DNA of 64,000 bases from a virus. Positions 1 through 64,000 of the stretch are shown here, in pieces (positions within the stretch are counted from its first letter, which is position 1; every line of letters begins with the position of its first letter). A model generated the notes under the pieces. The model did no database searches. It saw only the letters and a program-made list of their open reading frames with translations, and was not told the DNA's origin. Both the position numbers and the translations under genes were made by a program. The stretch is taken from positions 1-64,000 of IMG/VR virus record IMGVR_UViG_3300021170_000011; one strand, written 5' to 3'.

Positions 1-104
1 GACCCCACCGCCCAGCACCGTTAGCACCACCCCGACCAGCCACCCGACCACGTCAGAAAGCGCCACCACAACACCGCGTCAGTAGCCCCTGAAGGGAAAC
101 CACC

Positions 105-563
105 ATGAACGTCATCAAGACCGCTGTTGCCCGCCTGTTCGCCACGAAGCCCCACCGCCGGACCGCACGGAAGGCGCTGGACGCGGTGAAAGACTTCACC
201 GGCCACGCCGCCCGCGACACCGACGGCGCGCTGAGGGTCCACGCCCGCCCCACGGTCGTCGATGACACCTGGTTCCGTCCCACCAACGGCAGCCGCCCCA
301 CGGACATGCCGGTCCGGTGGCGGATGTGGGACGCGACGGGAACGCCGGAGATCCACGAGAACCTGACCAAAACGCAGACGCTCCCGAAGATCCCGGCCGA
401 CCCGTACGCCGTCCCCTCGTTGCTGATCGAACTGTCGTACAGCGACAGTGACGCCGCCGAGACGGCCGCCGCGCAGCTCCGTGACACCAACTCCATTGAC
501 GCCGTGCTGCGGGGTCTCGTGGCCTACGTGAACCGTGTGACATCGGCCCCGGTGTACGCGTGA
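105..563 (+). CDS. hypothetical protein, 152 aa
   Basis: I do not recognise a family. The ATG follows an AAGGGA purine tract by about seven bases. The first 35 residues are rich in Lys and Arg, the rest looks soluble, and no membrane segment or signal peptide is seen. It opens a compact three-gene run: its TGA overlaps the GTG of the next gene (GTGA), which suggests translational coupling. The run ends at the SLOG-family gene just before the Y RNA cluster. Confidence 0.7.
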   Translation: MNVIKTAVARLFATKPHRRTARKALDAVKDFTGHAARDTDGALRVHARPTVVDDTWFRPTNGSRPTDMPVRWRMWDATGTPEIHENLTKTQTLPKIPADPYAVPSLLIELSYSDSDAAETAAAQLRDTNSIDAVLRGLVAYVNRVTSAPVYA

Positions 564-817
564 TCTGTCAGCGGTGCTATGGGCTTACGGAGCGTCCTAG
601 CCGGGGGCGCATGTTGTGGTGGGACGCGGCTGTGGGTCCGGACCGCAGTGACGTTCGCGCGATGGTTGCGCGTCACCGGCGGCTGTGTCTGCGTATCCCG
701 CGTGTGATCCGGGCTGACGGCGGCCGGTGGGTGATCCGGTTTTATCCGGGTGCCGCGTCCTGCTACTCGTGGGAGCAGGCTATTCAGGTGGCGTTGAGGG
801 GTGTGCCGCGTGTTTGA
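560..817 (+). CDS. hypothetical basic protein, 85 aa
   Basis: Unrecognised. It starts with GTG inside the stop of the preceding gene. A CxxC pair at residues 3 and 6 could be half of a zinc knuckle, but no second pair is present, so metal binding is uncertain. The middle is Arg-rich and the end has hydrophobic beta-strand-like stretches. Its end overlaps the start of the SLOG gene by 8 bases, so the three genes are probably cotranslated. Confidence 0.65.
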   Translation: MICQRCYGLTERPSRGRMLWWDAAVGPDRSDVRAMVARHRRLCLRIPRVIRADGGRWVIRFYPGAASCYSWEQAIQVALRGVPRV

Positions 818-1313
818 CGTCCGGATCCTCCTGACCGGTTCCCGGTTGTGGCCGGATGGCCCGGTGATGCCGCGTGTTCTGCGGGCGTGGGGGGAGCAGT
901 GGTACGGCGACGGCGCGCGCCGGGTGACGCTGGTTCATGGGGCGTGTCCGGACGGTGCGGACGCTATGGCCGATGGGTTGTGGACGTCGTGGGGTTGGCC
1001 GACGGAACCTGTTCCGGCGGATTGGCTGAACTGTGTTCCTGAGTGTGTTGGGTTGCCGCAGCCGCACCGGCGTCGGGGCAGGCGTGGTTGGTACTGTCCG
1101 GGGGCTGGGATGCGCCGTAACGCGGCGATGGTGGGGCGTGGGGCGGATATGGCTGTGGCGTTCCCTGTGGGGTCGTGGCGGGTGTCTCCGGGGACGCAGG
1201 GGTGTATGCGGTTGGTGCGGGATGCGGGGATCCCGTTGTGGGAGTACCGGCCGGATGGTACGACTATTGACCCGTTTCCGAAAAGGGGTTTGCCCGAAGC
1301 CGGGCTGTGGTAA
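810..1313 (+). CDS. SLOG-family (DUF2493/YspA-like) nucleotide-binding protein
   Basis: The 167-residue product has the hallmarks of the SLOG fold: a first strand ending in LLTGSR (residues 7-12), a second strand with LVHGACPDGAD (41-51) and the RNAAMV helix start (103-108). In this superfamily (DprA, LOG, YspA) these loops bind nucleotides or nucleotide-derived ligands, and some members act as sensors in conflict systems; that role here is inference. I prefer GTG 810 over GTG 801 because GAGGGG sits at normal distance. The stop codon lies just before the TATAGA element that precedes the Y RNA cluster, so it directly neighbours the Ro60 locus. Confidence 0.75.
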   Translation: MFDVRILLTGSRLWPDGPVMPRVLRAWGEQWYGDGARRVTLVHGACPDGADAMADGLWTSWGWPTEPVPADWLNCVPECVGLPQPHRRRGRRGWYCPGAGMRRNAAMVGRGADMAVAFPVGSWRVSPGTQGCMRLVRDAGIPLWEYRPDGTTIDPFPKRGLPEAGLW

Positions 1314-1329
1314 CGTATAGAACACGACG
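1314..1329 (+). promoter_or_regulatory. putative promoter -10 element, repeated upstream of both RNA clusters
   Basis: CGTATAGAACACGACG occurs here, directly after the SLOG gene, and again at 4173-4188 after the Ro60 gene. Both copies sit just before stretches of RNA genes. TATAGA (1316-1321) resembles a sigma70 -10 box, but I find no good -35 hexamer at 17 bases in either copy, so it could also be a processing signal or need a phage factor. Confidence 0.45.
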
Positions 1330-1380
1330 AACCCAGCAGGGGAAATCGGACCACGTGCATTGTTGATTGAAAACTCAATA

Positions 1381-1522
1381 CCGCCCGTTGCGCAGGCAAC
1401 AGTTACTTCATTGCTAATCCTGGGGTTGTGGGTTCGAGTCCCACCCGGGCGCATAGTCGCCCGGTAGCTCAATTGGTAGAGCAAAGGAACGAAACACTGT
1501 TGCCGACACAGATCTCGGGCGG
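1381..1522 (+). ncRNA. Y RNA 1 (Ro60-associated, with permuted tRNA elbow)
   Basis: The ends pair as CCGCCCG (1381-1387) with CGGGCGG (1516-1522). The conserved block TTGCGCAGG...TACTTC follows the 5' strand, and GCC...AGATCT precedes the 3' strand; GGCAACAG pairs with CTGTTGCC. The distal end is a tRNA elbow in permuted order: T-arm GTGGG-TTCGAGT-CCCAC, acceptor 3' strand CCGGGCG, hexaloop CATAGT, acceptor 5' strand CGCCCGG, TA, D-arm GCTC/GAGC. The Ro60 stem replaces the anticodon arm, as described for bacterial YrlA RNAs. The Ro60 gene lies 1 kb downstream on the same strand. Confidence 0.85.
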
Positions 1523-1532
1523 ATACTAATGA

Positions 1533-1602
1533 CCGCTAGTTGCGCAGGCCACGGATACTTCCTCCTTAGAAAAACTCCGTAGCCGTCCCAGATCTCTAGC
1601 GG
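1533..1602 (+). ncRNA. Y RNA 2 (minimal, stem only)
   Basis: A 70-nt RNA with the same closing stem logic as its neighbours: CCGCTAG with CTAGCGG, block TTGCGCAGG...GGATACTTC on the 5' side and AGCC...AGATCT on the 3' side. The inner GGCCACGGA pairs with TCCGTAGCC except for one C-A mismatch. The tRNA-like module is missing and is replaced by a short A-rich loop (CTCCTTAGAAAAA), so this copy could bind Ro60 without a tRNA-mimic effector domain. Confidence 0.75.
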
Positions 1603-1607
1603 TTCAT

Positions 1608-1680
1608 GGTGGGATAGGCCATCCGGTTTGGCTCCTGGTTGTGATCCAGGCAGTAACGGGTTCGATTCCCGTATCTCACC
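1608..1680 (+). tRNA. tRNA-His(GTG)
   Basis: The anticodon arm is CCTGG-TTGTGAT-CCAGG and the T-arm CGGGTTCGATTCCCG. The extra 5' G (-1) opposite C73, diagnostic of histidine tRNA, is present, giving an 8-bp acceptor. It lies five bases after Y RNA 2. Confidence 0.95.
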
Positions 1681-1683
1681 CTA

Positions 1684-1753
1684 GGCTATGCGGTTAACCC
1701 TGCATCGGTACCGGTCGCGACGGGTCTGGGCAACGGCCGTATCTCGCATAGCC
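1684..1753 (+). ncRNA. unassigned structured RNA, 70 nt
   Basis: A perfect 9-bp helix, GGCTATGCG (1684-1692) with CGCATAGCC (1745-1753), encloses a 52-base GC-rich loop containing GGTACC and several short self-complementary pieces. Size, position inside the RNA cluster and the ATCT before the 3' strand recall the Y RNAs, but the TTGCG and TACTTC blocks are absent. No open reading frame covers it. It may be a diverged Y RNA or a separate small RNA. Confidence 0.5.
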
Positions 1754-1793
1754 GCAAGATCCGGTAGCACGGAGCCAACAACTTCATAACCGT

Positions 1794-1924
1794 CCGGTGC
1801 CCCCGTTGGGAAGCGGGTCAGTGGGTGTCATAGGCTGCGGACCGCTCCCGGTGTACGCGCGGCCGGTGAAGTCAGCTAAGCCCACGGAAGGCTCTCCGAG
1901 GTTCAACTCCTTGGCACCGGTCCA
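1794..1924 (+). ncRNA. tRNA-like RNA with expanded anticodon arm
   Basis: The ends form a perfect acceptor, CCGGTGC (1794-1800) with GCACCGG (1914-1920), followed by T and an encoded CCA. A D-arm CCCG/CGGG, a T-arm CGAGG-TTCAACT-CCTTG and an anticodon-stem-like GTGGG/CCCAC are in normal order. Instead of a 7-base anticodon loop there are about 60 bases that extend as TAG(G)CTG/CAGCTA and contain a GC-rich inner hairpin. It could be an intron-bearing tRNA, a tmRNA-like relic or a new tRNA mimic. No conventional anticodon can be assigned. Confidence 0.55.
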
Positions 1925-1939
1925 ACACAACTAAACATT

Positions 1940-2012
1940 GCGCCGTTAACTCAATTGGTAGAGTACCTGACTTTTAATCAGGGGGTTGGGGGTTCAAATC
2001 CCTTACGGCGCA
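1940..2012 (+). tRNA. tRNA-Lys(TTT)
   Basis: Acceptor GCGCCGT/ACGGCGC with A73, D-arm ACTC/GAGT, anticodon arm CCTGA-CTTTTAA-TCAGG, T-loop TTCAAAT. It sits between the expanded tRNA-like RNA and Y RNA 3, so tRNA and Y RNA maturation are probably linked on one transcript. Confidence 0.95.
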
Positions 2013-2017
2013 CGCAA

Positions 2018-2153
2018 CTGCCCGTTGCGAAGGCAATGGTTACTTCTTAATTTGAATAGGGAAGTGCCGGTTCGAGTCCGGCCCGCTCCACCCGTGGGGC
2101 GGTAGTGTAACGGCAGCACGTAACGTCACCACCGCCGACTTGATCTCGGGCAG
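2018..2153 (+). ncRNA. Y RNA 3 (with permuted tRNA elbow)
   Basis: The closing stem CTGCCCG/CGGGCAG brackets TTGCGAAGG...TACTTC and GCCGACTTGATCT. The tRNA-like end is permuted as in Y RNA 1: T-arm GCCGG-TTCGAGT-CCGGC, acceptor 3' strand CCGCTCC, hexaloop ACCCGT, acceptor 5' strand GGGGCGG, TA, then a D-arm with GTG/CAC. The acceptor has seven pairs with one G-U. Its start lies five bases after tRNA-Lys. Confidence 0.85.
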
Positions 2154-2164
2154 TTTAAAACTTA

Positions 2165-2276
2165 ATCCCTGTTGCGAAGGCCACGGATACTTCTAGGTTC
2201 GAATCCCAGTGGAGCCGCACCTGGCTCCATCGCCCAAATGGCTAGGGCAGTCCGCAGCCAACCAGAACTCAGGGAT
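2165..2276 (+). ncRNA. Y RNA 4 (with permuted tRNA elbow)
   Basis: The closing stem is ATCCCTG/CAGGGAT, with TTGCGAAGG...GGATACTTC on one side and GCC...CAGAACT on the other. The distal module keeps tRNA geometry: T-arm CTAGG-TTCGAAT-CCCAG, acceptor TGGAGCC, hexaloop GCACCT, GGCTCCA (seven perfect pairs), TC, D-arm GCCC/GGGC. Compared with Y RNAs 1 and 3 the linker into the T-arm is shortened to two bases. Confidence 0.85.
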
Positions 2277-2294
2277 ACACAATTCAATACGCAA

Positions 2295-2398
2295 CTCCCG
2301 TTGCGAAGGCCACGGATACTTCTTGGTACGAGAAACCGGCTAACCCCGGTCTGCGGGTTTCGACACCCGCTACTCCGTAGCCACCCAGAACTCGGGAG
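2295..2398 (+). ncRNA. Y RNA 5 (diverged tRNA-like end)
   Basis: Stem CTCCCG/CGGGAG with the same TTGCGAAGG...GGATACTTC and GCC...CAGAACT blocks; GGCCACGGA faces TCCGTAGCC as in Y RNA 2. The distal end has two hairpins, ACCGG-CTAACC-CCGGT (acceptor-like, again a 6-base loop) and GCGGG...CCCGC with a TTCGA-containing loop, but no recognisable T-arm before the acceptor. It looks like a degenerating or remodelled version of the elbow. Confidence 0.75.
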
Positions 2399-2409
2399 GA
2401 CAGCGTGAC

Positions 2410-2492
2410 GGTGCCCGTTGCGCAGGAATCGGCTACTTCCTTTGAATTGGGATCAAACAAGAGACGCCGAATCCGACTAGAACTCGGGCACC
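2410..2492 (+). ncRNA. Y RNA 6 (minimal), immediately upstream of the Ro60 gene
   Basis: The closing stem is eight pairs, GGTGCCCG/CGGGCACC. The 5' block is TTGCGCAGG...GCTACTTC and the 3' block ends CTAGAACT. The distal loop (CTTTGAATTGGGATCAAACAAG) has only a small TTTGA/TCAAA hairpin and no tRNA-like arms. It ends 42 bases before the Ro60 start codon, so it may lie in the 5' leader of the Ro60 mRNA. Confidence 0.75.
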
Positions 2493-2534
2493 ACACACAC
2501 GTCCTCCCCCGCTACACAGACGGAGGAGAAGACA

Positions 2535-4151
2535 ATGGGCAAGTTCAACAACCCGAAGATGTCGGCAGCGCCGACGGTCGCTAAGTCGCCGATGACCACC
2601 ACCGCGACCACCCGCACCGCACAGGGCGGCATCGGATACACCCGCGATACCCGTAGCGAGCTGCTGATGCTGGCCGTGTCCAACATGGTCGGTGAGGGCA
2701 CGTTCTACGAGACGGCCGGGAACCGGGACAACCGGTTCCGTGACCTGGTCCGCGCCGTTGCGGTCACCGACCCGGCGTGGATGGTCGGGTTCATCCCGTG
2801 GTTGCGTACCGGCGCCAAGATGCGGTCCGCGTCGATCGTCGCCGCCGCCGAGTCGGTGAAGGCCCGGCTGGACGCGAGCCTGCACGGCACCAACCGTCAG
2901 TTCATCGACGCCGCGTGCCAGCGGCCGGACGAGCCGGGCGAGTTCCTGGCGTACTGGACGTCCCACTACGGCCGCCGCCTCCCGATGCCGGTGAAGCGCG
3001 GCGTCGCCGACGCTGTCCGCCGCATGTACAACGGCAAGGCGTTCATCAAGTACGACTCGGACACGGCCGCGTACCGGTTCGCTGACGTGCTGGAGCTGGT
3101 CCACGCCAGCGCCGACCCGGAGAAGCCGTGGCAGGGCGACCTGTTCCGCTACATGATCGACAAGCGGCACAACCGCGACAACATCCGGGTGCCGGAGGGT
3201 AACAACACCATCGCCGCGTACGCCCACCTGATGGCGCAGGACAAGACCACCCGCCGTCAGATCCTCCTGGACGAGGCCGGGCCGTCCCGTCTCGCCGCTG
3301 CGGGTATGACGTGGGAGGCGCTGGCGGGCTGGTTGCAGGGCCCGATGGACAAGGCCGCATGGGAGGCGATCATCCCGAGCATGCAGCCGATGGCGCTCGT
3401 CAGGAACCTCCGGAACTTCGACCAGGCCGGTGTCTCCGACACCGTCGCCGATGCCATCTGCGCGCGGCTGGCGGACCCGGTGGAGATTGAGCGGTCCCGC
3501 ATGTTCCCGTACCAGTTGTTCTCGGCGTACAAGGCCGCGCCGTCGCTGCGGTGGGGACACGCGCTGGATAAGGCGTTGGGGCATGCGTGCGCCAACATCC
3601 CGGCGTTGGACGGCCGGACGCTGGTTCTGGTGGACACGTCCGGCTCGATGCAGCGTCCGGTGTCGGACCGGTCGCAGGTGCAGATGGTGGATGTCGGCGC
3701 GCTGTTCGGGGTGGCGTTGGCGTTGCGGGGTGCGTCGGTGGATCTGTTTGGCTGGGCGGATTCGGTGTTCCCGCACAACGTGATCAAGGGTGGGTCGGTG
3801 TTGAAGCAGACGGAGGCGTTTAACGCCAAGGTGGGGTCTGTGGGGCACGGTACGGACATGGTGGGGGCTATCCGTGCCACGTACCGTCAGGGCGTCCACA
3901 CGCGCGTTGTGGTGGTGTCTGACATGCAGGTGTGTGGCAGCGGCGGCTACTACGACACGGGGGCGTCTAAGGCGGTGCCGGATCATGTGCCGTTGTTCGG
4001 GATCAACATGGGCGGGTACAAGGCGACGGCGGTTGATTTGTCGAAGCCTAACCGGTTCGAGACGGGTGGGTTCTCGGACAAGATGTTCACGGTGATGGAT
4101 CTGTTGTCGCGGGGGAAGGATGCTGGTTGGCCGTGGGATACGGGGTTGTGA
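2535..4151 (+). CDS. Ro60 homologue (TROVE domain plus vWA domain), RNA-binding protein
   Basis: The 538-residue product has the two-part architecture of Ro60/Rsr. An N-terminal TROVE region of helical repeats starts near GGIGYTRDTRSELLML (residues 31-46), and a C-terminal von Willebrand A domain carries the MIDAS motif DTSGS (D367, S369, S371), a later GHGTDM threonine and a VVVVSDM strand. Ro60 is a ring that binds Y RNAs on its outer surface and single-stranded 3' ends of misfolded RNA in its cavity. GGAGGAG lies nine bases before the ATG. Six Y RNA candidates lie directly upstream and tRNA genes downstream, so it probably acts in RNA quality control or turnover during infection. Confidence 0.93.
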   Translation: MGKFNNPKMSAAPTVAKSPMTTTATTRTAQGGIGYTRDTRSELLMLAVSNMVGEGTFYETAGNRDNRFRDLVRAVAVTDPAWMVGFIPWLRTGAKMRSASIVAAAESVKARLDASLHGTNRQFIDAACQRPDEPGEFLAYWTSHYGRRLPMPVKRGVADAVRRMYNGKAFIKYDSDTAAYRFADVLELVHASADPEKPWQGDLFRYMIDKRHNRDNIRVPEGNNTIAAYAHLMAQDKTTRRQILLDEAGPSRLAAAGMTWEALAGWLQGPMDKAAWEAIIPSMQPMALVRNLRNFDQAGVSDTVADAICARLADPVEIERSRMFPYQLFSAYKAAPSLRWGHALDKALGHACANIPALDGRTLVLVDTSGSMQRPVSDRSQVQMVDVGALFGVALALRGASVDLFGWADSVFPHNVIKGGSVLKQTEAFNAKVGSVGHGTDMVGAIRATYRQGVHTRVVVVSDMQVCGSGGYYDTGASKAVPDHVPLFGINMGGYKATAVDLSKPNRFETGGFSDKMFTVMDLLSRGKDAGWPWDTGL

Positions 4152-4172
4152 CATCCCCCCGGGGCCGTGTAT

Positions 4173-4188
4173 CGTATAGAACACGACG
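4173..4188 (+). promoter_or_regulatory. putative promoter -10 element, second copy
   Basis: An exact repeat of the 16-base element at 1314-1329, with TATAGA at 4175-4180, placed 21 bases after the Ro60 stop and before the tRNA array. A strong hairpin follows at 4223-4259, so if this is a promoter the first transcribed stretch may be attenuated or processed. Confidence 0.45.
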
Positions 4189-4222
4189 GAACGCCGACCG
4201 GGAAACCGGCCGGTGAACCAGG

Positions 4223-4259
4223 GGCCGGACGCCCCGTACGCTAGACGGGGCGTCCGGCC
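4223..4259 (+). terminator. strong hairpin after the Ro60 gene
   Basis: A 14-bp perfect inverted repeat, GGCCGGACGCCCCG/CGGGGCGTCCGGCC, with a 9-base loop. No T tract follows, so it may be a weak terminator or an RNA processing or protection hairpin at the head of the tRNA array. Confidence 0.6.
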
Positions 4260-4274
4260 ACAACTTCACATCGA

Positions 4275-4347
4275 ATCTCGGTAGCTCAACTGGTAGAGCG
4301 TCCGTCTCCAACACGGATGGTTGTGGGTTCAAGTCCTGCCCGAGGTG
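4275..4347 (+). tRNA. tRNA-Trp(CCA)
   Basis: Acceptor ATCTCGG/CCGAGGT, anticodon arm TCCGT-CTCCAAC-ACGGA, T-loop TTCAAGT, G73. The T-stem contains two G-U pairs. First tRNA of the main array. Confidence 0.93.
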
Positions 4348-4410
4348 CGAGGGATCCTGGGAGGTGCGTTCCGATGGCCGTCCTCCGGCGGTGGCCTACT
4401 GGGATCCCGA

Positions 4411-4483
4411 GCCTGTGTAGCCCAATGGAAGAGGCGTCGCGTTCAGATCGCGAATGTTGGGGGTTCGAATCCCTCCGCAGGTA
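4411..4483 (+). tRNA. tRNA-Leu(CAG), short variable loop
   Basis: Anticodon arm TCGCG-TTCAGAT-CGCGA, acceptor GCCTGTG/CGCAGGT, A73. The variable region is only 5-6 bases, whereas bacterial leucine tRNAs normally have a long variable arm. Confidence 0.88.
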
Positions 4484-4510
4484 CGCTAAACAACTGCATA
4501 TGCACGTCTA

Positions 4511-4582
4511 GTCTTCGTGGTGTAACGGATAGCTCAGCGGGCTACGAACCCGCAGGTGGAGGTTCGATTCCTTCCGGGGACA
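4511..4582 (+). tRNA. tRNA-Arg(ACG)
   Basis: Anticodon arm GCGGG-CTACGAA-CCCGC, acceptor GTCTTCG/CGGGGAC with two T-G pairs, A73. An A34 of this type is normally deaminated to inosine by TadA; no phage TadA is in the window. Confidence 0.93.
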
Positions 4583-4654
4583 CGCAACACGCTTAACGCT
4601 GTTTGAGAACTGCATAGTGAATGAACGTCGTCTTTGATGCGTAGCACATTTCTT

Positions 4655-4730
4655 CGTCATGTGGCCAAGTCTGGGTAAGGCACTTCCCTGATAAGGAAGA
4701 GATTCGTTGGTTCGAATCCAACCATGACGA
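4655..4730 (+). tRNA. tRNA-Ile(GAT)
   Basis: Anticodon arm CTTCC-CTGATAA-GGAAG, perfect acceptor CGTCATG/CATGACG, A73, T-loop TTCGAAT. Confidence 0.95.
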
Positions 4731-4798
4731 CGACAACCGGCGTTATCAGACGCCGGGGTCCGGGCGGATCACTCCTCAGGCTGCGTCCGCCCGTTAAT

Positions 4799-4872
4799 GC
4801 GCCTATAGCTCAATCCGGAAGAGCAGATGTTTTACACGCATCAGGTTCAAGGTTCAAATCCTTGTGGGCGTA
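4799..4872 (+). tRNA. tRNA-Val(TAC)
   Basis: Anticodon arm GATGT-TTTACAC-GCATC, acceptor GCGCCTA/TGGGCGT, A73. The preceding spacer holds an 8-bp hairpin, CGGGCGGA/TCCGCCCG. Confidence 0.94.
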
Positions 4873-4992
4873 CGGGCCACCTCTCCACGGGTGTGTACCC
4901 TGCCCGTTCCCTCCGGGTGCGGGTTTTGCTTGGGCTGTCAACCCGAGAGCGCGCGGATGCCATCCGGTCGGGGGTGTCGCGGTGCGCAACAA

Positions 4993-5065
4993 TGTCCTAT
5001 AGCTCAGTTGGCAGAGCAGTGGATTGTTAATCCACGGGTCGCAGGTTCGAGCCCTGCTGGGACAG
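4993..5065 (+). tRNA. tRNA-Asn(GTT)
   Basis: Anticodon arm GTGGA-TTGTTAA-TCCAC, acceptor TGTCCTA/TGGGACA, D-arm GCTC/GAGC, G73. Confidence 0.95.
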
Positions 5066-5149
5066 CGTCCTTGCGGACATACCGCAAACACCTAACGGTG
5101 ACGGTTCCCGTGCCCGTGCGGGCCCCAATGGTAAGGGGACACGGGGCTA

Positions 5150-5225
5150 GCTCCTATAACTCAATTGGCAGAGTACTTGACTCTTAATCAAGGAGTTCCC
5201 GGTTCGAACCCGGGTGGGAGTACCA
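5150..5225 (+). tRNA. tRNA-Lys(CTT), CCA encoded
   Basis: Anticodon arm CTTGA-CTCTTAA-TCAAG, acceptor GCTCCTA/TGGGAGT, A73 followed by an encoded CCA, unlike most tRNAs in the array. It complements tRNA-Lys(TTT) at 1940. Confidence 0.94.
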
Positions 5226-5283
5226 ACCCATGTTTCAGTGTGCGCACACTGGACGGGCTAAGGCGGGACAGCTACCCGCTGGA

Positions 5284-5349
5284 AGTGAACCTTGGTCAGG
5301 TAGGGCGCAAAACCGGCGCCTGAAGTTGGTTCGATTCCAACCGCTTCAC
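5284..5349 (+). other. non-canonical tRNA-like element
   Basis: A clear T-arm (GTTGG-TTCGATT-CCAAC) is followed by GCTTCAC, which pairs imperfectly with GTGAACC about 58 bases upstream. Between them is a GGCGC/GCGCC hairpin whose loop lacks T33 and a normal anticodon. At about 65 nt it is too short for a standard tRNA. It may be a decayed tRNA or a tRNA mimic; a palindromic hairpin lies upstream (CAGTGTGCGCACACTG). Confidence 0.4.
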
Positions 5350-5448
5350 GGGACCGGTGCGGTCACGCTCCGGTCGGCGACACTTCCGGTTATCCCAACG
5401 ACCCCATAGTGTCCCCTGATCTCGCCGAAAATGTGCGTGACACCTATT

Positions 5449-5521
5449 GCCTCTGTGGCGCAACGGATAGCGCAGCGCGCTTCTATCGCGACGGTTGCAG
5501 GTTCGAATCCTGCCAGGGGCA
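5449..5521 (+). tRNA. tRNA-Arg(TCT)
   Basis: Acceptor GCCTCTG/CAGGGGC, A73. Anticodon loop CTTCTAT in a CGCG/CGCG stem whose outermost pair is a G-A mismatch. T-arm GCAGG-TTCGAAT-CCTGC. Confidence 0.9.
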
Positions 5522-5614
5522 CGCGCAAGATCCGTATGCCGGGGGCTTTACTCCTTTCGACCCGGTTAGGATTGTAGGCCGGGGTAGGCGATCCCCCGTG
5601 CGCATGATCGCCGC

Positions 5615-5688
5615 GCCTCGGTAGCTCAGTCTGGTAGAGCAGCGCTCTCGTAAAGCGCAGGCCAAGGGTTCAAATCCCTTCCGTGGCT
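5615..5688 (+). tRNA. tRNA-Thr(CGT)
   Basis: Anticodon arm GCGCT-CTCGTAA-AGCGC, acceptor GCCTCGG/CCGTGGC with one T-T mismatch, T73. Confidence 0.92.
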
Positions 5689-5784
5689 CGCACTTACATC
5701 ACGTGTGGTGGACAGGTTGCGAATGGTGGACCGCGTGATGTGGGGAATGGGGTGGGTGGTCCCCCTGTGCAATGACCACCACAA

Positions 5785-5860
5785 GCCGCGTTGGTGTCAA
5801 TTGGTTCAACACGTCTGCCTTCCAAGCAGAAGACTGCCGGTTCGAACCCGGTACGCGGTA
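5785..5860 (+). tRNA. tRNA-Gly(TCC)
   Basis: Anticodon arm TCTGC-CTTCCAA-GCAGA, acceptor GCCGCGT/ACGCGGT, A73. One of three glycine isoacceptors in the array. Confidence 0.93.
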
Positions 5861-5875
5861 CGGATCCATATTCGA

Positions 5876-5951
5876 CGCCCATTGGGGGAGTTCGGTCGTC
5901 CCCGTCGGCCTCATAAGCCGAAGATCGCCGGTTCAAATCCGGCATGGGCTA
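5876..5951 (+). tRNA. tRNA-Met(CAT), initiator-like
   Basis: Anticodon arm TCGGC-CTCATAA-GCCGA, acceptor CGCCCAT/ATGGGCT, A73, D-stem GGGG/CCCC. Position 1-72 is a C-U mismatch; a non-Watson-Crick 1-72 pair is the hallmark of bacterial initiator tRNA (C-A in E. coli). The anticodon stem keeps two of the three initiator G-C pairs (G29, G30). A lysidine-type Ile2 tRNA is an alternative. Confidence 0.88.
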
Positions 5952-6064
5952 CAGGTCCGGTTGGCTATCCCAAGCGCACGTCCACTGAACCCGCGCGAGG
6001 TGGACATCGTTCAGGTGTGATAGGGACCCTGCGGGGAGCGTGGCTGACCGGGGCGCGCGGGACT

Positions 6065-6138
6065 GCCGTTGTGGGCGTAATCGGCAACGCCTCGTACTTG
6101 GTAAGTACGCGTTCCGGGTTCGAACCCCGGTGACGGCT
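6065..6138 (+). tRNA. tRNA-Thr(GGT)
   Basis: Anticodon arm CGTAC-TTGGTAA-GTACG, acceptor GCCGTTG/TGACGGC, T73, T-arm CCGGGTTCGAACCCCGG. Confidence 0.93.
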
Positions 6139-6222
6139 CGCACACGCCGAAACGCATTCCACCGCTGGGGTGTTTCGCGACGGCCGGGGCTGGCAGACCC
6201 CCGGAGTGCAGTGTCTGCCATG

Positions 6223-6294
6223 GTCCCTATAGCTCAGTTGGAAGAGCAACCGGTTGAAGCCCGGTGCGCGTAGGTTCGATTCCTGCTGGGGGCA
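6223..6294 (+). tRNA. tRNA-Phe(GAA)
   Basis: Anticodon arm ACCGG-TTGAAGC-CCGGT, acceptor GTCCCTA/TGGGGGC, D-arm GCTC/GAGC, A73. It is followed directly by the permuted Y-like RNA. Confidence 0.92.
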
Positions 6295-6465
6295 CGCGCA
6301 ACACCGTACGGTGGTCACCCGGGCTGGCATGCCCCGGGCGCAGCATGCCGATCCGTACCTGACTTGATCTCGGGGGCCACTGCCATCGTTCCCGATGCGA
6401 TAGGAACGGATACTTCTACAAAGTTCGGTATCCGAACCGGTGCGCGGTCGTGCACCCCGAGAGTT
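6295..6465 (+). ncRNA. topologically permuted Y-like RNA
   Basis: The two conserved strands of the Ro60-type stem occur in reverse order. The 3'-type strand ATCCGTACCT...GACTTGATCT-CGGG (6351-6374) comes first. It is joined by a 16-base linker to the 5'-type strand CCCG-ATGCGATAGG...GGATACTTC (6391-6416). CGGG/CCCG and GG(A)ACGGAT/ATCCGTACC pair as in the array at 1381-2492, and GACTTGATCTCGGG is identical to Y RNA 3. The Ro60 end is thus a closed loop and the tRNA-like end is open, with hairpins GGCATG/CATGCC on the left and GTTCGG/CCGAAC on the right. The outer ends are a guess set by the flanking tRNAs. Confidence 0.6.
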
Positions 6466-6536
6466 GCTGGTGTGGTGTAAAGGCCGCATATCACGTTGCC
6501 AACGTGGAGGAGCCAGTTCGATTCTGGTCGCCAGCT
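6466..6536 (+). tRNA. tRNA-Gly(GCC)
   Basis: Anticodon arm CACGT-TGCC core (loop TTGCCAA, stem CACG/CGTG), acceptor GCTGGTG/CGCCAGC, T73, T-arm CCAGTTCGATTCTGG. Confidence 0.92.
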
Positions 6537-6626
6537 CGGGCAGATCAACACCCTCCGAGGTGATGTCGCATCCGGCGCTGACATGCCGCCGGGCTCAACG
6601 CATGTCGCCCTGTCAACGAAGGGGAT

Positions 6627-6746
6627 GTGTTGTTTCATCTGCTGTTCGGTAAGCGCTGCACGTGCATGTGTGGCTGCTTCGTGTGCGCAGTCCATTCGCA
6701 CTTCCTGTGCCTGCGGAAGGGGCCACACACATGCACGAAAGGCTAA
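6627..6746 (+). CDS. small Cys-rich protein, about 39 aa
   Basis: A short frame (GTG 6627 or TTG 6630, preceded by GAAGGGG) encodes a peptide with eight cysteines, including CTCMCGCFVC. Its TAA overlaps the ATG of the next gene (TAATG), which supports real, coupled translation. The function is unknown; the cysteine spacing suggests metal binding. It resembles the following gene product, which also has a CxC...C pattern. Confidence 0.45.
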   Translation: MLFHLLFGKRCTCMCGCFVCAVHSHFLCLRKGPHTCTKG

Positions 6747-6871
6747 TGGCCTTTTTCCGGGAAACACTTCTCGGATGGAAATGCGGATGCTTGTGTAAGC
6801 GCTGCATTCCGGGGCCGATGTATTTCCACTGCGGAGCCAAGATCACGGGCTGTTTCCAACGCCCGAAGTAG
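6746..6871 (+). CDS. small Cys-rich protein, 41 aa
   Basis: ATG overlaps the stop of the preceding small gene. The product starts MAFFRETLLGWKCGCLC, then KRC, HCGAK and TGCF, giving six cysteines and a histidine in 41 residues, consistent with a small zinc-binding knuckle. No family recognised. Together with its partner it forms a two-gene cassette within the tRNA array, between tRNA-Gly and tRNA-Asp. Confidence 0.5.
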   Translation: MAFFRETLLGWKCGCLCKRCIPGPMYFHCGAKITGCFQRPK

Positions 6872-6906
6872 CACCAGGGGTCGGCGGCCCCCGCCAGCCG
6901 CCACAT

Positions 6907-6981
6907 GGTCCGTTGGAGGAGTCTGGAGTCCTCGCCACCCTGTCACGGTGGAAACCACGGGTTCGAATCCCGTACGGATCG
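6907..6981 (+). tRNA. tRNA-Asp(GTC)
   Basis: Anticodon arm CCACC-CTGTCAC-GGTGG, acceptor GGTCCGT/ACGGATC, G73, T-arm CGGGTTCGAATCCCG. Confidence 0.94.
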
Positions 6982-7101
6982 CGCGTCCGTTCCCGCTCTG
7001 GCCGTTTCCTGGCGGCCCGTGCGGGCCGTAGTGAACCGGTCGGCGGTTGCCGCTACGCACAAAGAACCGCATAGGGGATAGTCCAACCGGTAGTCCCCCC
7101 A

Positions 7102-7137
7102 CCCGAGTTACCGGATACAGGTACAGAAGGACTCGGG
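7102..7137 (+). other. short structured element, possibly Y-like
   Basis: CCCGAGT/ACTCGGG (7 bp) encloses TACC-GGATACA-GGTA and CAGAAGG. GGATAC on the left and CAGAA...ACTCGGG on the right echo the conserved Y RNA strands (GGATACTTC, CAGAACTCGGG), but the TTGCG block is missing. It may be a decayed Y stem or coincidence. Confidence 0.3.
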
Positions 7138-7141
7138 ACAT

Positions 7142-7216
7142 GGCGCATTGGGGCTGTCTGGAAAGCCCGTCTCCCTCTCAAGGAGAAGATCACCGGTTCA
7201 AATCCGGTATGCGCTA
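7142..7216 (+). tRNA. tRNA-Glu(CTC)
   Basis: Anticodon arm TCTCC-CTCTCAA-GGAGA, acceptor GGCGCAT/ATGCGCT, A73. Partner of tRNA-Glu(TTC) at 8685. Confidence 0.94.
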
Positions 7217-7292
7217 CGCGTCCCTGTCGTCCTGATGCGGAGCGGCGGGGGTGAACCGGGCAGGCAGTCCCCCGGCGCAAACGGGCTGCCGC

Positions 7293-7365
7293 GTCTTCGT
7301 AGCTCAACGGATAGAGCATCAGGTTCCGAGCCTGAAGGTTGCTGGTTCGAATCCAGCCGGGGACA
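7293..7365 (+). tRNA. tRNA-Arg(CCG)
   Basis: Anticodon arm TCAGG-TTCCGAG-CCTGA. The acceptor GTCTTCG/CGGGGAC is identical to that of tRNA-Arg(ACG) at 4511. A73. Confidence 0.94.
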
Positions 7366-7503
7366 CGTGCTCCTTCACGGTGTACGTATAGGTGCAGCCC
7401 CAATGTACGTGTGGGGCGAATGGTGGGCAGCCGGTGCCGTGACCGGTCCACCCCTAGTGGCCGCCGGGCTATGTCCCCGATCCAGACAGAACCGGTGGCC
7501 CGC

Positions 7504-7576
7504 GCATCCGTGGTCTAGTGGCCTATGACACCGCGTTCCCAACGCGGTAACGCCGGTTCGAATCCGGCCGGGTGCT
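7504..7576 (+). tRNA. tRNA-Gly(CCC)
   Basis: Anticodon arm CCGCG-TTCCCAA-CGCGG, acceptor GCATCCG/CGGGTGC, T73. Confidence 0.94.
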
Positions 7577-7756
7577 CAAACCCAATGGGGACTAGTCGAA
7601 GGTAATTGGGGTCCGTGGCTAGCTGGCCCCGGTTGAGATCTTCCCCCTGCGGGTTTCAACGGACGTTCCCGGTGTGGTTGGAGCGCGACTCCCCACCCCA
7701 ACAGCGTGGCCCGTTCCGCCTGTCGCGAATGCGGTTCGGGGCCGGGGATGTCCAAT

Positions 7757-7829
7757 GCTTCCGTGGCCCAATGGCAGAGGCACAACGTTGAGGGCGTTGA
7801 CGGTGCGGGTTCGACTCCCGCCGGAAGTA
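7757..7829 (+). tRNA. tRNA-Leu(GAG), short variable loop
   Basis: Anticodon arm CAACG-TTGAGGG-CGTTG, acceptor GCTTCCG/CGGAAGT, A73. As in the other leucine tRNAs here, the variable region is only about five bases. Confidence 0.9.
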
Positions 7830-8102
7830 CGCGCGTCGTACATCCCTTTTGGGGGTGCGGAGAACCCGGGTTGGTGGACCCACCGGGGCGCACATGTCCA
7901 CCATTTGATAACAGGGCGCCGAGGCCTGGTCGGGATACGGATGCGGATTTCGCTAGTACCGGGATTAACGTGTTGCCGTATGCCCGGGAGAATGTGAAGC
8001 ACCCGGCGGGCCGCCCACATATAAAGAAACAGTGATGGTCACGTGGAAATCGTCGTTCCGGTGCAACCGCCATGATGGGCGGTAGTCCGGTCGGCCATCC
8101 GA
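7830..8102 (+). other. longest tRNA spacer (no gene seen)
   Basis: I see no convincing coding frame or RNA gene. The stretch contains inverted repeats, for example GGTGGAC (7873-7879) with GTCCACC (7896-7902). Similar hairpins occur in most spacers of the array and may mark RNA processing. Confidence 0.5.
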
Positions 8103-8177
8103 TGCCCTGTGGCGCAATTTCGGCAGCGCACCCGGCTCTGAACCGGGTGGTTCCAGGTTCGAATCCTGGCGGGGCAG
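8103..8177 (+). tRNA. tRNA-Gln(CTG)
   Basis: Anticodon arm CCCGG-CTCTGAA-CCGGG, acceptor TGCCCTG/CGGGGCA, G73. Confidence 0.94.
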
Positions 8178-8301
8178 CGCGTGCGCTGAAGGTGTGGGAC
8201 GGAATCCGAATGACACCCCACATTGTCAAAGTGTCACAGGCTGGTAGGTCGGAGAGGCAGCCCGCACGCGAACTACATGGCCGTTCGGTTGGGAGAGTTT
8301 A

Positions 8302-8514
8302 GTGTCCGCTCGTTGTGATCTGTGCGGCAAGGGGCCGGGTTTCGGCAACAACGTGTCGCGGCTGGGTGTCAATGCGACACACCGGCGTGTCAAGGGTAGG
8401 TCTGGCCGGATGTTCCGTGCGAACATCCAACGGGCCCGCGTCGCGGTGGGTGGTGTGACACGGCAGGTGAACGCCTGCACGGGCTGCATCAAGAAGTCCG
8501 TCACCCGCGCGTAG
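8302..8514 (+). CDS. rpmB: ribosomal protein bL28 homologue
   Basis: The 70-residue product matches bL28 from end to end: CDLCGKGPGFGNNVS (5-19), a basic THRRVKGR core, ANIQRARV (40-47) and a terminal CTGCIKK (59-65). C5, C8, C59 and C62 form the zinc ribbon of the CxxC...CxxC type found in many actinobacteria. bL28 is a large-subunit protein near the exit-site tRNA region and links 23S rRNA elements. GTG start with GGGAGAG upstream. The gene sits inside the tRNA array, so it travels with other translation components and may enter host ribosomes; that is inference. Confidence 0.85.
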   Translation: MSARCDLCGKGPGFGNNVSRLGVNATHRRVKGRSGRMFRANIQRARVAVGGVTRQVNACTGCIKKSVTRA

Positions 8515-8520
8515 ACGATT

Positions 8521-8591
8521 TGCCCTCTCGTCCAACGGCAGGACACCGGGTTTTGGCCCCGGCAACGCAGGTTCGAATCCTGCGGGGGCAG
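8521..8591 (+). tRNA. tRNA-Gln(TTG)
   Basis: Anticodon arm CCGGG-TTTTGGC-CCCGG, acceptor TGCCCTC/GGGGGCA, G73. It begins six bases after the bL28 stop. Confidence 0.93.
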
Positions 8592-8684
8592 CGGCATACG
8601 TTCGATGCAGAACATGCGGTGGTCGTGCATGACGGTAACGCCCGGGTACAGGAAGTCATGACCCACAATCCCGGGGACCACGAT

Positions 8685-8758
8685 GGCGCGTTAGAGGAAT
8701 AGGTAGACTCACCGGCCTTTCAAGCCGGGATTTGCGGGTTCGAGCCCCGCACGCGCTA
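8685..8758 (+). tRNA. tRNA-Glu(TTC)
   Basis: Anticodon arm CCGGC-CTTTCAA-GCCGG, acceptor GGCGCGT/ACGCGCT, A73. Confidence 0.93.
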
Positions 8759-8969
8759 CGTCGTCGCTACCGGTCCACGCGCAGGCTTTCGGTGTTCGTC
8801 ACGGGATGACGGGCCGGGGCCGGGCCGGGGCGCCGACTCCAAAGACAACCCCGCTGTCGTGGCGGGGAGGGCGGAAGCGGCATTACGCGTCCCTGCTAGT
8901 CCGCCTCGGGAGTCCGGAGAGAAGAGTTGGACCGGATAGGCCGGTACGTGGGGTAGACCGGCGCACATA

Positions 8970-9046
8970 GCCCATGCCTTTATCTCGCTGGCAGCGGGAA
9001 CGCGTCTGCAAAACGCGTTGTACGGGGTTCAATTCCCCCATGGGCC
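8970..9046 (+). tRNA. tRNA-Cys(GCA)
   Basis: Perfect acceptor GCCCATG/CATGGGC. The anticodon arm is an extended 7-bp AACGCGT/ACGCGTT stem around CTGCAAA. C73 rather than the usual T73 of cysteine tRNA. Confidence 0.9.
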
Positions 9047-9048
9047 TC

Positions 9049-9131
9049 GGGTGATAGGTGACTGTTGGTTGGTCTCAGCAGACTGTAAATCTGCCGCTTC
9101 GGCCTCGGGGGTTCAATTCCCTCATCACCCA
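9049..9131 (+). tRNA. tRNA-Tyr(GTA)
   Basis: Anticodon arm GCAGA-CTGTAAA-TCTGC, acceptor GGGTGAT/ATCACCC, A73, with the long variable arm normal for bacterial tyrosine tRNA. It begins two bases after tRNA-Cys. Confidence 0.94.
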
Positions 9132-9268
9132 CGCGCAAGGGCTCGTTCCCCCTGTTGGACGGCTGGCATGCCCGTTGCGCATTGCATGCCACACCTGTAC
9201 CCGTCCCGGTTCTCACGCGGGATGGTGGCGGACGACCCCGTTCTGATGTCAGTCGGGACGGTGGCCGT

Positions 9269-9343
9269 GCTTCCGTAGCCCAATCCGGCAGAGGCGATGG
9301 ATTCAAAATCCATAGGTTGTCGGTTCGAATCCGACCGGAAGTA
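9269..9343 (+). tRNA. tRNA-Leu(CAA), short variable loop
   Basis: Anticodon arm ATGGA-TTCAAAA-TCCAT, acceptor GCTTCCG/CGGAAGT shared with tRNA-Leu(GAG), A73, five-base variable loop. Last tRNA of the main array. Confidence 0.9.
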
Positions 9344-9408
9344 CGTGACACGCGCTGAACCCCCGTACAGCGCGTGTCCGTAGATCGTTTGGTTGACCGG
9401 AGGAAACC

Positions 9409-9816
9409 ATGCAGACGCCCAATGACGACGCCCCCACGACCGTCCCTGACGGCATGAACGACGCTGCCACGCCGACTGTCTACCCCATCCCGGATGAGTT
9501 GCTGCCGCTGTTCAGGGACCGGGGCGTGGTTGTCCCCGACCTGTGGTGGTGGTCGTTCGACACGTTCCTCGTGAAACTGGTCGAGGCCGCCGCCACCAAA
9601 CTGATCAACGACGGCTGCGGCTACCCCTGTAGCCACATCATCCCCAGCGACAACCCGTGTACCTGCGAGGCCGACTGGCGGACGTACCTGGAGGGTATCC
9701 GCGACGACCTCGCCGGGTACGACAAGTTCGCGTCCTACGCCACAGCCGAACAGTACGAGCGGGTGCAGAACGCGATGCGCCGCATGATCGACAGGATGGG
9801 CAACTGGTGGGACTGA
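9409..9816 (+). CDS. hypothetical protein, 135 aa
   Basis: Unrecognised acidic protein. The ATG follows GGAGG by five bases. Mid-protein cysteines (CGYPCSH...NPCTC, residues about 68-85) could bind metal. The C-terminal half is helical and charged. It is the first protein gene after the tRNA array and is followed by two small Cys-containing genes and an RNA ligase with tight or overlapping junctions, so probably the same operon. Confidence 0.7.
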   Translation: MQTPNDDAPTTVPDGMNDAATPTVYPIPDELLPLFRDRGVVVPDLWWWSFDTFLVKLVEAAATKLINDGCGYPCSHIIPSDNPCTCEADWRTYLEGIRDDLAGYDKFASYATAEQYERVQNAMRRMIDRMGNWWD

Positions 9817-9986
9817 AGTGCCGCTGGTGTTTCCGGCCGATGAAACAATGCATCGAGGGCGAGTGGGCGGACGTGACCCGGCTGCCGGTGTGGCTGTTGC
9901 GGGCCATCCGCGCAACCCGGGTTCTGCGTCCGGTGGAATCGTGGTGGGTGACGCACGTGGGACGTCGCCGCGTCCCTAGGCGGTAG
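9807..9986 (+). CDS. small zinc-finger-like protein, 59 aa
   Basis: GTG 9807 overlaps the end of the preceding gene. The product begins MGLKCRWCFRPMKQC, a CxxC plus Cys pattern, and is otherwise Arg- and Trp-rich. No family recognised. Its position between two other small Cys-bearing genes and ahead of the RNA ligase suggests an RNA-related accessory role, but nothing in the sequence proves this. Confidence 0.55.
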   Translation: MGLKCRWCFRPMKQCIEGEWADVTRLPVWLLRAIRATRVLRPVESWWVTHVGRRRVPRR

Positions 9987-9988
9987 CC

Positions 9989-10231
9989 GTGGCCACCGTC
10001 CGCGCACGCTGCCCGTGGTGCCAGTCAGACGGGTTCCATATCGAAACCGCCCGCCGCTGGTACTGGTGTTTCCGCTGCGGACGCGGCGGCGCGCTAGACG
10101 ACGTCCGATGCGACATCCCCTGTGACCCCGACTGCGACGCCGACTGTCACGCCTGGCATCACGTCCCGTGGAAACGCGAACACCAGCCGGAGAACTGTCC
10201 GGCACTGATCAGCAAACCGGAGGAACGATGA
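9989..10231 (+). CDS. Cys-rich zinc-ribbon-like protein, 80 aa
   Basis: GTG start three bases after the previous stop. CPWC (8-11) and CFRC (27-30) form a plausible zinc ribbon of the type found in many small phage nucleic-acid-binding proteins. A second Cys/Asp cluster (CDIPCDPDCDADCH) follows. Its end overlaps the ATG of the RNA ligase gene by four bases, so the two are translationally coupled. Confidence 0.65.
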   Translation: MATVRARCPWCQSDGFHIETARRWYWCFRCGRGGALDDVRCDIPCDPDCDADCHAWHHVPWKREHQPENCPALISKPEER

Positions 10232-11328
10232 GCACGTTGAAGGTCACCGTCGAGGAGTTGGTGATCCACCCCCACCCCAACGCCGACGCGTTGGAGCTGG
10301 CACAGGTCGGGATGTACCGGGCTGTGGTGGGGAAGGGCCAGTACAAAACCGGCGACTACGCCCTGTACATCCCCGAGCAGGCGGTGTTGCCGCCGGGGCT
10401 GATCGACGAGTTGGGTTTGACGGGGCGGCTGGCCGGGTCGGGCAAGGACCGGGTGAAGGCGATCCGGCTGCGCGGGGAGCTGTCGCAGGGGATCGTGTGC
10501 CGACCGGCCGCGATGTTCGGGAACTGGGACAGCTCCGGTGTTCAGGCTGTCTGCGAGGAGGGCCTGAACTTCGCCGCCGAACTCGGCATCACCAAGTGGG
10601 TTCCGCCGGTGCCGGTGGGGATGGCCGGGGATGTGGTTCCGGCACCGGACCTGATCCCGTGGGTGGACATCGAGAACATCAAACGGGTCCCGGACATGTT
10701 CGAGCCGGGTGACCGGGTGATCGCGACGGAGAAGGTCCACGGCTCGTGCTGCCTGCTGACGTACGTGGTGGACACTGACGAGGTGTTCGTGTCGTCGAAG
10801 GGTGTGGGCGCGAAGAACCTGGCTATCGCCGAATCCGACGGGAACCTGTATTGGCGTGCGGTCCGCGCGTACGGCCTGGTGGATGTGGCGAAGAACCTGG
10901 CGAAACACCTCGGGGTGAACCGTCTGGGGCTGTTCGGCGAGGTGTTCGGGTCCGGTGTTCAGGACTTGAAGTACGGCGCGGACGCCACCCGCAACGACGG
11001 GATCGGGTATGCCCTGTTCGACATCGGGTACGCCGACGGGACCGGCGGCTACCAGTACTTCAGCCACGGTCTGTGGCCGGTGCTGGCGGCGTCTGGTCTG
11101 CTGCCGGTGCCGACGGTCCCGGTGTTGTACGACGGGCCGTACGACTACGACATTCTCTCGGTGTTGGCTGAGGGGTACGAGCAGGTGTCCGGTGGGGAGC
11201 TGCATATGCGTGAGGGGCTGGTGGTGCGGTCCGCTATCGCTGACCGGTCCCGGGCGCACGGGTGGCGTGTCGCCAAGTTTGTGTCGGTGGCGTATCTGAT
11301 GCGCAGGGGCGGGACGGAGTTCGAGTGA
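10228..11328 (+). CDS. RNA ligase, DraRnl/Rnl5-like
   Basis: The 366-residue protein has an N-terminal OB-like region (residues 1-130) and a ligase core whose motif I is EKVHGS (K169 the expected nucleotidyl-lysine). LGLFGEVFG and EGLVVRS follow as motif IIIa/IV-type segments, and KFVS fits motif V. This order, OB module before the adenylyltransferase domain, is characteristic of Deinococcus DraRnl (Rnl5), which seals 3'-OH/5'-PO4 breaks in RNA guided by a template strand. GGAGG precedes the ATG. The window also encodes a T4 Rnl1-type ligase, so substrates probably differ. Confidence 0.85.
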   Translation: MSTLKVTVEELVIHPHPNADALELAQVGMYRAVVGKGQYKTGDYALYIPEQAVLPPGLIDELGLTGRLAGSGKDRVKAIRLRGELSQGIVCRPAAMFGNWDSSGVQAVCEEGLNFAAELGITKWVPPVPVGMAGDVVPAPDLIPWVDIENIKRVPDMFEPGDRVIATEKVHGSCCLLTYVVDTDEVFVSSKGVGAKNLAIAESDGNLYWRAVRAYGLVDVAKNLAKHLGVNRLGLFGEVFGSGVQDLKYGADATRNDGIGYALFDIGYADGTGGYQYFSHGLWPVLAASGLLPVPTVPVLYDGPYDYDILSVLAEGYEQVSGGELHMREGLVVRSAIADRSRAHGWRVAKFVSVAYLMRRGGTEFE

Positions 11329-11537
11329 ACAGCGGCGATGCGGCGTTGGCTGCGGATTCGATGGCGTGGGCGTTGCGGGATGCGCGTGTGGCTGCGCAGG
11401 TGGATGGGGAGTTGTCTCGGGCTGCGGCTGCGGCGGTGTTTCAGTCGGCGCGGGATTCGGCACGGCCGGTGTTGCGGGAGTCGGCGGATGCGTCGCGTGC
11501 GGAGTTTGACGGGTTGCGGTTGGGCAACAGCCTGTAG
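11325..11537 (+). CDS. small Ala-rich helical protein, 70 aa
   Basis: GTG overlaps the ligase stop (GTGA). The product is mainly alpha-helical by composition, Ala/Arg/Asp-rich, with no Cys and no recognisable motif. It may be a subunit or chaperone of the ligase only by virtue of coupling. A TTGACG promoter starts four bases after its stop. Confidence 0.6.
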   Translation: MNSGDAALAADSMAWALRDARVAAQVDGELSRAAAAAVFQSARDSARPVLRESADASRAEFDGLRLGNSL

Positions 11538-11540
11538 GGG

Positions 11541-11569
11541 TTGACGCCGTCTAGGTCTGGCCGTACCGT
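11541..11569 (+). promoter_or_regulatory. phage promoter of the TTGACG/TTTAGGTCTGG family, copy 1
   Basis: TTGACG (-35) and TACCGT (-10) are separated by 17 bases containing CCGTCTAGGTCTGG. The same spacer sequence recurs in five more promoters (11968, 12341 on +; 20387, 21027, 39204 on -). It drives the gene at 11606. Confidence 0.75.
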
Positions 11570-11605
11570 CTCCCCCACGGAACGACACACTACCCCGGAG
11601 GAACC

Positions 11606-11923
11606 ATGTACGAGATCAACATCAACGGCGTCACATCCACGTTCGACGGATTCGACCCGTTCGCCGACGCCGTCGCCGACGCTATCAGCGAGTGGACGAC
11701 GGACGCCGTGTGTGAGCGGTTCGACGGGTCCGACGTGATCTGCTGCGCCAACCACCCCACCGCCCGGTTCGACATGTGCCCGGTGTGCGTGGCCATGGAC
11801 ATCGCGGACCGCGACTACGACCAGTACTGGTCGGTCAGTGACGCGCCGGGTCTGCCGTACGAGTTGCGGCTGCCTGCGTCCGGGAACATGGACCCGGTGA
11901 AGATCGTGGCCCGCGAGGTTTGA
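11606..11923 (+). CDS. hypothetical acidic protein, 105 aa
   Basis: Unrecognised. The ATG follows CGGAGGAACC, and the gene has its own promoter (11541) and terminator (11935). The middle carries CC...H...CPVC (residues about 48-63), a possible zinc site. The remainder is acidic with no membrane segment. Being a monocistronic unit with a strong promoter suggests an early-expressed host-interaction protein, but this is inference. Confidence 0.7.
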   Translation: MYEININGVTSTFDGFDPFADAVADAISEWTTDAVCERFDGSDVICCANHPTARFDMCPVCVAMDIADRDYDQYWSVSDAPGLPYELRLPASGNMDPVKIVAREV

Positions 11924-11934
11924 TACGGCCTGGT

Positions 11935-11970
11935 CAACCCCCCCTTCGGATTCTTCTCGAAGGGGGGTTG
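11935..11970 (+). terminator. terminator fused to the next promoter
   Basis: The hairpin CAACCCCCC(C)TTCG/CGAAGGGGGGTTG ends at the TTG of the next -35 box (TTGACG at 11968), so termination of one gene and initiation of the next share bases. Confidence 0.75.
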
Positions 11971-11997
11971 ACGCTGTTTAGGTCTGGGCCGTACTCT
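11968..11997 (+). promoter_or_regulatory. phage promoter, copy 2
   Basis: TTGACG, 18-base spacer with CTGTTTAGGTCTGGGCCG, TACTCT. It drives the gene at 12037. Confidence 0.75.
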
Positions 11998-12036
11998 CTT
12001 CCTATCGGAACCACCACACACCAACCGGAGGCCCAC

Positions 12037-12285
12037 ATGACCGCCATCACCACCACCCTCACCCGCCGGGTCGTCACCCTGCTGCGCGAGGCCGACGGCC
12101 TCCGCGTCCAGGCGATCGCCGCCGAGCAGTCGTTCTCCACCCTGGACCAGGTGGACGGCCTGCGCCGCCAGCAGTTCGACACCGAAAACACCATCGTGCG
12201 CCTGATGCGCCCGGTGTACGAGTCGGTGTCGATGGAGGAGGGCATGGCCATCTCCAAGCGGCTGCACCGGCTGGCCGGTGTGTGA
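12037..12285 (+). CDS. hypothetical protein, 82 aa
   Basis: Unrecognised, probably all-helical (heptad-like Leu/Val/Ala pattern through residues 10-75). The ATG follows CCGGAGGCCCAC. It is a single-gene unit between promoter copy 2 and the terminator at 12302. No Cys, signal peptide or membrane segment. Size and monocistronic promoter resemble early genes of other phages that bind host enzymes; no direct evidence of target. Confidence 0.65.
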   Translation: MTAITTTLTRRVVTLLREADGLRVQAIAAEQSFSTLDQVDGLRRQQFDTENTIVRLMRPVYESVSMEEGMAISKRLHRLAGV

Positions 12286-12301
12286 CCCCACACCCCAGAC
12301 G

Positions 12302-12328
12302 ACCCCCGGCTACGACCGGGGGTTTTCT
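12302..12328 (+). terminator. rho-independent terminator
   Basis: ACCCCCGG-CTACGA-CCGGGGGT followed by TTTCTC, lying 17 bases after the stop of the 82-residue gene and 12 bases before the next promoter. Confidence 0.8.
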
Positions 12329-12340
12329 CGTCCCCTGGGG

Positions 12341-12369
12341 TTGACGGCGTTTAGGTCCGGACTTAGTGT
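12341..12369 (+). promoter_or_regulatory. phage promoter, copy 3
   Basis: TTGACG, 17-base spacer GCGTTTAGGTCCGGACT, TAGTGT. It drives the gene at 12405. Its spacer deviates from the other copies by one base in the TAGGTCTGG core. Confidence 0.72.
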
Positions 12370-12404
12370 TCTACCCACAGCGACACCAACCCCGGAGGAA
12401 GATC

Positions 12405-12668
12405 ATGAACAAGCGTGAGCAGCAGATCGAAGCGGCCCGTGACAACGCGCTGACGGCCGCGCTGGAGGACCTGCTGGCGTTCCTCGACCCCGACGACGAT
12501 GACTGCGACGTGGACCCGCAGGTCCGGCGCGAGGCGTCCCTGTACCTGGAGTCGTGGGTGGCCGGTCCGCTGGCGGCGGCGTTGAACCGCCAGGAACTCG
12601 GTACCTGGGCACAGGGGCACAGCGGCCGTGGCCGCGCGGCGAAGTACCTGGCACTCATCCGCCAGTAG
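12405..12668 (+). CDS. hypothetical acidic helical protein, 87 aa
   Basis: Unrecognised. A GGAGGAAGATC leader precedes the ATG. Residues 1-30 form an Ala/Arg/Glu-rich helix, followed by an acidic cluster DPDDDDCDVD and a second helical region ending in a basic tail. Monocistronic, framed by promoter copy 3 and the terminator at 12689, the third such unit in a row. Confidence 0.68.
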   Translation: MNKREQQIEAARDNALTAALEDLLAFLDPDDDDCDVDPQVRREASLYLESWVAGPLAAALNRQELGTWAQGHSGRGRAAKYLALIRQ

Positions 12669-12688
12669 CCACACCCCTAGATCAGGAA

Positions 12689-12714
12689 ACCCCCGGCCTG
12701 CGCCGGGGGTTTTC
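12689..12714 (+). terminator. rho-independent terminator
   Basis: AACCCCCGGC-CTGC-GCCGGGGGTT plus TTC, a compact 10-bp hairpin 20 bases after the stop of the upstream gene. Confidence 0.85.
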
Positions 12715-12775
12715 TGTTGCAGTTCTCCAGTCCATGTCACACTGTGATCCAAGTCTGACCCTGGAGGACCACACC

Positions 12776-13447
12776 GTGACGACTGCATGCCCCGGCCGGT
12801 GCAACACGTCATACCGAAACAACCCCGACAGCGGCGCCCAGCCCGTCCCTGGCGCGCCCGTATGGTGCCCGGCGTGTGCCGGTACCATCCGTACTGCGCT
12901 ACGGTCCCTACCGACCGCCTACAGGGCCCTAGACGCTGTCCCGTACATGACGCCGCGTGCCCCATCCGACGACCTCGCCACCCACGTGTCCGGCAGCCGC
13001 GAACGGCCATCCCCCGGACCCGGCGTTGACCTGCGACACGAGATGTCACGAACCATGTGTTCGTGGGAGGACGATTTGCGGCAGCATCTGCGGGTCCGGG
13101 CCGCCCATCTACCCGACGGGTCTGAACGGGCGTTACAGACCGCCGTACGGTTCCTGAACGGCAATTGGGACGCCGCTATCAGCCGCCCCGAATGCTCCCG
13201 CGACTTCGGCGACGAAACCACTGGCCTATACCTGCGTGCGCTGCGGATGGTGAAGAACGACCGGCCACGCCGGAAACTGTCGATCCCCTGCCCGCGCTGC
13301 GACGTCCGCGCCCTGGTTCAACACGAGGGCTTCGCCAACGTCCCGTGGTACACCGAATGCCTCCCCGATCTGGGTGGCTGCGGCGTGTTGTACAGCGAGC
13401 AGGAGATGTCGTGGGCGGCTGAGGTGCGGGTGGCGGTCCGGACATGA
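12776..13447 (+). CDS. zinc-ribbon protein, 223 aa
   Basis: GTG start after CTGGAGGACCACACC. Two Cys motifs near the N-terminus (CPGRC and CPAC) and a C-terminal pair of CPRC and CGV-type cysteines suggest two zinc knuckles. This arrangement is common in actinophage proteins that accompany a small HTH protein, but I cannot name the family. Its TGA overlaps the ATG of the following DNA-binding protein (ATGA), so the two are coupled. Confidence 0.65.
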   Translation: MTTACPGRCNTSYRNNPDSGAQPVPGAPVWCPACAGTIRTALRSLPTAYRALDAVPYMTPRAPSDDLATHVSGSRERPSPGPGVDLRHEMSRTMCSWEDDLRQHLRVRAAHLPDGSERALQTAVRFLNGNWDAAISRPECSRDFGDETTGLYLRALRMVKNDRPRRKLSIPCPRCDVRALVQHEGFANVPWYTECLPDLGGCGVLYSEQEMSWAAEVRVAVRT

Positions 13448-13659
13448 TGGTGACGATTGTGGAGGCTGCGCTGATGGCGCACCGCGACGAACGCACCGTG
13501 CGCCGCTGGATCACACAGGGGCTCCTCGTAGACCACCGGGATGTGACCGGCCGTCGGGTGGTGGTGTTGCGTGAGGTGATGTTGGTGGAGGCGCATGTGC
13601 GGTCGGCGCCGCGTCGCCGTCAGGCTCAACGCCTTGCCGACCTGTTGAACGTTGACTAG
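13444..13659 (+). CDS. MerR-like helix-turn-helix protein, 71 aa
   Basis: A single winged-HTH-like unit: EAALMAHRDERTVRRWITQGLL (residues 7-28) has the helix-turn-helix pattern and the basic DRTVRRW start of MerR/excisionase folds. It is followed by a beta-wing (DHRDVTGRRVVVLREV) and a basic tail. Probably a DNA-binding regulator or excisionase-like protein; no integrase is visible here. Coupled to the upstream zinc-ribbon gene. Confidence 0.7.
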   Translation: MMVTIVEAALMAHRDERTVRRWITQGLLVDHRDVTGRRVVVLREVMLVEAHVRSAPRRRQAQRLADLLNVD

Positions 13660-13664
13660 CGGAC

Positions 13665-13693
13665 TTGACATCGTGCCGCTACTCTCGTGTTAG
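13665..13693 (+). promoter_or_regulatory. sigma70-like promoter for the GIY-YIG gene
   Basis: TTGACA, 17 bases, TGTTAG, starting just after the HTH gene. Unlike the TTGACG family it lacks the TAGGTCTGG spacer. Confidence 0.6.
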
Positions 13694-13722
13694 CTTTTCG
13701 ACCACTGCGTTTAGACACAGAA

Positions 13723-13753
13723 ACTCCGGCGGGTGCGCTAACACCCCCGGAGT
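13723..13753 (+). promoter_or_regulatory. leader hairpin upstream of the GIY-YIG gene
   Basis: ACTCCGG...CCGGAGT encloses GGGTG/CACCC, a stable stem-loop in the leader between the promoter and the GTG start. It could be an attenuator or a translation-control structure. Confidence 0.5.
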
Positions 13754-13776
13754 ATGGCTGACTGATTGGAGTCAAC

Positions 13777-14262
13777 GTGGCCAGTGTAGTTGGTGCGCGA
13801 TCATTGCCGGGCGACCGGAGCGTTACCCAAAATTTTGGATGTTCTGACCCTCGCTGTGATGGAACGCCGATACCGGGTTGTCCTATCCCGTTGTGTGTGG
13901 CTCACGTTGCCGAAGTGATGCGGTTTGCCAATGGGGCTGCGCGGGACGGTGTGGGCGCACGTTGGTCCGCATCGCCTGGGGGTTTGACCCGGGTCCCAGC
14001 TAAACAGCCGCGTGAGACGTACGGACTTGTGTATTTCATCCGTTTAGGCGGGTTGATTAAGATTGGCAAGACGCAAGATTTGAATAAGCGCATTACTAGC
14101 TTTTCTCATCCTGACGTCGAGGTCTTGGCCACGGAACCGGGATACACGGTGTTGGAAAGTAAACTACATCGGCGGTTTGCAGACCATCAGGTCCGTGGCG
14201 AGTGGTTCCGACCGCACCCGGATCTGATGGGGTACATTGAAGAAGTGCGTTCGCGCACGTAG
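13777..14262 (+). CDS. GIY-YIG/T5orf172-like nuclease domain protein
   Basis: The C-terminal half has the GIY-YIG-type core: YGLVYFIRLGGLIKIGKT (the two strands), a conserved Arg in LNKRI, VLESKLHRRFADHQVRGEWF with the catalytic-type Glu, and a final helix. This is the T5orf172/Mug113 branch of the superfamily. The N-terminal 75 residues contain a Cys cluster (CSDPRCDG...CPIPLC) that could be a zinc finger for target recognition. GTG start with GGAG upstream. It is followed four bases later by tRNA-Met, so it may be a free-standing mobile endonuclease linked to the tRNA. Confidence 0.75.
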   Translation: MASVVGARSLPGDRSVTQNFGCSDPRCDGTPIPGCPIPLCVAHVAEVMRFANGAARDGVGARWSASPGGLTRVPAKQPRETYGLVYFIRLGGLIKIGKTQDLNKRITSFSHPDVEVLATEPGYTVLESKLHRRFADHQVRGEWFRPHPDLMGYIEEVRSRT

Positions 14263-14265
14263 CGT

Positions 14266-14340
14266 CGCGGGGTGGGGCAGTTCGGTCAGCCCGCTGGCCT
14301 CATAAGCCAGAATGCGCAGGTTCAAATCCTGCCCCCGCTA
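14266..14340 (+). tRNA. tRNA-Met(CAT), initiator-like
   Basis: The 5' end CGCGGGGTGG is the same as that of E. coli initiator tRNA; the acceptor is CGCGGGG/CCCCGCT with a C-U mismatch at 1-72 and A73. Anticodon arm CTGGC-CTCATAA-GCCAG, D-arm GGGC/GCCC. The second CAT tRNA of the window, standing alone away from the arrays. Confidence 0.9.
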
Positions 14341-14356
14341 CTATTCGGAGGTTGTC

Positions 14357-14848
14357 ATGGCCGCGCCGAAACCTGGCACGTACGCGTGTGTCCGTACCGG
14401 CGGGTTCTATGCCCGGCTGATCCGCTGGGGGACCCGGTCCACGTTCAATCACGCGTTCATCGTTGTTGATGATCAGGGCGGGATTATCGAGGCTGATCCG
14501 GGCGGTGCGCGCCGCAACAACATCTCGGCCTACGGCACGGACACGATGGTGTTCGATGTGAACGAGCCTGTTACAGATGATGAGCGTGCGCGGATCATTG
14601 CGAAGGCTGAGACGTTGTTGGGGACGCCGTACGGGTGGACTGACATTGCCCGGCTGGCTCTTCGTTGCACTGGCCTCAGATGGGGTTGGCTGACGGCGGC
14701 TGCCGATAAGGAGCGGGCAATGATTTGTTCGCAGTTGGTTGCCATTTGTGGAGATAGCGCGGGTCTGGATTGGAATTGCGGCCGGGGTAATCCGGCTGCG
14801 GTGACGCCGGGTGATTTGGCGCGACGGCTGGTTACGTCGTCTACATAG
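14357..14848 (+). CDS. papain-like amidase/peptidase (permuted NlpC/P60, YiiX type)
   Basis: The 163-residue product has the permuted NlpC/P60 signature: NHAFIVVDDQGGIIEADPGG supplies the His and Glu-type residues (about 30-49) and MICSQLVAICG the nucleophilic Cys (about 117). The fold cleaves amide bonds in peptidoglycan, lipids or proteins; the substrate here is unknown. GGAGG lies six bases before ATG 14357. It is sandwiched between a tRNA and a hairpin-controlled gene rather than in the lysis region, so a host-modifying role is as likely as lysis. Confidence 0.68.
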   Translation: MAAPKPGTYACVRTGGFYARLIRWGTRSTFNHAFIVVDDQGGIIEADPGGARRNNISAYGTDTMVFDVNEPVTDDERARIIAKAETLLGTPYGWTDIARLALRCTGLRWGWLTAAADKERAMICSQLVAICGDSAGLDWNCGRGNPAAVTPGDLARRLVTSST

Positions 14849-14849
14849 C

Positions 14850-14895
14850 GCATGGTGACAGTACATCGTTGCGTCCTGTACGATACTGTCCATGC
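14850..14895 (+). promoter_or_regulatory. hairpin sequestering a start codon
   Basis: GCATGG(T)GACAGTA (14850-14863) is complementary to TACTGTCCATGC (14884-14895) apart from one bulged T. The ATG start codon of the next gene (14892) lies in the 3' arm, so translation should need melting of the stem or a different transcript start. Confidence 0.6.
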
Positions 14896-15737
14896 CTCCA
14901 CAACGACAGCAAAGGGAACTCCTCAAAGCGGGACAAAAATTCACCCGCTGGACAGTCCTGGAAGACCAGGCAAACCCGTGGGTAACCCACGTCCGCTGCG
15001 AATGCGAATGCGGCACCAAACGCAAAGTCCACTGCGACAACCTGTTGCGCCAGGGAACCCACTCCTGCGGCTGCCTCCGCGCCGACCGCGCTGCTGAAAC
15101 CGCCGAGACCCGCGCCACCCACTTCGTCAAAAACGGCGAGGTCTACGGCCGCCTCACCGTCACCAACGCCGACGACCGCAAAAACGTGCAGTGCCAATGC
15201 GAATGCGGCAACACCACCACCGTCCCCTCCGGCAGCCTCCGCACCGGCAACACCCGATCCTGCGGCTGCCTGTCCTCGTCCCGCTGGTCCGCCACGTTGA
15301 AACGGCAACACGCCGAACGCGGCCACACCGGCATCAGCAAACACCCCGCCTACACCGGGTGGCGACGCATCTACAACAGCACCCAGCCCACCCACCACAG
15401 CTACGACCCCACGATTGTCCTCCACCCCGCCTGGTACGACGCCAACGTGTTCTGCGCTGACGTCACCGCCGAGATCGGGGAACGCCCCAACAAATCATGG
15501 CGCCTGCTGCGTCGCGACCCGAAGGGCGCGTTCGAACCCGGGAACGTGATGTGGGGTGACCAGTCCACCATCGGACGCCGCCGCGAACACGGCAAGTTCC
15601 CGCCGGACACCCGCCGGGAGATGGCGTCGATGGTCGTAGACCTCGGGTTCACACAGGTGGATGTGGCGAAGGCGTACGACGTCCTCCCCTCCTACATCAG
15701 CAACGTGGTAAAGGCGTACAAGACCGGCAAACTGTAG
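14892..15737 (+). CDS. HNH/AP2-like homing endonuclease family protein, 281 aa
   Basis: Two related N-terminal modules each read Phe/Tyr-x-R(L/W)TV...CxCxCG...SCGCL (residues 14-63 and 83-132). These are the Cys-rich DNA-binding repeats seen in AP2/HNH mobile endonucleases of phages. The middle has PAYTGWRRIYNST and NKSWRLLRRDPKGAFEPGNVMWGDQ, resembling the HNH-associated core. The end (MVVDLGFTQVDVAKAYDVLPSYISNVVK) is a helix-turn-helix. I do not see a complete HNH triad, so it may bind DNA without cutting. No good ribosome binding site precedes the ATG, which sits in a hairpin. Confidence 0.65.
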   Translation: MPPQRQQRELLKAGQKFTRWTVLEDQANPWVTHVRCECECGTKRKVHCDNLLRQGTHSCGCLRADRAAETAETRATHFVKNGEVYGRLTVTNADDRKNVQCQCECGNTTTVPSGSLRTGNTRSCGCLSSSRWSATLKRQHAERGHTGISKHPAYTGWRRIYNSTQPTHHSYDPTIVLHPAWYDANVFCADVTAEIGERPNKSWRLLRRDPKGAFEPGNVMWGDQSTIGRRREHGKFPPDTRREMASMVVDLGFTQVDVAKAYDVLPSYISNVVKAYKTGKL

Positions 15738-15757
15738 ACCCGACGGGGGGACCGGAC

Positions 15758-16087
15758 ATGATCACCAGATCTGTTCTCGACACCGAATACCTCGCCTACC
15801 CCGAACAGGTCCTGGTGTCCGGTCTCCCCATCAACCCCATCGCCGACACGGTCCAATTCGCGTTCATGCCCAACCCCGCCAACGCCAACCCCGCCTCTGG
15901 CGACTGGCACACCGGCAGTTGGTACACCACCGGGCAGGGCGGCACCAACGCCTACTTCGCCGAAATCCTCGTCGGACCCGGCACCGGCGGAATCCCGCTC
16001 ACCGCAGGCCTGTACAACGTGTGGGTGAAAATCACTGACAGCCCGCAGGTACCCGTCCGTCTCGTGGACACCCTCCAAATCGTGTAG
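15758..16087 (+). CDS. hypothetical beta-rich protein, 109 aa
   Basis: Unrecognised; composition and alternating hydrophobic pattern suggest an Ig-like beta sandwich (DTVQFAFM, AYFAEILVG, LYNVWVKITD, VRLVDTLQIV). Similar small proteins accompany phage structural genes. It starts at ATG after GGGGGACCGGAC and precedes a run of overlapping small genes that leads to terminase, so a virion or assembly role is possible but unproven. Confidence 0.65.
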   Translation: MITRSVLDTEYLAYPEQVLVSGLPINPIADTVQFAFMPNPANANPASGDWHTGSWYTTGQGGTNAYFAEILVGPGTGGIPLTAGLYNVWVKITDSPQVPVRLVDTLQIV

Positions 16088-16108
16088 CCCCCCGATATCA
16101 TCCGGGGC

Positions 16109-16402
16109 ATGGCCAAACCACATTGGCAAGTCCTCGGGGAAAACGGCCCCCAAGGCTTCGGATGCCAACACGCAGACTGCCACCGCAGGGCCACCGTCCA
16201 GTGGCGACGCGCAGCCACCGACACGGAGGTGTACGCGGACGCCCGCCACACCGGCCCGTACGGCGCTGTCCACCGCAACCCGCAGGGCCCCCACTACACG
16301 TCAGTGTTCGCCTGCGACGACCACGCCCCCGCCCCGGACGACATGACCCGGCACCACGCCCACAACTGCCCGGCCCCCGACCCCGGATGCGACTGCGAAT
16401 GA
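16109..16402 (+). CDS. hypothetical Cys/His-rich protein, 97 aa
   Basis: Contains CQHADC, several His residues and a C-terminal HNCPAPDPGCDCE, consistent with zinc binding. No family recognised. Its stop overlaps the next start (ATGA). Codon use in this stretch is strongly biased to C-ending codons, differing from the TG-rich structural genes further on, which hints at a separate origin of the 14.9-17.6 kb block. Confidence 0.6.
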   Translation: MAKPHWQVLGENGPQGFGCQHADCHRRATVQWRRAATDTEVYADARHTGPYGAVHRNPQGPHYTSVFACDDHAPAPDDMTRHHAHNCPAPDPGCDCE

Positions 16403-16851
16403 TCATCAACCCGGAACCCAACATCCCCATCCACATCATCCACCGCACATGGCGGCACGGCGTTGAGGACATCCACACCGTTGCCTGTACCCGCTGCGGC
16501 TTCGATGCAGACTCCCGCATCCACCCCGACTGGTACCACCGCACCATCACCCACCAGTGCGCGCCCGACAGCGCCCCACACGGGCCCGCAGCCGATAATG
16601 CACCAACCCTCGGCGCACAAGTCCACTACCGGTCATACGGCACCCCCGGCGGCGACTACCCACCGGACTGCCGCGCAGCCATGATCACCGCCGTTGATGT
16701 CGGCCACGACGTCAGCCCCGACGCCGTCCAAACCCTAGGCGCCGACCCCGTAGCCCTCACCGTCTTCAACCCCGACGGCACCTTCCTCAAAAACCCCATC
16801 TACCACGACGAAAACCAGTCAGGCGGCACCTGGCACCACCCATGCCAGTAG
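16399..16851 (+). CDS. hypothetical protein, 150 aa
   Basis: I take ATG 16399, which overlaps the preceding stop, rather than an upstream in-frame ATG lying within the neighbour. The N-terminal half has CTRCGF plus a distant His/Cys, possibly zinc-binding. The C-terminal half reads VHYRSYGTPGGDYPPDCRAAMITAV...ALTVFNPDGTFLKNPIYHDE, a module I have seen in many actinobacterial and phage small proteins of unknown function. It overlaps the next gene by ten bases. Confidence 0.65.
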   Translation: MIINPEPNIPIHIIHRTWRHGVEDIHTVACTRCGFDADSRIHPDWYHRTITHQCAPDSAPHGPAADNAPTLGAQVHYRSYGTPGGDYPPDCRAAMITAVDVGHDVSPDAVQTLGADPVALTVFNPDGTFLKNPIYHDENQSGGTWHHPCQ

Positions 16852-17138
16852 AAACCCTCTGGTACCACCGACACCCCCACCCCATCACCGTCGCCGTAGA
16901 AACAGACCACCACGGCTGGCCCATCGGGCACATCATCCGCTGCCCCCACTGCGGATGGGCATGGCGCTACACCACCGACGAAACACAGTGGTCCGTCACC
17001 ACCAGCCGCTACACCAACGCCACCATCCACACCGCAACCTGCCACCTATGCACCTGGCAGGTTGCAGACGTTAAGAACGTACGCGGCCTCATCGAAGATC
17101 ACTACGACCGCGAACACCCACAAACTACCGGCGAGTAA
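16842..17138 (+). CDS. zinc-finger-like protein, 98 aa
   Basis: CPHCGWAWRY (about 34-43) and CHLCTWQ (about 67-73) plus terminal DHYDREH give a Cys2...Cys2/His pattern typical of C2H2-like or ribbon fingers. It begins inside the end of the preceding gene and is followed 30 bases later by the small terminase, so it is probably expressed with the packaging genes. Function unknown. Confidence 0.65.
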   Translation: MPVETLWYHRHPHPITVAVETDHHGWPIGHIIRCPHCGWAWRYTTDETQWSVTTSRYTNATIHTATCHLCTWQVADVKNVRGLIEDHYDREHPQTTGE

Positions 17139-17168
17139 CATGTCAACCAATACCGATCGGCACACAAA

Positions 17169-17639
17169 ATGGGCGCATCACTAGCACAACGCGCAGCCAC
17201 CGCCGACCGCCGACGCAAAGCAATCGCACTCCGCCTAGCAGGCGCACAATACGAACAGATTGCAGAACAACTCGGCTACGCCGACCGAGGCGCCGCATAC
17301 AACGACATCCGACGATCCCTGGAACAAAACCTCAAAGAAGGATCCGCCGACGGCGAAACCCTCCGCGAACTCAACCGACTCCGCATGGAACGGCTGATCG
17401 TCGCATCATGGAGCGCAGCCACCAACGGCGACCAGAAAGCCATCGAAACCACCCGGCGGCTCATCGAATCGTTGAACAAGATGTACGGCATCGGCACCAC
17501 CATGCGCGTCGAACACATCACCATTGACGCGGTGGACGCGGAGATTGCCCGTCTGCAAGAGAAGCTGGCTGACAATGACCGACGACTTGGAAACGTACCG
17601 GTTGGAGAGGCTTCAACTCCTTCAAGAATTGAAGCGTAA
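17169..17639 (+). CDS. terS: terminase small subunit (likely)
   Basis: The 156-residue product starts with a helix-turn-helix (RKAIALRLAGAQYEQIAEQLGYADRGAAYNDIRRSLE, residues 16-51), then a helical oligomerisation region, as in small terminases that recognise packaging sites. Its 3' end overlaps the large terminase start by 65 bases in another frame. The assignment rests on HTH plus position, not on a strongly conserved motif. Confidence 0.75.
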   Translation: MGASLAQRAATADRRRKAIALRLAGAQYEQIAEQLGYADRGAAYNDIRRSLEQNLKEGSADGETLRELNRLRMERLIVASWSAATNGDQKAIETTRRLIESLNKMYGIGTTMRVEHITIDAVDAEIARLQEKLADNDRRLGNVPVGEASTPSRIEA

Positions 17640-19188
17640 AGAAGCCGAACAAGAGGCAGCGAAGTATGCACGCATGGACGTGTTCGCTGTTCTCGGTTAC
17701 GAACCAAACTGTACGGTCCGGGCCAGAGCACGGGACGCGGGCATGGCAGAAGACTGCCTGCCCGCCCCGTGCGGGATGTGCCCGCAGGAGCTGTTCCACG
17801 CCGCTACCGAATCCGATGTGCTGTACGGCGGCGCGGCTGGTGGCGGGAAGTCCGTGGCTATCGTCATGGAAGCGATGAAGAACGCGGTTCGGCATCCGGG
17901 GATCCGGATTCTGTTGCTGCGGCGGACGTTCGACGAGTTGGCGGAGTCGATCTTCCCTGTGCTTCGCCGCTACCGGTACGGCAACGCCCTGGGTGCCCGG
18001 TGGAATGGCACGGAGAAGGAGCTGCGCTGGCCGAACGGCAGTGTTTTGCGATGCCGGTATCTGGAGTCGGCGGAGGACGCGTCACGCCGTCAGGGCGGCG
18101 GGTATCAGCTTCTCCTTGTTGATGAGGCCACGTTGATGCCGCCGGGTGCGGTGGACATCATCAAGTTTGAGCGTCTGCGGTCGGGTGACGGGGTGCCGGT
18201 GATCGGTACCCGGATGACGTGCAACCCGGGTGGTCCGTCGCATGGTGAGGTGAAGAAGCGGTATATCGAGGCCACCGACTACGGCAAACACATCGTCCAT
18301 GATGAGGGCGGCCTGACGCGGCGGTTCATTCAGGCGAAGGCCACGGACAACCCGCACTTGGATGCGGGGTACAGGCACCGTCTGGATCAGATTCCGGACC
18401 CGGACCGTCGTGCGGCGATGCGTGACGGCGACTGGGACCGGTGGGCGGGGCAGATGTTCCCGGAGTTGTCGCGGGACAGGCATGTGGTGTTCCCGATGGA
18501 GTTGCCGTCGTCGTGGCGGCGCTATGCCGGGGTTGACTGGGGCTACACGGCGCCGTGGGCGGTGGTGTGGGGCGCGTTGGATGAGGACAAGCGTCTGTGG
18601 GTGTACAGGGAGCTGTATGCGACGCAGGTGGGCGAGAAGGACCAGGCGTTGCGGATTAAGGCGGCGGAGGGTTCGGAGCGTCCACGGCGGTTCGCTGACG
18701 ATGCGCTGTGGGCTACCCGTGGTGACGCTAAACCGATTGCGACTATCTACACGGAGAACGGGGTTCATCTGGAGGAGGCGGGGAAGGGTCCGGGGTCCCG
18801 GATTGCCGGGTGGCAGCGGATCCACTCGTTCCTCGCTGATGCGCCTGCGTGTCTGTTTCACCGGTCGCAGGGTCTTGAGGAATGCCCGATGATCCACATT
18901 TTTGATTCGTGTACTGAGTTGCTGCGGGAGTTGCGGGACCTTCCGCACGCGTCCAGCGGCAACATTGAGGACGCGGACACCAAGGCCAGTGATCACGCTG
19001 CGGACGCCCTGCGGTACATGGTGATCAACCTGGGTGTGGATCAGCGGTTCCACTGGCCGAAGGACAATCCGGCGGCGTCGCGGGAGATTGATCCTGGGGC
19101 GCGTGGGGAGTTCACACCGGCGTATGCGGGTCAGACTATCGGCGGTTTCCCGGTGCTGCACCCGTCAGGCAACCCGTGGGGCCTGTAG
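17575..19188 (+). CDS. terL: terminase large subunit
   Basis: The 537-residue protein has Walker A GGAAGGGKS (85-93), Walker B LLLVDEA (180-186; D183, E184), a coupling motif region GTRMTCNPGG and an RNase H-like nuclease domain with AGVDWGY (about 320) and DADTKASDHAADALRY (acidic residues near the end). It translocates DNA into the prohead and cuts concatemers. ATG 17575 is preferred to an upstream ATG because the Asp/Glu-rich N-terminus fits the family and the frame overlaps terS. Its stop is followed by a bidirectional terminator, ending the rightward block. Confidence 0.95.
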   Translation: MTDDLETYRLERLQLLQELKRKEAEQEAAKYARMDVFAVLGYEPNCTVRARARDAGMAEDCLPAPCGMCPQELFHAATESDVLYGGAAGGGKSVAIVMEAMKNAVRHPGIRILLLRRTFDELAESIFPVLRRYRYGNALGARWNGTEKELRWPNGSVLRCRYLESAEDASRRQGGGYQLLLVDEATLMPPGAVDIIKFERLRSGDGVPVIGTRMTCNPGGPSHGEVKKRYIEATDYGKHIVHDEGGLTRRFIQAKATDNPHLDAGYRHRLDQIPDPDRRAAMRDGDWDRWAGQMFPELSRDRHVVFPMELPSSWRRYAGVDWGYTAPWAVVWGALDEDKRLWVYRELYATQVGEKDQALRIKAAEGSERPRRFADDALWATRGDAKPIATIYTENGVHLEEAGKGPGSRIAGWQRIHSFLADAPACLFHRSQGLEECPMIHIFDSCTELLRELRDLPHASSGNIEDADTKASDHAADALRYMVINLGVDQRFHWPKDNPAASREIDPGARGEFTPAYAGQTIGGFPVLHPSGNPWGL

Positions 19189-19196
19189 ACACACGA

Positions 19197-19223
19197 ACAC
19201 CCCCAGTCGGGTACTGGGGGTGT
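19197..19223. terminator. bidirectional terminator
   Basis: ACACCCCCAGT/ACTGGGGGTGT hairpin between the rightward terminase gene and the leftward gene ending at 19255. Confidence 0.75.
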
Positions 19224-19254
19224 CGCGGGCCCTACAGGGCCGTGTACGGGGCTG

Positions 19255-19815
19255 TCAGACCGTCGGCGGGTTCTGCGGGCGGGATGCGGCGGCCAGCGCG
19301 TCCAGCGCATCCCGCAGACCCTGCGACGCAAACCCGGCCGTTATGCCACGGTCCGACAGCGTGGACAGCGCAGGCAGTTCCGTCTGTGCGATACGGGCCC
19401 GCTCACCAGCCGCCCACGCCGCACCCGTCAGCGGCGTCTGACCGGTCAGGTACATGCGGACGGCGTACCGGTTGTACCGCGCCGACGCCGCCAGCTCCCT
19501 GCACGCCACACAGTCACCGTGGTCGCGGGTGCCGATGTCGAACCGGTGCTCGTTCAGCCGCGCCTGCCACTGGTTCGCGAACTCCTGGTGGTTCTTGATC
19601 TCGACCAGGTGGGGAACCTCGTCCGCCTGGATCTCGTCCCAGAAGTCGCTGATGCCCACGGTGTTGTGGAACCCGGCCGCCGATGCGGCGTCGCGGCACT
19701 GGTCCACGGCGGCGTGGATGACGTCGCTGTCCCTGTCGATGGTGCCGTTGGCCATTGCGGTGCGGATGGCGCGGGCGTGGATGGTGATGGTCCGGGCGTA
19801 CGTGGCGTCGGTCAT
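19255..19815 (-). CDS. hypothetical protein, 186 aa
   Basis: Unrecognised soluble protein. The start chosen (ATG at 19815) has GGAGGAAGATC immediately before it; the open frame extends further but without support. A CVAC pair (near residue 110) and an Ala-rich helical C-terminus are the only features. It is the last of three leftward genes lying between terminase and portal. No promoter is seen directly upstream, so it is probably read from the promoter at 20387. Confidence 0.7.
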   Translation of the reverse strand: MTDATYARTITIHARAIRTAMANGTIDRDSDVIHAAVDQCRDAASAAGFHNTVGISDFWDEIQADEVPHLVEIKNHQEFANQWQARLNEHRFDIGTRDHGDCVACRELAASARYNRYAVRMYLTGQTPLTGAAWAAGERARIAQTELPALSTLSDRGITAGFASQGLRDALDALAAASRPQNPPTV

Positions 19816-19896
19816 GATCTTCCTCCGGTTCTTCACTGACGGCCATCGTCAGGGGCGGTCCAACCGCCCGACGCCTCCCGGCGTTTCGGCCTATGG

Positions 19897-20352
19897 TCAG
19901 TCGGCGATCGCGTACACGTAGTTGTGGAACTGCTCGCCGTTGCAGAACGCGCCGCCGGAGGAGATGCGGACGACGCGGCGGCCGTGGGCGTAGCGGCGGG
20001 CGGCAGCGGCGGCCTTGCGGCCGAAGTTCTTCGACGACAGCGCGGTGTTGGCGCGGAGGGTGATGTTCAGGATGTCGTCGCTGACGCGGTTGACGCCGAC
20101 CTGAACGGCCTGCTCGCTGGTCAGGATCTCGATGGCGTAGTCAGCGATGGCGGCGATGGATTCGCCGAGGTTCTTCGGGCGGGGCGCGGTGTGGCGGGCG
20201 TCGTCGCCGACGAAGACGGTGATGTCGGTGTTGGACAGGTACACGGTGACCGGCTGGCCGTCCACCAGGTAGGGGGTGGTGTCGGCGAGGGTGCGGGCGC
20301 CGGGGGTGTAGGTGGTGATGAACCGGGCGGCGGGGGCGGTCGTGGTGGTCAT
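19897..20352 (-). CDS. hypothetical protein, 151 aa
   Basis: Unrecognised. ATG 20352 follows AGGAGGACACG on the minus strand. The sequence is beta-rich in the first half (FITTYTPGARTL, VTVYLSNTDITVFVGDD) and basic in the second (RKAAAAARRYAHGRRVVRI). It is preceded at 20 bases by a TTGACG-family promoter, so it is strongly and individually controlled. Confidence 0.7.
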   Translation of the reverse strand: MTTTTAPAARFITTYTPGARTLADTTPYLVDGQPVTVYLSNTDITVFVGDDARHTAPRPKNLGESIAAIADYAIEILTSEQAVQVGVNRVSDDILNITLRANTALSSKNFGRKAAAAARRYAHGRRVVRISSGGAFCNGEQFHNYVYAIAD

Positions 20353-20386
20353 CGTGTCCTCCTGGTTGGCTTGTTCCGATAGGGAC

Positions 20387-20416
20387 ATCGTAGCCCCCAG
20401 ACCTAAACGGCGTCAA
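20387..20416 (-). promoter_or_regulatory. phage promoter, copy 4
   Basis: On the minus strand: TTGACG, 18-base spacer with CCGTTTAGGTCTGG, TACGAT. The -35 lies within the 3' arm (minus-strand sense) of the hairpin at 20411-20446. Confidence 0.78.
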
Positions 20417-20446
20417 CCCCCGGGACAAGAAACCCGGGGGTTGACG
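20411..20446 (-). terminator. terminator fused to promoter copy 4
   Basis: CGTCAACCCCCGGG (20411-20424) and CCCGGGGGTTGACG (20433-20446) form a 14-bp perfect hairpin just after the stop of the leftward gene at 20457; its end provides the TTGACG of the next promoter. Confidence 0.78.
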
Positions 20447-20456
20447 CCCACAGCCC

Positions 20457-20990
20457 CTACCGGCCGTTGTCGATGACCTCCACCACCGTCTCCGACGTGA
20501 TCGCCCGGTGCACCGGCACAATCGCCGGGTAGCACGACGCCGCACCGGCCAGCCCGGTCCCGCCGCCCACAATCTTCGTCATGCCCTCGACCCGGACCGA
20601 CCCCACGTAGAAGCCCTTGCGGGCGTTGTTCCGACGCGCCGTCGCCTCGTTGCGGGCCTGCGACGGGTTGAAGAACCCGGTCTTGTCGCCGTTGGCGTCC
20701 AGCAGCATCCAGTACTCGCCGTACTGGCCCCAGCCGTGGACCGACGGGATCAGGTTGCCGTCCAGGTCGAAGAGACCCTGGATCTCGGTGGTGCCGCCGG
20801 TCTCGGCCAGTTGCGCCTTCAGCTCGTTCTCGCCGGACGTCATCTGGTGCGCCCACTGGGACACGAAACCGTCGGTGTCGCAGCGGTCCCACGACTCGTT
20901 CCGCAGACGGTTGGCGGCGGCGGACTCTTCGCGCCACTCGGCGGCGGTCTTGCCCTGGTAGGTGCTGGTGGCGGTGGTGGTCGTGGTCAT
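20457..20990 (-). CDS. hypothetical protein, 177 aa
   Basis: Unrecognised. The region TYQGKTAAEWREESAAANRLRNESWDRCDTDGFVSQWAHQM resembles short helical phage proteins. A beta-rich centre follows (GLFDLDGNLIPSVHGWGQYGEYWMLLD), with FFNPSQARNEATARRNNARKGFYVGSVRVEG later. This layout is shared with many small actinophage proteins of unknown function. ATG 20990 has GGAGG nine bases upstream. It is transcribed from promoter copy 5, divergently from the portal gene. Confidence 0.72.
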   Translation of the reverse strand: MTTTTTATSTYQGKTAAEWREESAAANRLRNESWDRCDTDGFVSQWAHQMTSGENELKAQLAETGGTTEIQGLFDLDGNLIPSVHGWGQYGEYWMLLDANGDKTGFFNPSQARNEATARRNNARKGFYVGSVRVEGMTKIVGGGTGLAGAASCYPAIVPVHRAITSETVVEVIDNGR

Positions 20991-21026
20991 TTGGATCATC
21001 CTCCAGGTTGTTGTTCCGACAGGAAC

Positions 21027-21056
21027 ACCGTACTGCCAGAACCTAAACGCCGTCAA
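21027..21056 (-). promoter_or_regulatory. phage promoter, copy 5
   Basis: Minus strand TTGACG, 18-base spacer GCGTTTAGGTTCTGGCAG, TACGGT. It lies 31 bases before the portal ATG on the other strand, so the portal gene must be read from a different promoter. Confidence 0.76.
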
Positions 21057-21086
21057 CCCCGATCCGAGAAGAAACAGGAGGCCCGC

Positions 21087-22778
21087 ATGGGCGCAGGTTC
21101 CGCGCTGGCCCGACTGTTCCGGCCACAACCCATCGCCGAAACCGCACCCGTCGAAGAGGCGAAAACCCCACCGCCGCAGGCGATCATGCCCGAATACACG
21201 GCAGCACAGATCCGCCGCAAAGGCTTCGAATTCGGCGTCCCGCTGACGTCGGAAATGCCATCCGCCCAAATGGCGGCGACAGCCGAGCGGCAACAGATGT
21301 TGCAGCACCTCCACGACGCCTTCAACACCTGCACGTGGATGAGCGCGGCCATCAACGTCATCGCACGCACCGTCACCGCTGGCGGCCTGGAGATCGTGCC
21401 AGACGACGACATCCCCGAGGACGAGGTCCCGGAGGAACCGCCGGAGGTGAAACGGCTGCGGCGGCTGGTGAAGTTCACCAACCCCACCGAGGACATGATC
21501 CAACTGCTGCGGATGGTCATCATCGACCTGATGCTGTTCGGTGACTCATACCTGGAGGTCATCCGGCTGTTCGGGGAACCCGTCGCCCTGTACCTGCTCG
21601 ATGCCACCACCATGACGGTGATCAGCGATCAGCACGGCGAGGTGACCGGGTACCGGCAGGACGTGGACGGGCTGCGTCAGGCGTCGTTCAACGTCGAGGA
21701 CGTCATCCACATCAGCCTCGACGCCCCACGCGGCGGCCTGTACGGCACGTCACCGGCACAGTTGGCGCTGTTGCCGACCACCGCATGGATCTTCACCATG
21801 GCCACGATCCAGGAGACGTTCCGCAGGGGCGACCCGCCCCGTATTCACGTGGATCTGGCCCACTATGAGGACAACGATGTCCAACGCTGGCGCGAACAGC
21901 ACCAGGTGTACAACATGGGCCCGAAGGCTGTGGGCAACCCGCTGATCACCACCGGCGGCGGTGTGATCACCGTGTTGGACAACCGGAAGGTCACGGACTA
22001 TCTGGACGCTGCCCGGGACCTGCGGGATCAGATCATTGCCTCGTTCGGTGTGCCACCGGCGAAGGTCGGGATCATCGAAACCGGCAACATCGGCGGCGGT
22101 TCGGGTGAGGCACAGAACAAGTCTTTCCAGGTCAACACCATCATCCCTATTGCCAACCTGTTGTTGGAGAAGTTGAACTATCACCTGGTGATGTCCGGGT
22201 TCGGGATCACCGGGTGGCATCTGGAGTTCGCCGAGGTTGACTTCCGCGATTCACAAACCGTTGAGAATGTGCGGGAGACACGGCTGAAGAACGGCGCCTA
22301 CTCCGTCAACGACTGGCGGGCGGAGATTGGGAAGCCCCCGATCGATGGTGGTGACATCAACATCATCGAGACCCGTCAGGGCATTGTGGCGTGGGACGAC
22401 ATGGAGGCCATGTCGAAGGCGTCTATCGGGAACAAGGCGGCACCGCTGACAGCGGCAGGTGTCAACGGCTACGTGCCGGGGTTGCCGGACGCCGAGGAAC
22501 CGGAACCGCCACAGTTGCCGCCTATGGCCGCTGCGATGGCGTTGGCGGGCGGGAAACCGGGTGTGGCGCCGGTTCCGGACATGAAACCGAATGCGCCGCG
22601 CAGTCCTGAGGATCAGCCGGGTCTGTCGGGTGACGCCACACAGGGCACGCCGCCGAAGGAAACGGCGTACGGGCGCGATACGCGGGCGTTGAGCGAGTCG
22701 TGGGAGCGGTCGTACCGGGCACGGCGGAAAGCGGCGCTGAAGGCGCTGCCGGGGCCGGGAAGGGGCCATCGTGTGTAG
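21087..22778 (+). CDS. portal protein
   Basis: 563 residues; a typical HK97/SPP1-like portal layout with a helical N-terminal region (AINVIARTVTAGGLEI), the core GDSYLEVIRLFGEPVALYLLDATTMTVI, the wing/clip YRQ-type strand, VIHISLDAPRGGLYGTSPAQL and the stem region IASFGVPPAKVGIIETGNIGGGSGEAQNKSFQ. Portals form the dodecameric DNA channel at one head vertex. GGAGG precedes the ATG by six bases. The C-terminal 80 residues are Pro/Gly-rich and low-complexity. Confidence 0.92.
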   Translation: MGAGSALARLFRPQPIAETAPVEEAKTPPPQAIMPEYTAAQIRRKGFEFGVPLTSEMPSAQMAATAERQQMLQHLHDAFNTCTWMSAAINVIARTVTAGGLEIVPDDDIPEDEVPEEPPEVKRLRRLVKFTNPTEDMIQLLRMVIIDLMLFGDSYLEVIRLFGEPVALYLLDATTMTVISDQHGEVTGYRQDVDGLRQASFNVEDVIHISLDAPRGGLYGTSPAQLALLPTTAWIFTMATIQETFRRGDPPRIHVDLAHYEDNDVQRWREQHQVYNMGPKAVGNPLITTGGGVITVLDNRKVTDYLDAARDLRDQIIASFGVPPAKVGIIETGNIGGGSGEAQNKSFQVNTIIPIANLLLEKLNYHLVMSGFGITGWHLEFAEVDFRDSQTVENVRETRLKNGAYSVNDWRAEIGKPPIDGGDINIIETRQGIVAWDDMEAMSKASIGNKAAPLTAAGVNGYVPGLPDAEEPEPPQLPPMAAAMALAGGKPGVAPVPDMKPNAPRSPEDQPGLSGDATQGTPPKETAYGRDTRALSESWERSYRARRKAALKALPGPGRGHRV

Positions 22779-22864
22779 TGGGCACGCGTTGCGGGCGGCG
22801 GATGTTCTGCCGCTCATTCCAAAGATCATTGCGTAGCCCTGCGGGGCAGTGAGGAGACCCAACC

Positions 22865-23542
22865 ATGGGTCAGGCACAGACGCCGTATGCAGCGGCAACC
22901 AATGTCATTACCCCCGGCGTCCTCAACGTGGACAGCGTCAACTCCGGCGTGGCAGCCAACGTCAACCAGTTTGCCGGGCCGGTGTCGCTGCTGTCGGGCG
23001 GTACGAAGGCGTGGATGTACCAGTACCTTGAGCCGACGGGCACGAAGGCGTCGAGCATTGACGGCCGTATGTCGGCAACGGGCACGTCCACGGTCGCGAC
23101 CTCCGGCACCGTCGTGGCGTTCGCGATCCCGATCGAGGCCGGTCTGCTGATCTCCAACATGACCCTGGTGTCTATTGCTGCTGAGGCGACGGGCACGCAT
23201 GCGTGGGTGGGTATCGCCAACAGCGCCGGTACGGTCCTGGGTGTCAGCGCCGACAACACCGGTGCGGCGTATTTCGCCGCTAACACCGTCACCACCACGG
23301 CTATCGCTACGCCGTTCACCACCACCTACACCGGCTTCTACTACGCCTTTGTGAACGTGACGGCAACGACTGTTCCGACGTTCGCTGCTGCCCCGGCGTT
23401 GACGCATGCGGCTATCGCCACGGTGGCGCCTATCTACTGTGGTACGGCGTTGACTGGCCAGACGACGCCGGTTGCGGTGGGTTCGTCGTTGGGCACGATC
23501 ACCCCGACGACGAACCACCAGATCTACACGTACCTGACGTAA
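22865..23542 (+). CDS. probable virion surface/tail-associated protein, 225 aa
   Basis: Ala/Thr/Val-rich, almost no charged residues, with regularly spaced Gly and aromatic residues (GFYYAFVNVTATTVPTF), typical of beta-sandwich decoration or fibre-head domains. ATG follows GAGGAGACCCAACC. It lies between portal and an HNH gene and before the tailspikes, which supports a structural role; no specific family recognised. Confidence 0.65.
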   Translation: MGQAQTPYAAATNVITPGVLNVDSVNSGVAANVNQFAGPVSLLSGGTKAWMYQYLEPTGTKASSIDGRMSATGTSTVATSGTVVAFAIPIEAGLLISNMTLVSIAAEATGTHAWVGIANSAGTVLGVSADNTGAAYFAANTVTTTAIATPFTTTYTGFYYAFVNVTATTVPTFAAAPALTHAAIATVAPIYCGTALTGQTTPVAVGSSLGTITPTTNHQIYTYLT

Positions 23543-23558
23543 GATCGGGAACGAAAAC

Positions 23559-23590
23559 GGCCCCTCGTCTGCGGCAACAGGCTAGGGGCC
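23559..23590 (+). terminator. hairpin between structural gene and HNH gene
   Basis: GGCCCCT...AGGGGCC, with an 18-base loop and no T tract, 20 bases before the GTG of the HNH gene. It may terminate or control translation. Confidence 0.5.
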
Positions 23591-23610
23591 AGCCGATCAC
23601 CGAGGAGACG

Positions 23611-24084
23611 GTGTCCGACATGGCTAAGCCTACGTGTAATACCAAGGGGTGCCGTGCCCCGGCGTCTGTTGCTGGGTTGTGCTCGTATCACTTTCGTGAA
23701 CAGTCGTTTGTTGATTCAGTACCGCAGTATCCGGCGTCCGATCCGGAACCGGACTGCGTTCCCCGGACCATCGCTAAGACAGCCCACGGCAAGTACGGGC
23801 TAACGGATGAAGCGTATAGCCGGTTGTGGTCAGAACAACGTGGCACGTGCGGTATCTGCCGCCGGGAGTTCACTGACGAACGCCGACCATGCATTGATCA
23901 CAACCACCGTACGGGGCATGTGCGCGGGATCCTTTGCGTGGCGTGCAACACGGGTCTGGGGCATCTGGGGGATACAACCGCGCGGGTTCGGCGTGCGTAC
24001 GAGTACCTGCGGGATGCTGACGAACGGAACCGCGTGGCACCCCCGAACCAGGTCAAGCCCCGCCGGAAGCGCACAAAGCGTTGA
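23611..24084 (+). CDS. endonuclease VII-like HNH nuclease
   Basis: 157 residues. An N-terminal zinc-type motif (CNTKGCRAPASVAGLCSYHF) precedes the endonuclease VII fold: CGICRREF, CIDHNHRTGHVRGILCVACNTGLGHLGD. The DHNHRTG plus two CxxC pairs is the signature of recombination endonuclease VII-type HNH proteins. Such genes often act as free-standing mobile endonucleases, or resolve branched DNA at packaging. GTG 23611 follows GAGGAGACG. Confidence 0.88.
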   Translation: MSDMAKPTCNTKGCRAPASVAGLCSYHFREQSFVDSVPQYPASDPEPDCVPRTIAKTAHGKYGLTDEAYSRLWSEQRGTCGICRREFTDERRPCIDHNHRTGHVRGILCVACNTGLGHLGDTTARVRRAYEYLRDADERNRVAPPNQVKPRRKRTKR

Positions 24085-24193
24085 AACGGACATCTTAGAC
24101 ACGCCCACCGGCCGGACAACACGTCCGCGCTACCAATACCGGGTCTGACGTCGCGTGAACGAGTGGGAGCATGCGCGCCAGCACCTTTTACAC

Positions 24194-24236
24194 GTGGTTC
24201 CGGGTCGGTGTAGGCCATTCTCCGGCCCGGAACCAC
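24194..24236 (+). terminator. hairpin before the tailspike genes
   Basis: GTGGTTCCGGG (24194-24204) pairs perfectly with CCCGGAACCAC (24226-24236). No T tract; it marks the gap between the HNH gene and the first tailspike. Confidence 0.55.
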
Positions 24237-24310
24237 CACCACCCGGCCACAGCCCAACGCTGTGACCTGCGACGACTTACACTCCCCCACCGTCCGGGAA
24301 GGACGCTGCT

Positions 24311-26113
24311 GTGACTGCCGCAGAGCCATATGTGGTTACCACCGAACGGTTCATCCCCGGACCGACGTACCTAGACCAGGTCACCGCCAACTCCATCAGC
24401 ATCGGTGGCGCACCCGTCAACAACACCACCTACACCAACACCGCGCAGGTCGGTCAGGTCGGGGTAGCGAACACCGCCGCCGGATCCACCTACCAGTCCG
24501 TAGTCAACGCCGGGGCGTGGGTGTTCGACGTCCGCACCTTCGGCGCCGTCGGCGACGGGCAGTGCGGCACCGATGGGCAGATCACGTCCGGCCACAACGT
24601 CCTCACATCCCCGTCCGGCCCGTTCAAACGGTCGGATGTGGGAAAGGCCATCCAGATCAAGAACGCGCTGACGTCCGGCGCCACCACCCTCGTCACCACC
24701 ATCACCGGCTACACGTCGGCAACCACGGTGACGATCGGCGCCAACGCCACCAACACCATCGCGTCCGGCGGCCGGTTCCTCTGGGCCACCGACGACACCG
24801 CAGCGATTCAGGGATGTATCAACGAGGCGTTCTCGTACGCTCAGCAGTACGGCGTGGCCGTGATCTGGATCCCGCCTGCTGCCGGGTTGTTCTACGGCAT
24901 TGCCGGTGCCCTGTCTGCTGGCGGCACGAACCAGGCCAACGGGCAGTTGACTATCCCGATTAACCCGCGTGTGGCGGGTAAGGCGGTGAACAACAAGGTT
25001 GTTTTGTGGTTCCTGGGTGCTACTGACGGCGGTACCACCCGGCATTGGGAACAGTTGGTTCCGCAGATGGGCGGTTCCACCCTCGTCAGCTTCGGCGTGT
25101 TCGCCAATGCCACGGCGCAGACCAACGCTCTCAACGCCAACGGGTCGGCGGCGGTGATCAGCGGTCAGACGGGTGCGAACGGTTGGGGCGGGAGCACGTT
25201 GCAGTACAACAACGTGCTTGTCAGGTTCCAGAACATGCAGATCTACACCACGCATTCGGCGAACGGCTGGACGTACAGCGCGCTGAACCTGCATGGTGTG
25301 GCGGCTGCCGCTTTGGAGAATTTCGGGTACGGCACCACCGGTGTGTACGCCGATAACGATTTCAACAACCCGAACGGGTTCTCCGCCGGGTTGAGTATCG
25401 GTGTTCTGCTGCCGTCCGCCGGGAACAACGACAACAATGTGATGAACAATGTGGTTTGTCACGGCGGCTATACGCGGGGGTTGTTTATGACTGAGCACAC
25501 TGTCTGGAAGGGCGGTGTGATGCTGTATTGCTGGTCGGGTATCTGCCCGGTCGGTAATTATGGCGACGGCGGTAGCGGTGTCGGCGCATCCCACGGTATG
25601 GATCTTGAGCAGATCTCGATTGAGGGCTGCAATCAGGACATGGAGATCATCGGTCCTGGGCAGTCGGGTATTGGTCCGATGCTGTCAGGGTCTTTCGACA
25701 CTGAGGGTGCGTCGGTGATCCGGGACAACACGTCCGGGATGGTCGCCGCATGTGGCGTGGTGCATTTGAAGGGCAACGGCGGGACACCGCCGACGCTGGG
25801 CGCGGGCACCCCGCTGGATGTGATCTGTGATTTTCAGTTCCCGGGGCTGGCATCCTCACCGCCTGCCCTGACGATCAACACGGCGATCATGAACCCGTAC
25901 GGCCGGTACGTGAACGTCACCCTAGCGGGCGGCACCGTCACCTCCATTCAGGTATCGGCGCTACGCGGCGGACCATCGGCACCGACGATGTCCACCGTCT
26001 ACTCGCAGGCATCCGGCACGCTGGCGCCGCTGATGGTGCGTGTGGGGCCGCAGGCGTGGATTCAGATCAACGGCACCGTGACGCCGACGACCGCGACATG
26101 GTTTCTGGAGTAG
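24311..26113 (+). CDS. tailspike-like protein with pectate-lyase-type beta-helix
   Basis: 600 residues. After an 80-residue adaptor, FDVRTFGAVGDG(Q)...DDTAAIQGCINEA is the classic start of a right-handed parallel beta-helix of the pectate lyase 3/glycosyl hydrolase 28 family. Repeating Asn/Gly/Val-rich turns run to about residue 500. Such tailspikes bind and cut surface polysaccharide. GTG start without a strong ribosome binding site. A second, different spike follows at 26473. Confidence 0.82.
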   Translation: MTAAEPYVVTTERFIPGPTYLDQVTANSISIGGAPVNNTTYTNTAQVGQVGVANTAAGSTYQSVVNAGAWVFDVRTFGAVGDGQCGTDGQITSGHNVLTSPSGPFKRSDVGKAIQIKNALTSGATTLVTTITGYTSATTVTIGANATNTIASGGRFLWATDDTAAIQGCINEAFSYAQQYGVAVIWIPPAAGLFYGIAGALSAGGTNQANGQLTIPINPRVAGKAVNNKVVLWFLGATDGGTTRHWEQLVPQMGGSTLVSFGVFANATAQTNALNANGSAAVISGQTGANGWGGSTLQYNNVLVRFQNMQIYTTHSANGWTYSALNLHGVAAAALENFGYGTTGVYADNDFNNPNGFSAGLSIGVLLPSAGNNDNNVMNNVVCHGGYTRGLFMTEHTVWKGGVMLYCWSGICPVGNYGDGGSGVGASHGMDLEQISIEGCNQDMEIIGPGQSGIGPMLSGSFDTEGASVIRDNTSGMVAACGVVHLKGNGGTPPTLGAGTPLDVICDFQFPGLASSPPALTINTAIMNPYGRYVNVTLAGGTVTSIQVSALRGGPSAPTMSTVYSQASGTLAPLMVRVGPQAWIQINGTVTPTTATWFLE

Positions 26114-26123
26114 GGGATGGTTC

Positions 26124-26459
26124 ATGCCGCTGCCGGGTGACCTGAACACGATCACGGTGACGGGCACGTTTAAGGACGTTCGGGGGAACGTGGCATCGGG
26201 TACGGTCACGTTCACCCCGTCCGTGGTGCCGTTGATCGACAACGTGGGGCATGTGGTCGTGGACGGCCCGACAGTGGCGACACTCAACGGCTCCGGTCAG
26301 ATCTCAACGGTGTTGGCGTGCACCGACAACGCCAACCTGTCGGCGTTCACCTACACCATCTCGCCCACCATCAACGGCGCACAGACGGCGTCGTACCCGG
26401 CTAAGTCCGTTCCGCATTCGCTGGGATCAACTGTGGATTTGACGGCCCTGTTGCCGTAG
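26124..26459 (+). CDS. stand-alone spike adaptor domain, 111 aa
   Basis: Begins MPLPGDLNTITVTGTFKDV and ends SVPHSLGSTVDLTALLP, closely matching the first 110 residues of the next gene (MPLPGDINTITVTGTYLNP...NIPHSLGSTVDISTLSP). It is therefore a free copy of the N-terminal, probably virion-attachment, domain of the second tailspike. Likely an Ig-like beta-sandwich. Confidence 0.78.
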   Translation: MPLPGDLNTITVTGTFKDVRGNVASGTVTFTPSVVPLIDNVGHVVVDGPTVATLNGSGQISTVLACTDNANLSAFTYTISPTINGAQTASYPAKSVPHSLGSTVDLTALLP

Positions 26460-26472
26460 GGAAGGACCGTCT

Positions 26473-28272
26473 ATGCCGCTGCCAGGCGATATCAACACCA
26501 TCACGGTGACCGGTACATACCTGAACCCGTCGGGTACGGCTATGTCCGGGACGGTCACGTTCGCGCCGTCTACCCCGATCCTGGTGGATACTGTCGGCGC
26601 GGTTCTGCTGGGCGGTATCGGGACCACGGTGGCGCTGAACGCCTCCGGCGCGTTCTCCGTGGTTCTGCCGTGTACCGGCCAGTTGACGCCGTCTAACTGG
26701 TCGTGGACGGTCACGGAGACCATCGCGGGTATGTCGCCCCGGTCGTACAGCATCAACATCCCGCATTCGCTGGGTTCCACTGTTGATATTTCGACCCTGT
26801 CACCGATCGTGCCCGCCAGTATCACCGTGTCCTCTCCGGCGTGGCTGAACGTCATGTCGTACGGCGCTACCGGCAACGGCACCACCGATGACACGGCGGC
26901 GATCAAGAACGCTATGGCGGCGGTACCGGCGAACGGCGGCACCGTGTACTTCCCGCCCGGGTCGTACCTGATCTCCTCGACGCTGACAGTGTCCACGACC
27001 GGGACCACGTTCCAGGGTGACGGCTGGGGTTCACAGATCCGGTATGACGGCACAGTAGTGACCCCGGCTATCAACGCCTCAGCGAACATCCGTGTCAACG
27101 CCCGGTGGCTGCGTCTGTCACAGACCAACGCCACCACCACCGGCGTCGCTATCGACGCATCCAACTTCAACATGTCGGTGTTGGAGATGCTGCTGATTGA
27201 CGGCGGCGGCGCGTCGGGTGTGGCACCGAACACCGGTATTCTGATGAACGCCTCCACCTGCCACTACAACCAGGTTCGTGCGTGCCGGATCAGCTACGGC
27301 GGGGCGTCATCGAAGGGCATCTCGATCACCGGCGGTTCGCATTCCAACAGCATCATCGATTGCCGGATGCTGCCGCAGACAGACGACGCCGCATCGTCGG
27401 GTGTCTACATCACCAACTCGCATTCCACCAACATTGTTCATGCCGATGTTGAGGCTGGTTCCGGTAACGGCATCTTCCTCGACACGGCCGCGCATTCGAC
27501 CACTATCACTGGCGGCTACGCGGACACGATGAACATCGGTTTGAAGATCTCGTCCGGTGTGATTGCCCCGATGATTGTGGGCGGTACCTGGCAGAACGGG
27601 TCCACGGCTAACGTTCAGAACAACGGGGCGGTTGCGCCGGTGTTCCAGAACATGTGGCCGAACAGCGGCACGACCACGTACAACCATGTGGAGATGCCGA
27701 ACACCGACCTGTACACGGTCAACGGGGTGCAGGTGCCCGGCAACCACTACTTCGGTTCGGATCTCGGCCTGATCGCATGGACGTTCGATCCGGCGATAAC
27801 GTCGGGTTCTGCGTCGGCGGTGTCGGGGACGGTGTTCCTGGCGCAGGTGGTGTTGCGGTACGCGCAGACGATCAACAAACTGTCGGTGGCTATCGCGACC
27901 GGCGCGGCGACGGTGACGGCGAACCAAAACTTCCTCGGCCTGTACACCGCCGCAGGGACCCGTGTGGCGGTCACGGCGGCTGGGGCTATCGATGCGGCGA
28001 TTACGTCGGCTGGGAACCTGATGCAGGCTGTGGTGACGCCGTATGCAGCAGCGGCCGGGACGTATTGGGTGGCGTATCTGAACAACGCGACCACGGCGGC
28101 GTTGTTGCAGCGCGGGACCGGCGCTACCCTGTCGGTTTCGAACGTTGGTCTTACCGGGGCGTCGATGCGGTATGCGGTGAACGGCACTGCCCAAACCACC
28201 CTTCCGGCGTCGATTACCCCGGCGTCGAACTCGGCGACCAACGCGTTTCCGATGTGGGCTGCGGTCGGGTAG
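26473..28272 (+). CDS. tailspike protein with pectate-lyase-type beta-helix
   Basis: 599 residues. Domain 1 (1-110) is homologous to the preceding gene product. Domain 2 starts with LNVMSYGATGNGTTDDTAAIKNAMAAVPANGGTVYFPPGSY, the canonical beta-helix entry of pectate lyase-like spikes, and runs to about 420. The C-terminal 160 residues (GTVFLAQVVLRYAQTINKLSVAIATGAATV...) form a separate beta-rich domain also used in actinophage fibre tips. Together with the spike at 24311 it may define host range. Confidence 0.85.
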   Translation: MPLPGDINTITVTGTYLNPSGTAMSGTVTFAPSTPILVDTVGAVLLGGIGTTVALNASGAFSVVLPCTGQLTPSNWSWTVTETIAGMSPRSYSINIPHSLGSTVDISTLSPIVPASITVSSPAWLNVMSYGATGNGTTDDTAAIKNAMAAVPANGGTVYFPPGSYLISSTLTVSTTGTTFQGDGWGSQIRYDGTVVTPAINASANIRVNARWLRLSQTNATTTGVAIDASNFNMSVLEMLLIDGGGASGVAPNTGILMNASTCHYNQVRACRISYGGASSKGISITGGSHSNSIIDCRMLPQTDDAASSGVYITNSHSTNIVHADVEAGSGNGIFLDTAAHSTTITGGYADTMNIGLKISSGVIAPMIVGGTWQNGSTANVQNNGAVAPVFQNMWPNSGTTTYNHVEMPNTDLYTVNGVQVPGNHYFGSDLGLIAWTFDPAITSGSASAVSGTVFLAQVVLRYAQTINKLSVAIATGAATVTANQNFLGLYTAAGTRVAVTAAGAIDAAITSAGNLMQAVVTPYAAAAGTYWVAYLNNATTAALLQRGTGATLSVSNVGLTGASMRYAVNGTAQTTLPASITPASNSATNAFPMWAAVG

Positions 28273-28281
28273 GGGGATGGT

Positions 28282-28572
28282 ATGACGTTGGTGAATGGTC
28301 AGCCGCCGGACGGCACGGTGTGGCTGGATGACGGCCACAATCACGGGTATGTGCCGGTGACGGCGCATGACCGGGATGAGGTGGTGGCGATCAACGAGTT
28401 TCACCGGGCTGGGGACGGCTGGTGTTACGGGTTTGTCGCGTTCCGTTCGTACAGTCCTGAACACGGCTGGGATGTGCTGTCCATGGATCCGTTGACTCTG
28501 TCGCCGTCGTTGCTGTGCCGGGCGTGTGGGAACCACGGGTTCATCCGTGACGGGGTGTGGGTGGCGGCGTAG
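28282..28572 (+). CDS. DUF6527-like protein, 96 aa
   Basis: Ends with PLTLSPSLLCRACGNHGFIRDGVW, matching the conserved end of a small actinobacterial/actinophage family I know as DUF6527, with paired cysteines that could bind zinc. The N-terminal part is acidic and His-containing. ATG follows GGGGGATGGT. Function is unknown; members often lie near tail genes. Confidence 0.68.
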   Translation: MTLVNGQPPDGTVWLDDGHNHGYVPVTAHDRDEVVAINEFHRAGDGWCYGFVAFRSYSPEHGWDVLSMDPLTLSPSLLCRACGNHGFIRDGVWVAA

Positions 28573-28590
28573 TGGGTACCGTAGGGCTCT

Positions 28591-28800
28591 ATGGAGTACA
28601 TGCAGGCACATGAGATCGCGACAATGAACAAGGTTCCGGTGCGGCGTACGTCGTGGCCGCAGGGGCATCATGCAGTGCATGTTGCGGAGAACCGGTGGCG
28701 GTTGCACACGGATCATCCGACGCCGCAGGATTGGGTGCCGTCGGAGGCTGATCAGAACGCGAAGGACTGGGAGCAGCACGTTCCGCCGCATCAGGCGTAG
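28591..28800 (+). CDS. Tad2/DUF2829-like small protein, candidate anti-Thoeris factor
   Basis: 69 residues with the pattern of the DUF2829 family: an N-terminal helix AHEIATMNKVPVRRTSWP, a beta strand, then DWVPSEADQNAKDWEQH (W-P-S-x-x-D-x-x-A-x-D-W motif). DUF2829 includes Tad2, which sequesters the gcADPR signal of the Thoeris defence. The match is by motif memory only, and the middle is shorter than in typical members, so the role is tentative. Confidence 0.55.
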   Translation: MEYMQAHEIATMNKVPVRRTSWPQGHHAVHVAENRWRLHTDHPTPQDWVPSEADQNAKDWEQHVPPHQA

Positions 28801-28808
28801 GTCAAGGT

Positions 28809-28851
28809 GCGGATACCCGCCGGGCACGCGTCAGTGTCGGCGGGTATCCGC
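28809..28851 (+). terminator. hairpin terminator-like structure
   Basis: GCGGATACCCGCCG pairs with CGGCGGGTATCCGC, a 14-bp perfect stem nine bases after the stop of the Tad2-like gene; no T tract. Confidence 0.65.
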
Positions 28852-28905
28852 TAGGCGCCTGGAGTGGGGTCCTGCGCCTTGTGAGACTGTACCTGGAGGT
28901 GTGTG

Positions 28906-29076
28906 GTGTTTGCTGTGATCGCTGCGGTTCTGTTCGGTGTGGCGTTCGTCCTGAACGGCGCCGGGTCGCATACCAACGTGTGGTTGTCGCCGATGTCGCT
29001 TCTGTTGCTGGGGTTGGCGTCGTTGGCGCTTCACATCGCCGGTGTGGGGTCTGGGGTACGCATCACTCGCGGCTGA
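28906..29076 (+). CDS. small membrane protein, 56 aa
   Basis: GTG after CTGGAGGTGTGTG. Two hydrophobic segments (VIAAVLFGVAFVL, residues 4-16, and SLLLLGLASLALHIAGV, 31-47) with a short polar loop suggest a two-pass inner membrane protein. No family recognised. Confidence 0.6.
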   Translation: MFAVIAAVLFGVAFVLNGAGSHTNVWLSPMSLLLLGLASLALHIAGVGSGVRITRG

Positions 29077-29135
29077 GTTAGGATCACGCTAGTACTGCCC
29101 GTGATGGGCGGTTTCCTGTGATGGGAGCTGGCGTG

Positions 29136-29477
29136 ATGCCGAAGGAACAGATCAACTTTCCGCAGTGGCGGAAGCATGGGCATGGGCTGCCGGGGACGTC
29201 CGGTTCTGATGAGGACGCGACGGCTGAGATCGACGACGTGTTGGTTGTGCGGTGGCACGACAACTCGTTGGTCGGGGGTTATGTGCAGATGGCGTTGGTG
29301 TCGCAGGAGCCGATGCCGTGGGCGGATTTTGAGGCGGCGGGTGTGGATGTGCATCCGGGTCCGGTGATGAACACGGAAACGGAACGGTTCATGCCGGTGT
29401 TGTCGCGGTCTGACATCAACCGTCTGATCAAGGTGTTGCGGCGGGCGCGGGACAGCGCATATGGACGTGACGAATAG
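29136..29477 (+). CDS. hypothetical protein, 113 aa
   Basis: I choose ATG 29136, with GGGAG at normal distance, over the earlier in-frame GTG/ATG at 29118. The protein is soluble and mixed alpha/beta, with EQINFPQWRKHGHG near the start and a basic helix (SDINRLIKVLRRARDSA) near the end. Family unknown. It closes the rightward block before the second tRNA cluster. Confidence 0.65.
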   Translation: MPKEQINFPQWRKHGHGLPGTSGSDEDATAEIDDVLVVRWHDNSLVGGYVQMALVSQEPMPWADFEAAGVDVHPGPVMNTETERFMPVLSRSDINRLIKVLRRARDSAYGRDE

Positions 29478-29488
29478 CACCGTACAGG

Positions 29489-29538
29489 GTTAGCATTGCG
29501 GTACCGGAAAGGACAGGGTTCGATCCCCTGCCGGGCGC
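29489..29538 (+). other. degenerate tRNA-like remnant
   Basis: A T-arm (CAGGG-TTCGATC-CCCTG) followed by CCGGGCGC, but no matching 5' acceptor strand and no anticodon loop of normal shape upstream. It probably represents a decayed tRNA at the edge of the second cluster. Confidence 0.35.
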
Positions 29539-29579
29539 CTCGGCTCCTGGTGGTGTACGGGATGCACGTTCCGGAGAAT

Positions 29580-29653
29580 GGGTCCGTAGCTCCAATTGGA
29601 AGAGCGGCTGTTTTGCAAACAGCAGGTTGTGGGTTCGAGTCCCACCGGTTCCA
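29580..29653 (+). tRNA. tRNA-Ala(TGC)
   Basis: Anticodon arm GCTGT-TTTGCAA-ACAGC, acceptor GGGTCCG/CGGTTCC with one T-T mismatch, A73. The acceptor carries G2-T71/G3-T70-region wobble near the alanine identity site. Confidence 0.92.
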
Positions 29654-29712
29654 CTGCCTGATAGGCGGTGTCTGGTACTTCACGGGCACATGCACCGTCT
29701 AGAGGGCAGCCA

Positions 29713-29786
29713 CGGCGTGTGGCCTAGTTGGTAAGGCACCTGATTTGGGATCAGGAGATGCGCAGGTTCGAGTCCTGCTACGCCGA
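29713..29786 (+). tRNA. tRNA-Pro(TGG)
   Basis: Anticodon arm CCTGA-TTTGGGA-TCAGG, acceptor CGGCGTG/TACGCCG, A73. Confidence 0.94.
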
Positions 29787-29790
29787 CGTT

Positions 29791-29875
29791 GGAGAGGTGG
29801 CAGAGCGGTAATGCGACGCGTTGCTAGCGCGATGCCCGGGGCAACCCGGCCGGGGTTCGATCCCTCGTCTCTCCG
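29791..29875 (+). tRNA. tRNA-Ser(GCT)
   Basis: Loop TTGCTAG in a CGCG stem, acceptor GGAGAGG/TCTCTCC, G73 and the long variable arm (GCCCGGGGCAACCCGGCC region) expected for serine. Confidence 0.93.
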
Positions 29876-29926
29876 CGTCCCCGCTGTGTGATCTTTTCTA
29901 GTCCTGGGAAACCCGCAGTGGGGCAT

Positions 29927-30007
29927 GGTAGGTACGCCAATGGTGGCAAACGCTCTCGAAAGGCGTGGCGGGTAACACCGTAGCGGGTTCGATTCCTGCA
30001 CCTACCG
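29927..30007 (+). tRNA. tRNA-Ser(CGA)
   Basis: Loop CTCGAAA, perfect acceptor GGTAGGT/ACCTACC, long variable arm, G73. Confidence 0.93.
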
Positions 30008-30019
30008 CTCGGTGTCGTT

Positions 30020-30102
30020 GGTAGGTCCGGCATTGGTGCGCTAAGCGGTCTTGAAAGCCGTGGCGTCTGACGGCGTTGGGGGTTCGAATCCCTCACCTAC
30101 CG
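30020..30102 (+). tRNA. tRNA-Ser(TGA)
   Basis: Loop CTTGAAA, acceptor identical to tRNA-Ser(CGA) (GGTAGGT/ACCTACC), long variable arm, G73. The pair probably arose by duplication. Confidence 0.93.
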
Positions 30103-30106
30103 CGAT

Positions 30107-30192
30107 GGAAGGTCCGACATTTGGCGTGTCAAGCGCGTTGGAAGCGCGTGCCGGTTTAACACCCGGGGTCGGTTCGAATCCGGCACCTTCCG
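30107..30192 (+). tRNA. tRNA-Ser(GGA)
   Basis: Loop TTGGAAG in a GCGCG/CGCGT stem, acceptor GGAAGGT/ACCTTCC, long variable arm, G73. Fourth serine isoacceptor; GCT, CGA, TGA and GGA together can read all serine codons. Confidence 0.93.
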
Positions 30193-30194
30193 CC

Positions 30195-30599
30195 CTACGG
30201 CAACCAGTCAAGCCCTACGTAGAACCGGATGGCGTTCATATCCCGCTTATCCAACCCAACATGCGGATCGGTACCTACGAACAGGGCACGGCGGCCGGTC
30301 GCATGGACCCGGTCGGCTAGGTCCGGCATCGCCTGCCCGTGGAACATGTCGTCCACCCACACCAGCGGCCGTGGCGCGCCGTACAGCGGCACCTGGTCCT
30401 TACTGACCACCGGCAGATCCGGCAGCCCCAGATCTGGGGACAGTTCAGTGTTGGCCTGGTAGCCCCATGACGTGGCCCATACGAGTTCGCAGGTGTCAGA
30501 CAGTTCCCGTAGCCACACGCCGTGTTCCGGGTTGAGTTCGAAATCTCCCCGGAACGGCAACAGGACACCGTCCACGTCTAACGCAATGACTGGTTTCAC
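30195..30599 (-). CDS. HAD-superfamily phosphatase (Swiss Army Knife RNA repair type)
   Basis: 134 residues; the catalytic motif ALDVDGVLLP (residues 6-15, D8 and D10), WATSW for motif II and PLVWVDD (acidic motif IV). The compact cap-less form matches HAD domains catalogued with RNA repair proteins, which remove terminal phosphates. It is leftward and ends two bases from the convergent tRNA-Ser gene. Given the ligases and kinase in the window, a 3'- or 2',3'-phosphate RNA substrate is plausible; nucleotide phosphatase activity is the alternative. Confidence 0.75.
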   Translation of the reverse strand: MKPVIALDVDGVLLPFRGDFELNPEHGVWLRELSDTCELVWATSWGYQANTELSPDLGLPDLPVVSKDQVPLYGAPRPLVWVDDMFHGQAMPDLADRVHATGRRALFVGTDPHVGLDKRDMNAIRFYVGLDWLP

Positions 30600-30635
30600 A
30601 GTTCCTCCGTCAATGGCCGCCGTGGGCTGCCCCTG

Positions 30636-30833
30636 CTAGAGGCGGTAGCCGGGTGAGGTGGTGCGTGCGGCGTTTTCGAACGTGTCCAGCCGCCGCCGCA
30701 GTTCCCGGCATTCCTGGTACAGCCGGTGGAGTTCCCGTACAAGCGCCCGCATCGCCTCAACCGACATGTACATGCCCGGCTGCGCATTCTCCAACGCCGC
30801 CAGCAACGCCGGGAATTCGTCTTGGTTATCCAT
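30636..30833 (-). CDS. small coiled-coil protein, 65 aa
   Basis: A Leu/Glu/Arg-rich heptad pattern (VEAMRALVRELHRLYQECRELRRRLDTFENA, residues 25-55) predicts a coiled coil. No family recognised. The start has only a weak TTAGGG upstream. It lies between the HAD gene and the divergent MuF gene; a longer frame in another phase on the same strand is less protein-like. Confidence 0.5.
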   Translation of the reverse strand: MDNQDEFPALLAALENAQPGMYMSVEAMRALVRELHRLYQECRELRRRLDTFENAARTTSPGYRL

Positions 30834-30857
30834 GCCCTAATCGTAGGAGGTTGGTTC

Positions 30858-32345
30858 ATGGCTGATCAGCCAGACGTCAAAGACGGCGTGATGATTGCCC
30901 TGTATCCGTCGGCCACCGACACGGCCCGCTATGTCCTGATCGATGGGACACCGGCGGACGAGATGCACGTGACGATGGTGTACCTGGGGCACACGGACGA
31001 GGTCGATGCGGACGCGGTGAAACGTGCCGTCGGCGCGTTGGCGCCGCGTCCGGCGTTCACCGCCAACGTGTCCGGTCATGCCCGGTTCACCGGTGATGAA
31101 CAGGACGTGATCGTTGCGTTGATCGACGCCCCGGAGATTGAGCAGCTACGGCGGGACCTGATCGACGTGCTAGCCATCGAGGACATCGGCAACGCCTCCG
31201 ACCACGGGTACACGCCGCATATGACGTTGATGTACGTCAACCCCGACGATCCGGCGCCGTTCCGGCGGCTGGACACCGACCCCATCGGGTTCGACACCGT
31301 GTGGGTGGTGTATGGGGAGGAGCGGACGGCGTTTCCGCTGTCAGACGACACTGCCGAATCCATCCGCCCGTACGCCCGCACCGCCTACGCGCAGGGCTGG
31401 GCCGCATCGGGCGGCCCGATGACTGATGAGGTCCGGGCGGGGTGTATCGCGGTCATGGACCTGTGTGTGGAACACGCCCACGAACCGGATGTCCTGGAGG
31501 TCGCGCTTCACCTGGGGCATTTGGAGGGTGTGTGGGCGCAGGTGTTCGCACGCCGGGAGGCCCTGTACAGGGCGCATATTCATGCGGTGTTGAAGGCGTG
31601 GCGGGCTGCGTTGGACGGCGTGGACGTCGCCGGGGCCGTCCAGATCTTCCGCCAACAGGTCGGCCTGTCTGAGGCGGTGGACCGGGAGGCGCTGCGTCGC
31701 ATGAAGGAGGCGGCTAGAAACGCCGCTGTGCGCCTGTTGCAGTGGGTCCCGGGTAAGGCGGCGTGGCAGGGGCTGCGGGACGCTATGCGGGCTGTGGTGA
31801 CGTCTGGGCGGGCTGAGGGGTATGCGTCGGCGTTGGCGGTTGCGGCGTCGAAACAGCAGATGATCGGCTTCGACTTCGACATTGCGTTCCAACACGCCTA
31901 TGACGCCATGGAGAACCTGGGTGATGCGTGGGCGGCGGCTGATCCGTGGTTGGAGCGGATGGTGGGGCGGGCGGCGGACGAGTTCGGCCGGACACTAGGG
32001 GATCTCGCATCACAGGGCGCCGACTATGAACAGATGGTCGCGGCCGGGCTGGACGTGTTGCAGGACACCACGGCGGACAGGGACATTGTCGGGTTCATTG
32101 TGGACTGGGCGGCGTCTACCGGCATGTCTAGGGGCGCGTTGGACCTGTATGCGTCTGAGGGTGTGCAGCAGGTGTCTTGGCTGACCGCCGGTGACGGCCG
32201 TGTGTGTCCTGTGTGTGAGACCAACGGGCAGGAATCGCCGTTCCTGATCACCGACTTCCCGACGATGCCCGCGCATCCGCTGTGCCGGTGTGTGGCGTCA
32301 GCGGAGTTCACTCTTTCCCCCGACTACGGGGGTTTCTTCACGTAG
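30858..32345 (+). CDS. 2H phosphoesterase fused to MuF-like minor head protein
   Basis: 495 residues. Residues 1-165 form a 2H phosphoesterase: HVTMVYLG (H37, T39) and HMTLMYV (H121, T123) are the paired H-x-T motifs, 84 residues apart as in 2'-5' RNA ligase/cyclic phosphodiesterases. Residues 330-495 are MuF-like, ending with GDGRVCPVCETNGQ...MPAHPLCRC, the Cys motif of head morphogenesis proteins next to the portal. A long helical linker joins them. MuF proteins are packaged in the head and can be injected, so the enzyme may enter the cell with the DNA; that is inference. GGAGG precedes ATG 30858. Confidence 0.85.
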   Translation: MADQPDVKDGVMIALYPSATDTARYVLIDGTPADEMHVTMVYLGHTDEVDADAVKRAVGALAPRPAFTANVSGHARFTGDEQDVIVALIDAPEIEQLRRDLIDVLAIEDIGNASDHGYTPHMTLMYVNPDDPAPFRRLDTDPIGFDTVWVVYGEERTAFPLSDDTAESIRPYARTAYAQGWAASGGPMTDEVRAGCIAVMDLCVEHAHEPDVLEVALHLGHLEGVWAQVFARREALYRAHIHAVLKAWRAALDGVDVAGAVQIFRQQVGLSEAVDREALRRMKEAARNAAVRLLQWVPGKAAWQGLRDAMRAVVTSGRAEGYASALAVAASKQQMIGFDFDIAFQHAYDAMENLGDAWAAADPWLERMVGRAADEFGRTLGDLASQGADYEQMVAAGLDVLQDTTADRDIVGFIVDWAASTGMSRGALDLYASEGVQQVSWLTAGDGRVCPVCETNGQESPFLITDFPTMPAHPLCRCVASAEFTLSPDYGGFFT

Positions 32346-32354
32346 GAGCGGTTT

Positions 32355-32675
32355 ATGCCTGCCCCATTGTTCACGCCGTCCACGGACGGCGACACCACGG
32401 CCGTGGTTGCGTCCGGCACCACCGGCAACACGTTGATCAAGACGGGTCCTGGCACGTTAGGCCGTGTCCTGGTGACGTCCGCGAACGGCGCGGCAGCGAT
32501 CAACATCTATGACGCGAACAGCCCGGCGTCCGGCGCGGCCACCGGAACGATCATCGGGGTGGTTCCGGCGTCGGCGACTGTCGGCAGCGTTTACACGCTG
32601 GGGATGCCGTTTGAGGCCGGGTGTTTGGTTGTTGGTGCCGCCACCAACGGCGCGTTGACTATCAGTTTCCATTAG
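32355..32675 (+). CDS. probable capsid-associated/decoration protein, 106 aa
   Basis: Gly/Ala/Thr-rich beta protein (VVASGTTGNTLIKTGPGTLGRVLVTSANGAAAINIYD...) with the pattern of small Ig- or fibre-head-like modules found among head genes. Position between MuF and the protease-scaffold supports a head role. Ten-base gaps on both sides indicate one operon. No specific family recognised. Confidence 0.65.
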   Translation: MPAPLFTPSTDGDTTAVVASGTTGNTLIKTGPGTLGRVLVTSANGAAAINIYDANSPASGAATGTIIGVVPASATVGSVYTLGMPFEAGCLVVGAATNGALTISFH

Positions 32676-32684
32676 GAGTCCACA

Positions 32685-34760
32685 GTGGGTGCTCTCGCCA
32701 CTATCAGCGGCGTGGCGTTGGTGCCGGGGCTTTCCCGCAACAACCGCCTGTACACGCCGGAGATCATCGGTAAGGCCGCTAAGCGGATGCAGGAACGGCT
32801 GTCCGACCCGAACGGGCTGCCGATTGTGATGCGGACCCATCATGAGGCCGGGGACGATTCGGCGCGGATCGTGGGCCGGGTGACGTCGGTGAAGGTCGAT
32901 AACGATTCGGCGTTGCGGTATGACGCGGAACTGTTCGACACCAGCCACGGCCGCACTATCGCGTCGTTGGTGAAACCAGGCGGTAAGCAGGCACCGGCGC
33001 TGCGGTCGGTGTCGATCCACGGGTACTGGATGGGGGATCCGCGCAGCGTCACGTATCAGGGGGAGCATGCGACGACTGCCGACGATTTGGAGATTGACGC
33101 GATCGATTTCACGGCGTCGCCGGGGGTTGATCGGGCGTTGATCGACGCCGGTGGTAAGGCGCGGGAGTCGGTAGACGGTTTGCGGCGGGTACCGATCAGC
33201 GAATCCATGGAAGCCACTATCACCGTGGTTGAGGAAGGTTCGGGTTGGGCTGATATCGGCCACACGGTGAAGGAAGGTGGTGTTTCTATGGCGTCGGAAA
33301 AGGAATTGCCGGACCGCTGGTGGATTTATGAGGCGAAGTATTCCGCCGACGATATGAAGTCGCTGTTGGCTAAGGGCCATGCGATGAAGAACGCGTCGGG
33401 GGAACCGTCGTACCCTATTGCGGATGTCTCGGACCTGAAGAAGGCTATTCGGGCGGTTGGCCGGGGTAAGGCTAGCCACGACGCGGTCCGTAAGCACATC
33501 ATGAAGCGTGCAAAAGCTCTTGGTCAGGCAGCGTTGATCCCCGACAACTGGAATGCGGATGGTTCGATGAAAGAACATGAGGTCCGCATGGGCGACATCA
33601 CCGAATACTTCGGTGGCGACGGCGGAGAGGCGTCGGGGTTCTGCCTGGACGCGTACAGCGGCCCCCTGTCGGTGTCTATCCGGGGTTGTGTGTCGCCGGA
33701 CCAGTTGCGGGCGGCGGCGCAGGCAGCGGCTAAGGCGGCTATGGACGCTATCAACGTGATGGACCCGGACAACGACGCCGACATTGATGTGATGGGCGAG
33801 GCGGGTGGGTCCAGCGCTGATGACGACATGACGGACGTGTATGGGGAGTCGTTTGCTACGGGCGGCCGGGTGCGGGGTCCGAGGGACGACCGGAACACCA
33901 TCACGATCAATGTGAAGCCGGTGATGAACGAGGAGTCGTTCGATTTGATCCGGAAGCAGATGGAGCAGTTGACGGCCCGGTTTGGGATCCCGGCGCCTGC
34001 GGAGACGGCGGCGGCCGGTGATGCGGTTGCGGAGATGACGTTGCCGCCCGACGACCACGGCCACACCCACGACGGGGCCGACCCGCACACCCATTCCCAC
34101 ACGCACATTCACGAGTCGGAGGGTGACGGGCCGCAGTACAGCCACGGTCACACCCACACGCATGTGCATTCCAGTGGTGACGGCCCGGCGCATGAGCATG
34201 GCCACAACCACATCCACGTGACTTCTCCGGCGGCGACGGCGGAGACGGTTGAACAGGTTGACAACACTTTGGAGGAGTCCGCTGTGAGCGAGACCGAGAA
34301 CACGACGGCCGCTGAGGCGGCTCCCACGAACCGCGCGTTCAGCGCCGAGGACATGAAGCTCCTCGGGGAGACCATCGGGGGTGTGATGGCTGAGGCCATC
34401 CGCGCTCTTGGTGAGACGCGGGAACCGAAGCACGCTGCTACCACGCAGGAGACGGCCGAGCCGGTTGTCCCTGTCCAGGCTGCCGAGAACGCCGCTAAGG
34501 CTGGCGTTGAGGAGAAGGCGCCGGTGGACATGGACACGTTGAAGGAGTCTTTGGCACGGGAGCTGCGGAAGGAACTGCGCGACGAGTTGCGTGGCGAGTT
34601 CCTGAAGGAGAACGGGCTGCCGCCGCGTCGGGGCTACCGCCTGTCGGAAAACGACGAGGAGACGGTGGAGCTGACGGACGCGGAGCTGTTCGACAAGCAC
34701 CGCGTTGACATGCTGCTGGGGATGTACGCGAAGGCCCCGGCGCCGGGCACGGCAGCCTAA
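32685..34760 (+). CDS. capsid maturation protease with C-terminal scaffold
   Basis: 691 residues, GTG start. The N-terminal 170 residues (SRNNRLYTPEIIGKAAKRMQ..., SVSIHGYWMG, DFTASPGVDRA) resemble the prohead protease fold that processes capsid proteins. Residues 200-290 hold a KASHDAVRKHIMKRAKALG helical module. Residues 460-515 are extremely His-rich (HGHTHDGADPHTHSHTHIH and similar), followed by a Glu/Ala-rich coiled-coil scaffold up to the C-terminus. Fusion of protease and scaffold is common in phages. Internal start sites may yield separate products. Confidence 0.8.
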   Translation: MGALATISGVALVPGLSRNNRLYTPEIIGKAAKRMQERLSDPNGLPIVMRTHHEAGDDSARIVGRVTSVKVDNDSALRYDAELFDTSHGRTIASLVKPGGKQAPALRSVSIHGYWMGDPRSVTYQGEHATTADDLEIDAIDFTASPGVDRALIDAGGKARESVDGLRRVPISESMEATITVVEEGSGWADIGHTVKEGGVSMASEKELPDRWWIYEAKYSADDMKSLLAKGHAMKNASGEPSYPIADVSDLKKAIRAVGRGKASHDAVRKHIMKRAKALGQAALIPDNWNADGSMKEHEVRMGDITEYFGGDGGEASGFCLDAYSGPLSVSIRGCVSPDQLRAAAQAAAKAAMDAINVMDPDNDADIDVMGEAGGSSADDDMTDVYGESFATGGRVRGPRDDRNTITINVKPVMNEESFDLIRKQMEQLTARFGIPAPAETAAAGDAVAEMTLPPDDHGHTHDGADPHTHSHTHIHESEGDGPQYSHGHTHTHVHSSGDGPAHEHGHNHIHVTSPAATAETVEQVDNTLEESAVSETENTTAAEAAPTNRAFSAEDMKLLGETIGGVMAEAIRALGETREPKHAATTQETAEPVVPVQAAENAAKAGVEEKAPVDMDTLKESLARELRKELRDELRGEFLKENGLPPRRGYRLSENDEETVELTDAELFDKHRVDMLLGMYAKAPAPGTAA
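34284..34760 (+). CDS. putative nested scaffold protein from an internal start
   Basis: Within the protease-scaffold frame, GTG 34284 (residue 534) is preceded by GGAGGAG at eight bases, a better ribosome binding site than that of many genes here. It would yield a 158-residue helical scaffold (SETENTTAAEAAPTNRAFSAEDMKLL...). The arrangement parallels lambda C/Nu3, where an internal start produces the scaffold. Expression is inferred from sequence only. Confidence 0.5.
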   Translation: MSETENTTAAEAAPTNRAFSAEDMKLLGETIGGVMAEAIRALGETREPKHAATTQETAEPVVPVQAAENAAKAGVEEKAPVDMDTLKESLARELRKELRDELRGEFLKENGLPPRRGYRLSENDEETVELTDAELFDKHRVDMLLGMYAKAPAPGTAA

Positions 34761-34794
34761 CCCGAACATAGCCATAGAAAGGGCCGAATAAGAT

Positions 34795-36180
34795 ATGTCG
34801 AGCATGACCCTGTTGGAAGAGGCGGTGACGACCGCTGGTACGGTCACGCCCCTCATCCCGAAGGCGATTGACCCCGTCCTTCTCGAATACCAGCGCCGGT
34901 ACTCGCCGATGCTGGCAGCGATTCCCACGAAGCAGTGGAATTCCACGCAGTACTTCTTCAACCGTCGTGTGAACCGGCCGGACTCCGGTGCGGTTATCGA
35001 CGGTGGCGCCCGGCCGATCAGCAACTCCACGTACGAGCAGTCGGTGTACAACATCCGTCTGTTCCAGGCGGTTGGTTCGGTCACCGGCTTCGCGCAGACC
35101 GTTACCCGCGACATTGTGGGTGACCTGCGGCAGTTGGAGTTGGACGGGACTGTCCAGTCCATGCTGTGGACTGTGGAGAACTCGTTCATCTGGGGCAACG
35201 ACCCGGCGACGACCAACGGTGTGCAGCCGATGTGCTCCGGGCTGGACTACCTGGTGTCGAACTACACCGCCGGTACCGGCTCGAACGCGTTCGTGAACGC
35301 GCAGGACGTCAACGGCAGCATCACGCTGGCGAAGTTGGACGAGCTGATTGACCTGGTGGAGTCGAACGCGGCTATGCCGATCGACGGTTCGCCGTGGATG
35401 TTCCTGATGTCCGGGCGCATGGTGTCGGCTGTGTCGCAGTTGTTCGTGAACCAGCAGCGTTTCATGGCGCCGACCACGAACCTCGGCGGCGGTCTGAACG
35501 TGCCGTCGTACCGTGGTGTTCCGATGGTGAAGTCTTCGTTCCTGTCGCCGCGTTCGTTCCAGATGGGCGCTGTGACCACGGGGACGGCGACCACTGGCGG
35601 CACGCTGGCGGCGACGACGTACTACTACCAGGTGTCGGCGGTTGTGGCGCGGTTTGGTGAGATCGCCGCCTCGACGGAGGTTTCGCAGACCACGACGGGT
35701 TCCACGAGCACGGTGACGTTGTCGTTCGCTACCCCGACGGGGTTGCCGGACAACGCGGCGCCGATCCTGTACAAGGTGTACCGCTCGACCGCTACCACCA
35801 CGGAGACGCTGGTGGGTGTGGTGGACGCGTTCGACACCACGGGTGTTGCGGTGACGTCGATCACGGACACCGGGACCAACCTGCTGACGAACTCGGCGGG
35901 CAACACGGGCCCGGCGGCGTATGTCGGTACGAACGCGGGTGCTAAGCCGCGTCCGGTTCCGGCGGCGAACACGTTCAACGCGTACGAGGACATCTACCTG
36001 TTGTCGATGGACCCGAACTTCCTGGTTCGTCCGTACACCCGCAACATGCAGATCCTGCCGTTGGCGCCGACGGTGACGGCGCCGGACACGCTGCCGTTCG
36101 CTGTTCTGACGGACACGACGTTGGCGTTGCGTGCGCCGAAGTACGCGGGCCGTTTGTCTCGGGTGGTTGCGAACATCTGA
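34795..36180 (+). CDS. major capsid protein
   Basis: 461 residues directly after the scaffold. The N-terminal arm and E-loop region (LLEYQRRYSPMLAAIPTKQWNSTQYFFNRRV), a spine helix (LAKLDELIDLVESNAAM) and the closing P-domain (AYEDIYLLSMDPNFLVRPYTRNMQILPLAPT...ALRAPKYAGRLSRVVANI) fit the HK97 fold. Residues about 260-380 form an inserted fibronectin/Ig-like domain (TYYYQVSAVVARFGEIAASTEVSQTT...ILYKVYRST) that would project from the capsid surface. The family call rests on position and overall pattern. Confidence 0.85.
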   Translation: MSSMTLLEEAVTTAGTVTPLIPKAIDPVLLEYQRRYSPMLAAIPTKQWNSTQYFFNRRVNRPDSGAVIDGGARPISNSTYEQSVYNIRLFQAVGSVTGFAQTVTRDIVGDLRQLELDGTVQSMLWTVENSFIWGNDPATTNGVQPMCSGLDYLVSNYTAGTGSNAFVNAQDVNGSITLAKLDELIDLVESNAAMPIDGSPWMFLMSGRMVSAVSQLFVNQQRFMAPTTNLGGGLNVPSYRGVPMVKSSFLSPRSFQMGAVTTGTATTGGTLAATTYYYQVSAVVARFGEIAASTEVSQTTTGSTSTVTLSFATPTGLPDNAAPILYKVYRSTATTTETLVGVVDAFDTTGVAVTSITDTGTNLLTNSAGNTGPAAYVGTNAGAKPRPVPAANTFNAYEDIYLLSMDPNFLVRPYTRNMQILPLAPTVTAPDTLPFAVLTDTTLALRAPKYAGRLSRVVANI

Positions 36181-36188
36181 TTCGTTCT

Positions 36189-36219
36189 ACCGGCCGCCGG
36201 GGTCCATTCGGCGGCCGGT
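36189..36219 (+). terminator. terminator after the capsid gene
   Basis: ACCGGCCGCC/GGCGGCCGGT, a 10-bp hairpin nine bases after the capsid stop; no T tract. Confidence 0.7.
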
Positions 36220-36231
36220 AGTGTGGTGACG

Positions 36232-36399
36232 ATGGCTACCTGTGGATCTTGCAGCGGTAAAGGTAAGCACCCGTGCGAACACGGGGAGACTGATAGTCAC
36301 CCCAACGGGACACAGCACGGTGTTCCGGTGTGGTGTTACGGGTGGTCGGTGTGTGCGTCGTGTCAGGGGACGGGTGAGACGCCACCCCCGAAGCAGTGA
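36232..36399 (+). CDS. small DnaJ-type zinc-finger protein, 55 aa
   Basis: Begins MATCGSCSGKGKHPC and has a second CASCQGTGETPPP, two CxxCxGxG-like repeats as in the DnaJ zinc domain. ATG lies 13 bases after the capsid terminator; a purine-rich site is weak (GGTGACG). It probably binds zinc and perhaps unfolded peptide or nucleic acid. Such tiny finger proteins are frequent in actinophages. Confidence 0.65.
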   Translation: MATCGSCSGKGKHPCEHGETDSHPNGTQHGVPVWCYGWSVCASCQGTGETPPPKQ

Positions 36400-36405
36400 G
36401 TGATC

Positions 36406-36434
36406 AACCCCCCGGTCTAGTTGGCCGGGGGGTT
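36406..36434. terminator. bidirectional terminator
   Basis: AACCCCCCGG/CCGGGGGGTT followed by TTGTTTG; separates the rightward head genes from the leftward accessory operon ending at 36452. Confidence 0.82.
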
Positions 36435-36451
36435 GTTTGTGCAGTGTGGGG

Positions 36452-36685
36452 TTACGCGGCGGGCAACATCACGACGGCCGAGATGCCTTTCGCGCGGTAT
36501 GCGGTGTAGTGGACTTTGCCGAAAATTTCACGGCCGCCATTCGGCAGTTCGTTCTGTTCGAACAACGCCGTCATGACGTCGGTGACGTGGGCGTACTCGG
36601 TTTCGCCGTCCCGGCGGACCGGTGCGACCACCTGTGCGTTCATGTCCTCGTCGAGCAGGCGGTTGATGAGTTCGCGGACGGTCAT
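36452..36685 (-). CDS. hypothetical protein, 77 aa
   Basis: ATG 36685 has GGAGGAG five bases upstream and overlaps the stop of the gene before it (ATGA). The protein begins MTVRELINRLLDEDMNAQVVAPV, a pattern seen in small phage/bacterial proteins with an N-terminal helix that sets degree of occupancy in enzyme regulators, but I cannot assign a role. Last gene of the leftward operon. Confidence 0.65.
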   Translation of the reverse strand: MTVRELINRLLDEDMNAQVVAPVRRDGETEYAHVTDVMTALFEQNELPNGGREIFGKVHYTAYRAKGISAVVMLPAA

Positions 36686-36903
36686 GGCTCCTCCGTGGCG
36701 TTCCAGTGTTCGGCTAGCCATGCGAGCATGGCGGGGATGCGGTCGTTGTCGTAGAACGGGTCCTCGTCGGTGCAGCGGATCCGGTCGGCGAGGTCGGGGC
36801 GGAGTAGAACGAGGACGTTGAACATGAACTGTCCCTGACGCTGTTCGGGTGGCCGGTTGGCGTTCATCTGACTGAGTGTCAGGTAGGTTTCGTAGCTGAC
36901 CAT
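36682..36903 (-). CDS. hypothetical protein, 73 aa
   Basis: Helical, aromatic-rich (MVSYETYLTLSQMNANRPPEQRQGQFMFNVLVLLRPDLADRI). The N-terminal MVSYETYL/NANRPPEQRQGQ resembles small actinophage proteins of unknown role. It overlaps its downstream neighbour by four bases and begins four bases after the upstream stop, so it is part of a coupled set. Confidence 0.62.
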   Translation of the reverse strand: MVSYETYLTLSQMNANRPPEQRQGQFMFNVLVLLRPDLADRIRCTDEDPFYDNDRIPAMLAWLAEHWNATEEP

Positions 36904-36907
36904 CAGG

Positions 36908-37486
36908 TCACGTGATCTCCAGTCGGGTGTTGATCTCGGTCAGGGTTGTCTCGTGATCGGCGAGCCGGTCCAGCATCATCTGATCGACGGGGTACGCGCG
37001 GTACGCGCACGCCTCAGCGATCTCGATCACCGCACGGGCGATGTGGTACACGTCGCCGTCGGGGTTGTTGTCGTACAGCCACCACCCCGCCGCCTCCATC
37101 CGCGCCGGGGTACGGCCGGGGTGGGGGACGTTCCGCAGTTCCTCCACCGCCCGCCGGGTGTTGTAGTGGCCGCCGTGCAGCCGTTCCAACGCCGTCACAG
37201 CGGCCGTCAGGTACGCGGCGGCCCGGTTGCGGTACTGGGTGCGCCGATCGGCTGCGACGTCGTCAGCGTTGCGGACAGCGGCGTTCCCGGCGCGGTTCCG
37301 CAGCCAGTGGCGGCCCTGCGACGTGATGTGCCCGACCCACCGGGCGTTTTCGATGTCGATGCGGGCGAGGTTGTAGTTGGACAGGACGCGCAGGGTGGCG
37401 ATGGAGGCGCCGTCACCGATGGTAATACGGCCGTGTTCGGCCATGTGGAGCAACGCGTTCCGCTGTGGCCTGGTGAGTGTGATCAT
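36908..37486 (-). CDS. hypothetical protein with winged-helix-like N-terminus, 192 aa
   Basis: Residues 1-60 (ITLTRPQRNALLHMAEHGRITIGDGASIATLRVLSNYNLARI...VGHITSQGRHWL) have the look of a winged-helix DNA-binding domain. The remainder is helical with an Arg-rich middle. Two adjacent ATGs follow GGAGGG; I take the second. Role unknown, possibly a regulator of the leftward operon. Confidence 0.65.
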   Translation of the reverse strand: MITLTRPQRNALLHMAEHGRITIGDGASIATLRVLSNYNLARIDIENARWVGHITSQGRHWLRNRAGNAAVRNADDVAADRRTQYRNRAAAYLTAAVTALERLHGGHYNTRRAVEELRNVPHPGRTPARMEAAGWWLYDNNPDGDVYHIARAVIEIAEACAYRAYPVDQMMLDRLADHETTLTEINTRLEIT

Positions 37487-37567
37487 CATCCCTCCGGTAG
37501 ATGCTGGGGTCTGGTCGTACGTGGCGTCTACACGGGCCCCGTAGCCGCCGTGTAGCGCCACGCGCGG

Positions 37568-38053
37568 TCAGCTCCCCGGCCAGTACACAACCGGGCCCTG
37601 AACGGTCTGGTAATGGACGCCGCCGACCGACAGGTACTCGGTGGTCACGTTGTAGTAGCCGCGCGGCAGCCGCCAAAACCCCTGGGCGTCGCAGATGTGG
37701 CCGGACTCGATCGCCGGGGACGTCGCGGTGTATCCGCGCAGGGGGTAGGCGCGGCGGCCGATGACCCGGTTGAGTTGGACGGTGCAGGACTTCAGGACGC
37801 CGTGCCGGTTCCACACCAGCGCGTCCGCCTCGCCGCCGAACCGGCCCATGCCGTCGTAATAGCCGTCGCAGGCGTCGGACTGGACGCCGTGGTACGTGTA
37901 CGGCTGGACGTGGCCGTACTGGCGGCACTGCCAGGTGGACGGGACGGACGGCTGTCCGGGGCCGTTGGACTGTCCGGCGTACGCGGCCGGGGTGACCGCG
38001 AGTGCGGCGATTACGGCGACGCCTATGGCGGCGACGCGGGTTCGGGCGTTCAT
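37568..38053 (-). CDS. secreted protein with signal peptide, 161 aa
   Basis: MNARTRVAAIGVAVIAALAVTPAAYAGQ is a clear Sec signal peptide with cleavage after AYA (about residue 26). The mature part has five cysteines, aromatic-rich beta strands and no membrane anchor. Export to the cell surface or outside suggests a host-surface or superinfection role; family unknown. GGAGGAACCACC precedes the ATG. Confidence 0.75.
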   Translation of the reverse strand: MNARTRVAAIGVAVIAALAVTPAAYAGQSNGPGQPSVPSTWQCRQYGHVQPYTYHGVQSDACDGYYDGMGRFGGEADALVWNRHGVLKSCTVQLNRVIGRRAYPLRGYTATSPAIESGHICDAQGFWRLPRGYYNVTTEYLSVGGVHYQTVQGPVVYWPGS

Positions 38054-38151
38054 GGTGGTTCCTCCGTTTTTCTCGGGTGACGGTCGGTGTGGCCGCCTAC
38101 AGACCCCGCCGGGTTCCGGGGGAAGAGAAACCCGGTTGGGTCTGGGGGCGA

Positions 38152-39171
38152 TCAGCTCCCGGTTGCCCCTTCCGTAGGGGGCTGGTTGCACTCGCAGTAG
38201 CCGCTACCGGGCAGCGCCGGGTTACGGCAGCCGATCGTCATGCACATGCCCAGCGGTTCCTTCAGCGCGTTGTATTCGCGGCGGAACCGCAGCTCCACGG
38301 CGAACAGGGCGTCTGACGCCTTGCTGTGGCGCATGTTTTCCATCGCGGCCCGCAGGTCCCGCTCGACGTCGTCCAGGGTTCGCGGGGTCGGGTTCTCCTC
38401 GCGGCACAGAACGCACGTCGGGATGTCCCTGCCGTGGGGTGCGCGGTGCATCCGGACCTCGCGGGTGCTGCCGCACACGGCGCATTCCATTTGGGTTATG
38501 GCGGTTTCGGCGAGGCCGATCAGCGCCTCCAGCGTCTTCGCGTCCACCATGACGGTGACGTTCGACACCATGCTGATCAGGTTGTTAACGCCGAGGGCCC
38601 CGAGCCGGTCTGTGAACCCGTCGGTGATCTCGCGGCGGTTCGCGGACGATTCAGCGTCCCGCACGTCAGCCTGCTTCTGGGCGGCGATGTTGTGGATGCC
38701 GAGCTGGTTGATGGCGTTGGTGAGACGCGCCGACGCCACCTCGGCGGACATGCCCACCGGTTCGGACAGGACCATCACGCCGTCGTCGTAGGGGCTGCCG
38801 ATGGCGACGAACGGGATCGGGTGGTTGTGGCGCGCCGGGTCGGCGGGGATGGTGTCGGCGGATTCGGCCATCTCCTTCAACAGCCGCATGGCCTCGGCCG
38901 GGAGGGTGATCGTGCGTCCGATCTCCAGGCTCAGCCCGGCGATGTCGATCTCGATCGGGAGTTTCGCTTCGCTGGCCCGTTTGAAGTAGGACAGGACGCG
39001 GACCCACTGCTCCAGGTCTTCGGCGGCGTGGTGGTTGCGGTCGTCGTGGATGTCGGCGCTGGCCCGCAGCGATGCGGCGTAGTCGGTCATGACGGTGGAC
39101 GCGTCGGCGATGACGTCTCTCCACTTGTCGTGGGTGCGGGTCTCGCCGTCGTCTTTCAGGTAGTACTTCAT
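38152..39171 (-). CDS. hypothetical protein with zinc-finger C-terminus, 339 aa
   Basis: Largely helical N-terminal 230 residues with a DAESSANRREITDGF stretch, then CAVCGS and CVLCREE (about 235-262) and a terminal CMTIGCRNPALPGSGYCECN, six to eight Cys that could bind two zincs. Family not recognised. It follows promoter copy 6, so it is the first gene of its own leftward transcript. Confidence 0.68.
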   Translation of the reverse strand: MKYYLKDDGETRTHDKWRDVIADASTVMTDYAASLRASADIHDDRNHHAAEDLEQWVRVLSYFKRASEAKLPIEIDIAGLSLEIGRTITLPAEAMRLLKEMAESADTIPADPARHNHPIPFVAIGSPYDDGVMVLSEPVGMSAEVASARLTNAINQLGIHNIAAQKQADVRDAESSANRREITDGFTDRLGALGVNNLISMVSNVTVMVDAKTLEALIGLAETAITQMECAVCGSTREVRMHRAPHGRDIPTCVLCREENPTPRTLDDVERDLRAAMENMRHSKASDALFAVELRFRREYNALKEPLGMCMTIGCRNPALPGSGYCECNQPPTEGATGS

Positions 39172-39203
39172 AGTCCCTCCGGATCGGTTGATGTCGCACT
39201 GAC

Positions 39204-39233
39204 ATCGTAATGCCCAGACCTAGACGTTGTAAA
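39204..39233 (-). promoter_or_regulatory. phage promoter, copy 6
   Basis: Minus strand TTTACA, 18-base spacer ACGTCTAGGTCTGGGCAT, TACGAT. The spacer core TAGGTCTGG is conserved although the -35 deviates. Confidence 0.72.
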
Positions 39234-39235
39234 CC

Positions 39236-39256
39236 CCCCGGAGCGAGTCCGAGGGG
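39236..39256 (-). terminator. hairpin upstream of promoter copy 6
   Basis: CCCCGGA-GCGAG-TCCGAGGGG, an imperfect stem directly before the promoter and after the leftward gene at 39279, again pairing a terminator with a promoter. Confidence 0.5.
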
Positions 39257-39278
39257 CTTCCCACCAGCGTAAACCCGT

Positions 39279-39515
39279 TTACCGGAACATTACCGGCAGA
39301 ACCGGGTTCCGCTGCGACGTCGCATGCCCCGTCGGATGCCACGACAGCATCCCCGGATACATCTCCGACGCGCCCAGCTCCAACGGCACCGGCTGATGCT
39401 GCGGATGCCACGACGCCGTGTCGTCAGCGACGTCCGGCAGATCATGCGGCCCCGGCGGCGCACCGGGACGGCGCGACGGCGGCGGTGGAACGGGATACGG
39501 CAACGGCACGATCAT
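39279..39515 (-). CDS. Pro-rich hypothetical protein, 78 aa
   Basis: ATG 39515 follows AAGGAGGA and overlaps the preceding stop. The N-terminus is low-complexity (PLPYPVPPPPSRRPGAPPGPH), the rest polar. The much longer open frame running through the neighbouring genes in this phase is a shadow. No function assignable. Confidence 0.55.
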   Translation of the reverse strand: MIVPLPYPVPPPPSRRPGAPPGPHDLPDVADDTASWHPQHQPVPLELGASEMYPGMLSWHPTGHATSQRNPVLPVMFR

Positions 39516-39757
39516 TCCTCCTTGATCTCGACCCCGTTCTGACGGTCTTCCCGCCGGTGGCGAACCCCATTCACGATCCCCGTAGCCAGTGACGTCGCGA
39601 AGAAGGCCCCGGCGCAGATAATGAGCACCACGGCAGTCCGCCACTCGCCCGGGTCCACCTGGTTGTAATGCATGTACGCCGGTACGCCGACGGTCACCAT
39701 CGCGGCTAGGGAACACAACCCGGCGGCGACTGCCGACCAGCACTCCAACCGGTCCAC
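39512..39757 (-). CDS. small membrane protein, 81 aa
   Basis: Two hydrophobic segments (AVAAGLCSLAAMVTVGVPAYM, residues 9-29, and AVVLIICAGAFFATSLATGIV, 42-62) and a charged C-terminal tail. Two-pass topology; possibly partner of the membrane proteins at 39761 and 42798. No family recognised. Confidence 0.65.
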   Translation of the reverse strand: MDRLECWSAVAAGLCSLAAMVTVGVPAYMHYNQVDPGEWRTAVVLIICAGAFFATSLATGIVNGVRHRREDRQNGVEIKEE

Positions 39758-39760
39758 AAG

Positions 39761-40297
39761 TTACCTCCCGGTAGCAAGCATGGGGATACGCGCCCGGATC
39801 CACACCCGCACCCGGCGCTTCGGACGCGGCCTGGTAGCCCGCCAATGCGCATAGAACACGAACGTGATCGCGGCGGCGGCGAAGATCAGCGCCCAGCCGA
39901 GGAACGGCGGGATCCCATGGGACTGCTGGTACGCGCCAGACCCCAGTGACCCGATAGTGGCCAGCTCCAACACTGAGGCGGCGCAAATGACCACGTCGCA
40001 TGCGGCGGCGATGGTTGCCCACCGGTGATCCACCACAACCTCGGTTTCGGCCGACCCGTCGGCCCCGGCGGTTTGGTGTGCCACCCGGCCGTGGGTGCCC
40101 GTGCCCATGCGGGACGTCAACAGCGCGGTGGCGACGATCATGGAGAACACGAAACAGACCGCCTCCATGATCGGGTTCTCGATGAACGTGGCCACGATCA
40201 GCACCAGACCGACCCACCCGATCCACCGGTGCGCCGGACGACACCAGCGGTGCGGGCACTGACGCGACGGCACAAACGGCTTCCTGGTATGTGTCAT
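39761..40297 (-). CDS. multi-pass membrane protein, 178 aa
   Basis: Start chosen at ATG 40297, overlapping the upstream stop. A basic N-terminal stretch with CPHRWCRP is followed by four hydrophobic stretches (WIGWVGLVLIVATFI, AVCFVFSMIVATALL, TIAAACDVVICAASVLEL, FLGWALIFAAAAITFVFYAHW) and an Arg-rich tail. Probable four-pass membrane protein; unknown function. Confidence 0.65.
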   Translation of the reverse strand: MTHTRKPFVPSRQCPHRWCRPAHRWIGWVGLVLIVATFIENPIMEAVCFVFSMIVATALLTSRMGTGTHGRVAHQTAGADGSAETEVVVDHRWATIAAACDVVICAASVLELATIGSLGSGAYQQSHGIPPFLGWALIFAAAAITFVFYAHWRATRPRPKRRVRVWIRARIPMLATGR

Positions 40298-40659
40298 GAC
40301 ACGTACCTCGAAACCAGCCACCAACCCGGCTGGTTCTCGCCCGTCGGCGGTTCCACGCAGTTGTCGGCAAGGAACGTGTCGAGCATCGCGGCCCACCACC
40401 GCCGGTTAGCCGCGTCGCTGGTGAAGACGTGACCGACGTCAACCGGTTTCGGGTTGAACTGTCCGGCGGTGGTGTCGGTGCCGATGATGTACACGAACGT
40501 GGCCTCGTGGCCGTCCACGCCGTACCAGCCGACCTCGCATTGGTTGTTGGCCTCGCGGACCAACGCCGACAGGTCATTGTTTTCGTGGTATTCGTCGAAC
40601 GGGATTTCCTCCCGCCAGCAGTACCCGTAGAACAGGGTGCCGTCCACCGGCTCACCCAT
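40294..40659 (-). CDS. hypothetical protein, 121 aa
   Basis: A soluble aromatic- and acid-rich protein (LFYGYCWREEIPFDEYHENNDLSALVREANNQCEVGWYGVDGHEATFVYI). The pattern resembles small phage proteins that bind host enzymes, but no family is recognised. ATG follows GAGGATGCGTA. It overlaps the membrane protein gene by four bases. Confidence 0.65.
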   Translation of the reverse strand: MGEPVDGTLFYGYCWREEIPFDEYHENNDLSALVREANNQCEVGWYGVDGHEATFVYIIGTDTTAGQFNPKPVDVGHVFTSDAANRRWWAAMLDTFLADNCVEPPTGENQPGWWLVSRYVS

Positions 40660-40681
40660 TACGCATCCTCCCTAGTGTTGG

Positions 40682-40921
40682 TCACGCGTTCAGCACTTCC
40701 TCGGTGGTCATGGTCGTGACCTTCTTGACGCGCCACTGCTTGTCGGGGTGTCGGATGCGGAGGGTCCGTAGCCGGTCCAACGCGGCGTCCTCGTCGTGGC
40801 GCATTTCGGAGATGGACCAGAACGGTCGATGCAGCGTCGCCATGTATTCCTCGATGTGCCACATGACGGACATGTGGGCGCCGCCGCCCGGGTCGGCGGC
40901 GCCAATCGCGGTCTTGGTCAT
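40682..40921 (-). CDS. hypothetical protein, 79 aa
   Basis: Mixed helix/strand; HIEEYMATLHRPFWSISEMRHDEDAALDRLRTLRIRHPDKQWRVKKVTTMTTEEVL. The second half (one helix plus a strand ending in a basic loop) is common in small phage proteins. Coupled to its upstream neighbour by a four-base overlap. Confidence 0.6.
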   Translation of the reverse strand: MTKTAIGAADPGGGAHMSVMWHIEEYMATLHRPFWSISEMRHDEDAALDRLRTLRIRHPDKQWRVKKVTTMTTEEVLNA

Positions 40922-41181
40922 GACCGGAACAACTCCGGGAAATCAGCCGACCGGGACCCGGCGGCCAGCACCATCCACGCCACGTACTCGTCACCCTTCA
41001 GCGTGTACAGGGTGATGTCCTCGGAGAACACCCCTTGCCGGTCGCTGCGCAGGTGCAGGGCGTTGATGATGTCGCCGACGCGGTCGTGGGTCTTGAACAC
41101 CTTGCCCCGGCGGGACGGCACGTATGAGGCGTATTGGGGCCGGGGTGGCGCGGGCATCCGGTAGGGGGCGGTTGGCATCAT
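40918..41181 (-). CDS. hypothetical protein, 87 aa
   Basis: Pro-rich N-terminus, then VFKTHDRVGDIINALHLRSDRQGVFSEDITLYTLKGDEYVAWMVLAAGS, which reads as a small alpha/beta domain. Overlaps both neighbours by four bases, hence cotranslated with the macro domain gene. No family recognised. Confidence 0.6.
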   Translation of the reverse strand: MMPTAPYRMPAPPRPQYASYVPSRRGKVFKTHDRVGDIINALHLRSDRQGVFSEDITLYTLKGDEYVAWMVLAAGSRSADFPELFRS

Positions 41182-41660
41182 GCCTCCGGGTTGTAGTCGT
41201 ACACGAACGTGATGACGGCGCGGCGGACCAGCGCGTCATAGACGAGCTTTTCCACGTACATCCAGTCGCCACCGGCGAGGCCGCAGCCGATGCGGGGCAT
41301 GTGGATGGCGTACCCACCGGCTTGAGCGAATTTCCCCAGTTTGTTCAGGCATTCGCCCAACGCCGCATAGTTCAGAGGGCGCCGGTTGTCCCGGCCGATC
41401 AGCCCGTCTTGGGCGATCATGTTGGCGACGTACACGCCGGGGTCAACCGGCGTGATCTGGATGTTGCCCAACTCCAAATCAGCCGGTTTCAACGTCCGGT
41501 ACACCGTCTCCGCCCACGGGTACCGGGTGGACAGGGACCGGGTAAACCCGGCGCCCCACGCGCCCCGGTCGTTGCAGACATGCGCGATGATGTGGCCGCC
41601 ACCCAACGTAGGGTCGCCGCTGCACGTGGTGGCGTCCCCGAACACGTACCTGATGTCCAC
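41178..41660 (-). CDS. macro domain protein (ADP-ribose-binding)
   Basis: 160 residues with the macro fold order: VFGDATT (first loop), IIAHVCNDRGAWGAGFTRSLS (ADP-ribose and phosphate-binding Asn/Gly-rich segment), VANMIAQDGL, and IHMPRIGCGLAGGDW for the distal phosphate. Macro domains remove ADP-ribose from proteins or nucleic acids, or act on ADP-ribose-1''-phosphate, a by-product of tRNA splicing-type repair. GTG 41660 overlaps the upstream TAG (TAGTG). Located in the same leftward operon as the RNA kinase and ligase. Confidence 0.88.
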   Translation of the reverse strand: MDIRYVFGDATTCSGDPTLGGGHIIAHVCNDRGAWGAGFTRSLSTRYPWAETVYRTLKPADLELGNIQITPVDPGVYVANMIAQDGLIGRDNRRPLNYAALGECLNKLGKFAQAGGYAIHMPRIGCGLAGGDWMYVEKLVYDALVRRAVITFVYDYNPEA

Positions 41661-41875
41661 TAGTCGTCTGCCCCTCCGTGGTCGTCTTCCAAATGCCAGT
41701 TCCACAGCATGTGCCAGGCGTCACGGCGCCGCTTGAACACCTTCCGCCACCCGCACTCACACCCGGCGATCCAGCGGTGACGACGCAGACACCAGCCGTT
41801 GCCGCACTCCTGCTTCAGGTCGGACAGGTGAACGCGGGTGACGTCGATGAACGGCCGGGGCTTAAAAGTCGCCAT
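41660..41875 (-). CDS. small zinc-finger-like protein, 71 aa
   Basis: Cys/His arrangement C-x4-C...H...CECGW...H...H (residues about 24-66) resembling a treble-clef or C2H2-type finger; basic overall. It lies between macro domain and kinase genes, overlapping both, and may bind nucleic acid. Family unknown. Confidence 0.62.
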   Translation of the reverse strand: MATFKPRPFIDVTRVHLSDLKQECGNGWCLRRHRWIAGCECGWRKVFKRRRDAWHMLWNWHLEDDHGGADD

Positions 41876-42782
41876 AGTTCACCTGCCAGCACTCCAGACC
41901 CATCCGCCGCCACAGGGCCACAACCCGGTCCCGGTCGTCCAGCACGAACCGGACGTCGTACAGGTCGCGAACGTGGGCGTCGAACAGTTCGGCCTTCACG
42001 ATGTCGTCGCCGCGCCGGTCGCCCTCGGCCCGCATCCACAGCTCGTCGTACACGATGCCGTTATCGTCCAACCACCGCTCGGTGTGGGCCCGGTATTCGG
42101 ACTGACGGCCGGACAGGAGGATGATGCGGTCCCGGATCCCGCCCCAGCCGCCGCTGTTGCGGCACAGGTCGAGGATCCGCCGAACCTCCGGGTTCACCAG
42201 GTCGGTTCCGACCTGTTCGAAGTCGTAGGGGCCGCGTCCGTTGTGGATCGCCAACGTTCCGTCGATGTCGCAGATGACCGCCGGGGGCAACGCGTCGTTG
42301 CGGCGGTACGGCTCCGGCGCCACCATATCGTTCATGGGGTGGCTGGCCAGTCGCCACTTGCTGCGACGCATCCGCTCGTGCATGTCCTTGATGACCGCCG
42401 GGCCCACGGACCGTTCCCGTGCCTGGTCGCGGTCAATGCAGGTGTCCACGGGCACGTGGGTGAAGTCGTGGATGTGGAACGTTGCCCGGCCGCCGACGAG
42501 CCGCTTGTACCGGTTCGGCAGGCGCGCGACAAGGTGGGTGTTGTCAACGATGATGTCGAATCCGTCGTTGATGGCGCCGAGGATCGCGGCGTCCTGCACC
42601 TTCAGCACAGTGTCCTCGTTGGCGCCGGGGAACCGGCGGGACCCGTCGTTCAGGTCCATCATCATGCGGATGTCGTCGAGGTTGACGCGGCGGACACGGC
42701 CGTTGGATTCGGCAACGAGCTTGTTGGCGTAGGTGGTTTTCCCGGATGCGGGCAAACCGGTGGTCAAATGGATGGTGGACAC
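41862..42782 (-). CDS. pseT: polynucleotide kinase-phosphatase (T4 Pnkp/PseT-like)
   Basis: 306 residues in T4 Pnkp order: an N-terminal kinase with P-loop GLPASGKTT (9-17), acceptor-site D-x-x-R (NLDDIR), and lid RDQARERSVG; then a HAD phosphatase with CDIDGTLA (D172, D174), LLSGRQSEY and VLDDRD. The enzyme removes 3' and 2',3'-cyclic phosphates and adds 5' phosphates, preparing cleaved tRNA for ligation. The ligase gene lies 1.2 kb upstream in the same leftward operon. Length matches T4 Pnkp (301). Confidence 0.92.
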   Translation of the reverse strand: MSTIHLTTGLPASGKTTYANKLVAESNGRVRRVNLDDIRMMMDLNDGSRRFPGANEDTVLKVQDAAILGAINDGFDIIVDNTHLVARLPNRYKRLVGGRATFHIHDFTHVPVDTCIDRDQARERSVGPAVIKDMHERMRRSKWRLASHPMNDMVAPEPYRRNDALPPAVICDIDGTLAIHNGRGPYDFEQVGTDLVNPEVRRILDLCRNSGGWGGIRDRIILLSGRQSEYRAHTERWLDDNGIVYDELWMRAEGDRRGDDIVKAELFDAHVRDLYDVRFVLDDRDRVVALWRRMGLECWQVNYGDF

Positions 42783-42797
42783 GGTTTCCTCCGTTGT

Positions 42798-43307
42798 CTA
42801 GACCTTCTGCGGAATAACGGGATCGGGTGACGGTTCCCGCAGCCCCCGGCCGTCGTCGCCGTTGCACCAGGGGCACCACGGTTCCAACAGGTTGTGGACG
42901 CGCAGGGCCCACAGGAAGAACAGGAGCCCGGGTTGGAACACGGCCCACGCGATGGCGTAGGGCCACACACGCGGCAGCAGGTTCGGGACCGTCAACATCG
43001 CGACCAGGTAGACGAGCGCCCATGGGCTGATGCACCTGTGGAAGAACTTCAGCGTCCGGCTCTTACGCCGGGCTGCCCCCACGCCGTCGGCGGGTGTGGC
43101 GGCGGCGCAGTATTCGCAGAACCGCTTGCCGTGGTACAGGTTCAGGCACACCAGCGCGATCAGCGGCAGCACCGTGACCGTGTTGACGAGGCGTCCCCAC
43201 CAGTTGTCAGGCAGCAGGATGGTGGGGGCGGTGAGGATGACGGCGGCGATGAGGAGCGGACCGGCGCGGTGGGTCCACTTTTCCACGTCGATATCTGGGG
43301 CGTTCAC
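42798..43307 (-). CDS. membrane protein with CxxC motifs, 169 aa
   Basis: Four hydrophobic segments (LLIAAVILTAPTILL, TVLPLIALVCLNLY, WALVYLVAMLTVPNLL, AIAWAVFQPGLLFFLWAL), a CEYC motif in the cytoplasmic or external loop and CPWC near the C-terminus. The CPWC is a thioredoxin-like spacing but no such fold is apparent. Unknown function; a membrane gene lodged between two RNA repair genes is odd. Confidence 0.65.
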   Translation of the reverse strand: MNAPDIDVEKWTHRAGPLLIAAVILTAPTILLPDNWWGRLVNTVTVLPLIALVCLNLYHGKRFCEYCAAATPADGVGAARRKSRTLKFFHRCISPWALVYLVAMLTVPNLLPRVWPYAIAWAVFQPGLLFFLWALRVHNLLEPWCPWCNGDDGRGLREPSPDPVIPQKV

Positions 43308-43310
43308 GGG

Positions 43311-44006
43311 CTAGTCCTCGGTGTCGTAGGTGTAGTGGTGGTTGCGGACGCGTAGGAGCCATTGTTCGGCGGTGTCGCGGTCGGGGTGGTCGGGCAGGGG
43401 TGTCCCATCCCCATCCATGATCATTTCGACGCCGTGGATGTAGTCGTGGCCCTGGAGCGGGTGGGCGAGTATCCAGTCGGCGAGGTCCCGGACCATGTCG
43501 GGGTCCTTCAGCCGGACCGTCAGTTGCCCGGTGGTGTACAGCTCCCGGCCCTGTTCGAGGAGCCGGATGATGTGCCGGGCGTGTTTGGCCGCGCGGCGTT
43601 CCGGGATGTCGGCGGCGAACGACCCGTTGCCGCGTGCGATCAGTTTCCCGAGCTGCTGCCGGGCGTACCCGATATAGGCGTCACGGACCTGACGGCCGCA
43701 CAGGAACGCGTCCCGGATCCCGACGAGTTCGGCGCCGAGTTGGGTGATGAAGTCGTACTGGTCGAGCCACAGCAGCTCGTTCACCGACGGGTTGCCGTTC
43801 AGGGCCAGCCGCACAAACTTCCCGGCCTCATGCATGGTGCTGTCGGGGTCGTGGGTGACCATCGACTCTTGGGGTTTCGTCAGCCCGTGGAACGCGATGG
43901 TGGGGGCTGCGAACACGCCCAGCGTGTCCACGTCGGACTCGGGGGTGTCGAGGCCGTAGGCGGTTGATCCGACAATGCCCTTCAACAGGGTGTTGACGGC
44001 GGTCAC
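43311..44006 (-). CDS. RlaP-type nucleotidyltransferase (RNA-repair-associated pol beta family)
   Basis: 231 residues. GSTAYGLDTPESDVD (13-27) is the nucleotidyltransferase G-S...D-x-D motif in the form typical of the RlaP family (catalytic D25, D27), and the rest is helical with HARHIIRLLEQG and HPLQGHDYIH. RlaP proteins are found next to RNA ligases and were proposed to add nucleotides to damaged RNA ends. GTG 44006 overlaps the ligase stop (TAGTG), so the pair is tightly coupled, supporting this reading. Confidence 0.82.
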   Translation of the reverse strand: MTAVNTLLKGIVGSTAYGLDTPESDVDTLGVFAAPTIAFHGLTKPQESMVTHDPDSTMHEAGKFVRLALNGNPSVNELLWLDQYDFITQLGAELVGIRDAFLCGRQVRDAYIGYARQQLGKLIARGNGSFAADIPERRAAKHARHIIRLLEQGRELYTTGQLTVRLKDPDMVRDLADWILAHPLQGHDYIHGVEMIMDGDGTPLPDHPDRDTAEQWLLRVRNHHYTYDTED

Positions 44007-45262
44007 TACGCCTCCTCGTTGGTATCGGCGCGGAACGGGTCGGTGGCGGCGGGACGCAGGGACTTCCACACGTGCGGCCCGATGTCCCGATGGTCGTATT
44101 TGATGAACATCCCGGAACGGATCACCGGGTCCGTCGCCAGCTCCATCACATGCCGGGCGAACGTCTTCCGGCGCTCCGGCCCGTACTGGCGGCCCATCTC
44201 GTCCTCGGTCTTGGTCCGGGCGACGGCGACCAGGTCCGTGATCTGCTGCGTGATCGCGTAGAACTGCCGGTCCAGATCGGCCATGACGCCGCGAACCCAC
44301 TGATCGAACTCGTCCGGGACGTCGTCGATCAGGGCGCCGATAGCGCCGCCGGGGATCGCGGACATGCGGATGGCCTCGGAGAACGTGACACCGATGGTTT
44401 TCGACAGCTCGTGGGCGTCGATGGTGGCGAACCGGTCGGCGCCGTACGCCTGCCAGACGTCGCGGGCGTTGATGCCTGTCAACACCTTGTGGAGACGCAC
44501 ATACTCCGCGAACTTGATCTTGGCGCGGATGCCGGACTGGTTGAACCGGATCACCCAGCCCTCGCTGTCCGACCCGCCGACCGGCTCACCGTTCAGGTCC
44601 TTGTTCCCGTCGGCCAACGCCATCAGCAGCGACATCGGGAACTTGTCGAACGCCACCCACTGCCGCACCGGGTACCCGATCGGTTCCCAACCGTCCGCGA
44701 CCTCATGCAACGGGATCTCCTGACCGTTGACCCCGTACGCGCCGATCAGGCACAGCCCGGTCAGGTTGTCGTCGTAGCGGACCACGATCCGGTTCTCGGG
44801 ATAGATGATCTCGCACAGGTACGTGATCCCCGCCTCCAGCCGGGACGTGTCGCAGCCGTCCAACCGGCGCTGCGCCCACTGTGCCTGCTCAGACGTGAAC
44901 GATCCCTTCGACGCCACGTGCCATTTGCCCTGGTACCAGAACATGATGCCCAACGACCCGTCCACCTTCTCGAAGATCGAGAAGTCTTCCTTCGGCAGCG
45001 GCGGCGCGTAGTCCTGACCGCTGTCGTGCTCGGAGACGTTGAAGAACTTCGGGAACGGCCACGCCACGACCGTCCCGGCGTCGTCGGCGATCAGGCCCCG
45101 GCAGCGCGTGGTGACGTTGTTCCAGTGCCGGTCATACTGGCAGTGCCGGGTGTACGTGTAGATGGTCAGGGGTTCGGTGGGGTGACGGCGCGTCTGGACG
45201 TATCCGGCGTCGATCTCCTCCGCGAGGGTGCCGGGCGCGAACAGGTCGGCGAGGCTGGTCAC
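44006..45262 (-). CDS. rnlA: RNA ligase, T4 Rnl1-like
   Basis: 418 residues. Motif I is EKVDGSLG with nucleotidyl-lysine K99, the same position as in T4 Rnl1. TTRCRGLI upstream is the conserved Arg motif, LCEIIYPENRIVVRY fits motif III/IIIa, EGWVIRF motif IV and KIKFAEYVRLHK motif V. The C-terminal 150 residues are helical, as in Rnl1, and give tRNA specificity. T4 Rnl1 repairs tRNA cut by the PrrC anticodon nuclease. GTG start coupled to the GntR-like gene (4-base overlap) and to RlaP. Confidence 0.92.
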   Translation of the reverse strand: MTSLADLFAPGTLAEEIDAGYVQTRRHPTEPLTIYTYTRHCQYDRHWNNVTTRCRGLIADDAGTVVAWPFPKFFNVSEHDSGQDYAPPLPKEDFSIFEKVDGSLGIMFWYQGKWHVASKGSFTSEQAQWAQRRLDGCDTSRLEAGITYLCEIIYPENRIVVRYDDNLTGLCLIGAYGVNGQEIPLHEVADGWEPIGYPVRQWVAFDKFPMSLLMALADGNKDLNGEPVGGSDSEGWVIRFNQSGIRAKIKFAEYVRLHKVLTGINARDVWQAYGADRFATIDAHELSKTIGVTFSEAIRMSAIPGGAIGALIDDVPDEFDQWVRGVMADLDRQFYAITQQITDLVAVARTKTEDEMGRQYGPERRKTFARHVMELATDPVIRSGMFIKYDHRDIGPHVWKSLRPAATDPFRADTNEEA

Positions 45263-45672
45263 TGCTTCTCCTTTTGCACGGCCGTGGCCGCGTCGTATGC
45301 GTTCTTGAAAAACAGGTTGTTTTTCAGGTCGGGGCGGCTGGCGAGGAACGCGTGGAACACGTAGGCGTCGTTCTGGAACATGCGTCCGATGTTGCTGGGT
45401 GTCAGCCACCGGCACACGTCGGCGTCGGTGAGGTTCCAGGTGACGGGGTCGGTGACGCGGGTTCCGGAGTTGGGGCGGGCGGTGAGCATGCCCTTCCCCT
45501 CCATCAGCCGCAGTGCCTCCCGGAACGCGGTCCGGGACACGCCCAGTTCCGTCCGCAGCTTGTCCGGGTCGATCCGTTCCCCCGGCGTGTATTTGCCGTT
45601 GGCGATCCACTGGCCGATCCATTCGGCGCATTGCCACGTGCGTGTGGTGATGCGTGGCGTGTATTCGGTCAC
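45259..45672 (-). CDS. GntR-family winged-helix regulator
   Basis: 137 residues. WIANGKYTPGERIDPDKLRTELGVSRTAFREALRLMEGKGMLTARPNSGTRVTDP (24-78) is a textbook GntR wHTH domain. The C-terminus (PSNIGRMFQNDAYVFHAFLASRPDLKNNLFFKNAYDAA) is too short for a full FCD effector domain, so it is a reduced regulator. It lies directly upstream of and overlapping the RNA ligase gene and probably regulates this operon or a host gene. Confidence 0.85.
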   Translation of the reverse strand: MTEYTPRITTRTWQCAEWIGQWIANGKYTPGERIDPDKLRTELGVSRTAFREALRLMEGKGMLTARPNSGTRVTDPVTWNLTDADVCRWLTPSNIGRMFQNDAYVFHAFLASRPDLKNNLFFKNAYDAATAVQKEKQ

Positions 45673-46814
45673 TCCTTGATCCTTTTCGTCAGCTTCGGGT
45701 CTGGTTCGAACGGCGGCAGCTTGATCTGTTGGGGCTGGGCGAAGTAGTCGGTGATCAACTGGCAGGCGACGCAGCGGCCCTCGAACAGTTCGAAGTGGTC
45801 GGGGTAGTGGGTGTAGCCGAGGACGTGGGGATGCGGCATGCCCCGGAATTCCAGGTGCCCATCTAGCCCCATGACGGGTGTGTGGTGCGGCGTGGCGGGG
45901 AGGATGATCGGCGGTTTCGCTTTGATCTCCTCGGCGTAGTCGTTGACCATGCTGCACACGGCGCACCTACAGTCGGCGCTGTCGGTGTGGTCGGGGTAGG
46001 GGTACCACGCCTCGATCTTGATGTTGTTGCGGGCGTACCGGGCGTTCAACTCGTCGTACGCGGCCTGAATCTCAGCGTCGCTGTAGTCGCCGCCGTACGT
46101 CAGGTGCCCATCCACCGCGAACGGCTTCTGACGGCGGCTACGGGCGCAGTACAGGCCCCCGCCGCACATGCAGTTACGGTGATGGTCCCCGATGGCTGTG
46201 CGGGCGTCACGGACGCTGTTGCAGGCCGTGCAGCCGCAGTCGGTGGGGTGGCCGTTGGTGCACGACCGCAGGAACGACCAGCGGGCCACGCAGTCCGGGC
46301 ACTTGCACGTGAACACGTAGCCCTGTTTGGTAGGGGCGGCTAGCGCGTTGCTTATGTCGCGCATCGCCGCATAGGCCTCCTGCGTGGTGATGCCGGTGTA
46401 CGGCACGCTGACCCGGTTGGTTGCGGGTGGGGGTGCTGGGGGTTTCCAGTCGCCGAGCCATTCGACGCATTCGGGGTGGTTGGCGGTGCCCAATGATGCT
46501 TCCCGCTCGGGGTCGATGATCCCGCATACGAAACACTGACCCGGCTTCGGCGGGTACGCGATCGGCTGGCGGCGGGGCGGTTCGATGGCGGCCGGTTGCG
46601 CGGTCCACGGGATGGGGACGGTGATCTCCTTGTGGGGGAACGCCATCCGGTAGATGTTGATCATGACGTACGCGGTGGCGGTGAGGCTACCGGCGATGAA
46701 CACGGGGTTGCCGGATTCGATTGCGCACCCCGTGGTGATGATGGCCCCGGGCATGAACGGCGCAACCGCGTTGGGGAACGTGGGGATCGGGATCCAGCGG
46801 ATGCTCGGGCGCAT
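45669..46814 (-). CDS. Cys-rich membrane-anchored protein, 381 aa
   Basis: Start at ATG 46814 with the upstream gene overlapping. One or two hydrophobic segments near the N-terminus (NAVAPFMPGAIITTGCAI, VFIAGSLTATAYVMINIY) followed by a large soluble part with many paired Cys (CFVCG, CKCPDC, CTNGHPTDCGCTAC, CMCGGGLYC, CRCAVC, CVAC). These look like repeated zinc ribbons. Family unknown; metal-binding membrane protein is the safest description. Confidence 0.62.
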   Translation of the reverse strand: MRPSIRWIPIPTFPNAVAPFMPGAIITTGCAIESGNPVFIAGSLTATAYVMINIYRMAFPHKEITVPIPWTAQPAAIEPPRRQPIAYPPKPGQCFVCGIIDPEREASLGTANHPECVEWLGDWKPPAPPPATNRVSVPYTGITTQEAYAAMRDISNALAAPTKQGYVFTCKCPDCVARWSFLRSCTNGHPTDCGCTACNSVRDARTAIGDHHRNCMCGGGLYCARSRRQKPFAVDGHLTYGGDYSDAEIQAAYDELNARYARNNIKIEAWYPYPDHTDSADCRCAVCSMVNDYAEEIKAKPPIILPATPHHTPVMGLDGHLEFRGMPHPHVLGYTHYPDHFELFEGRCVACQLITDYFAQPQQIKLPPFEPDPKLTKRIKE

Positions 46815-47047
46815 CAGATTTCCTCCTCGAATCCGTATGCGCCGCATTCGGTCATTGACCAGTGGACGACGCAGACGTTGTCGGGCTCGTCGAATCCGTA
46901 GCGGTCCTCGATCTTTTTGCGGGCCCACCCGAACCAGTAGTCGGCGCCGTGGGTGAACGTGACGTCCACCGTTTCGACCACGCTCTTCTTGCGCTTGACG
47001 TCCCGCCGGTCGTTAAATTCTAGGGTTAGGACGAGTAGGTTTTTCAT
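46814..47047 (-). CDS. hypothetical protein, 77 aa
   Basis: Starts MKNLLVLTLEFNDRRDVKRKKSVVETVDVTFTHGADYWFGWARKKIEDRYGF; an alpha/beta protein with no known motif. ATG 47047 overlaps the previous gene by four bases and its stop abuts the following start. Confidence 0.6.
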   Translation of the reverse strand: MKNLLVLTLEFNDRRDVKRKKSVVETVDVTFTHGADYWFGWARKKIEDRYGFDEPDNVCVVHWSMTECGAYGFEEEI

Positions 47048-47343
47048 GCCGCGTCCCCGTGGAAGCAGGGGAAACACCACGCGTCGTAGCCGCCGGTCAT
47101 CTGGTTGTACATGTTTCGGGTGTCGATGGTGGTTCCGCAGTTGATGCAGGCGTGGTCGAGGACGTGCCGCCACTGGGGCGGGAACGAATCGGGGTGGCCG
47201 TAGACGCGGCTGTCGGGTTGGGCGGTGACGCGGATTCCCCACACGTTGGCGAGGGGTCCGCTTTCCCGGACGGTGGCGGGGGTGACGGTGATCTCAGATT
47301 TGGCTAGCCGTGCGGCGTACCACTGTGCGGTTTCGTGATCCAT
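47044..47343 (-). CDS. hypothetical zinc-finger-like protein, 99 aa
   Basis: Chosen start ATG 47343 follows CGGAGGACGCCCC. C-terminal CINCGT...CFPCFHG gives a CxxC...CxxC ribbon. First gene of the leftward operon that includes the RNA repair genes; no TTGACG-type promoter is evident in the 80 bases upstream, so its promoter is unresolved. Confidence 0.62.
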   Translation of the reverse strand: MDHETAQWYAARLAKSEITVTPATVRESGPLANVWGIRVTAQPDSRVYGHPDSFPPQWRHVLDHACINCGTTIDTRNMYNQMTGGYDAWCFPCFHGDAA

Positions 47344-47423
47344 GGGGCGTCCTCCGGTGCGCCGTGGGTCCGTGATTTCCATACGATACCACGTCGGTCA
47401 GGGACCGGGATGGGAAAAACATC

Positions 47424-47741
47424 ATGTTCCTACGGAAAGACCAGGCAGGTTCCGCACCGGGCCACACCTGGGAAAACGCCGGTGACGTCATCGAGGTAGA
47501 CGACGAACTCGCCTGGCAACTCCTCGCCATTCCCGGCGGAGGATTCGCAGAAGTCCCAGCCCCGGAACCCGCCCCCGTCGTTGACGAACCACCAGCCGAC
47601 GAGGAACCGGAACCGGAGACGGACAGCGACGAGGAAGAGGCCCCGAAGCGCAAGGGCGGCCGTCCGCGTCTGCCGCGTGATGCCGAAGGAAAGATCATCC
47701 GCGAGGTCACCGAAGCCGACGGCGACGACGATACCGAATAG
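47424..47741 (+). CDS. acidic head-associated protein, 105 aa
   Basis: A short ordered N-terminus (MFLRKDQAGSAPGHTWENAGDVIEVDDELAWQLLAIPGGGFAEV) matches the small protein often encoded just before the head-tail connector. The rest is a Pro/Glu/Asp-rich disordered tail ending with a basic RKGGRPRLPRDAEG element. It restarts the rightward structural block after the leftward operon. Confidence 0.65.
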   Translation: MFLRKDQAGSAPGHTWENAGDVIEVDDELAWQLLAIPGGGFAEVPAPEPAPVVDEPPADEEPEPETDSDEEEAPKRKGGRPRLPRDAEGKIIREVTEADGDDDTE

Positions 47742-47754
47742 TTAGGGGAGCGGT

Positions 47755-48417
47755 GTGGCCGCTGACAACCTCACGCCGCTGTGCACGTCCGCCCAACTTG
47801 AATCCGGCGCCTTCGCGGACCTCGTGCGGAACTTCAGCGGCCCAACGCTAGACCACCTCATGCTCCGCGCCACCCGGCTATGCGAATCCGCTGTAGACCG
47901 CCGGTTGGCGCCGTTCACGAACATCACCGAAACCCAGCGGGCACAGGCCCTCGACGTAGACGACATCACCGAAATCCCCGGCCCTATGGAACCGTCGGCA
48001 CAGATTGGTTTCTCCCGCGCGCAGTCGCTGGGGACATCCCAACTGGTCCGCCACTTCTGGGTCCGGGAATACCCGCCGCGTTACCAGGAGTATTGGGCCG
48101 GGAGTATCACCAGCATCGAACTGTTGCGGTCGTACTCCGGCACGCAGGCGGTGGTGCCGAACACCACACAGTACGAACCCGACACCGGACACTGCCGGTT
48201 CCAGTTGGGCACCTACGTGCCGACCGGAACCACCATCGTCGTGGTGTACAGCGGCGGATACTCCACCGTGCCGCTGGATCTGGAGCAGGCGTGTGAGTTT
48301 ATGGCGGCGTCGCTGGTGTTGAAGCAGTTGGACCCGGCGCAGGCGATGCACGGCCACGACCCTGACGCGCTGCGGATGGATGCCCTGGAGATTCTGACGG
48401 CCTACACCCGGAGGTAG
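47755..48417 (+). CDS. head-tail connector/adaptor protein (likely)
   Basis: 220 residues, GTG start. The N-terminal helices LDHLMLRATRLCESAVDRRL and the C-terminal LEQACEFMAASLVLKQLDP frame a beta-rich centre, as in gp6/gp15-type adaptors that dock under the portal. Position between head genes and tail terminator fits. No strong sequence motif, so moderate confidence. Confidence 0.7.
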   Translation: MAADNLTPLCTSAQLESGAFADLVRNFSGPTLDHLMLRATRLCESAVDRRLAPFTNITETQRAQALDVDDITEIPGPMEPSAQIGFSRAQSLGTSQLVRHFWVREYPPRYQEYWAGSITSIELLRSYSGTQAVVPNTTQYEPDTGHCRFQLGTYVPTGTTIVVVYSGGYSTVPLDLEQACEFMAASLVLKQLDPAQAMHGHDPDALRMDALEILTAYTRR

Positions 48418-48420
48418 CTG

Positions 48421-49266
48421 ATGGCCGGGGGCTGGGCGGCGTACAACAAGAAAAACCCGGGCCACAACAAGGGCAAGCATCACAAGGGCCATCCGATGTC
48501 CGCTGCCGCGAAAGCGAAGCTGCGGGCGCGGATGAAGGGCAAGCATCACAAGATGACCGCCGCGCAGAAGGCGAAGCTGCGGGCATCGATCAAGGCGCGC
48601 ATGGCCAAAATGTCCAAGGCCCAGAAACACGCCTTGGCTATGAAGCGTGTGGCGTCGATGAAGAAGAAGCTGGCGGCGATGTCGGCTGCCCAGCGGGCCG
48701 CACGCAAAGCGAAGATGTCAGCGAAACGCAAAGCGACGTTGGCGAAGCTGACGCCTGCGCAGCGTGCGGCGCGTGCGGCGAAACGGAAAGCGTCGTTGCA
48801 GGCCCATTTGGCGCGGATGACGGTGGCGCAGAAAGCCGCCCGTAAAGCCAAGATGTCCGCTGCTATTAAACGGCGCAACGCCAATATGACTGCTGCCCAG
48901 CGGGCTATGCGCAAAGCGAAGATGAGTGCCGCTATCAAGCGGCATAACGCGAACATGACGGCTGCGCAGAAGCTGGCCCGGAAGCAGAAGATGTCGGCGG
49001 CGATCAAGCGGGCTAACGCCAACATGACCGCCGCTCAGCGTGCCGCACGCAAAATCAAAATGTCGGCGGCGATCAAGGCCGCTAACGCACGGATGACCCC
49101 GGCGCAGAAGGCTGCGCGTAAGGCGAAGGCTGCGGCCACGCGGGCGTCCCATCCGGCGCATCACAAGGCGTCTACCCGGGCGAAGAAGGCATCCACGCGT
49201 TCCTCGTCCCGGCACAGCTCATCCCATCACACGCGGCGTAGGGCGGTCCGTCGGCGCCATCACTAG
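48421..49266 (+). CDS. Lys/Ala-rich repeat protein (histone-like), 281 aa
   Basis: Made of roughly 20-residue tandem repeats of the form M-T-A-A-Q-(K/R)-A-A-R-K-A-K-M-S-A-A-I-K-R-x-N-A-N, at least ten copies, with a Lys/His/Ser-rich C-terminal tail (RSSSRHSSSHHTRRRAVRRRHH). Net charge is strongly positive and the whole is predicted helical. This resembles H1-type or HU-tail proteins that condense DNA, so a packaged DNA-binding or virion protein is plausible. It sits between the connector and tail terminator genes, spaced four bases from the first. Confidence 0.75.
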   Translation: MAGGWAAYNKKNPGHNKGKHHKGHPMSAAAKAKLRARMKGKHHKMTAAQKAKLRASIKARMAKMSKAQKHALAMKRVASMKKKLAAMSAAQRAARKAKMSAKRKATLAKLTPAQRAARAAKRKASLQAHLARMTVAQKAARKAKMSAAIKRRNANMTAAQRAMRKAKMSAAIKRHNANMTAAQKLARKQKMSAAIKRANANMTAAQRAARKIKMSAAIKAANARMTPAQKAARKAKAAATRASHPAHHKASTRAKKASTRSSSRHSSSHHTRRRAVRRRHH

Positions 49267-49274
49267 GAGGCACC

Positions 49275-49820
49275 GTGCCCGGAACGTTCATGACCTCTGC
49301 GGACGCCGTAGACCGTGAGGCGGGGTGGCTGGCGCTGCCCGGCACCACGCAGGACGGGTTGCCGTCGCTGCTGACGACGTACGGCGGTCCGTGGGACGTC
49401 GTGCAGGCGTATTCACCGCGTACCCCGGCGATGCGGAAGGCGCAGGTGTTCGTGAACCGCACGGACACGCATGTGGAGCGGTTCGGGCATATTCGTTCGA
49501 TCTTCGGTTACGAGTTCATGTTGCGGTTGACGTGGCCGTTGTCGAACCAGCAGGGAAACGCCGAGTCGGATCAGCGGGCGTTTGACGCCGCTATCCACCT
49601 GTTGTGTCTGCGGATCCGTGGGGTGGGTCCGAACCAGCCGGGCGGTGCGGACAAGACGCATGGGGGTGCGTTTCTTCAGGTTGCTGAGGGTTCGGATGTC
49701 ACGCGTACCGCGTCGGGGATTCATGTGCATTACGAGGATCCGGAAACCACCATGTCTAACGGTATTGATTTCCGGGCCACGATCTCGTATTCGGCGGATG
49801 ACCGCGACTTCAACGATTAG
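49275..49820 (+). CDS. tail terminator-like protein, 181 aa
   Basis: GTG start after GGAGGCACC. The order (connector, terminator, tube) and an alpha/beta pattern with a long loop (GVGPNQPGGADKTHGGAFLQV) support a tail terminator or neck role. IHVHYEDPETTMSNGIDFRATISYSA near the end is beta-rich as in gpU-like folds. Assigned by position. Confidence 0.6.
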   Translation: MPGTFMTSADAVDREAGWLALPGTTQDGLPSLLTTYGGPWDVVQAYSPRTPAMRKAQVFVNRTDTHVERFGHIRSIFGYEFMLRLTWPLSNQQGNAESDQRAFDAAIHLLCLRIRGVGPNQPGGADKTHGGAFLQVAEGSDVTRTASGIHVHYEDPETTMSNGIDFRATISYSADDRDFND

Positions 49821-49828
49821 AGGCATTT

Positions 49829-50059
49829 ATGTGGCAGCGCAATAAGAGCGGCTATGCGCAGGAGGTTTCGGCGTGGCCTACCGACGACGACCCGACGCGC
49901 GCCCCGTTCCGCGTCGGCGTTGACGAGGACATTGATTTCCCGGAACTGCTGGCGGGGTTCGTGCCGGTGGACAAACCAGCGGATGAACCGGCGCCGAAGG
50001 CGGCCCGGCGTAAGGACGCCGCTGCGGCGGCTGACACGAAGGAAGGTGAGCCGCAGTGA
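49829..50059 (+). CDS. small acidic/basic tail-region protein, 76 aa
   Basis: MWQRNKSGYAQEVSAWPTDDDPTRAPFRVGVDEDIDFPELLAGFVPVD followed by a Lys/Ala/Asp-rich tail. Such short proteins precede tail tube genes in actinophages. It overlaps the tube start by four bases (GTGA). Confidence 0.6.
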   Translation: MWQRNKSGYAQEVSAWPTDDDPTRAPFRVGVDEDIDFPELLAGFVPVDKPADEPAPKAARRKDAAAAADTKEGEPQ

Positions 50060-51237
50060 CGTCTCTTGCGAAGCTTGGGTATGTCGGGATTGCCAAGGAG
50101 GTGACTCAGGGCACGTATGTTGCCCCGTCGTTCTACATCCCGTGCACGAAGATCGATGCTGAGGATGTGTTCGTTGAGTTGCGGGACGAGTCGTACCGCA
50201 ACAACGACACCCTGTTGCAGGGCATGTACCAGGGCCCCGGTGACAGCACGTTTGCTATCGACGTCATGGCGTACCCCGACGCTATCCCGTACCTGCTGCG
50301 GGGTCTGATCGGGCCGGACACGGTGACGACCACGGGCGTGTCTACGACGTTGGCGTCTAACGCGTCGGCTGGGGCAACGTCGTTGTCGTTGACTGCTTCG
50401 GTACCCAGCAACAGCACCATCCGTATTCAGGACGCGGGCGGCGCGAATACGGAGTATGTCCAGGTCGGTACGGTTACCGGTACGGGCCCGTACACGGCGC
50501 CGGTGACGACGCCGACGACCGGCACCCTGTACGCGCACACGGCGGCCGGTGGTTCGGTTACCAGCCAGTCCACGCACACGTTCAAGCAGAACCCTACGGC
50601 CGCCCAGACGTCGTGGTCGTTGACGAAGTTTGATGTGGCCACGAACGGGTTGGGGACGGCTACGCGCGGGTTCCCGGGTTGCAAGATCCAGGAAGTCGCG
50701 ATCAAGATCGACCCGAAGGCTGTCATGACGTTCTCCGTCAAGTACGTGGGGTGGTTGTCGGCGGAGCAGACGCCGAACCCAACCCCAACGTTCTCGTCGG
50801 TGATCCCGGGCCTCGGCTGGCAGTGGACCATGACCAACGGCGGCGGCTCGTCTACGCGCGGTCTGACGTATGACCTGACGGTCAAGCGTCCGGCGGACGC
50901 TATCCACGCGTCCAACGGGTCGCAGGGGCCGCGTGAGGTCTTTCAGGGCGTGTTGGAGGCCGACGGCACGTACAAGGCGATCTTCGAGAACGACACGGAC
51001 CTGAACCTGTACTTGCAGTACACGCAGCTCCCGGCGACGGCGACGATCACGCAGCCGGTCACGTCCGGCGGTTCTGTGATCACGCTGACGTCGTCGAAGT
51101 CGGGTTGGTACAAGGGCAAGGTGGACCTGTCCACCGTGTACGTGACGGCGGACTTCTCCCTGTCGGGTATCTACAACACGACCGACGGCGGCGCCGTGTC
51201 GGCGACGGTCACCAACTACGTGTCAACGGCGTACTAG
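50056..51237 (+). CDS. major tail tube protein
   Basis: 393 residues. LAKLGYVGIAKEVTQGTYVAPSFYIPCTKIDAEDV is the conserved N-terminal region of actinophage tail tube proteins. The centre has an inserted Ser/Thr-rich Ig-like segment (residues 95-185) and the C-terminus closes with strands (DLTVKRPADAIHASNGSQGPREVFQGVLEADGTYKAIFEND). GTG start. It is followed by a strong terminator, consistent with high-level expression. Confidence 0.82.
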   Translation: MTSLAKLGYVGIAKEVTQGTYVAPSFYIPCTKIDAEDVFVELRDESYRNNDTLLQGMYQGPGDSTFAIDVMAYPDAIPYLLRGLIGPDTVTTTGVSTTLASNASAGATSLSLTASVPSNSTIRIQDAGGANTEYVQVGTVTGTGPYTAPVTTPTTGTLYAHTAAGGSVTSQSTHTFKQNPTAAQTSWSLTKFDVATNGLGTATRGFPGCKIQEVAIKIDPKAVMTFSVKYVGWLSAEQTPNPTPTFSSVIPGLGWQWTMTNGGGSSTRGLTYDLTVKRPADAIHASNGSQGPREVFQGVLEADGTYKAIFENDTDLNLYLQYTQLPATATITQPVTSGGSVITLTSSKSGWYKGKVDLSTVYVTADFSLSGIYNTTDGGAVSATVTNYVSTAY

Positions 51238-51245
51238 ACGCCACG

Positions 51246-51287
51246 GGCGGGTCTGCCACGGCGATACGTGGCGGACCCGCCTTCTTT
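51246..51287 (+). terminator. rho-independent terminator after the tube gene
   Basis: GGCGGGTCTGCCACG/CGTGGCGGACCCGCC, 15 perfect base pairs, then TTCTTT. Confidence 0.93.
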
Positions 51288-51341
51288 ACATCTACATTGC
51301 TTGTGTAGATCTAATGGCCACCGAGTGGGGAAAGAGACACC

Positions 51342-51725
51342 ATGGCGGGTTTGAAAAACCGGTTCATCACCATCACGTTCCCGGAAATGACGGAGGAGGG
51401 TGACGAGCCGCTGTACATCACGCTGCGGAACCCGAAACTCGTTCCCGTGGATTGGTTGCGGTCCCGTATCGCGTTGACGCCCAGCGGGGAGCCGGTGAAC
51501 CCGGAGGCGGCGACGCAGGAGGGGTATGAGCGGCTGGCGCGGCTGATTACCGACATCCGCATGTACGACGCCGAGGACGAGAGCCTTGATCAGGGGATGC
51601 TGACGATGCCGATGACGGCGGAGAAGGTGGCGCGTTTGCCGCTGCTGGTGAACGCCCGCATTGCGGATGAGTTGAACCGGGTCGGCGAAAACCCTACGAC
51701 GACCCCGGATTCTCCGACGTCCTGA
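51342..51725 (+). CDS. tail assembly chaperone (gpG-like)
   Basis: 127 residues encoded just before the tape measure: FPEMTEEGDEPLYITLRNPKLVPVDWLRSRIALTP and EGYERLARLITDIRMYDAEDES are typical. Its end overlaps a second frame that yields the longer chaperone. Tail chaperones coat the tape measure during assembly and are not in the virion. Confidence 0.82.
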   Translation: MAGLKNRFITITFPEMTEEGDEPLYITLRNPKLVPVDWLRSRIALTPSGEPVNPEAATQEGYERLARLITDIRMYDAEDESLDQGMLTMPMTAEKVARLPLLVNARIADELNRVGENPTTTPDSPTS

Positions 51726-51964
51726 TTGACGTCGAATCGATCCTTGACGGGACGTGGGGATCCGGGGCGGCTCCGGAGGAGTGGATGTGTTTTGAGCTGA
51801 TGCGCGAGATGCATTGGACGTGGGCTGACTATGAGGCCACCCCGATTTTCGTGCGTCAGTTCTGTTGGGACTTCATCATGCGCCGCCGCCGTATCCACAA
51901 CAGCGAATACGAAAAGCAGGCGGCGGCACAAAACGCTCCAGGTATTAGGCGGGTTAAGAGGTAA
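51342..51964 (+). CDS. tail assembly chaperone, -1 frameshift product (gpGT-like)
   Basis: From around 51686-51705 the -1 frame stays open to 51964 and encodes FSDVLIDVESILDGTWG...MREMHWTWADYEATPIFVRQFCWDFIMRRRRIHNSEYEKQAAA, typical of the T extension. Near the junction is GGCGAAAACCC. A classic X-XXY-YYZ heptamer is not exact, so the slip point (51686-51692 or 51701-51707) is uncertain. The slip must occur before the 0-frame TGA at 51723. Confidence 0.75.
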
Positions 51965-51976
51965 GGGGGATCGGCC

Positions 51977-52447
51977 ATGGTGACGGAGGTTCGTCGGGGC
52001 ACGTTCGCAAAGATCTTTGTGGAACTGGATGCCGAAACGAAGATCCGCGCCAAGGCCGCCCTTACCCAACTGGCGTTGGTTGTTGAGAAACAGGCAAAGA
52101 TCAACGCCAGTACCGGCGCCCACAAGTATGGGACGCCGACCCCGGCACGGCCGGGGACTGGCCCGGCGGTGATTTCCGGGACGCTGCGGCGGGCTATCAC
52201 CCATACGCCGGTGAAGTTTGTGGGCGGCGAGTTTTCGTGCATGGTCGGTATGGGCATTGGGTCGTTCCCGAAGTACGGCAGCCGGAAGACGCCAGCCAAC
52301 AAGTATGCGATGTATTTGGAGAAGACCGGTTTGCGGAACGGTGCTAGGTATCCGTTTCTGATTCCGGCGTTCAAATTCGCTATGGGGGTTCCGGCCCGGC
52401 TTATTTACCAAGAGGCGTTCGGCTCCCGCTGGCGCGTTATTGCCTAG
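51977..52447 (+). CDS. HK97 gp10-like neck/tail completion protein
   Basis: 156 residues: ETKIRAKAALTQLALVVEKQAKINASTGAHKYGTPTPARPGTGPAVISGTLRRAITHTPV is the pattern of HK97 gp10/tail completion proteins. It lies between the chaperones and the tape measure. Slightly unusual position, as the gene more often precedes the tube. Confidence 0.65.
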   Translation: MVTEVRRGTFAKIFVELDAETKIRAKAALTQLALVVEKQAKINASTGAHKYGTPTPARPGTGPAVISGTLRRAITHTPVKFVGGEFSCMVGMGIGSFPKYGSRKTPANKYAMYLEKTGLRNGARYPFLIPAFKFAMGVPARLIYQEAFGSRWRVIA

Positions 52448-52456
52448 GAGGCGTCG

Positions 52457-55400
52457 GTGGCATCCGAGGTTGCGGACCTTTTTATCAAGCTGGGTTTGGT
52501 TTCGGCGGAATTCACTGACGGTCTGGAGAAGGCGGGCGCGGAAGCGGAGGGGTTCTCCGCTAAGACCGACAAGATCGGCGAAAGCATCGCCAAGATCGGC
52601 AAGATCATTGCGATCGCTGGTATCGGCGTAGCGGCCGTGTCGGTGAAGATGGCCGGTGACTGGCAGGCCAGCATGATCAAACTGGTGACGTCTGCTGGCG
52701 AAACCGGTTCGGTCGTCAACGGCAAGCTGGCGGGGCCGATCAAGCAGGTCTCCGATGGTCTGCTGAACATGTCCGTGTCCACGGCCACGTCCACCAAGGC
52801 CCTCGCCGACGCCATGTACTACGTGGAATCGGCCGGGTTCCACGGCGCTGACGGCCTGAAGGTCATGAAGATCGCCGCCGAGGGTGCGCGGGCTGAGGGC
52901 GCGAACGCTACCACCGTGGCGGATGCCCTGACCACGGCCCTGCACGACATGGGCAAGGGCGCGGACTACTCGGTCCCGATGATGAACATGATCGTCCGTG
53001 CTGTCGCTGCGGGCAAGATGTCCATGGAGGACTTCTCCGGGTCGTTGAGTGCTGTCCTTCCACAGGCGGCAGCCGCCGGTATTTCGTTTGCCGATGTTGC
53101 TGCCGCGATGGCCACGGAGACGGTAGCCGGTAACACCGCCATCAACTCGGCTCAAATGCTGGGCCACACCATCGCGTCGTTGCAGTCCCCGAACGCTGTT
53201 GCCGTCAAGGCCATGGCGACGTTCGGTCTGTCCACGATGGATCTGAAGGAACACCTGGGCGAGCGCGGCCTGTTGGGCACGATGGGCGTGGTTGACCAGG
53301 CGATTATGAACCACCTGGGGCCGGACAACACCTATTTGGCGAACACGTTCAACACGTCTAAGACGGCGTCGGCTGACATGAACCAGATGTTGTCCACGAT
53401 GGCGCCGCAGGTTCGGCACCTCGCCGATGAGGTGATGAACGGCACCATCAATGCGAAGGACTACAGCCAGGCAATCAAACTGTTGTCACCGAACTTGCAG
53501 GCGCAGGGTTCGGAATTTGTGACGCTGTACAAGAACGCCAACAGCTTCAACCAGGCGTTGCGGAGCGGCCAGCCGGGCGCGGACACGTTCGCTGGTGCTC
53601 TGCGGAAGGTCTTGGGCGACACCGTGGACACCAACACGGCGTTGCAGATCGGCGGGGTGAACCTGGCGACGTTTGCGGCTAACGAGCAGAACATCTCGGA
53701 GGGCGCGAAGAACGCCGGGGACAACATTGAGACGTGGGGGGTCATCACCCAAGGTTTCAACTTCAAGATCGATCAGGCGCGGCAGTACATCGAAACCACC
53801 GCCATCAAGATCGGTACGGCGTTGTTGCCGAAGCTGATGGACCTGATGGACTACGTGCAGCGCACCGCCGGGCCGCTGCTGCATGACCTCGGCCGCGACA
53901 TTCAGCAGGCGTTGGACAGCGACGTCCTCCACCAGGCCGAGTCCATCGTCATGCAGTTCCTCCAGAACTTCGGCAAGGCGATCAAGGACGCGTTCGTGGC
54001 GGTGTCGAACCTGTGGGGTGCCGTCCAGCCTCTCGCCGGTGTGCTGGCTGGGGCGTTCTTCCTGGGGCTGCAATCCGTCGGTGTGGTGTTGGCCAACGTG
54101 GTCGGTCCGGCGCTGATGGCGGTGACCGGGTTCCTGAAGGACAACTCGGGCACCATCAAGATCCTCGCCGAGGTCATCCTCCCGGCGCTTCTGGGACGCC
54201 TGATCATTCTGAAGTCCCTGGACATCTTCACGTCCCTGATGGGCGGCATCAACAACGTCCTTAACGGGTTTGTTGCGATGCGGAACACCATCGCGTCGGG
54301 GACGGCGTTGGACACGTTGAAGTTGAAGGCGATGTACGCCGCCGACTCGGTGAAGACGCTGGGCAAGGAGGAGCTGACCCTACAGGAGGAGATGGCCGGG
54401 GCGACCGGCGCCACCGGCCTCGGCGGGTTCATGGGCAAGTTGGGCGCTGCTGTGCCGCTGGTGGGCGCGGCGGCGTTGGGTGTGACGCTGCTGTCTGGCG
54501 CGTTCTCTGACGACTCGGGGAAAGCGGCTGACGCGGCTGCCAGCGTGGACCAGTTCACCACGGCGATGATCCGGTCTAAGAACAACACGTCGGATGCGTC
54601 GATGGCGTTTGGTCACGCCGCCGATGACCTGAAGGTGTTGAACGACGCCCTGACTGGGAAGTTGGCGGTGAACGCCAAGTTCGAGGGCACCGAGGTTGTT
54701 GACCTGAAGCGGTCGTTTGACTACCTGGCGGAATCGTCGATCGCGAACGTTGAACCGATGGCGCAGTTGGGTGCCGAGCTGGGCAAGGTCAACCAGGTGT
54801 CGGGGGAGGCGAAAAATTCGCTGGCGTCGTATGACGCGGGGTTGGCGAACCTGGCGCAGAACGGCCAGTTGTCCCGGGCTAAGGAGTTGATGGCCGAGAT
54901 TACGTCGGTCACCGACAACCACGGCAAGGCGTTGATCAACACTGCGCGGGACTTCCCGCAGTACTTCGCCGCGTTGGACAAGATGCAGGCGGACCAGGCC
55001 CTCGGTATCGGTTCCACCAACGACACCACGCAGGCGTTGAACAACCAGACGACGGGGATCGACAGCACCGCCAACGCAATGACCGGCCTGTCCAACAGCA
55101 TCTCCGACACCATGCAGCAGCAGCAGAACATGTCGGCTGGGCTGAACGCGGACCGGTCGTTGGACGATTTCCGCAAGTCGATCAAGGACACGACGACGGC
55201 GTTGCAGCAGAACGGCACCGCCATTACCGGCGATTCCGACGCGGCCATGGCCAACCGTGACGCTATCCGTGGCGCGGTGCAGGCGATGTTGGACAACTAC
55301 AACGCCAACATCCAAAACAACATGTCCACGGACGACGCCACCGCAAAACTCAAGGCGCAGATCACCCAGTTTGAGAACCAGGCGACCACGTCCGACAAAA

Positions 55401-55888
55401 CACGCTTGGCTATTAAGAACTACATCGACACGTTGGACATCATCCCTAAGGACGTCACCACCAACATCAACGCCAACACCGCCGCCGCCTCAGCGAACGT
55501 GGACACGTTGAACGGCAAGTTGAAGCGGATGCTGGACCTGAGCAACGACACGTCGGGTGTTTCGACCACCACCCAGTCACAGACGACCGGCGCGGGCGGG
55601 CACCTGAAGGCGTACGCGCTGGGCGGGTTCGTGGACGGCCCTACAGGGACGCCACAGCTAGCTATCGTCCACGGCGGGGAGTACGTGGTGTCTGTGGACG
55701 AGCAGAAGGGTTACGGGGCGTCTCCGGGCGGCTCAGGGAATCTGATGCTCGGCGGCGGCGGACCAACCGTTGTGATCAACGTTCAGGGGTCAGTGATCGC
55801 GGAGCAGGGCGTCCGGGACATGGTGCAGACATTGATGTTGCAGTTGGGTGCGCGGTACTCGACGTCGTACACCCCGTACAAGCGGTAA
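52457..55888 (+). CDS. tape measure protein
   Basis: 1,143 residues, GTG start. The N-terminal VADLFIKLGLVSAEFTDGLEKAGAEAEGFSAKTDKIGESI and long helical, Ala/Gly-rich repeats, hydrophobic segments around 550-700 (ALLGRLIILKSLDIFTSLMGGI, AAVPLVGAAALGVTLLSGAF), and Gly-rich end are typical. At about 0.15 nm per residue the tail would be near 170 nm. No peptidoglycan-cutting motif was seen. Confidence 0.93.
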   Translation: MASEVADLFIKLGLVSAEFTDGLEKAGAEAEGFSAKTDKIGESIAKIGKIIAIAGIGVAAVSVKMAGDWQASMIKLVTSAGETGSVVNGKLAGPIKQVSDGLLNMSVSTATSTKALADAMYYVESAGFHGADGLKVMKIAAEGARAEGANATTVADALTTALHDMGKGADYSVPMMNMIVRAVAAGKMSMEDFSGSLSAVLPQAAAAGISFADVAAAMATETVAGNTAINSAQMLGHTIASLQSPNAVAVKAMATFGLSTMDLKEHLGERGLLGTMGVVDQAIMNHLGPDNTYLANTFNTSKTASADMNQMLSTMAPQVRHLADEVMNGTINAKDYSQAIKLLSPNLQAQGSEFVTLYKNANSFNQALRSGQPGADTFAGALRKVLGDTVDTNTALQIGGVNLATFAANEQNISEGAKNAGDNIETWGVITQGFNFKIDQARQYIETTAIKIGTALLPKLMDLMDYVQRTAGPLLHDLGRDIQQALDSDVLHQAESIVMQFLQNFGKAIKDAFVAVSNLWGAVQPLAGVLAGAFFLGLQSVGVVLANVVGPALMAVTGFLKDNSGTIKILAEVILPALLGRLIILKSLDIFTSLMGGINNVLNGFVAMRNTIASGTALDTLKLKAMYAADSVKTLGKEELTLQEEMAGATGATGLGGFMGKLGAAVPLVGAAALGVTLLSGAFSDDSGKAADAAASVDQFTTAMIRSKNNTSDASMAFGHAADDLKVLNDALTGKLAVNAKFEGTEVVDLKRSFDYLAESSIANVEPMAQLGAELGKVNQVSGEAKNSLASYDAGLANLAQNGQLSRAKELMAEITSVTDNHGKALINTARDFPQYFAALDKMQADQALGIGSTNDTTQALNNQTTGIDSTANAMTGLSNSISDTMQQQQNMSAGLNADRSLDDFRKSIKDTTTALQQNGTAITGDSDAAMANRDAIRGAVQAMLDNYNANIQNNMSTDDATAKLKAQITQFENQATTSDKTRLAIKNYIDTLDIIPKDVTTNINANTAAASANVDTLNGKLKRMLDLSNDTSGVSTTTQSQTTGAGGHLKAYALGGFVDGPTGTPQLAIVHGGEYVVSVDEQKGYGASPGGSGNLMLGGGGPTVVINVQGSVIAEQGVRDMVQTLMLQLGARYSTSYTPYKR

Positions 55889-55897
55889 GGAGGACCG

Positions 55898-58726
55898 GTG
55901 ACCACCCCTAACCCCAACTGGCCGACGTTGTTTGCTGAGGCGTCGTTTGCGGTGAACCCGTTCTACTCCACCGGTCAGGTTGTTTACACGGACCTGACGC
56001 CGCGTCTGTACAAGCAGTGGTCTGTGCGGCGCGGGAAGCAGTACGAGTTGGATCAGGTTCAGCCTGCCGAGTTCCGGGGCCAGTGGGTGAACACGGACGG
56101 GTTCGTGGACCCGTCCAACACGTCGTCACCGTTTTACCCGGACGTGGTGCCGTACCGGGGCTACCGGATGCGGGCGCAGTACCCGCCGTCGGTGAACGTG
56201 CTGACCAGGGACCAGGCAACCGGCGGTGAGGGAACGCCGGTTGCCCCTGGTTCTATCCCGGCGTCGATGCAGTTCGTTACCGACGTGGGCGCCACGTTGA
56301 CGATCGCGGCATCGGCGACGGCGTGGCAGGGGTCGCAGGTCATTCAGGCGGCAGTACCGGCGTCGTCGCCGGTGCATTTCTACGCCGTTTACATTCAACA
56401 AATCCCGGTTCAGTCGCCGTCGGGATTCTCAACGCCCACGTACACGTGGTCCACGTATCTGCGTTGCACCACGGCCAGCATCAACCCGACGGTGGCGTTG
56501 GCGTTGAAGTTCTTCGACATCAACGGCAACTTCATTGACGAGGAGGTTGGGGGGAACGTCACCCTGACCGGTAGCGCCACGGCCGGGTGGACCCGTCTCA
56601 CGCTGACGCGGTCTATGTCGTTTGCTGCGGGTGCGGCGTATGTGGACGCGGCTGTGGCGTTGGAGGGAACGCCACCGGCGTCGCCGTGGACGCTACAAAT
56701 GGATGGTTCGCAGTTTGAGCAGAACACGGCGGCGTCGTCGTTCTCGGTGCCGGGTATCGGCTATCCGATTATGTCTGGCGCTATTGAGCGGTATCCGCAG
56801 GCGTGGGATTACAACGGCACGTACGGTGTGGTGTCCCCTATCGGTGTTGACACTATGGCCCTGTTGTCGCAGACGTTGTTGACTGACGCGTTTGTCAGTG
56901 AGGTGGTGGAGACGTCACCGGCCTGGTACTACCAGTTAAACGAGGCAGGCGGCGCTACCGCCTTCGTCGAACAGGGCGGCCGGGCAGGCAACGCGGCCAT
57001 CGTGACGGCCGGTACGGGGTCGTGTAGCCCCGGCAGCAGCATCACCGCTGCGACACTGCCGGGGGGGAAGTTTCTGGGCGGCTCCGGCCCTGTGGTGACG
57101 TTCAACAACGGCACCAACTTTCAGGGCTCGTTCATCAACTTCACCAACGCCCTGTCAACGATCGGTCCGGTAAACGGTAGCGGCTGGACCCGGATGATTG
57201 CGTTCCGCACCAACTCCACCACGGTCAACACCATGGCGGCTATTACCGACGGCAGCAACTACGGGTTGAGCGGCGCCGGTACGCAGCCGCTGACCGCTAT
57301 TCAGATCCAGATCAACGGCAGTTCCGGGGCTACGGTTCAGTTCACGAGCCCCGGCGGGGGCGGCGGCATTGGTGTTACCACGTCTACCCCGGTCAACGAC
57401 AACAACTGGCATTTGTTGTTCATCTCGGTGGCGGCGGACCAGTCGTCTCTGACGTTGACCGTTGACACCACCACCGCTACCTCATCCGGTGGTGTTGCGG
57501 TGTACCCGGGGCAGTATCTCAACGACTCGGTGGGGGGCGCCTATTACAGCCTCAGCCAGTCGGGTGATATCCGGGGTTGGGTCGGCGACCTCGCGCATTA
57601 TGCGAGCTGGAACACTGTTCTCAGCTCGGGTACTAAAACCGCTCTCTACAATGCGTGGAGGTCTGCTGGTCAGGGCGAAACCTCGGGGGCCCGGTATTCC
57701 CGGATCCTGCGGTACGCCAACTACCTGGGCGCGCAGAACATCGATACCGGTTCCACCACCAACATGGGGCCGTGTAATGACATCAACGGGCAGGATGCGT
57801 TGACGTCGTTGCAAAATGTCGTGGATACCGAGTACGGGCGTCACTTTGTGGATGTCAACGGAACTATCACGTTCCAATCACGGTTCCGGGCGTTCACGAC
57901 CACGACGCCCCTGTGGACGTTCGGGGAGAACCAGGCGGCCGGGGAAATCCCGTATGTCAACCTGGCATTCGACTACGACCCCACCCACATCTCCAACCTG
58001 ATCCAGGTGACGCAGAACACCACCAGCAACGTATACACGTCTTTTGACACGACTAGCGAGCAGAGTTTCGGCGTCCGGAACCTGACCCGCAACAACCAGT
58101 CGGCGGACGCTACCGAAGTCCAGCAGCAGGCGTACTTCCTGGTGTCGCGGTACAAAAACCCGTACATGCGTGTGAACACGCTGACGATCGACGTGGCCGC
58201 GAACCCGGCCCTGTGGGCGTCGGTGTTGCAGTTCGAGTTGGGGCAGTACATCGCTATCAACCGCCGGTCGGTGACCGGCGCGGCCGAGATCTCAATCAAC
58301 GGGTTTATCGAACAGATCACCCACACCGGCGACGACCAGGGCAAGTGGCTGGTGGATCTTCAGATCTCGCCTGTTCCCACTACCGCGTATGCCGTGTTCA
58401 CGGCCCTGAAAACGACCCTGAACACTGGCGCGTCGTCCGGGGCCAACGTCATCACCATCAACGCGTTGCCGGATGCCGCTACCAACCCGGTGCGGTCGGA
58501 ACTGACCGGCGGCCAACAACTGATCATCGGGTCCGGCGCGAATCAGGAGACTGTGACAATCGCGACCGGCGGCGTGCAGAACCAGGCAGCCGGTTACACC
58601 ACGGCGCAGTTGACATTGACTGCCAACCTGGCCCATAACCATGTGACTGGTGAACAGGTCATTGAGGTCAATGGGGTTTCATATGACGCGTTGGGTGTTT
58701 TCGACACGTCGTTGTTCCCGTACTAG
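55898..58726 (+). CDS. minor tail protein / tail tip, 942 aa
   Basis: Begins NWPTLFAEASFAVNPFYSTGQVVYTDLTPRL, which resembles the distal tail start in actinophages, then contains a concanavalin A/laminin-G-like lectin region (about 360-590, including SGWTRMIAFRTNS...WHLLFISVAADQSSLTLTVD) and a C-terminal tail-tip part (VDVNGTITFQSRFRAF...LTIDVAANPALWASVLQFELGQYIAINRRSVTG). It may contact the host surface. GTG start nine bases after the tape measure. Confidence 0.75.
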   Translation: MTTPNPNWPTLFAEASFAVNPFYSTGQVVYTDLTPRLYKQWSVRRGKQYELDQVQPAEFRGQWVNTDGFVDPSNTSSPFYPDVVPYRGYRMRAQYPPSVNVLTRDQATGGEGTPVAPGSIPASMQFVTDVGATLTIAASATAWQGSQVIQAAVPASSPVHFYAVYIQQIPVQSPSGFSTPTYTWSTYLRCTTASINPTVALALKFFDINGNFIDEEVGGNVTLTGSATAGWTRLTLTRSMSFAAGAAYVDAAVALEGTPPASPWTLQMDGSQFEQNTAASSFSVPGIGYPIMSGAIERYPQAWDYNGTYGVVSPIGVDTMALLSQTLLTDAFVSEVVETSPAWYYQLNEAGGATAFVEQGGRAGNAAIVTAGTGSCSPGSSITAATLPGGKFLGGSGPVVTFNNGTNFQGSFINFTNALSTIGPVNGSGWTRMIAFRTNSTTVNTMAAITDGSNYGLSGAGTQPLTAIQIQINGSSGATVQFTSPGGGGGIGVTTSTPVNDNNWHLLFISVAADQSSLTLTVDTTTATSSGGVAVYPGQYLNDSVGGAYYSLSQSGDIRGWVGDLAHYASWNTVLSSGTKTALYNAWRSAGQGETSGARYSRILRYANYLGAQNIDTGSTTNMGPCNDINGQDALTSLQNVVDTEYGRHFVDVNGTITFQSRFRAFTTTTPLWTFGENQAAGEIPYVNLAFDYDPTHISNLIQVTQNTTSNVYTSFDTTSEQSFGVRNLTRNNQSADATEVQQQAYFLVSRYKNPYMRVNTLTIDVAANPALWASVLQFELGQYIAINRRSVTGAAEISINGFIEQITHTGDDQGKWLVDLQISPVPTTAYAVFTALKTTLNTGASSGANVITINALPDAATNPVRSELTGGQQLIIGSGANQETVTIATGGVQNQAAGYTTAQLTLTANLAHNHVTGEQVIEVNGVSYDALGVFDTSLFPY

Positions 58727-58734
58727 GAGGGTGT

Positions 58735-59265
58735 ATGGCGCGAACAGTGCCGTCGGTTCCGATGGAACAGACCGGCAATCTGGTCACTGCCCAGTTGTGG
58801 AACAGCGGCGTTCAGGCGGTCAACAACTTCCTGTCGAACAAACCGAGTTTCAGGGCATTGTCCAGCGCTGGCCAGTCGATCCCCAACAACACGTGGGGGG
58901 CTATTCAGTACGACACCGTCCTTCAGGATACCGATGCCGGGCATTCCGCGACGATCAACAACACCCGTTACACGTGCCAGGTCGCCGGGGTGTATTGGGT
59001 GAAGGGTTCTATCGTGTGGAACCCGAACTCGGCGGCTGCATCCCGAACTGATACGGCCATTGCCAAAAACGGGTCTACGTTCGCCGGGTCGGCCACGTTC
59101 ATGTACCGGCTGGCTAGCGAATTCACGGCATATACCGCGTCCACCCTGATCCGGCTGAACGCCGGGGACTATGTCGAATTGTGGGCCCGGCAATTCAGTG
59201 GTGTCACGTTCTCACCGCCTGCCACGCCTCCTCCGGACTTCAACGTCCTTTGGGTTTCGAAGTAG
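58735..59265 (+). CDS. tail fibre/knob-like protein, paralogue 1
   Basis: 176 residues. LWNSGVQAVNNFLSNKPSFRAL...DTDAGHSATINNTRYTCQVAGVYWVKGSIVWN...GDYVELWARQFSG is a C1q/TNF-like beta-sandwich pattern shared with the next two genes. Such trimeric knobs often tip phage receptor-binding proteins. Confidence 0.7.
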   Translation: MARTVPSVPMEQTGNLVTAQLWNSGVQAVNNFLSNKPSFRALSSAGQSIPNNTWGAIQYDTVLQDTDAGHSATINNTRYTCQVAGVYWVKGSIVWNPNSAAASRTDTAIAKNGSTFAGSATFMYRLASEFTAYTASTLIRLNAGDYVELWARQFSGVTFSPPATPPPDFNVLWVSK

Positions 59266-59274
59266 GGAGGAACG

Positions 59275-59805
59275 ATGGGTCGTACCATTCCGGCGACGGC
59301 AACGAAGGCGTCGGGGCAGTTGATCACTGGCGCGTTGTGGAACGCCGGGCCGTATGCGTTGAGTCAGTTCGCGCTGGCGCCCCCGGTGTTCAGGGCCCGT
59401 CAGGTCACGGCTGTGGCGTTCCCGTCCGGGTCCTGGGTGTCGGCGCAGTTCGACAACATCGATATGGACTCTGAGACCGGGTGGACCAACGCCAACCTGT
59501 CCAACTACTACGCGCAGGTTCCCGGCTGGTATTGGGTCGAGGGGTATATGGCGTGGAGCAACGGCGGCGGGGCACAGGGCCGTTTCGAGGCGTCGATCAC
59601 TAAGAACGGGTCGATCATTCAGGGCTCGGCGTCGTTCTCGTGGATGTACGCCGACCTGATGTCGATTGGCGCGGGCACGATGGTTCAGCTAGCCGTCAAC
59701 GACTATGTACAAATCTTGGGACGTCAAAACACCGGCAATACCGTTAACACTTTCGGCGGTACTGACTTGTGCCCGTGCATGAATGTTTTTTGGGTGCATT
59801 CGTGA
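59275..59805 (+). CDS. tail fibre/knob-like protein, paralogue 2
   Basis: Same layout as its neighbours (TGALWNAGPYALSQFALAPPVFRARQ...DMDSETGWTNANLSNYYAQVPGWYWVEGYMAWS...NDYVQILGRQNTG). The cysteine of paralogue 1 is replaced by Ala and the GH segment is changed, so it has diverged but not decayed. GGAGG upstream. Confidence 0.7.
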   Translation: MGRTIPATATKASGQLITGALWNAGPYALSQFALAPPVFRARQVTAVAFPSGSWVSAQFDNIDMDSETGWTNANLSNYYAQVPGWYWVEGYMAWSNGGGAQGRFEASITKNGSIIQGSASFSWMYADLMSIGAGTMVQLAVNDYVQILGRQNTGNTVNTFGGTDLCPCMNVFWVHS

Positions 59806-59814
59806 GGAGGGCAT

Positions 59815-60366
59815 GTGACGCGCGTTGTTCCTACTACGCCGTTTGAGACGTCCGGCAGTGTTGTTCAGTCTTCGCTGTGGAACAGCGGCCCGAAGGCGAT
59901 GGGGGACTATTACCTGTCGCCGCCGATGTTCCGGGGCCACCAGTCCGCAGCGCAGGCTGTTGCCTCCAACACCTATGTGGCGATGTCGTTAGACGTTACG
60001 GATGTTGATACCGACAACGGCCATTCTAATGTCACCAATAACACGAGGTATACGTGTCAGGTCCCGGGCTGGTATTTGGCTGAGGGGTATGTGGCGTTGG
60101 TCAACAACACCGGCGCGCAGTCAATCCTGTTCGTGATGCTGGCGTTGAACAGCACGGGGGGCACCCCCAACACGGTGCCGGGTCTGCAACAGCGGCTCAT
60201 CAAGGGCGCTAACAGCTTCACCGCCGCGTCCGGGTCCGGCATGTTGAAGATGGCGGCAGGCGACTATCTAGAAGTGTGGACGTGGCAGGACTCCGGTTCC
60301 AGCATCAACACCGCCCCCAATACCGACCTGTGCCCAGCGCTGAACCTGCTGTGGGTGCATTCCTGA
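59815..60366 (+). CDS. tail fibre/knob-like protein, paralogue 3
   Basis: SSLWNSGPKAMGDYYLSPPMFRGHQ...DVDTDNGHSNVTNNTRYTCQVPGWYLAEGYVAL...GDYLEVWTWQDSG is closest to paralogue 1 (shared TNNTRYTCQV) but carries a short insertion and ends in NTDLCPALNLLWVHS, which it shares with paralogue 2. Tandem triplication with mosaic similarities suggests recombination among the copies. Confidence 0.7.
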   Translation: MTRVVPTTPFETSGSVVQSSLWNSGPKAMGDYYLSPPMFRGHQSAAQAVASNTYVAMSLDVTDVDTDNGHSNVTNNTRYTCQVPGWYLAEGYVALVNNTGAQSILFVMLALNSTGGTPNTVPGLQQRLIKGANSFTAASGSGMLKMAAGDYLEVWTWQDSGSSINTAPNTDLCPALNLLWVHS

Positions 60367-60434
60367 AAGGCCAGACATGACCGCAGCCCATGACCAGACG
60401 ACGACGTTGCACATCATGGCGCATATCCCGGAGC

Positions 60435-60821
60435 ATGCGGCGTGAGTCCGACCCGCATTACCACCTGTTTGAGGAGGCTAAGTCCCGGATTAAGCGGCAG
60501 GGACTTTGGAAATGCGCTATCGGTGATGACCTGTGCGGCGGCGGGTTGGAACTGCATCACACGCATGTGGAGTTCTCTCAGATCAACGCGGTTGATTCGG
60601 AGAAGGTTCAGCGGATCCTCGGTTTGCATTTTGCTGACGATGAGGAGTTCCAGAAGTGGGTCGAGTCGCCCGGCAATCTGGAAGTGTTGTGCGTCAACCA
60701 TCACCGGACCCACTACGGGGTTCACGTCATTCCGTCCGCGCTTTGGGAGGCGCTGCGGTTCCACCGCGCAGGTACCGCCGCTGCCGCTGAGTTTGTGGCG
60801 GCTAAGGATCTGCCTAAATAG
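60435..60821 (+). CDS. HNH-type nuclease, 128 aa
   Basis: KCAIGDDLCGGGLELHHTHVEFSQ and ESPGNLEVLCVNHHRTHYGVHVIP show the H-H...N...H arrangement and Cys pair of an HNH domain. ATG 60435 has GGAG upstream but an in-frame ATG at 60390 is possible. A 22-codon frame (60377-60445) overlaps its start and may couple translation. It lies between tail knobs and lysis genes, a usual place for free-standing HNH genes. Confidence 0.72.
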   Translation: MRRESDPHYHLFEEAKSRIKRQGLWKCAIGDDLCGGGLELHHTHVEFSQINAVDSEKVQRILGLHFADDEEFQKWVESPGNLEVLCVNHHRTHYGVHVIPSALWEALRFHRAGTAAAAEFVAAKDLPK

Positions 60822-60839
60822 ATGAACAAGGAGTGGGGT

Positions 60840-61325
60840 ATGGCTCTTTACCAGCATGTGCCGCATCCGCACATTCTGGATCGGCTGGAACACGGGCCGG
60901 TCAAGGTGGGGGATCAGCATCCGGCGGCGACACCGTTTCAGCGGTTCAACAAGTCGTTGGGTGTGAAGATCACCGCCGGTGTCGGCACGATGATGTGCGC
61001 GTACGCGTTCACGGTGTTGTCTCTGGTGTCGCTGCCGGGGGTGTTGAAGACCGGCGACACGGTGGTGATCGTCGCATGGATCACGCAAACACTCATCCAG
61101 CTGGTTCTGTTGCCGATCATCATTGTGGGGCAGAACGCGCAGGCAGAGGCGGCTGACAAGCGGTCAGAGCAGAACTTCAAAGACACCGAGGCGGTGTTGG
61201 AGATGACGAAGCAGACGCAGGAACATCTGACCGCGCAGGACACCGAGTTGCAGCGGCAGACGCAGGCGTTGTTGGCGATCCTGGCGAAGTACGGGCCGGT
61301 CGTGCCGCCGGGCCCCAGCTCGTGA
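60840..61325 (+). CDS. membrane protein, holin candidate, 161 aa
   Basis: Two hydrophobic segments (ITAGVGTMMCAYAFTVLSLVSLPGVL, about 43-68, and VVIVAWITQTLIQLVLLPIIIVG, 75-97) followed by a coiled-coil tail (AEAADKRSEQNFKDTEAVLEMTKQTQEHLTAQDTELQRQTQALLAIL). ATG 60840 has AAGGAG at seven bases. Upstream of the lysin, so holin or lysis regulator is likely. Confidence 0.7.
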   Translation: MALYQHVPHPHILDRLEHGPVKVGDQHPAATPFQRFNKSLGVKITAGVGTMMCAYAFTVLSLVSLPGVLKTGDTVVIVAWITQTLIQLVLLPIIIVGQNAQAEAADKRSEQNFKDTEAVLEMTKQTQEHLTAQDTELQRQTQALLAILAKYGPVVPPGPSS

Positions 61326-61495
61326 CGTGGCGTCGCCAGCGGGCTGTTAACGAATCGGCCGGGTCGGGGTATGAGACGGATCACCGTTCCCGGGAGATCC
61401 TGGAACAGTCGGCGGCTGATCTCGATGCTGTCCACGCTGACATGTCGCGTGTGGTGCGCCGGTTGGAATCGGATGTTGAGGAGGCCGACCAGTGA
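61322..61495 (+). CDS. small helical protein, 57 aa
   Basis: GTG overlaps the preceding stop (GTGA) and its own stop overlaps the lysin start (GTGA). The product is charged and helical (SAADLDAVHADMSRVVRRLESDVEEAD). No family; the tight coupling in the lysis cassette supports reality. Confidence 0.65.
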   Translation: MTWRRQRAVNESAGSGYETDHRSREILEQSAADLDAVHADMSRVVRRLESDVEEADQ

Positions 61496-62481
61496 CGATC
61501 TTCGGACCTGACATCTCGTCGTATGAGCAGGGCGTGAACGTGGCTGCCCTGTCGGACCCGTTCGTGATCCTGAAGTGTACGGAGGGGACGTACTACACCG
61601 ACGCGGATTACGCCGGGTGGCTAGCGCAGGCGAGGTCGGCGGGGAAGGTTGTTATCCCGTACCACTTTGTCAAGACTGAGTCGTCGGCGCAGGCGCAGGC
61701 GGCGATGTTGGCGGCGCACATCGACGACATGACGTTGCCCGTGATGTTGGACGTGGAGACGGAGGGGGCGTCGGCGCCGAACCTGCCGTTTGTGTTGTCG
61801 GTCATCGACGCCATGCACGGGCGCGGCCTGAACGTCCGTCTCGTGTACCTGCCGCGTTGGTATTGGCAGCAGGTGGGTTCCCCGGACCTGACGCCGTTGT
61901 CCGGCCGTGGGGTCGGCGTGGTGTCGTCGGCGTACCCCCGTAGCGGGCCGCTGGCGCCTGCGCAGGGCTACGCGGCGGATGGTGGGGACGCGGGGCCCGG
62001 CTGGGCCGCGTACGGCGGTGTGACGCCGGTTCTGTGGCAGTTCACGGACGCTGGGACGGAACAGCAGAACGTGGACTTCAACGCGTTCCGTGGCACCGTT
62101 GATCAACTAAGGGCCCTGCTCGGTGGGGCGGCAGGAGGAGGAGACATGGGTTCGTACACGATGTCCGCCGGTTGGCAGACGGATTACCCGGATGTTGCTG
62201 CGCAGTTGCAGAAGCATATTCCGGTGGGGTCGGTCATCGACGACGGGAACGCGGCGGCGTTCGCTATGGTCCGGTCGTTTGTGGCGGCTGAGCGTGCGGC
62301 GGTGATCGAGCAGAAGTTGGATCAGTTGTTGGCGGTGAAGCCGCCGGTGGTGGATGTGTCCGCGTTGGCTGCGCAGATTGTGGCGGCGATCGAGGGGCAT
62401 TTGTCTACGGGGGTTGATGCGCAGGCGGTGGCGGCGGCGGTTCAGGCGCAGCTCGCGCAGGCGTTGGCGCGCACGGCGTAG
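61492..62481 (+). CDS. endolysin, glycoside hydrolase family 25
   Basis: 329 residues. The GH25 signature is clear: GPDISSYEQGV (D7) at the start, FVILKCTEGTYYTD, VIPYHF and LPVMLDVETEG (D87, E89), then NVRLVYLPRWYWQQVG. The enzyme cleaves N-acetylmuramic-(1,4)-GlcNAc bonds of peptidoglycan. Residues 215-329 hold a repeat-like binding region (SYTMSAGWQTDYPDVAAQLQKHIPVGS) and a coiled-coil. No signal peptide, so it depends on a holin. Confidence 0.92.
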   Translation: MTIFGPDISSYEQGVNVAALSDPFVILKCTEGTYYTDADYAGWLAQARSAGKVVIPYHFVKTESSAQAQAAMLAAHIDDMTLPVMLDVETEGASAPNLPFVLSVIDAMHGRGLNVRLVYLPRWYWQQVGSPDLTPLSGRGVGVVSSAYPRSGPLAPAQGYAADGGDAGPGWAAYGGVTPVLWQFTDAGTEQQNVDFNAFRGTVDQLRALLGGAAGGGDMGSYTMSAGWQTDYPDVAAQLQKHIPVGSVIDDGNAAAFAMVRSFVAAERAAVIEQKLDQLLAVKPPVVDVSALAAQIVAAIEGHLSTGVDAQAVAAAVQAQLAQALARTA

Positions 62482-62483
62482 CC

Positions 62484-62729
62484 GTGGATTCGGCAGCACT
62501 TGCCCAGTACGGGGGGCTTGGCGCTGTTCTTTTGATTGCTATTGCTGCGGTCAAGGTGTTGTTCGACCGTGAGGTTAAGGCTCTTGAACGAGAGAAGGAG
62601 CGGGCCGACCGGTTGGAAACCGAACTACGGCAACTGAATGAGTTGGTCCGAACTCAATACGTTGAGAAGTTGGCCAACGCTACTCAGACGATTGGCGAGG
62701 CCCTGGCCGTGTTGCGGAGGTCGCCATGA
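62484..62729 (+). CDS. holin-like single-pass membrane protein, 81 aa
   Basis: GTG two bases after the lysin stop. One transmembrane segment (GLGAVLLIAIAAVKVLF, 11-27) then a charged coiled-coil (EREKERADRLETELRQLNELVRTQYVEKL). Resembles small type III holins or spanin-like regulators adjoining endolysins. Confidence 0.65.
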   Translation: MDSAALAQYGGLGAVLLIAIAAVKVLFDREVKALEREKERADRLETELRQLNELVRTQYVEKLANATQTIGEALAVLRRSP

Positions 62730-62908
62730 TCCGGAAGTTTGATCGCAAAAAGAACGGCCACGGCACCGAGGAACTGATCAAGGAGACGCGGCGGTTGAAG
62801 CGTCAACTGGAGGCGATGACGATCCGGTTGGACACGTTCTACCATCAGCTTCAGAAAGAGGTTGATCGTTTGCAGGTGATCGAGGACAACCGCACTGAGG
62901 GCGACTGA
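62726..62908 (+). CDS. small coiled-coil protein, 60 aa
   Basis: ATG overlaps the previous stop (ATGA). A lysine-rich start then a continuous heptad pattern (EELIKETRRLKRQLEAMTIRLDTFYHQLQKEVDRLQVIED). It may pair with the coiled coil of the preceding membrane protein. Family unknown. Confidence 0.62.
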   Translation: MIRKFDRKKNGHGTEELIKETRRLKRQLEAMTIRLDTFYHQLQKEVDRLQVIEDNRTEGD

Positions 62909-62924
62909 CGGCAGGGAGGACCGG

Positions 62925-63317
62925 ATGTCAGACACCCCGCACGAGCCGGACGGCGTGGATGAACTCGCTTCCGTCGCGGGCGAACTGAAGGGTTCGATCG
63001 ACGCGTTAAGCAAAAGCTTTGACGTGCTGGCCGGGAAAACAAAGTTCAACCGGGTGATGGCGATACTGATGGCAATCACGATTGTGGTGTTGGGTGTTGT
63101 CATCAACAACGTTTCGAACACCAGCCATCGGCTACAGAACACCGTCCGGCAGAACGCGGCGACGGAACAGGAATTGAGGGGTCTGCAAAGCAAAGCACTG
63201 TGCCCCCTCTATCTGATTTTCATCAATGCCATTGAGCATCCGGCCCCCACGTCGCGGATCACCCCCGATATCGCGAAGTCAATCAAGGACGGTTATGCCG
63301 CCCTGAAGTGCACATGA
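62925..63317 (+). CDS. single-pass membrane protein, 130 aa
   Basis: GGGAGGACCGG precedes ATG 62925. A transmembrane helix (RVMAILMAITIVVLGVVINNV, 44-64) lies between a helical N-terminus and an external domain with two Cys (CPLYLIF...LKCT) that could form a disulphide. Last gene before the terminator; perhaps a lysis or host envelope protein. Confidence 0.65.
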   Translation: MSDTPHEPDGVDELASVAGELKGSIDALSKSFDVLAGKTKFNRVMAILMAITIVVLGVVINNVSNTSHRLQNTVRQNAATEQELRGLQSKALCPLYLIFINAIEHPAPTSRITPDIAKSIKDGYAALKCT

Positions 63318-63346
63318 AATAGCCCCCGCCGAGGCGGGGGCTATTT
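63317..63346. terminator. bidirectional rho-independent terminator
   Basis: AAATAGCCCCCGCC/GGCGGGGGCTATTTT, 14 base pairs with a two-base loop, A tract on one side and T tract on the other; between the convergent membrane protein and metallophosphoesterase genes. Confidence 0.95.
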
Positions 63347-63350
63347 TGCG

Positions 63351-64000
63351 TTACCGGATGGTCACCTGATCCAGATACGTTATGACCCACGAGATACGCT
63401 TTTCGTTCGTGCTGCCCTCGGCGGCACGCGGGTTGCAGTTCAGGCCGTACACCCGCGTCCAGTCGTCGGGGCCGTCGCCGCAGCGGATCTCATCCTCGTA
63501 GTACCAGTGCAGGTGGCCGTGGTACAGCCGACCGGGCCGCAGCGTCCGGACCGCCTGTTGCAGACGGTCCTGGTTGGGCCAGCACCCGGGGAGATCCTTG
63601 CGGTTCCATCCGGGCTGGGACGCGCGCGGTTTGTCGTGGGTCAGCATGACGTCCACCAGCGGCGTCCCGGATGCGGTGATCTTGTCCAGGTGGCGGGTCA
63701 TGTCCTCGTCGGTCATCTCCTCCTCCGGGAACCACAGCCACCCGGACCGGTCAGCGCCGTAGTACTCGCGGTCGTGCAGCTCCTGCGCCAGCCGCCACGC
63801 CTTGTCAACGCTGTACGCGCCGCCGAACGCCGCGAACGTGGTGGTTCCCCACTGCCAGGTGAGGCCGTCGGGGGCGTACATCAGGTTGTCCCGGCATATG
63901 TAGAACCCGTCCCATGTCTGGTGGTGCGCGTACAGCTCCTCCACCAGCGACGACTTGTCGTGGTTGCCGCGCAGGAAATACACCATGATGTCGCGTTTCT
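63351..64000 (-). CDS. metallophosphoesterase (calcineurin-like), partial
   Basis: The visible 211 residues contain FLRGNHDKS (motif III), LTHDKP and YHGHLHW (motif IV/V), metal ligands of calcineurin-like phosphoesterases. The gene runs leftward and its 5' end lies beyond the window. Related phage enzymes act on nucleic acid ends or cyclic nucleotides; the substrate cannot be read from sequence. It could be another component of the RNA repair set. Confidence 0.85.
   Translation of the reverse strand, partial: KRDIMVYFLRGNHDKSSLVEELYAHHQTWDGFYICRDNLMYAPDGLTWQWGTTTFAAFGGAYSVDKAWRLAQELHDREYYGADRSGWLWFPEEEMTDEDMTRHLDKITASGTPLVDVMLTHDKPRASQPGWNRKDLPGCWPNQDRLQQAVRTLRPGRLYHGHLHWYYEDEIRCGDGPDDWTRVYGLNCNPRAAEGSTNEKRISWVITYLDQVTIR

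What the first reader, a model, noticed from the sequence alone, without database searches (positions are those of the whole stretch)
6295..6465. A Y-like RNA with its two Ro60 strands in swapped order inside the tRNA array
GACTTGATCTCGGG (identical to the 3' strand of Y RNA 3) occurs 16 bases before CCCG-ATGCG...GGATACTTC (5' strand). The helix therefore forms as a hairpin closed at the Ro60 end and open at the tRNA-like end, the opposite topology to the other six. This looks like a genuine circular permutation of a Y RNA, equivalent to a tRNA whose anticodon arm is the Ro60 stem, and hints at how Y RNAs and tRNAs interconvert.
Basis: partly seen in the sequence, partly recalled or inferred. 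Interest (0 to 1): 0.82.

Follow-up and report, generated by a model that had tools for sequence, protein, structure and literature searches.

The report
Strand-swapped Y RNA in phage tRNA array
Between two tRNA genes of an actinobacteriophage-like virus lies a genuine Ro60-binding Y RNA stem whose two strands are encoded in reverse order, a natural circular permutation of a short Y RNA without the tRNA-like part; whether it is a working RNA or a relic is still open.

Summary
Window 6361-6374 is a Y RNA 3' strand and 6391-6416 a Y RNA 5' strand, 16 nt apart, in swapped order. They rank 2nd (3') and 7th (5') in the 64 kb; only canonical Y RNAs by the Ro60 gene score higher. 3'-linker-5' is also what every junction of two tandem Y RNAs looks like (Y3/Y4 here has the same 16-nt gap), so order alone proves nothing. 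What separates this copy: no 5' strand upstream and no 3' strand downstream (unique among 366 5' strands), and its halves are matched to each other. Their H2 helix has 9 Watson-Crick pairs (1 of 177 tandem junctions reaches that; 10% of true partners do), and H1 gains 3 loop-side pairs (1 of 111 junctions). A profile of short Y RNAs hits it as two swapped, overlapping pieces. Circular permutation is supported, but of a short hairpin Y RNA: no tRNA-like domain was found, so the tRNA equivalence fails. In the full 170-nt spacer other folds compete, no relative carries it, and covariation could not be tested. Most likely it is a minimal Ro60 ligand released from the tRNA precursor (about even odds); the main rival is a relic of a duplicated Y RNA.

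The parts
6351..6416 (+). Swapped-order Ro60 (Y RNA) stem: 3' strand, 16-nt linker, 5' strand
   Evidence: Position-weight scan; covariance model of tandem junctions 53.5 bits, E 8e-11 (this copy was among the 30 sequences of the model); fold -23.0 kcal/mol for 6351-6413 with the stem paired
6361..6374 (+). Y RNA 3' strand GACTTGATCTCGGG
   Evidence: Exact copy of Y RNA 3 3' strand; score 18.3, second in the window
6375..6390 (+). 16-nt linker GGCCACTGCCATCGTT; its outer GGC and GTT extend helix 1 by three pairs, leaving a 10-nt loop
6391..6416 (+). Y RNA 5' strand CCCGATGCGATAGGAACGGATACTTC
   Evidence: Score 24.0 against 6.1 for the best non-Y site
6351..6360 (+). Helix 2 arm ATCCGTACCT, pairs with 6402-6411 AGGAACGGAT (9 pairs, one A.A mismatch)
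6428..6438 (+). GTATCCGAACC: possible second copy of the helix 2 arm at the downstream end (8 of 9 like 6351-6359, period 79 nt), could pair with CGGATAC 6407-6413; also part of the palindrome GTTCGG-TAT-CCGAAC
6223..6295 (+). tRNA-Phe(gaa), upstream neighbour
6466..6537 (+). tRNA-Gly(gcc), downstream neighbour
6326..6349 (+). Inter-tRNA hairpin GGCATGC...GCATGCC, homologous to the hairpin after tRNA-Phe in L007; not part of the Y element
2535..4151 (+). Ro60-like (TROVE) protein, the expected binding partner
   Evidence: Pfam PF05731 E 1.2e-12; tblastn to annotated Ro-like phage proteins
1380..1522 (+). Canonical Y RNA 1 (YrlA type)
   Evidence: Rfam RF02553 47.7 bits, E 2.6e-9, below the gathering score of 69
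1533..1602 (+). Canonical Y RNA 2 (short hairpin type)
2019..2152 (+). Canonical Y RNA 3 (with tRNA-like domain)
2166..2272 (+). Canonical Y RNA 4
2295..2391 (+). Canonical Y RNA 5
2411..2491 (+). Canonical Y RNA 6 (short type)

Best explanation
Window 6351-6416 (perhaps to 6438) is a circularly permuted copy of a short, hairpin-type Y RNA. Shown: both Ro60 strands are present, in swapped order, and are cognate to each other. Inferred: it arose from a tandem duplication of one Y RNA followed by loss of the outer halves. Inferred: it is transcribed as part of the tRNA precursor and set free when tRNA-Phe and tRNA-Gly are cut out. It then folds as a Ro60 stem closed by a 10-nt loop at the helix 1 end, and is bound by the phage Ro60 protein as a minimal ligand without a tRNA-like domain.
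For: Both strands are real Y RNA sequence. Helix 2 between them has 9 Watson-Crick pairs in register; 1 of 177 strictly defined tandem junctions, 1.6% of random non-cognate pairs and 9.6% of 291 cognate pairs reach that. Helix 1 is extended by 3 loop-side pairs, seen in 1 of 111 junctions. A profile of 68 short Y RNAs from other genomes hits 6391-6440 as model 1-46 and 6348-6374 as model 38-65, i.e. swapped and overlapping. Read in canonical order, the distance from TTC to GATCT would be 28 nt, inside the short-Y range of 25-42. No other 5' strand in 366 has an upstream 3' strand and lacks a downstream one, once variant 3' strands are read. In a short transcript (6347-6416) the stem pairs with probability 0.93-1.0.
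Against: No relative carries it, so there is no covariation. In the whole 170-nt spacer the stem has probability below 0.01 and costs about 4 kcal/mol against the best fold; with other flanks it is 0.45-0.86. By duplex energy alone the pairing (-20.2 kcal/mol) is not exceptional: 30% of tandem junctions are as strong. The TGCGNAGG motif is altered to TGCGATAGG, though L051 has the same variant and 44 of 133 canonical Y RNAs also depart from the motif. There is no evidence of transcription, and no promoter or terminator pattern. The downstream helix 2 copy may simply be part of a GTTCGG/CCGAAC hairpin. A homogeneous dimer relic would also have cognate halves.
Confidence: 0.5

Rival explanations
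1. Relic: the junction of two tandem copies of a Y RNA, whose outer halves were lost, left in the tRNA array and no longer functional.
For: 3'-linker-5' is the normal junction of tandem Y RNAs in 53 sampled places with 16-35 nt linkers, and Y3/Y4 here has the same 16-nt gap. The linker resembles other junction linkers weakly (2.8-17% of random 16-mers do as well). The spacer's predicted fold does not favour the stem. No relative has it.
Against: Pairing between the halves is cognate-grade, so two different tandem Y RNAs are unlikely; it would have to be a duplicate of one Y RNA. Both motifs are intact although the linker and flanks share nothing obvious with the window's other junctions.
Confidence: 0.38
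2. One reading: a circularly permuted YrlA equivalent to a tRNA with the Ro60 stem as its anticodon arm, showing how Y RNAs and tRNAs interconvert.
For: The linear order of the Ro60 strands is that of a tRNA anticodon arm; canonical YrlA carries T-arm, acceptor and D-arm in the complementary order. Two hairpins flank the stem (GGCATGC/GCATGCC and GGTGC/GCACC).
Against: No tRNA match by ARAGORN or by the Rfam tRNA model at E up to 5. The upstream hairpin is a recurrent inter-tRNA element also found in L007 without any Y RNA. The geometry fits short Y RNAs that lack a tRNA-like domain.
Confidence: 0.04
3. A cis element: Ro60 binds the swapped stem inside the long tRNA precursor and affects its processing or decay (a loading site, not a free RNA).
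For: It sits inside a co-directional tRNA array in a phage that encodes Ro60. In D. radiodurans, Y RNA tethers Rsr to the exonuclease PNPase (PMC7790460). Competing folds of the spacer would allow a switch.
Against: Only one of about 25 spacers in the array carries it; nothing links it to processing of the two neighbours.
Confidence: 0.08

Closest known systems
Bacterial Y RNAs (YrlA, Rfam RF02553) with Ro60/Rsr
   Same: Same two conserved Ro60 strands, same helix 1, contact region and helix 2 with the same spacing as Y6 in this window; encoded in the same genome as a Ro60 protein.
   Different: Strands in swapped order, so the stem is closed at the helix 1 end; no tRNA-like domain; lies among tRNA genes about 2 kb downstream of the Ro60 gene instead of directly upstream of it.
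Short hairpin Y RNAs of Streptomyces and their phages (110 of 291 canonical Y RNAs collected here)
   Same: A Ro60 stem with a small loop and no tRNA-like domain; spacing equal once read in canonical order.
   Different: Canonical strand order in all of them.
Circularly permuted tRNA genes and permuted tmRNA (own knowledge; Rfam lists tmRNA_permuted RF04321)
   Same: RNA whose halves are encoded in reverse order, plausibly through tandem duplication.
   Different: Those are functional and conserved, and a permuted pre-RNA is processed; here neither processing nor conservation is shown.

Membership tests
Bacterial Y RNA | Conserved Ro60-binding 5' and 3' strands | tested here: met
   Scores 24.0 and 18.3 bits against 6.1 and 12.5 for the best unrelated sites
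Bacterial Y RNA | The two strands pair into one stem (helix 1, internal loop, helix 2) | tested here: met
   9-pair helix 2 and 8-pair helix 1 in register; met for the isolated element, but outcompeted in the full 170-nt spacer
Bacterial Y RNA | Canonical order: 5' strand first, 3' strand last | tested here: not met
   Order is swapped; no 5' strand upstream, no 3' strand downstream
Bacterial Y RNA | Bound by Ro60 in the cell | not testable with these tools
   A Ro60 gene is present; binding needs an experiment
YrlA (RF02553) | tRNA-like domain with T-arm, acceptor-like hairpin and D-arm | tested here: not met
   No Rfam or ARAGORN match in 6290-6470 beyond the two flanking tRNAs; Y RNA 1 does match RF02553
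tRNA-equivalent permuted Y RNA | Closed acceptor stem plus D- and T-arms around the Ro60 stem | tested here: not met
Circularly permuted RNA | Two profile hits in swapped order that together cover the whole parent | tested here: met
   Model 1-46 and 38-65 in swapped order, E 0.003 and 0.11
Circularly permuted RNA | Halves cognate to each other | tested here: met
Circularly permuted RNA | Covariation or conservation of the permuted form in relatives | tested here: inconclusive
   Only this copy found in 51 phage records, 366 5' strands and the phage collection; nearest relative L007 lacks it

The most novel reading that the evidence does not exclude
A functional, naturally circularly permuted Y RNA: a Ro60 ligand whose new ends are made by tRNA processing, showing that Ro60 recognises the stem irrespective of strand connectivity.
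Probability: 0.42. Interest if true: 0.65.

Novelty: new variant of a known kind. Interest (0 to 1): 0.45.

Why it matters
No circularly permuted Y RNA turned up in the papers searched. If it is functional, it shows that Ro60 needs only the stem and not its connectivity, gives a minimal Ro60 ligand without the tRNA-like arm, and catches in the act how tandem Y RNA arrays can generate permuted RNAs. It also warns that tandem Y RNA junctions look like permuted Y RNAs unless the halves are tested for being cognate.

Tried and rejected
1. Chance: rejected by the position-weight scan. 2. A 5' strand upstream (for example CCCGGTGCGCGTAGG inside tRNA-Phe at 6260, 3.1 bits) or a 3' strand downstream (CAGCTCGGG at 6532-6540 at the tail of tRNA-Gly), which would turn it into two ordinary Y RNAs: rejected. 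The first lacks TACTTC, the second lacks GA[TA]CT and scores below 2.9 bits, and both lie in intact tRNA genes; CTCG tails also follow other tRNAs here. Note that the -21.4 kcal/mol duplex with the tRNA-Gly tail would need the T-arm to open. 3. Duplex energy as a test of swapped pairing: not discriminating; replaced by in-register helix counts. 4. Overall fold of 6295-6465: z -1.08, uninformative. 5. BLAST of the element against phages: no homologue. 6. Pattern scans CCCGATGCG/CCCGTTGCG in viral contigs: tandem junctions and coding chance hits. 7. L092 and L188, which passed the swapped filter, lack the Y RNA context around them and look like coding chance matches. 8. A competing upstream pairing GTACGG/CCGTAC (6306-6358): probability up to 0.21, not further resolved.

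Full report
WHAT IS THERE. The window is part of a 99,994-base virus record that encodes a Ro60-like protein at 2535-4151 (TROVE domain; relatives annotated 'Ro-like RNA binding protein' in Streptomyces and Gordonia phages). Directly upstream of that gene lie six canonical Y RNAs, and downstream of it a large tRNA array, tRNAs from 4275 to 9344. In the 170-nt spacer between tRNA-Phe and tRNA-Gly stand a Y RNA 3' strand (6361-6374), 16 nt, and a Y RNA 5' strand (6391-6416).

MORE THAN CHANCE. Weights trained on 118 Y RNAs from other genomes give the 5' strand 24.0 bits, against 6.1 for the best unrelated site on either strand of the window, and the 3' strand 18.3, second of all sites. The two sit side by side. 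A covariance model of tandem junctions scores the place at 53.5 bits, E 8e-11, next to 58-62 bits for three of the window's own junctions (this copy was one of the 30 sequences behind the model).

THE NULL MODEL THAT MATTERS. In tandem Y RNA arrays every junction reads 3' strand, short linker, 5' strand. This is so in dozens of related phages and Streptomyces genomes, and at Y3/Y4 in this window with the same 16-nt gap. Strand order alone therefore does not show a permutation. The candidate differs in that the outer halves are missing: it is the only one of 366 distinct 5' strands with an upstream 3' strand and no downstream one, once variant 3' strands (such as GACCTCGGG) are read. In 51 complete or partial phage records the confident junction hits fall in Y RNA clusters, and the window's 6346-6416 is the only isolated one.

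ARE THE HALVES PARTNERS? Duplex energy does not tell: -20.2 kcal/mol, reached by 30% of ordinary junctions. The in-register helix 2 does: 6351-6360 ATCCGTACCT and 6402-6411 AGGAACGGAT form 9 Watson-Crick pairs with one mismatch. That is reached by 1 of 177 strictly defined tandem junctions (mean 5.3), 1.6% of random non-cognate pairs and 9.6% of 291 true partner pairs. Helix 1 is lengthened on its loop side by three pairs, seen in 1 of 111 other junctions. The two halves thus most likely come from one and the same Y RNA.

WHICH PARENT? A profile of 68 short Y RNAs (none from the window) hits 6391-6440 as positions 1-46 and 6348-6374 as positions 38-65: swapped order, full coverage, small overlap. 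Read in canonical order the distance between TACTTC and GATCT would be 28 nt, in the 25-42 range of the short, hairpin-type Y RNAs (110 of 291) and far from the 64-114 of most Y RNAs with a tRNA-like domain. ATCCGTACC (6351) and ATCCGAACC (6430) may be the two copies of the overlap left by a tandem duplicate; each arm alone has a shuffle frequency of 0.005-0.006. The downstream copy also fits a small GTTCGG/CCGAAC hairpin, so this point is suggestive only.

NO tRNA MIMIC. Neither ARAGORN nor Rfam finds any tRNA-like domain in the spacer, whereas Y RNA 1 does match the YrlA family, below the gathering score. The hairpin upstream of the element recurs in other spacers and follows tRNA-Phe in the nearest relative L007, where no Y RNA element is present.

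HOW IT MAY WORK. Inference: the array is transcribed as a precursor, and removal of tRNA-Phe and tRNA-Gly frees the spacer, in which the stem can be bound by phage Ro60. The isolated stem folds well (6347-6416: pair probabilities 0.93-1.0; 6351-6440: -29.8 kcal/mol, z -1.85), but in the bare 170-nt spacer other folds win by about 4 kcal/mol, and with other flanks the probability is 0.45-0.86. In D. radiodurans, Y RNA tethers the Ro60 ortholog Rsr to PNPase (PMC7790460); that a stem without the tRNA-like domain would act as a minimal ligand or competitor is inference. A relic of a duplicated Y RNA remains nearly as likely, because a duplicate of one Y RNA would also have matched halves.

VERDICT. 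Observation confirmed. Circular permutation of a short Y RNA supported by two independent pairing tests and a profile test. tRNA equivalence not supported. Function unproven.

Noticed in passing
window 8302-8514: A 70-aa ORF inside the tRNA array matches ribosomal protein L28 (Pfam PF00830, E 1.3e-11): a phage-encoded ribosomal protein.
   Followed up: partly
window 6192-6219, 6326-6349, 6580-6606, 7263-7290, 9165-9190; L007 6876-6903, 6942-6968, 7394-7417, 8237-8263, 8527-8553, 8875-8901, 9217-9242: A recurrent inter-tRNA hairpin, typically GCT-GGCANNC-CCC..GCGCA..-GNNTGCC, with compensatory stem changes between copies and between window and L007 (GGCATGC/GCATGCC, GGCAGAC/GTCTGCC, GGCATAC/GTATGCC, GACATGC/GCATGTC). 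An unnamed structured RNA element.
   Followed up: partly
window 8869-8962 (L007 7985-8077): About 95 nt of strongly conserved non-coding sequence (GGAAGCGGCA...CTGCTAGTCCG.CTCGGGAG...GGAGAGAAGAGTTGGACC...GGTACGTGGGGTAGACC) in both phages; no Rfam match at gathering score.
   Followed up: partly
window about 1795-1922 (L007 about 4900-5046): A tRNA-like RNA with a long insert (GGTGCC ... GAGGTTCAACTCC ... GGCACC), conserved in L007 with the core GGTGTCATAG and GGCTAAGCC; no tRNA or tmRNA call.
   Followed up: partly
L001 9598-9970, L003 10440-11050, L006 minus strand 12637-13040: In other Streptomyces phage clades the Y RNA 3' strand has a different motif (TTTCTAGG, GGTTAACC) while the 5' strand stays alike, which suggests co-evolution with their own Ro60 proteins.
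   Followed up: no
window 10228-11328: RNA ligase (Pfam RNA_ligase plus PHA02142 OB-fold) just downstream of the tRNA array.
   Followed up: no

Follow-up and report, generated by a model that had tools for sequence, protein, structure and literature searches.

The stretch of DNA analysed here, referred to as the window, comprises 64,000 nucleotides (positions 1 to 64,000) of the IMG/VR virus record IMGVR_UViG_3300021170_000011. The full record is 99,994 bases long and carries terminase, portal, major head and tape-measure genes, so that the gene for ribosomal protein bL28 found in it sits in a genuine virus genome and is phage-encoded, as the initial annotation had stated. The features are as follows:

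2535–4151, plus strand: Ro-like (TROVE) RNA-binding protein, 41–44% identical to Streptomyces and Gordonia phage proteins among the matches listed
4275–9344, plus strand: predicted tRNA array that contains the bL28 gene
8103–8178, plus strand: tRNA-Gln(CTG), upstream neighbour of bL28
8291–8297, plus strand: SD-like sequence GGGAGAG, a putative ribosome-binding site that ends 4 bases upstream of the bL28 GTG
8302–8514, plus strand: bL28 gene with GTG start and TAG stop, 70 amino acids, C+ (Cys4) type, assigned from the ORF and profile matches
8314–8325, plus strand: first zinc pair C5-x2-C8, from the alignment
8359–8406, plus strand: enlarged loop, residues 20–35, 16 residues long against 7 in Actinomycetota bL28, from the alignment
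8476–8487, plus strand: second zinc pair C59-x2-C62, from the alignment
8521–8592, plus strand: tRNA-Gln(TTG), beginning 6 bases past the bL28 stop codon
10168–11328, plus strand: RNA ligase, directly after the tRNA array
17524–19188, plus strand: terminase large subunit (TerL), a phage hallmark
34795–36180, plus strand: major head protein, a phage hallmark
52457–55888, plus strand: tape measure protein, with matches all in Mycobacterium and Arthrobacter phages

The bL28 encoded by the ORF at 8302–8514 is full-length and has all four cysteines of its Cys4 zinc site. It passes the cut-offs of both family profiles, with 44.8 bits for Pfam PF00830 (cut-off 27, E 1.3e-11, profile positions 2–55 of 60) and 56.3 bits for NCBIfam TIGR00009 (cut-off 48.3, E 3.3e-15, positions 1–57 of 58). 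Against a profile of cellular bL28 it scores 76.6 bits; the top score of the shuffle control is 12.0 bits (1991 scored of 2000 shuffles made), and the second-best score among 1189 six-frame stretches of at least 30 amino acids in the window is 10.4 bits. The closest solved chain is bL28 of the Streptomyces fradiae 50S subunit (9qt5_X, E 4.3e-14). For the AlphaFold model, which is of moderate confidence (pLDDT 66.8), the top five Foldseek matches in the PDB are bL28 chains of actinobacterial ribosomes (probability 1.00, E 0.003–0.008), and none of the BFVD viral structures matches it at E < 0.001. A PHROGs search gives a weak match limited to residues 1–18 (E 0.0065).

None of the zinc ligands C5, C8, C59 and C62 is missing, which is also true of 31 of 31 cellular C+ rows of our alignment, and the protein retains GPGFGN and FRANIQ unchanged. 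Conservation was counted over these cellular C+ proteins (36 cellular rows less five, namely L067 and the C− rows), in which 31 columns reach 80% or more; the window protein agrees with 22 of these columns and departs from the conserved residue in nine, including H20R, R37M and P40A. It is very basic, with 15 lysines and arginines and a single acidic residue in 70. The initial annotation had described a full-length bL28 with an intact zinc ribbon, placed between tRNA-Gln genes in a window with 34 tRNAs, and all of this is reproduced here. Three things had escaped it: the nine residues added to one loop, the sister gene carried by another phage, and the three tRNAs that the record has beyond the window.

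The 34 tRNAs of the window (1609–30195) represent all 20 amino acids, and the remainder of the record (L082, 9614–11054) raises the count to 37. No promoter-like site was found between 7800 and 9100. bL28 is the sole ribosomal protein in a Pfam scan of 110 of the 152 small ORFs listed, and a scan of 78 of the 103 larger ORFs gave no ribosomal protein among the 25 of 34 families listed. Other genes point to RNA metabolism, namely the Ro-like protein, RNA ligases, a Pnkp-like protein and further domains of RNA-repair type. The Pnkp-like kinase/phosphatase lies close to a T4 Rnl1-type RNA ligase (41862–42782 and 44006–45637, both on the minus strand), and the two may correspond to the kind of tRNA repair pair that acts against host tRNA-cutting defences. 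The interval 30195–32345, next to the second tRNA cluster, includes a HAD domain of the RNA repair protein type; it also encodes a protein resembling 2'-5' RNA ligases, whose match to Acb1 is below threshold. The record further encodes Lsr2 (E 5.9e-17) among its larger ORFs and has a small ORF with a weak Tad2-like (anti-Thoeris) match. In L081 (6071–6976, minus strand), a phage protein shows a strong match to a DNA-binding domain of the LuxR/GerE type.

The host phylum of the window phage is likely Actinomycetota, judged from gene and tRNA similarities. The tape measure protein matches 146 records, 144 of Mycobacterium and two of Arthrobacter phages. Listed TerL matches are mostly Arthrobacter phages at 33–38% identity; over all 931 matching records, Pseudomonas phages are the most numerous. 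Phages of Streptomyces and Gordonia have tRNA-Phe and tRNA-Asp genes similar to those of the window, and among the matches listed the Ro-like protein points to the same two phage groups. The portal, with 57 matching records (Moraxella 22, Arthrobacter 19, Thermus 6), gives no clear host signal, and the head protein matches four Leptospira phage records only, at 25.5% identity.

A relative is found in another virus. L001, an IMG/VR contig of 57,301 bases, encodes a 71-residue sister bL28 that is 58% identical to the window protein over the tblastn segment and 56% in alignment A4. This protein scores 72.7 bits against the cellular-bL28 profile, carries the same four zinc ligands and keeps 21 of the 31 conserved columns. 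Because the contig has its own terminase together with portal, primase and exonuclease genes, we regard it as a different phage; its portal belongs to a PHROG family other than that of the window portal and has matches in 848 phage records, of which almost all come from phages of Actinobacteria. A tRNA-Lys lies downstream of the L001 gene, and in both phages an SD-like site precedes an intact bL28 ORF. In the L001 terminase (7636–9900, minus strand) the conserved parts are separated by a long, putatively intein-like insert, which is accompanied by an HNH-like ORF in a different frame. For the two bL28 genes, 67 codons can be compared. They specify 38 identical residues, 23 of which use a different codon, and dN is 0.44 against a dS of 2.73, a ratio of about 0.16 that comes from a single pair with saturated dS. 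These values point to purifying selection on phage bL28, and together with the codon differences they indicate that two unrelated phages have each maintained bL28 at the protein level. Given the sister gene, the 56–58% identity and the signs of purifying selection, the window gene does not appear to be freshly captured host DNA.

Both phage proteins share an enlarged loop. The nine additional residues lie between GNNVS and the R-x-F-x-x-N-I-Q motif, so that the distance from the first cysteine to the asparagine of NIQ is 36 in the window protein and in L001. All 25 Actinomycetota loci compared, the best 25 of 344 matching genomes (396 searched), have a distance of 27. The genome scan gives the same value for 68 of its 69 loci, counted without L050, which is cut at a contig end; the exception is L067 with 40. 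Loop length is variable among 15 Chloroflexota-type loci as well, taken from the phylum of L030 (Chloroflexota in the GTDB sense): ten have a distance of 27 and five of 35, and in these five (L111, L112, L116, L119 and L123) the loop is 8 residues longer and differs in sequence. In the phylum of the MAG Gpa_12, to which L067 belongs and which may be Planctomycetota, an extension of 13 residues is present in 10 of 10 loci (73 of 149 genomes matched). In solved ribosomes of Thermus and Deinococcus, bL28 likewise has 13 extra residues at this place, so long loops are tolerated by the ribosome.

The phage loop nevertheless differs from these long-loop types. Like the phage pair, the Gpa_12-phylum proteins (L067, L125–L134) begin the loop with R-x-G and end it with R-x-F-(R/K)-x-N-(I/L)-Q. 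The extension of 13 residues in the Thermus, Deinococcus and Gpa_12-phylum proteins includes a GGVG-like segment, whereas both phages have nine residues and show a four-residue alignment gap in place of this segment. For this reason we do not assign phage bL28 to the Thermus/Deinococcus/Gpa_12 type. Thermus and Deinococcus bL28 moreover lack the first CxxC pair, which the phage protein has. Actinomycetota C+ bL28 shares the Cys4 zinc site and the GPGFGNNVS core with the phage protein and differs from it by the nine loop residues and by one residue more near the C-terminus. The phage loop by itself, used as a pattern on the genome collection, gave 182 stretches, none of them confirmed. A 28-residue loop query returned no matches in 396 Actinomycetota genomes, which is a weak test, since the same query detects L001 at 1.3e-7 and the long-loop gene of the L067 genome only at 0.098.

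The donor phylogeny proposed by the initial annotation does not single out a donor. In alignment A4 the window protein is 41–54% identical to Actinomycetota C+ rows, and with the loop columns removed the identity of the body is highest to Actinomycetota, at up to 59%. When the Gpa_12 phylum is left out of the tree, the phage pair (97/97) falls among Actinomycetota, outside the Chloroflexota group (99/94). When this phylum and the loop columns are included, the pair joins the Gpa_12 phylum with 97/92. Without the loop columns nothing is resolved, and neither placement is rejected (p-AU 0.486 for the Gpa_12 phylum, 0.37 for Actinomycetota). The trees rest on 57–83 columns, too few to settle the donor, with several near-identical rows dropped, and as they disagree by the rows and columns used, we name none. 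Phage bL28 may be a mosaic, or its loop may be convergent.

The initial annotation had called a viral bL28 unusual, and the searches support its rarity. In 50,697 phage records, tblastn with the window protein gave seven matches, all in 'UNVERIFIED' human-fecal scaffolds at no more than 42% identity, which we treated as bacterial; the L001 protein as query returned the same seven. These fecal 'Bacteriophage sp.' records (L074–L080; MT835478, MT835750, MT835961, MT835705, MT838712, MT837068 and MT838469) resemble pieces of bacterial chromosomes. In four of them the neighbours of bL28 are housekeeping genes (FakA and Asp23 in one, HPr kinase in two, RecA in one); in the other three, one neighbour each was tested and gave no Pfam family. 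An E. coli bL28 query matched 13 phage records and one viral contig (L084), and several of these matches are 96–100% identical to the query, as expected of bacterial DNA. IMG/VR scans require exact short peptide matches, so that diverged genes can escape them; with the phage bL28 sequences they found L001 only, the L001 protein found L001 again, and scans with TerL and with Actinomycetota, fecal-scaffold and Gpa_12-phylum bL28 gave no matches. The Streptomyces phage GiJojo resembles the window phage in having a tRNA array around a Ro-like gene, and the Ro-like genes of GiJojo and pSt2308 are 43–44% identical to that of the window. Neither phage has a bL28 match in tblastn of the window protein, and between the two tRNA-Gln genes of GiJojo there is no bL28 ORF. 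An insertion site common with GiJojo, based on the tRNA-Gln(CTG) and tRNA-Gln(TTG) neighbours, was considered and dropped, the tRNA-Gln matches being only 0.68 and 0.61.

We infer from the sequence that the phage may adjust ribosome composition, as the initial annotation had suggested. Our preferred reading, to which we give a probability of roughly 55%, is that phage bL28 is made together with the phage tRNAs and is built into the 50S subunit in place of the short-loop bL28 of the host. The protein would be expressed during infection along with the tRNA array, would enter 50S subunits that are assembled or repaired in the infected cell, and would there replace the host copy. The reading is favoured by the profile scores, the fold matches, the retained zinc ligands, the L001 sister and the setting among tRNA, RNA ligase and Ro-like genes. 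The long loops of Thermus and Deinococcus ribosomes and the entry of a phage bS21 into E. coli ribosomes add to it. The nine altered conserved columns may speak against incorporation, and the negative promoter result at 7800–9100 against joint expression with the tRNAs. Since bL28 is absent from the list of loosely bound, exchangeable proteins in the available part of PMC6375957, its replacement may also need new assembly.

The retained zinc site and most of the core residues would also suit a protein that simply supplies the host function and sustains 50S assembly under host transcription shut-off, with no special role for the loop. The tRNAs and RNA repair genes of the same genome would then be further translation supplies. 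We hold this only tentatively, as a loop common to two unrelated phages and unlike that of 25 Actinomycetota proteins suggests that it is kept for a reason. The altered conserved residues and a long stem branch, as well as the small and very basic nature of the protein and the tRNA genes near bL28 in both phages, could instead reflect a bL28 fold that has left the ribosome and now acts either as a regulator or as a binder of phage RNA, such as the precursors of the array tRNAs. This is improbable in our view, given that the four zinc ligands, GPGFGN and FRANIQ are all retained and that long loops also occur in other ribosome-bound bL28 proteins.

The phage protein being of C+ type, it might also serve to shift host ribosomes off the zinc-free C− form, a hibernation-linked form to which mycobacteria turn when starved of zinc. 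In the available parts of PMC9976891 and PMC10085706, Mycobacterium smegmatis and Cutibacterium acnes own both C+ and C− bL28. Such a counter-measure leaves the loop unexplained, and bL28 is the only C+/C− protein carried, with no other ribosomal protein in the Pfam scan of the 110 small ORFs; we consider it quite unlikely. Phage tRNA arrays acquire foreign genes, and this general behaviour would fit a bacterial gene that was captured recently or is decaying; an assembly chimera would be another form of passenger. A mere passenger is nevertheless very hard to reconcile with the L001 sister, the dN/dS ratio, the intact ORF and SD-like site in both phages, and the failure of all 182 pattern stretches to yield a cellular gene with the phage loop.

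If phage bL28 is built into the ribosome, its basic, enlarged loop could lie near the E-site of the 50S subunit and change the handling of deacylated tRNA or of E-site inhibitors, an idea we put forward with considerable reserve and by analogy. The available part of PMC13372681 places the site of the E-site antibiotic manikomycin, from Streptomyces rimosus, at H13, H21, H88 and bL28. Superposed T. thermophilus bL28 clashes with manikomycin there, and the legend is silent on which part of bL28 is involved. Thermus bL28 is long-looped and the M. smegmatis chain is short-looped; from this and the clash the loop would face the E-site. It is conceivable, though rather doubtful, that Actinomycetota phages refit the 50S subunit in this way, either with an E-site suited to their own 20-amino-acid tRNA set or with streptomycete E-site inhibitors excluded.

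Viral ribosomal proteins are established as a class (PMC6375957, PMC13157829, PMC9723584 and PMC7162821, each in its available part). PMC6375957 reports 14 proteins in all, among them bS21, bL12, bL9, bL31, bL33, bS6, uS9, uS15 and HPF, and phage PhiMa05 carries bS1, bL21, bL27, bL33, uL11 and uL1 (PMC13157829). In the main text of these two papers, as far as available, bL28 is not named as viral; 'L28' occurs in PMC6375957 in a reference title only, and in the available part of PMC9067925 host L28 serves only as a fluorescent marker. We found no report of a phage bL28 in the open-licence literature covered, which does not extend to the supplement with the 14 proteins of PMC6375957. Within the same literature, incorporation of a viral ribosomal protein into host ribosomes is shown for phage bS21 only, the HTVC008M protein being incorporated into E. 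coli ribosomes (PMC9976891 and PMC9723584, available parts).

Phage bL28 resembles the known viral ribosomal proteins, as described in the available parts of these sources, in that there is usually one per genome, that it is apparently under purifying selection and that a swap into host ribosomes is proposed. According to PMC6375957 (available part), most viral ribosomal proteins would be of the loosely bound, exchangeable kind, and those favoured by viruses are given as bS21, bL12, bL9, bL31 and bL33. With a loop shape unlike that of the Actinomycetota proteins compared, the bL28 of two unrelated phages would bring a structurally different part to the ribosome rather than a further supply of a host one. 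A protein of 70 residues with an obvious loop deletion makes phage-specialised ribosomes directly testable.
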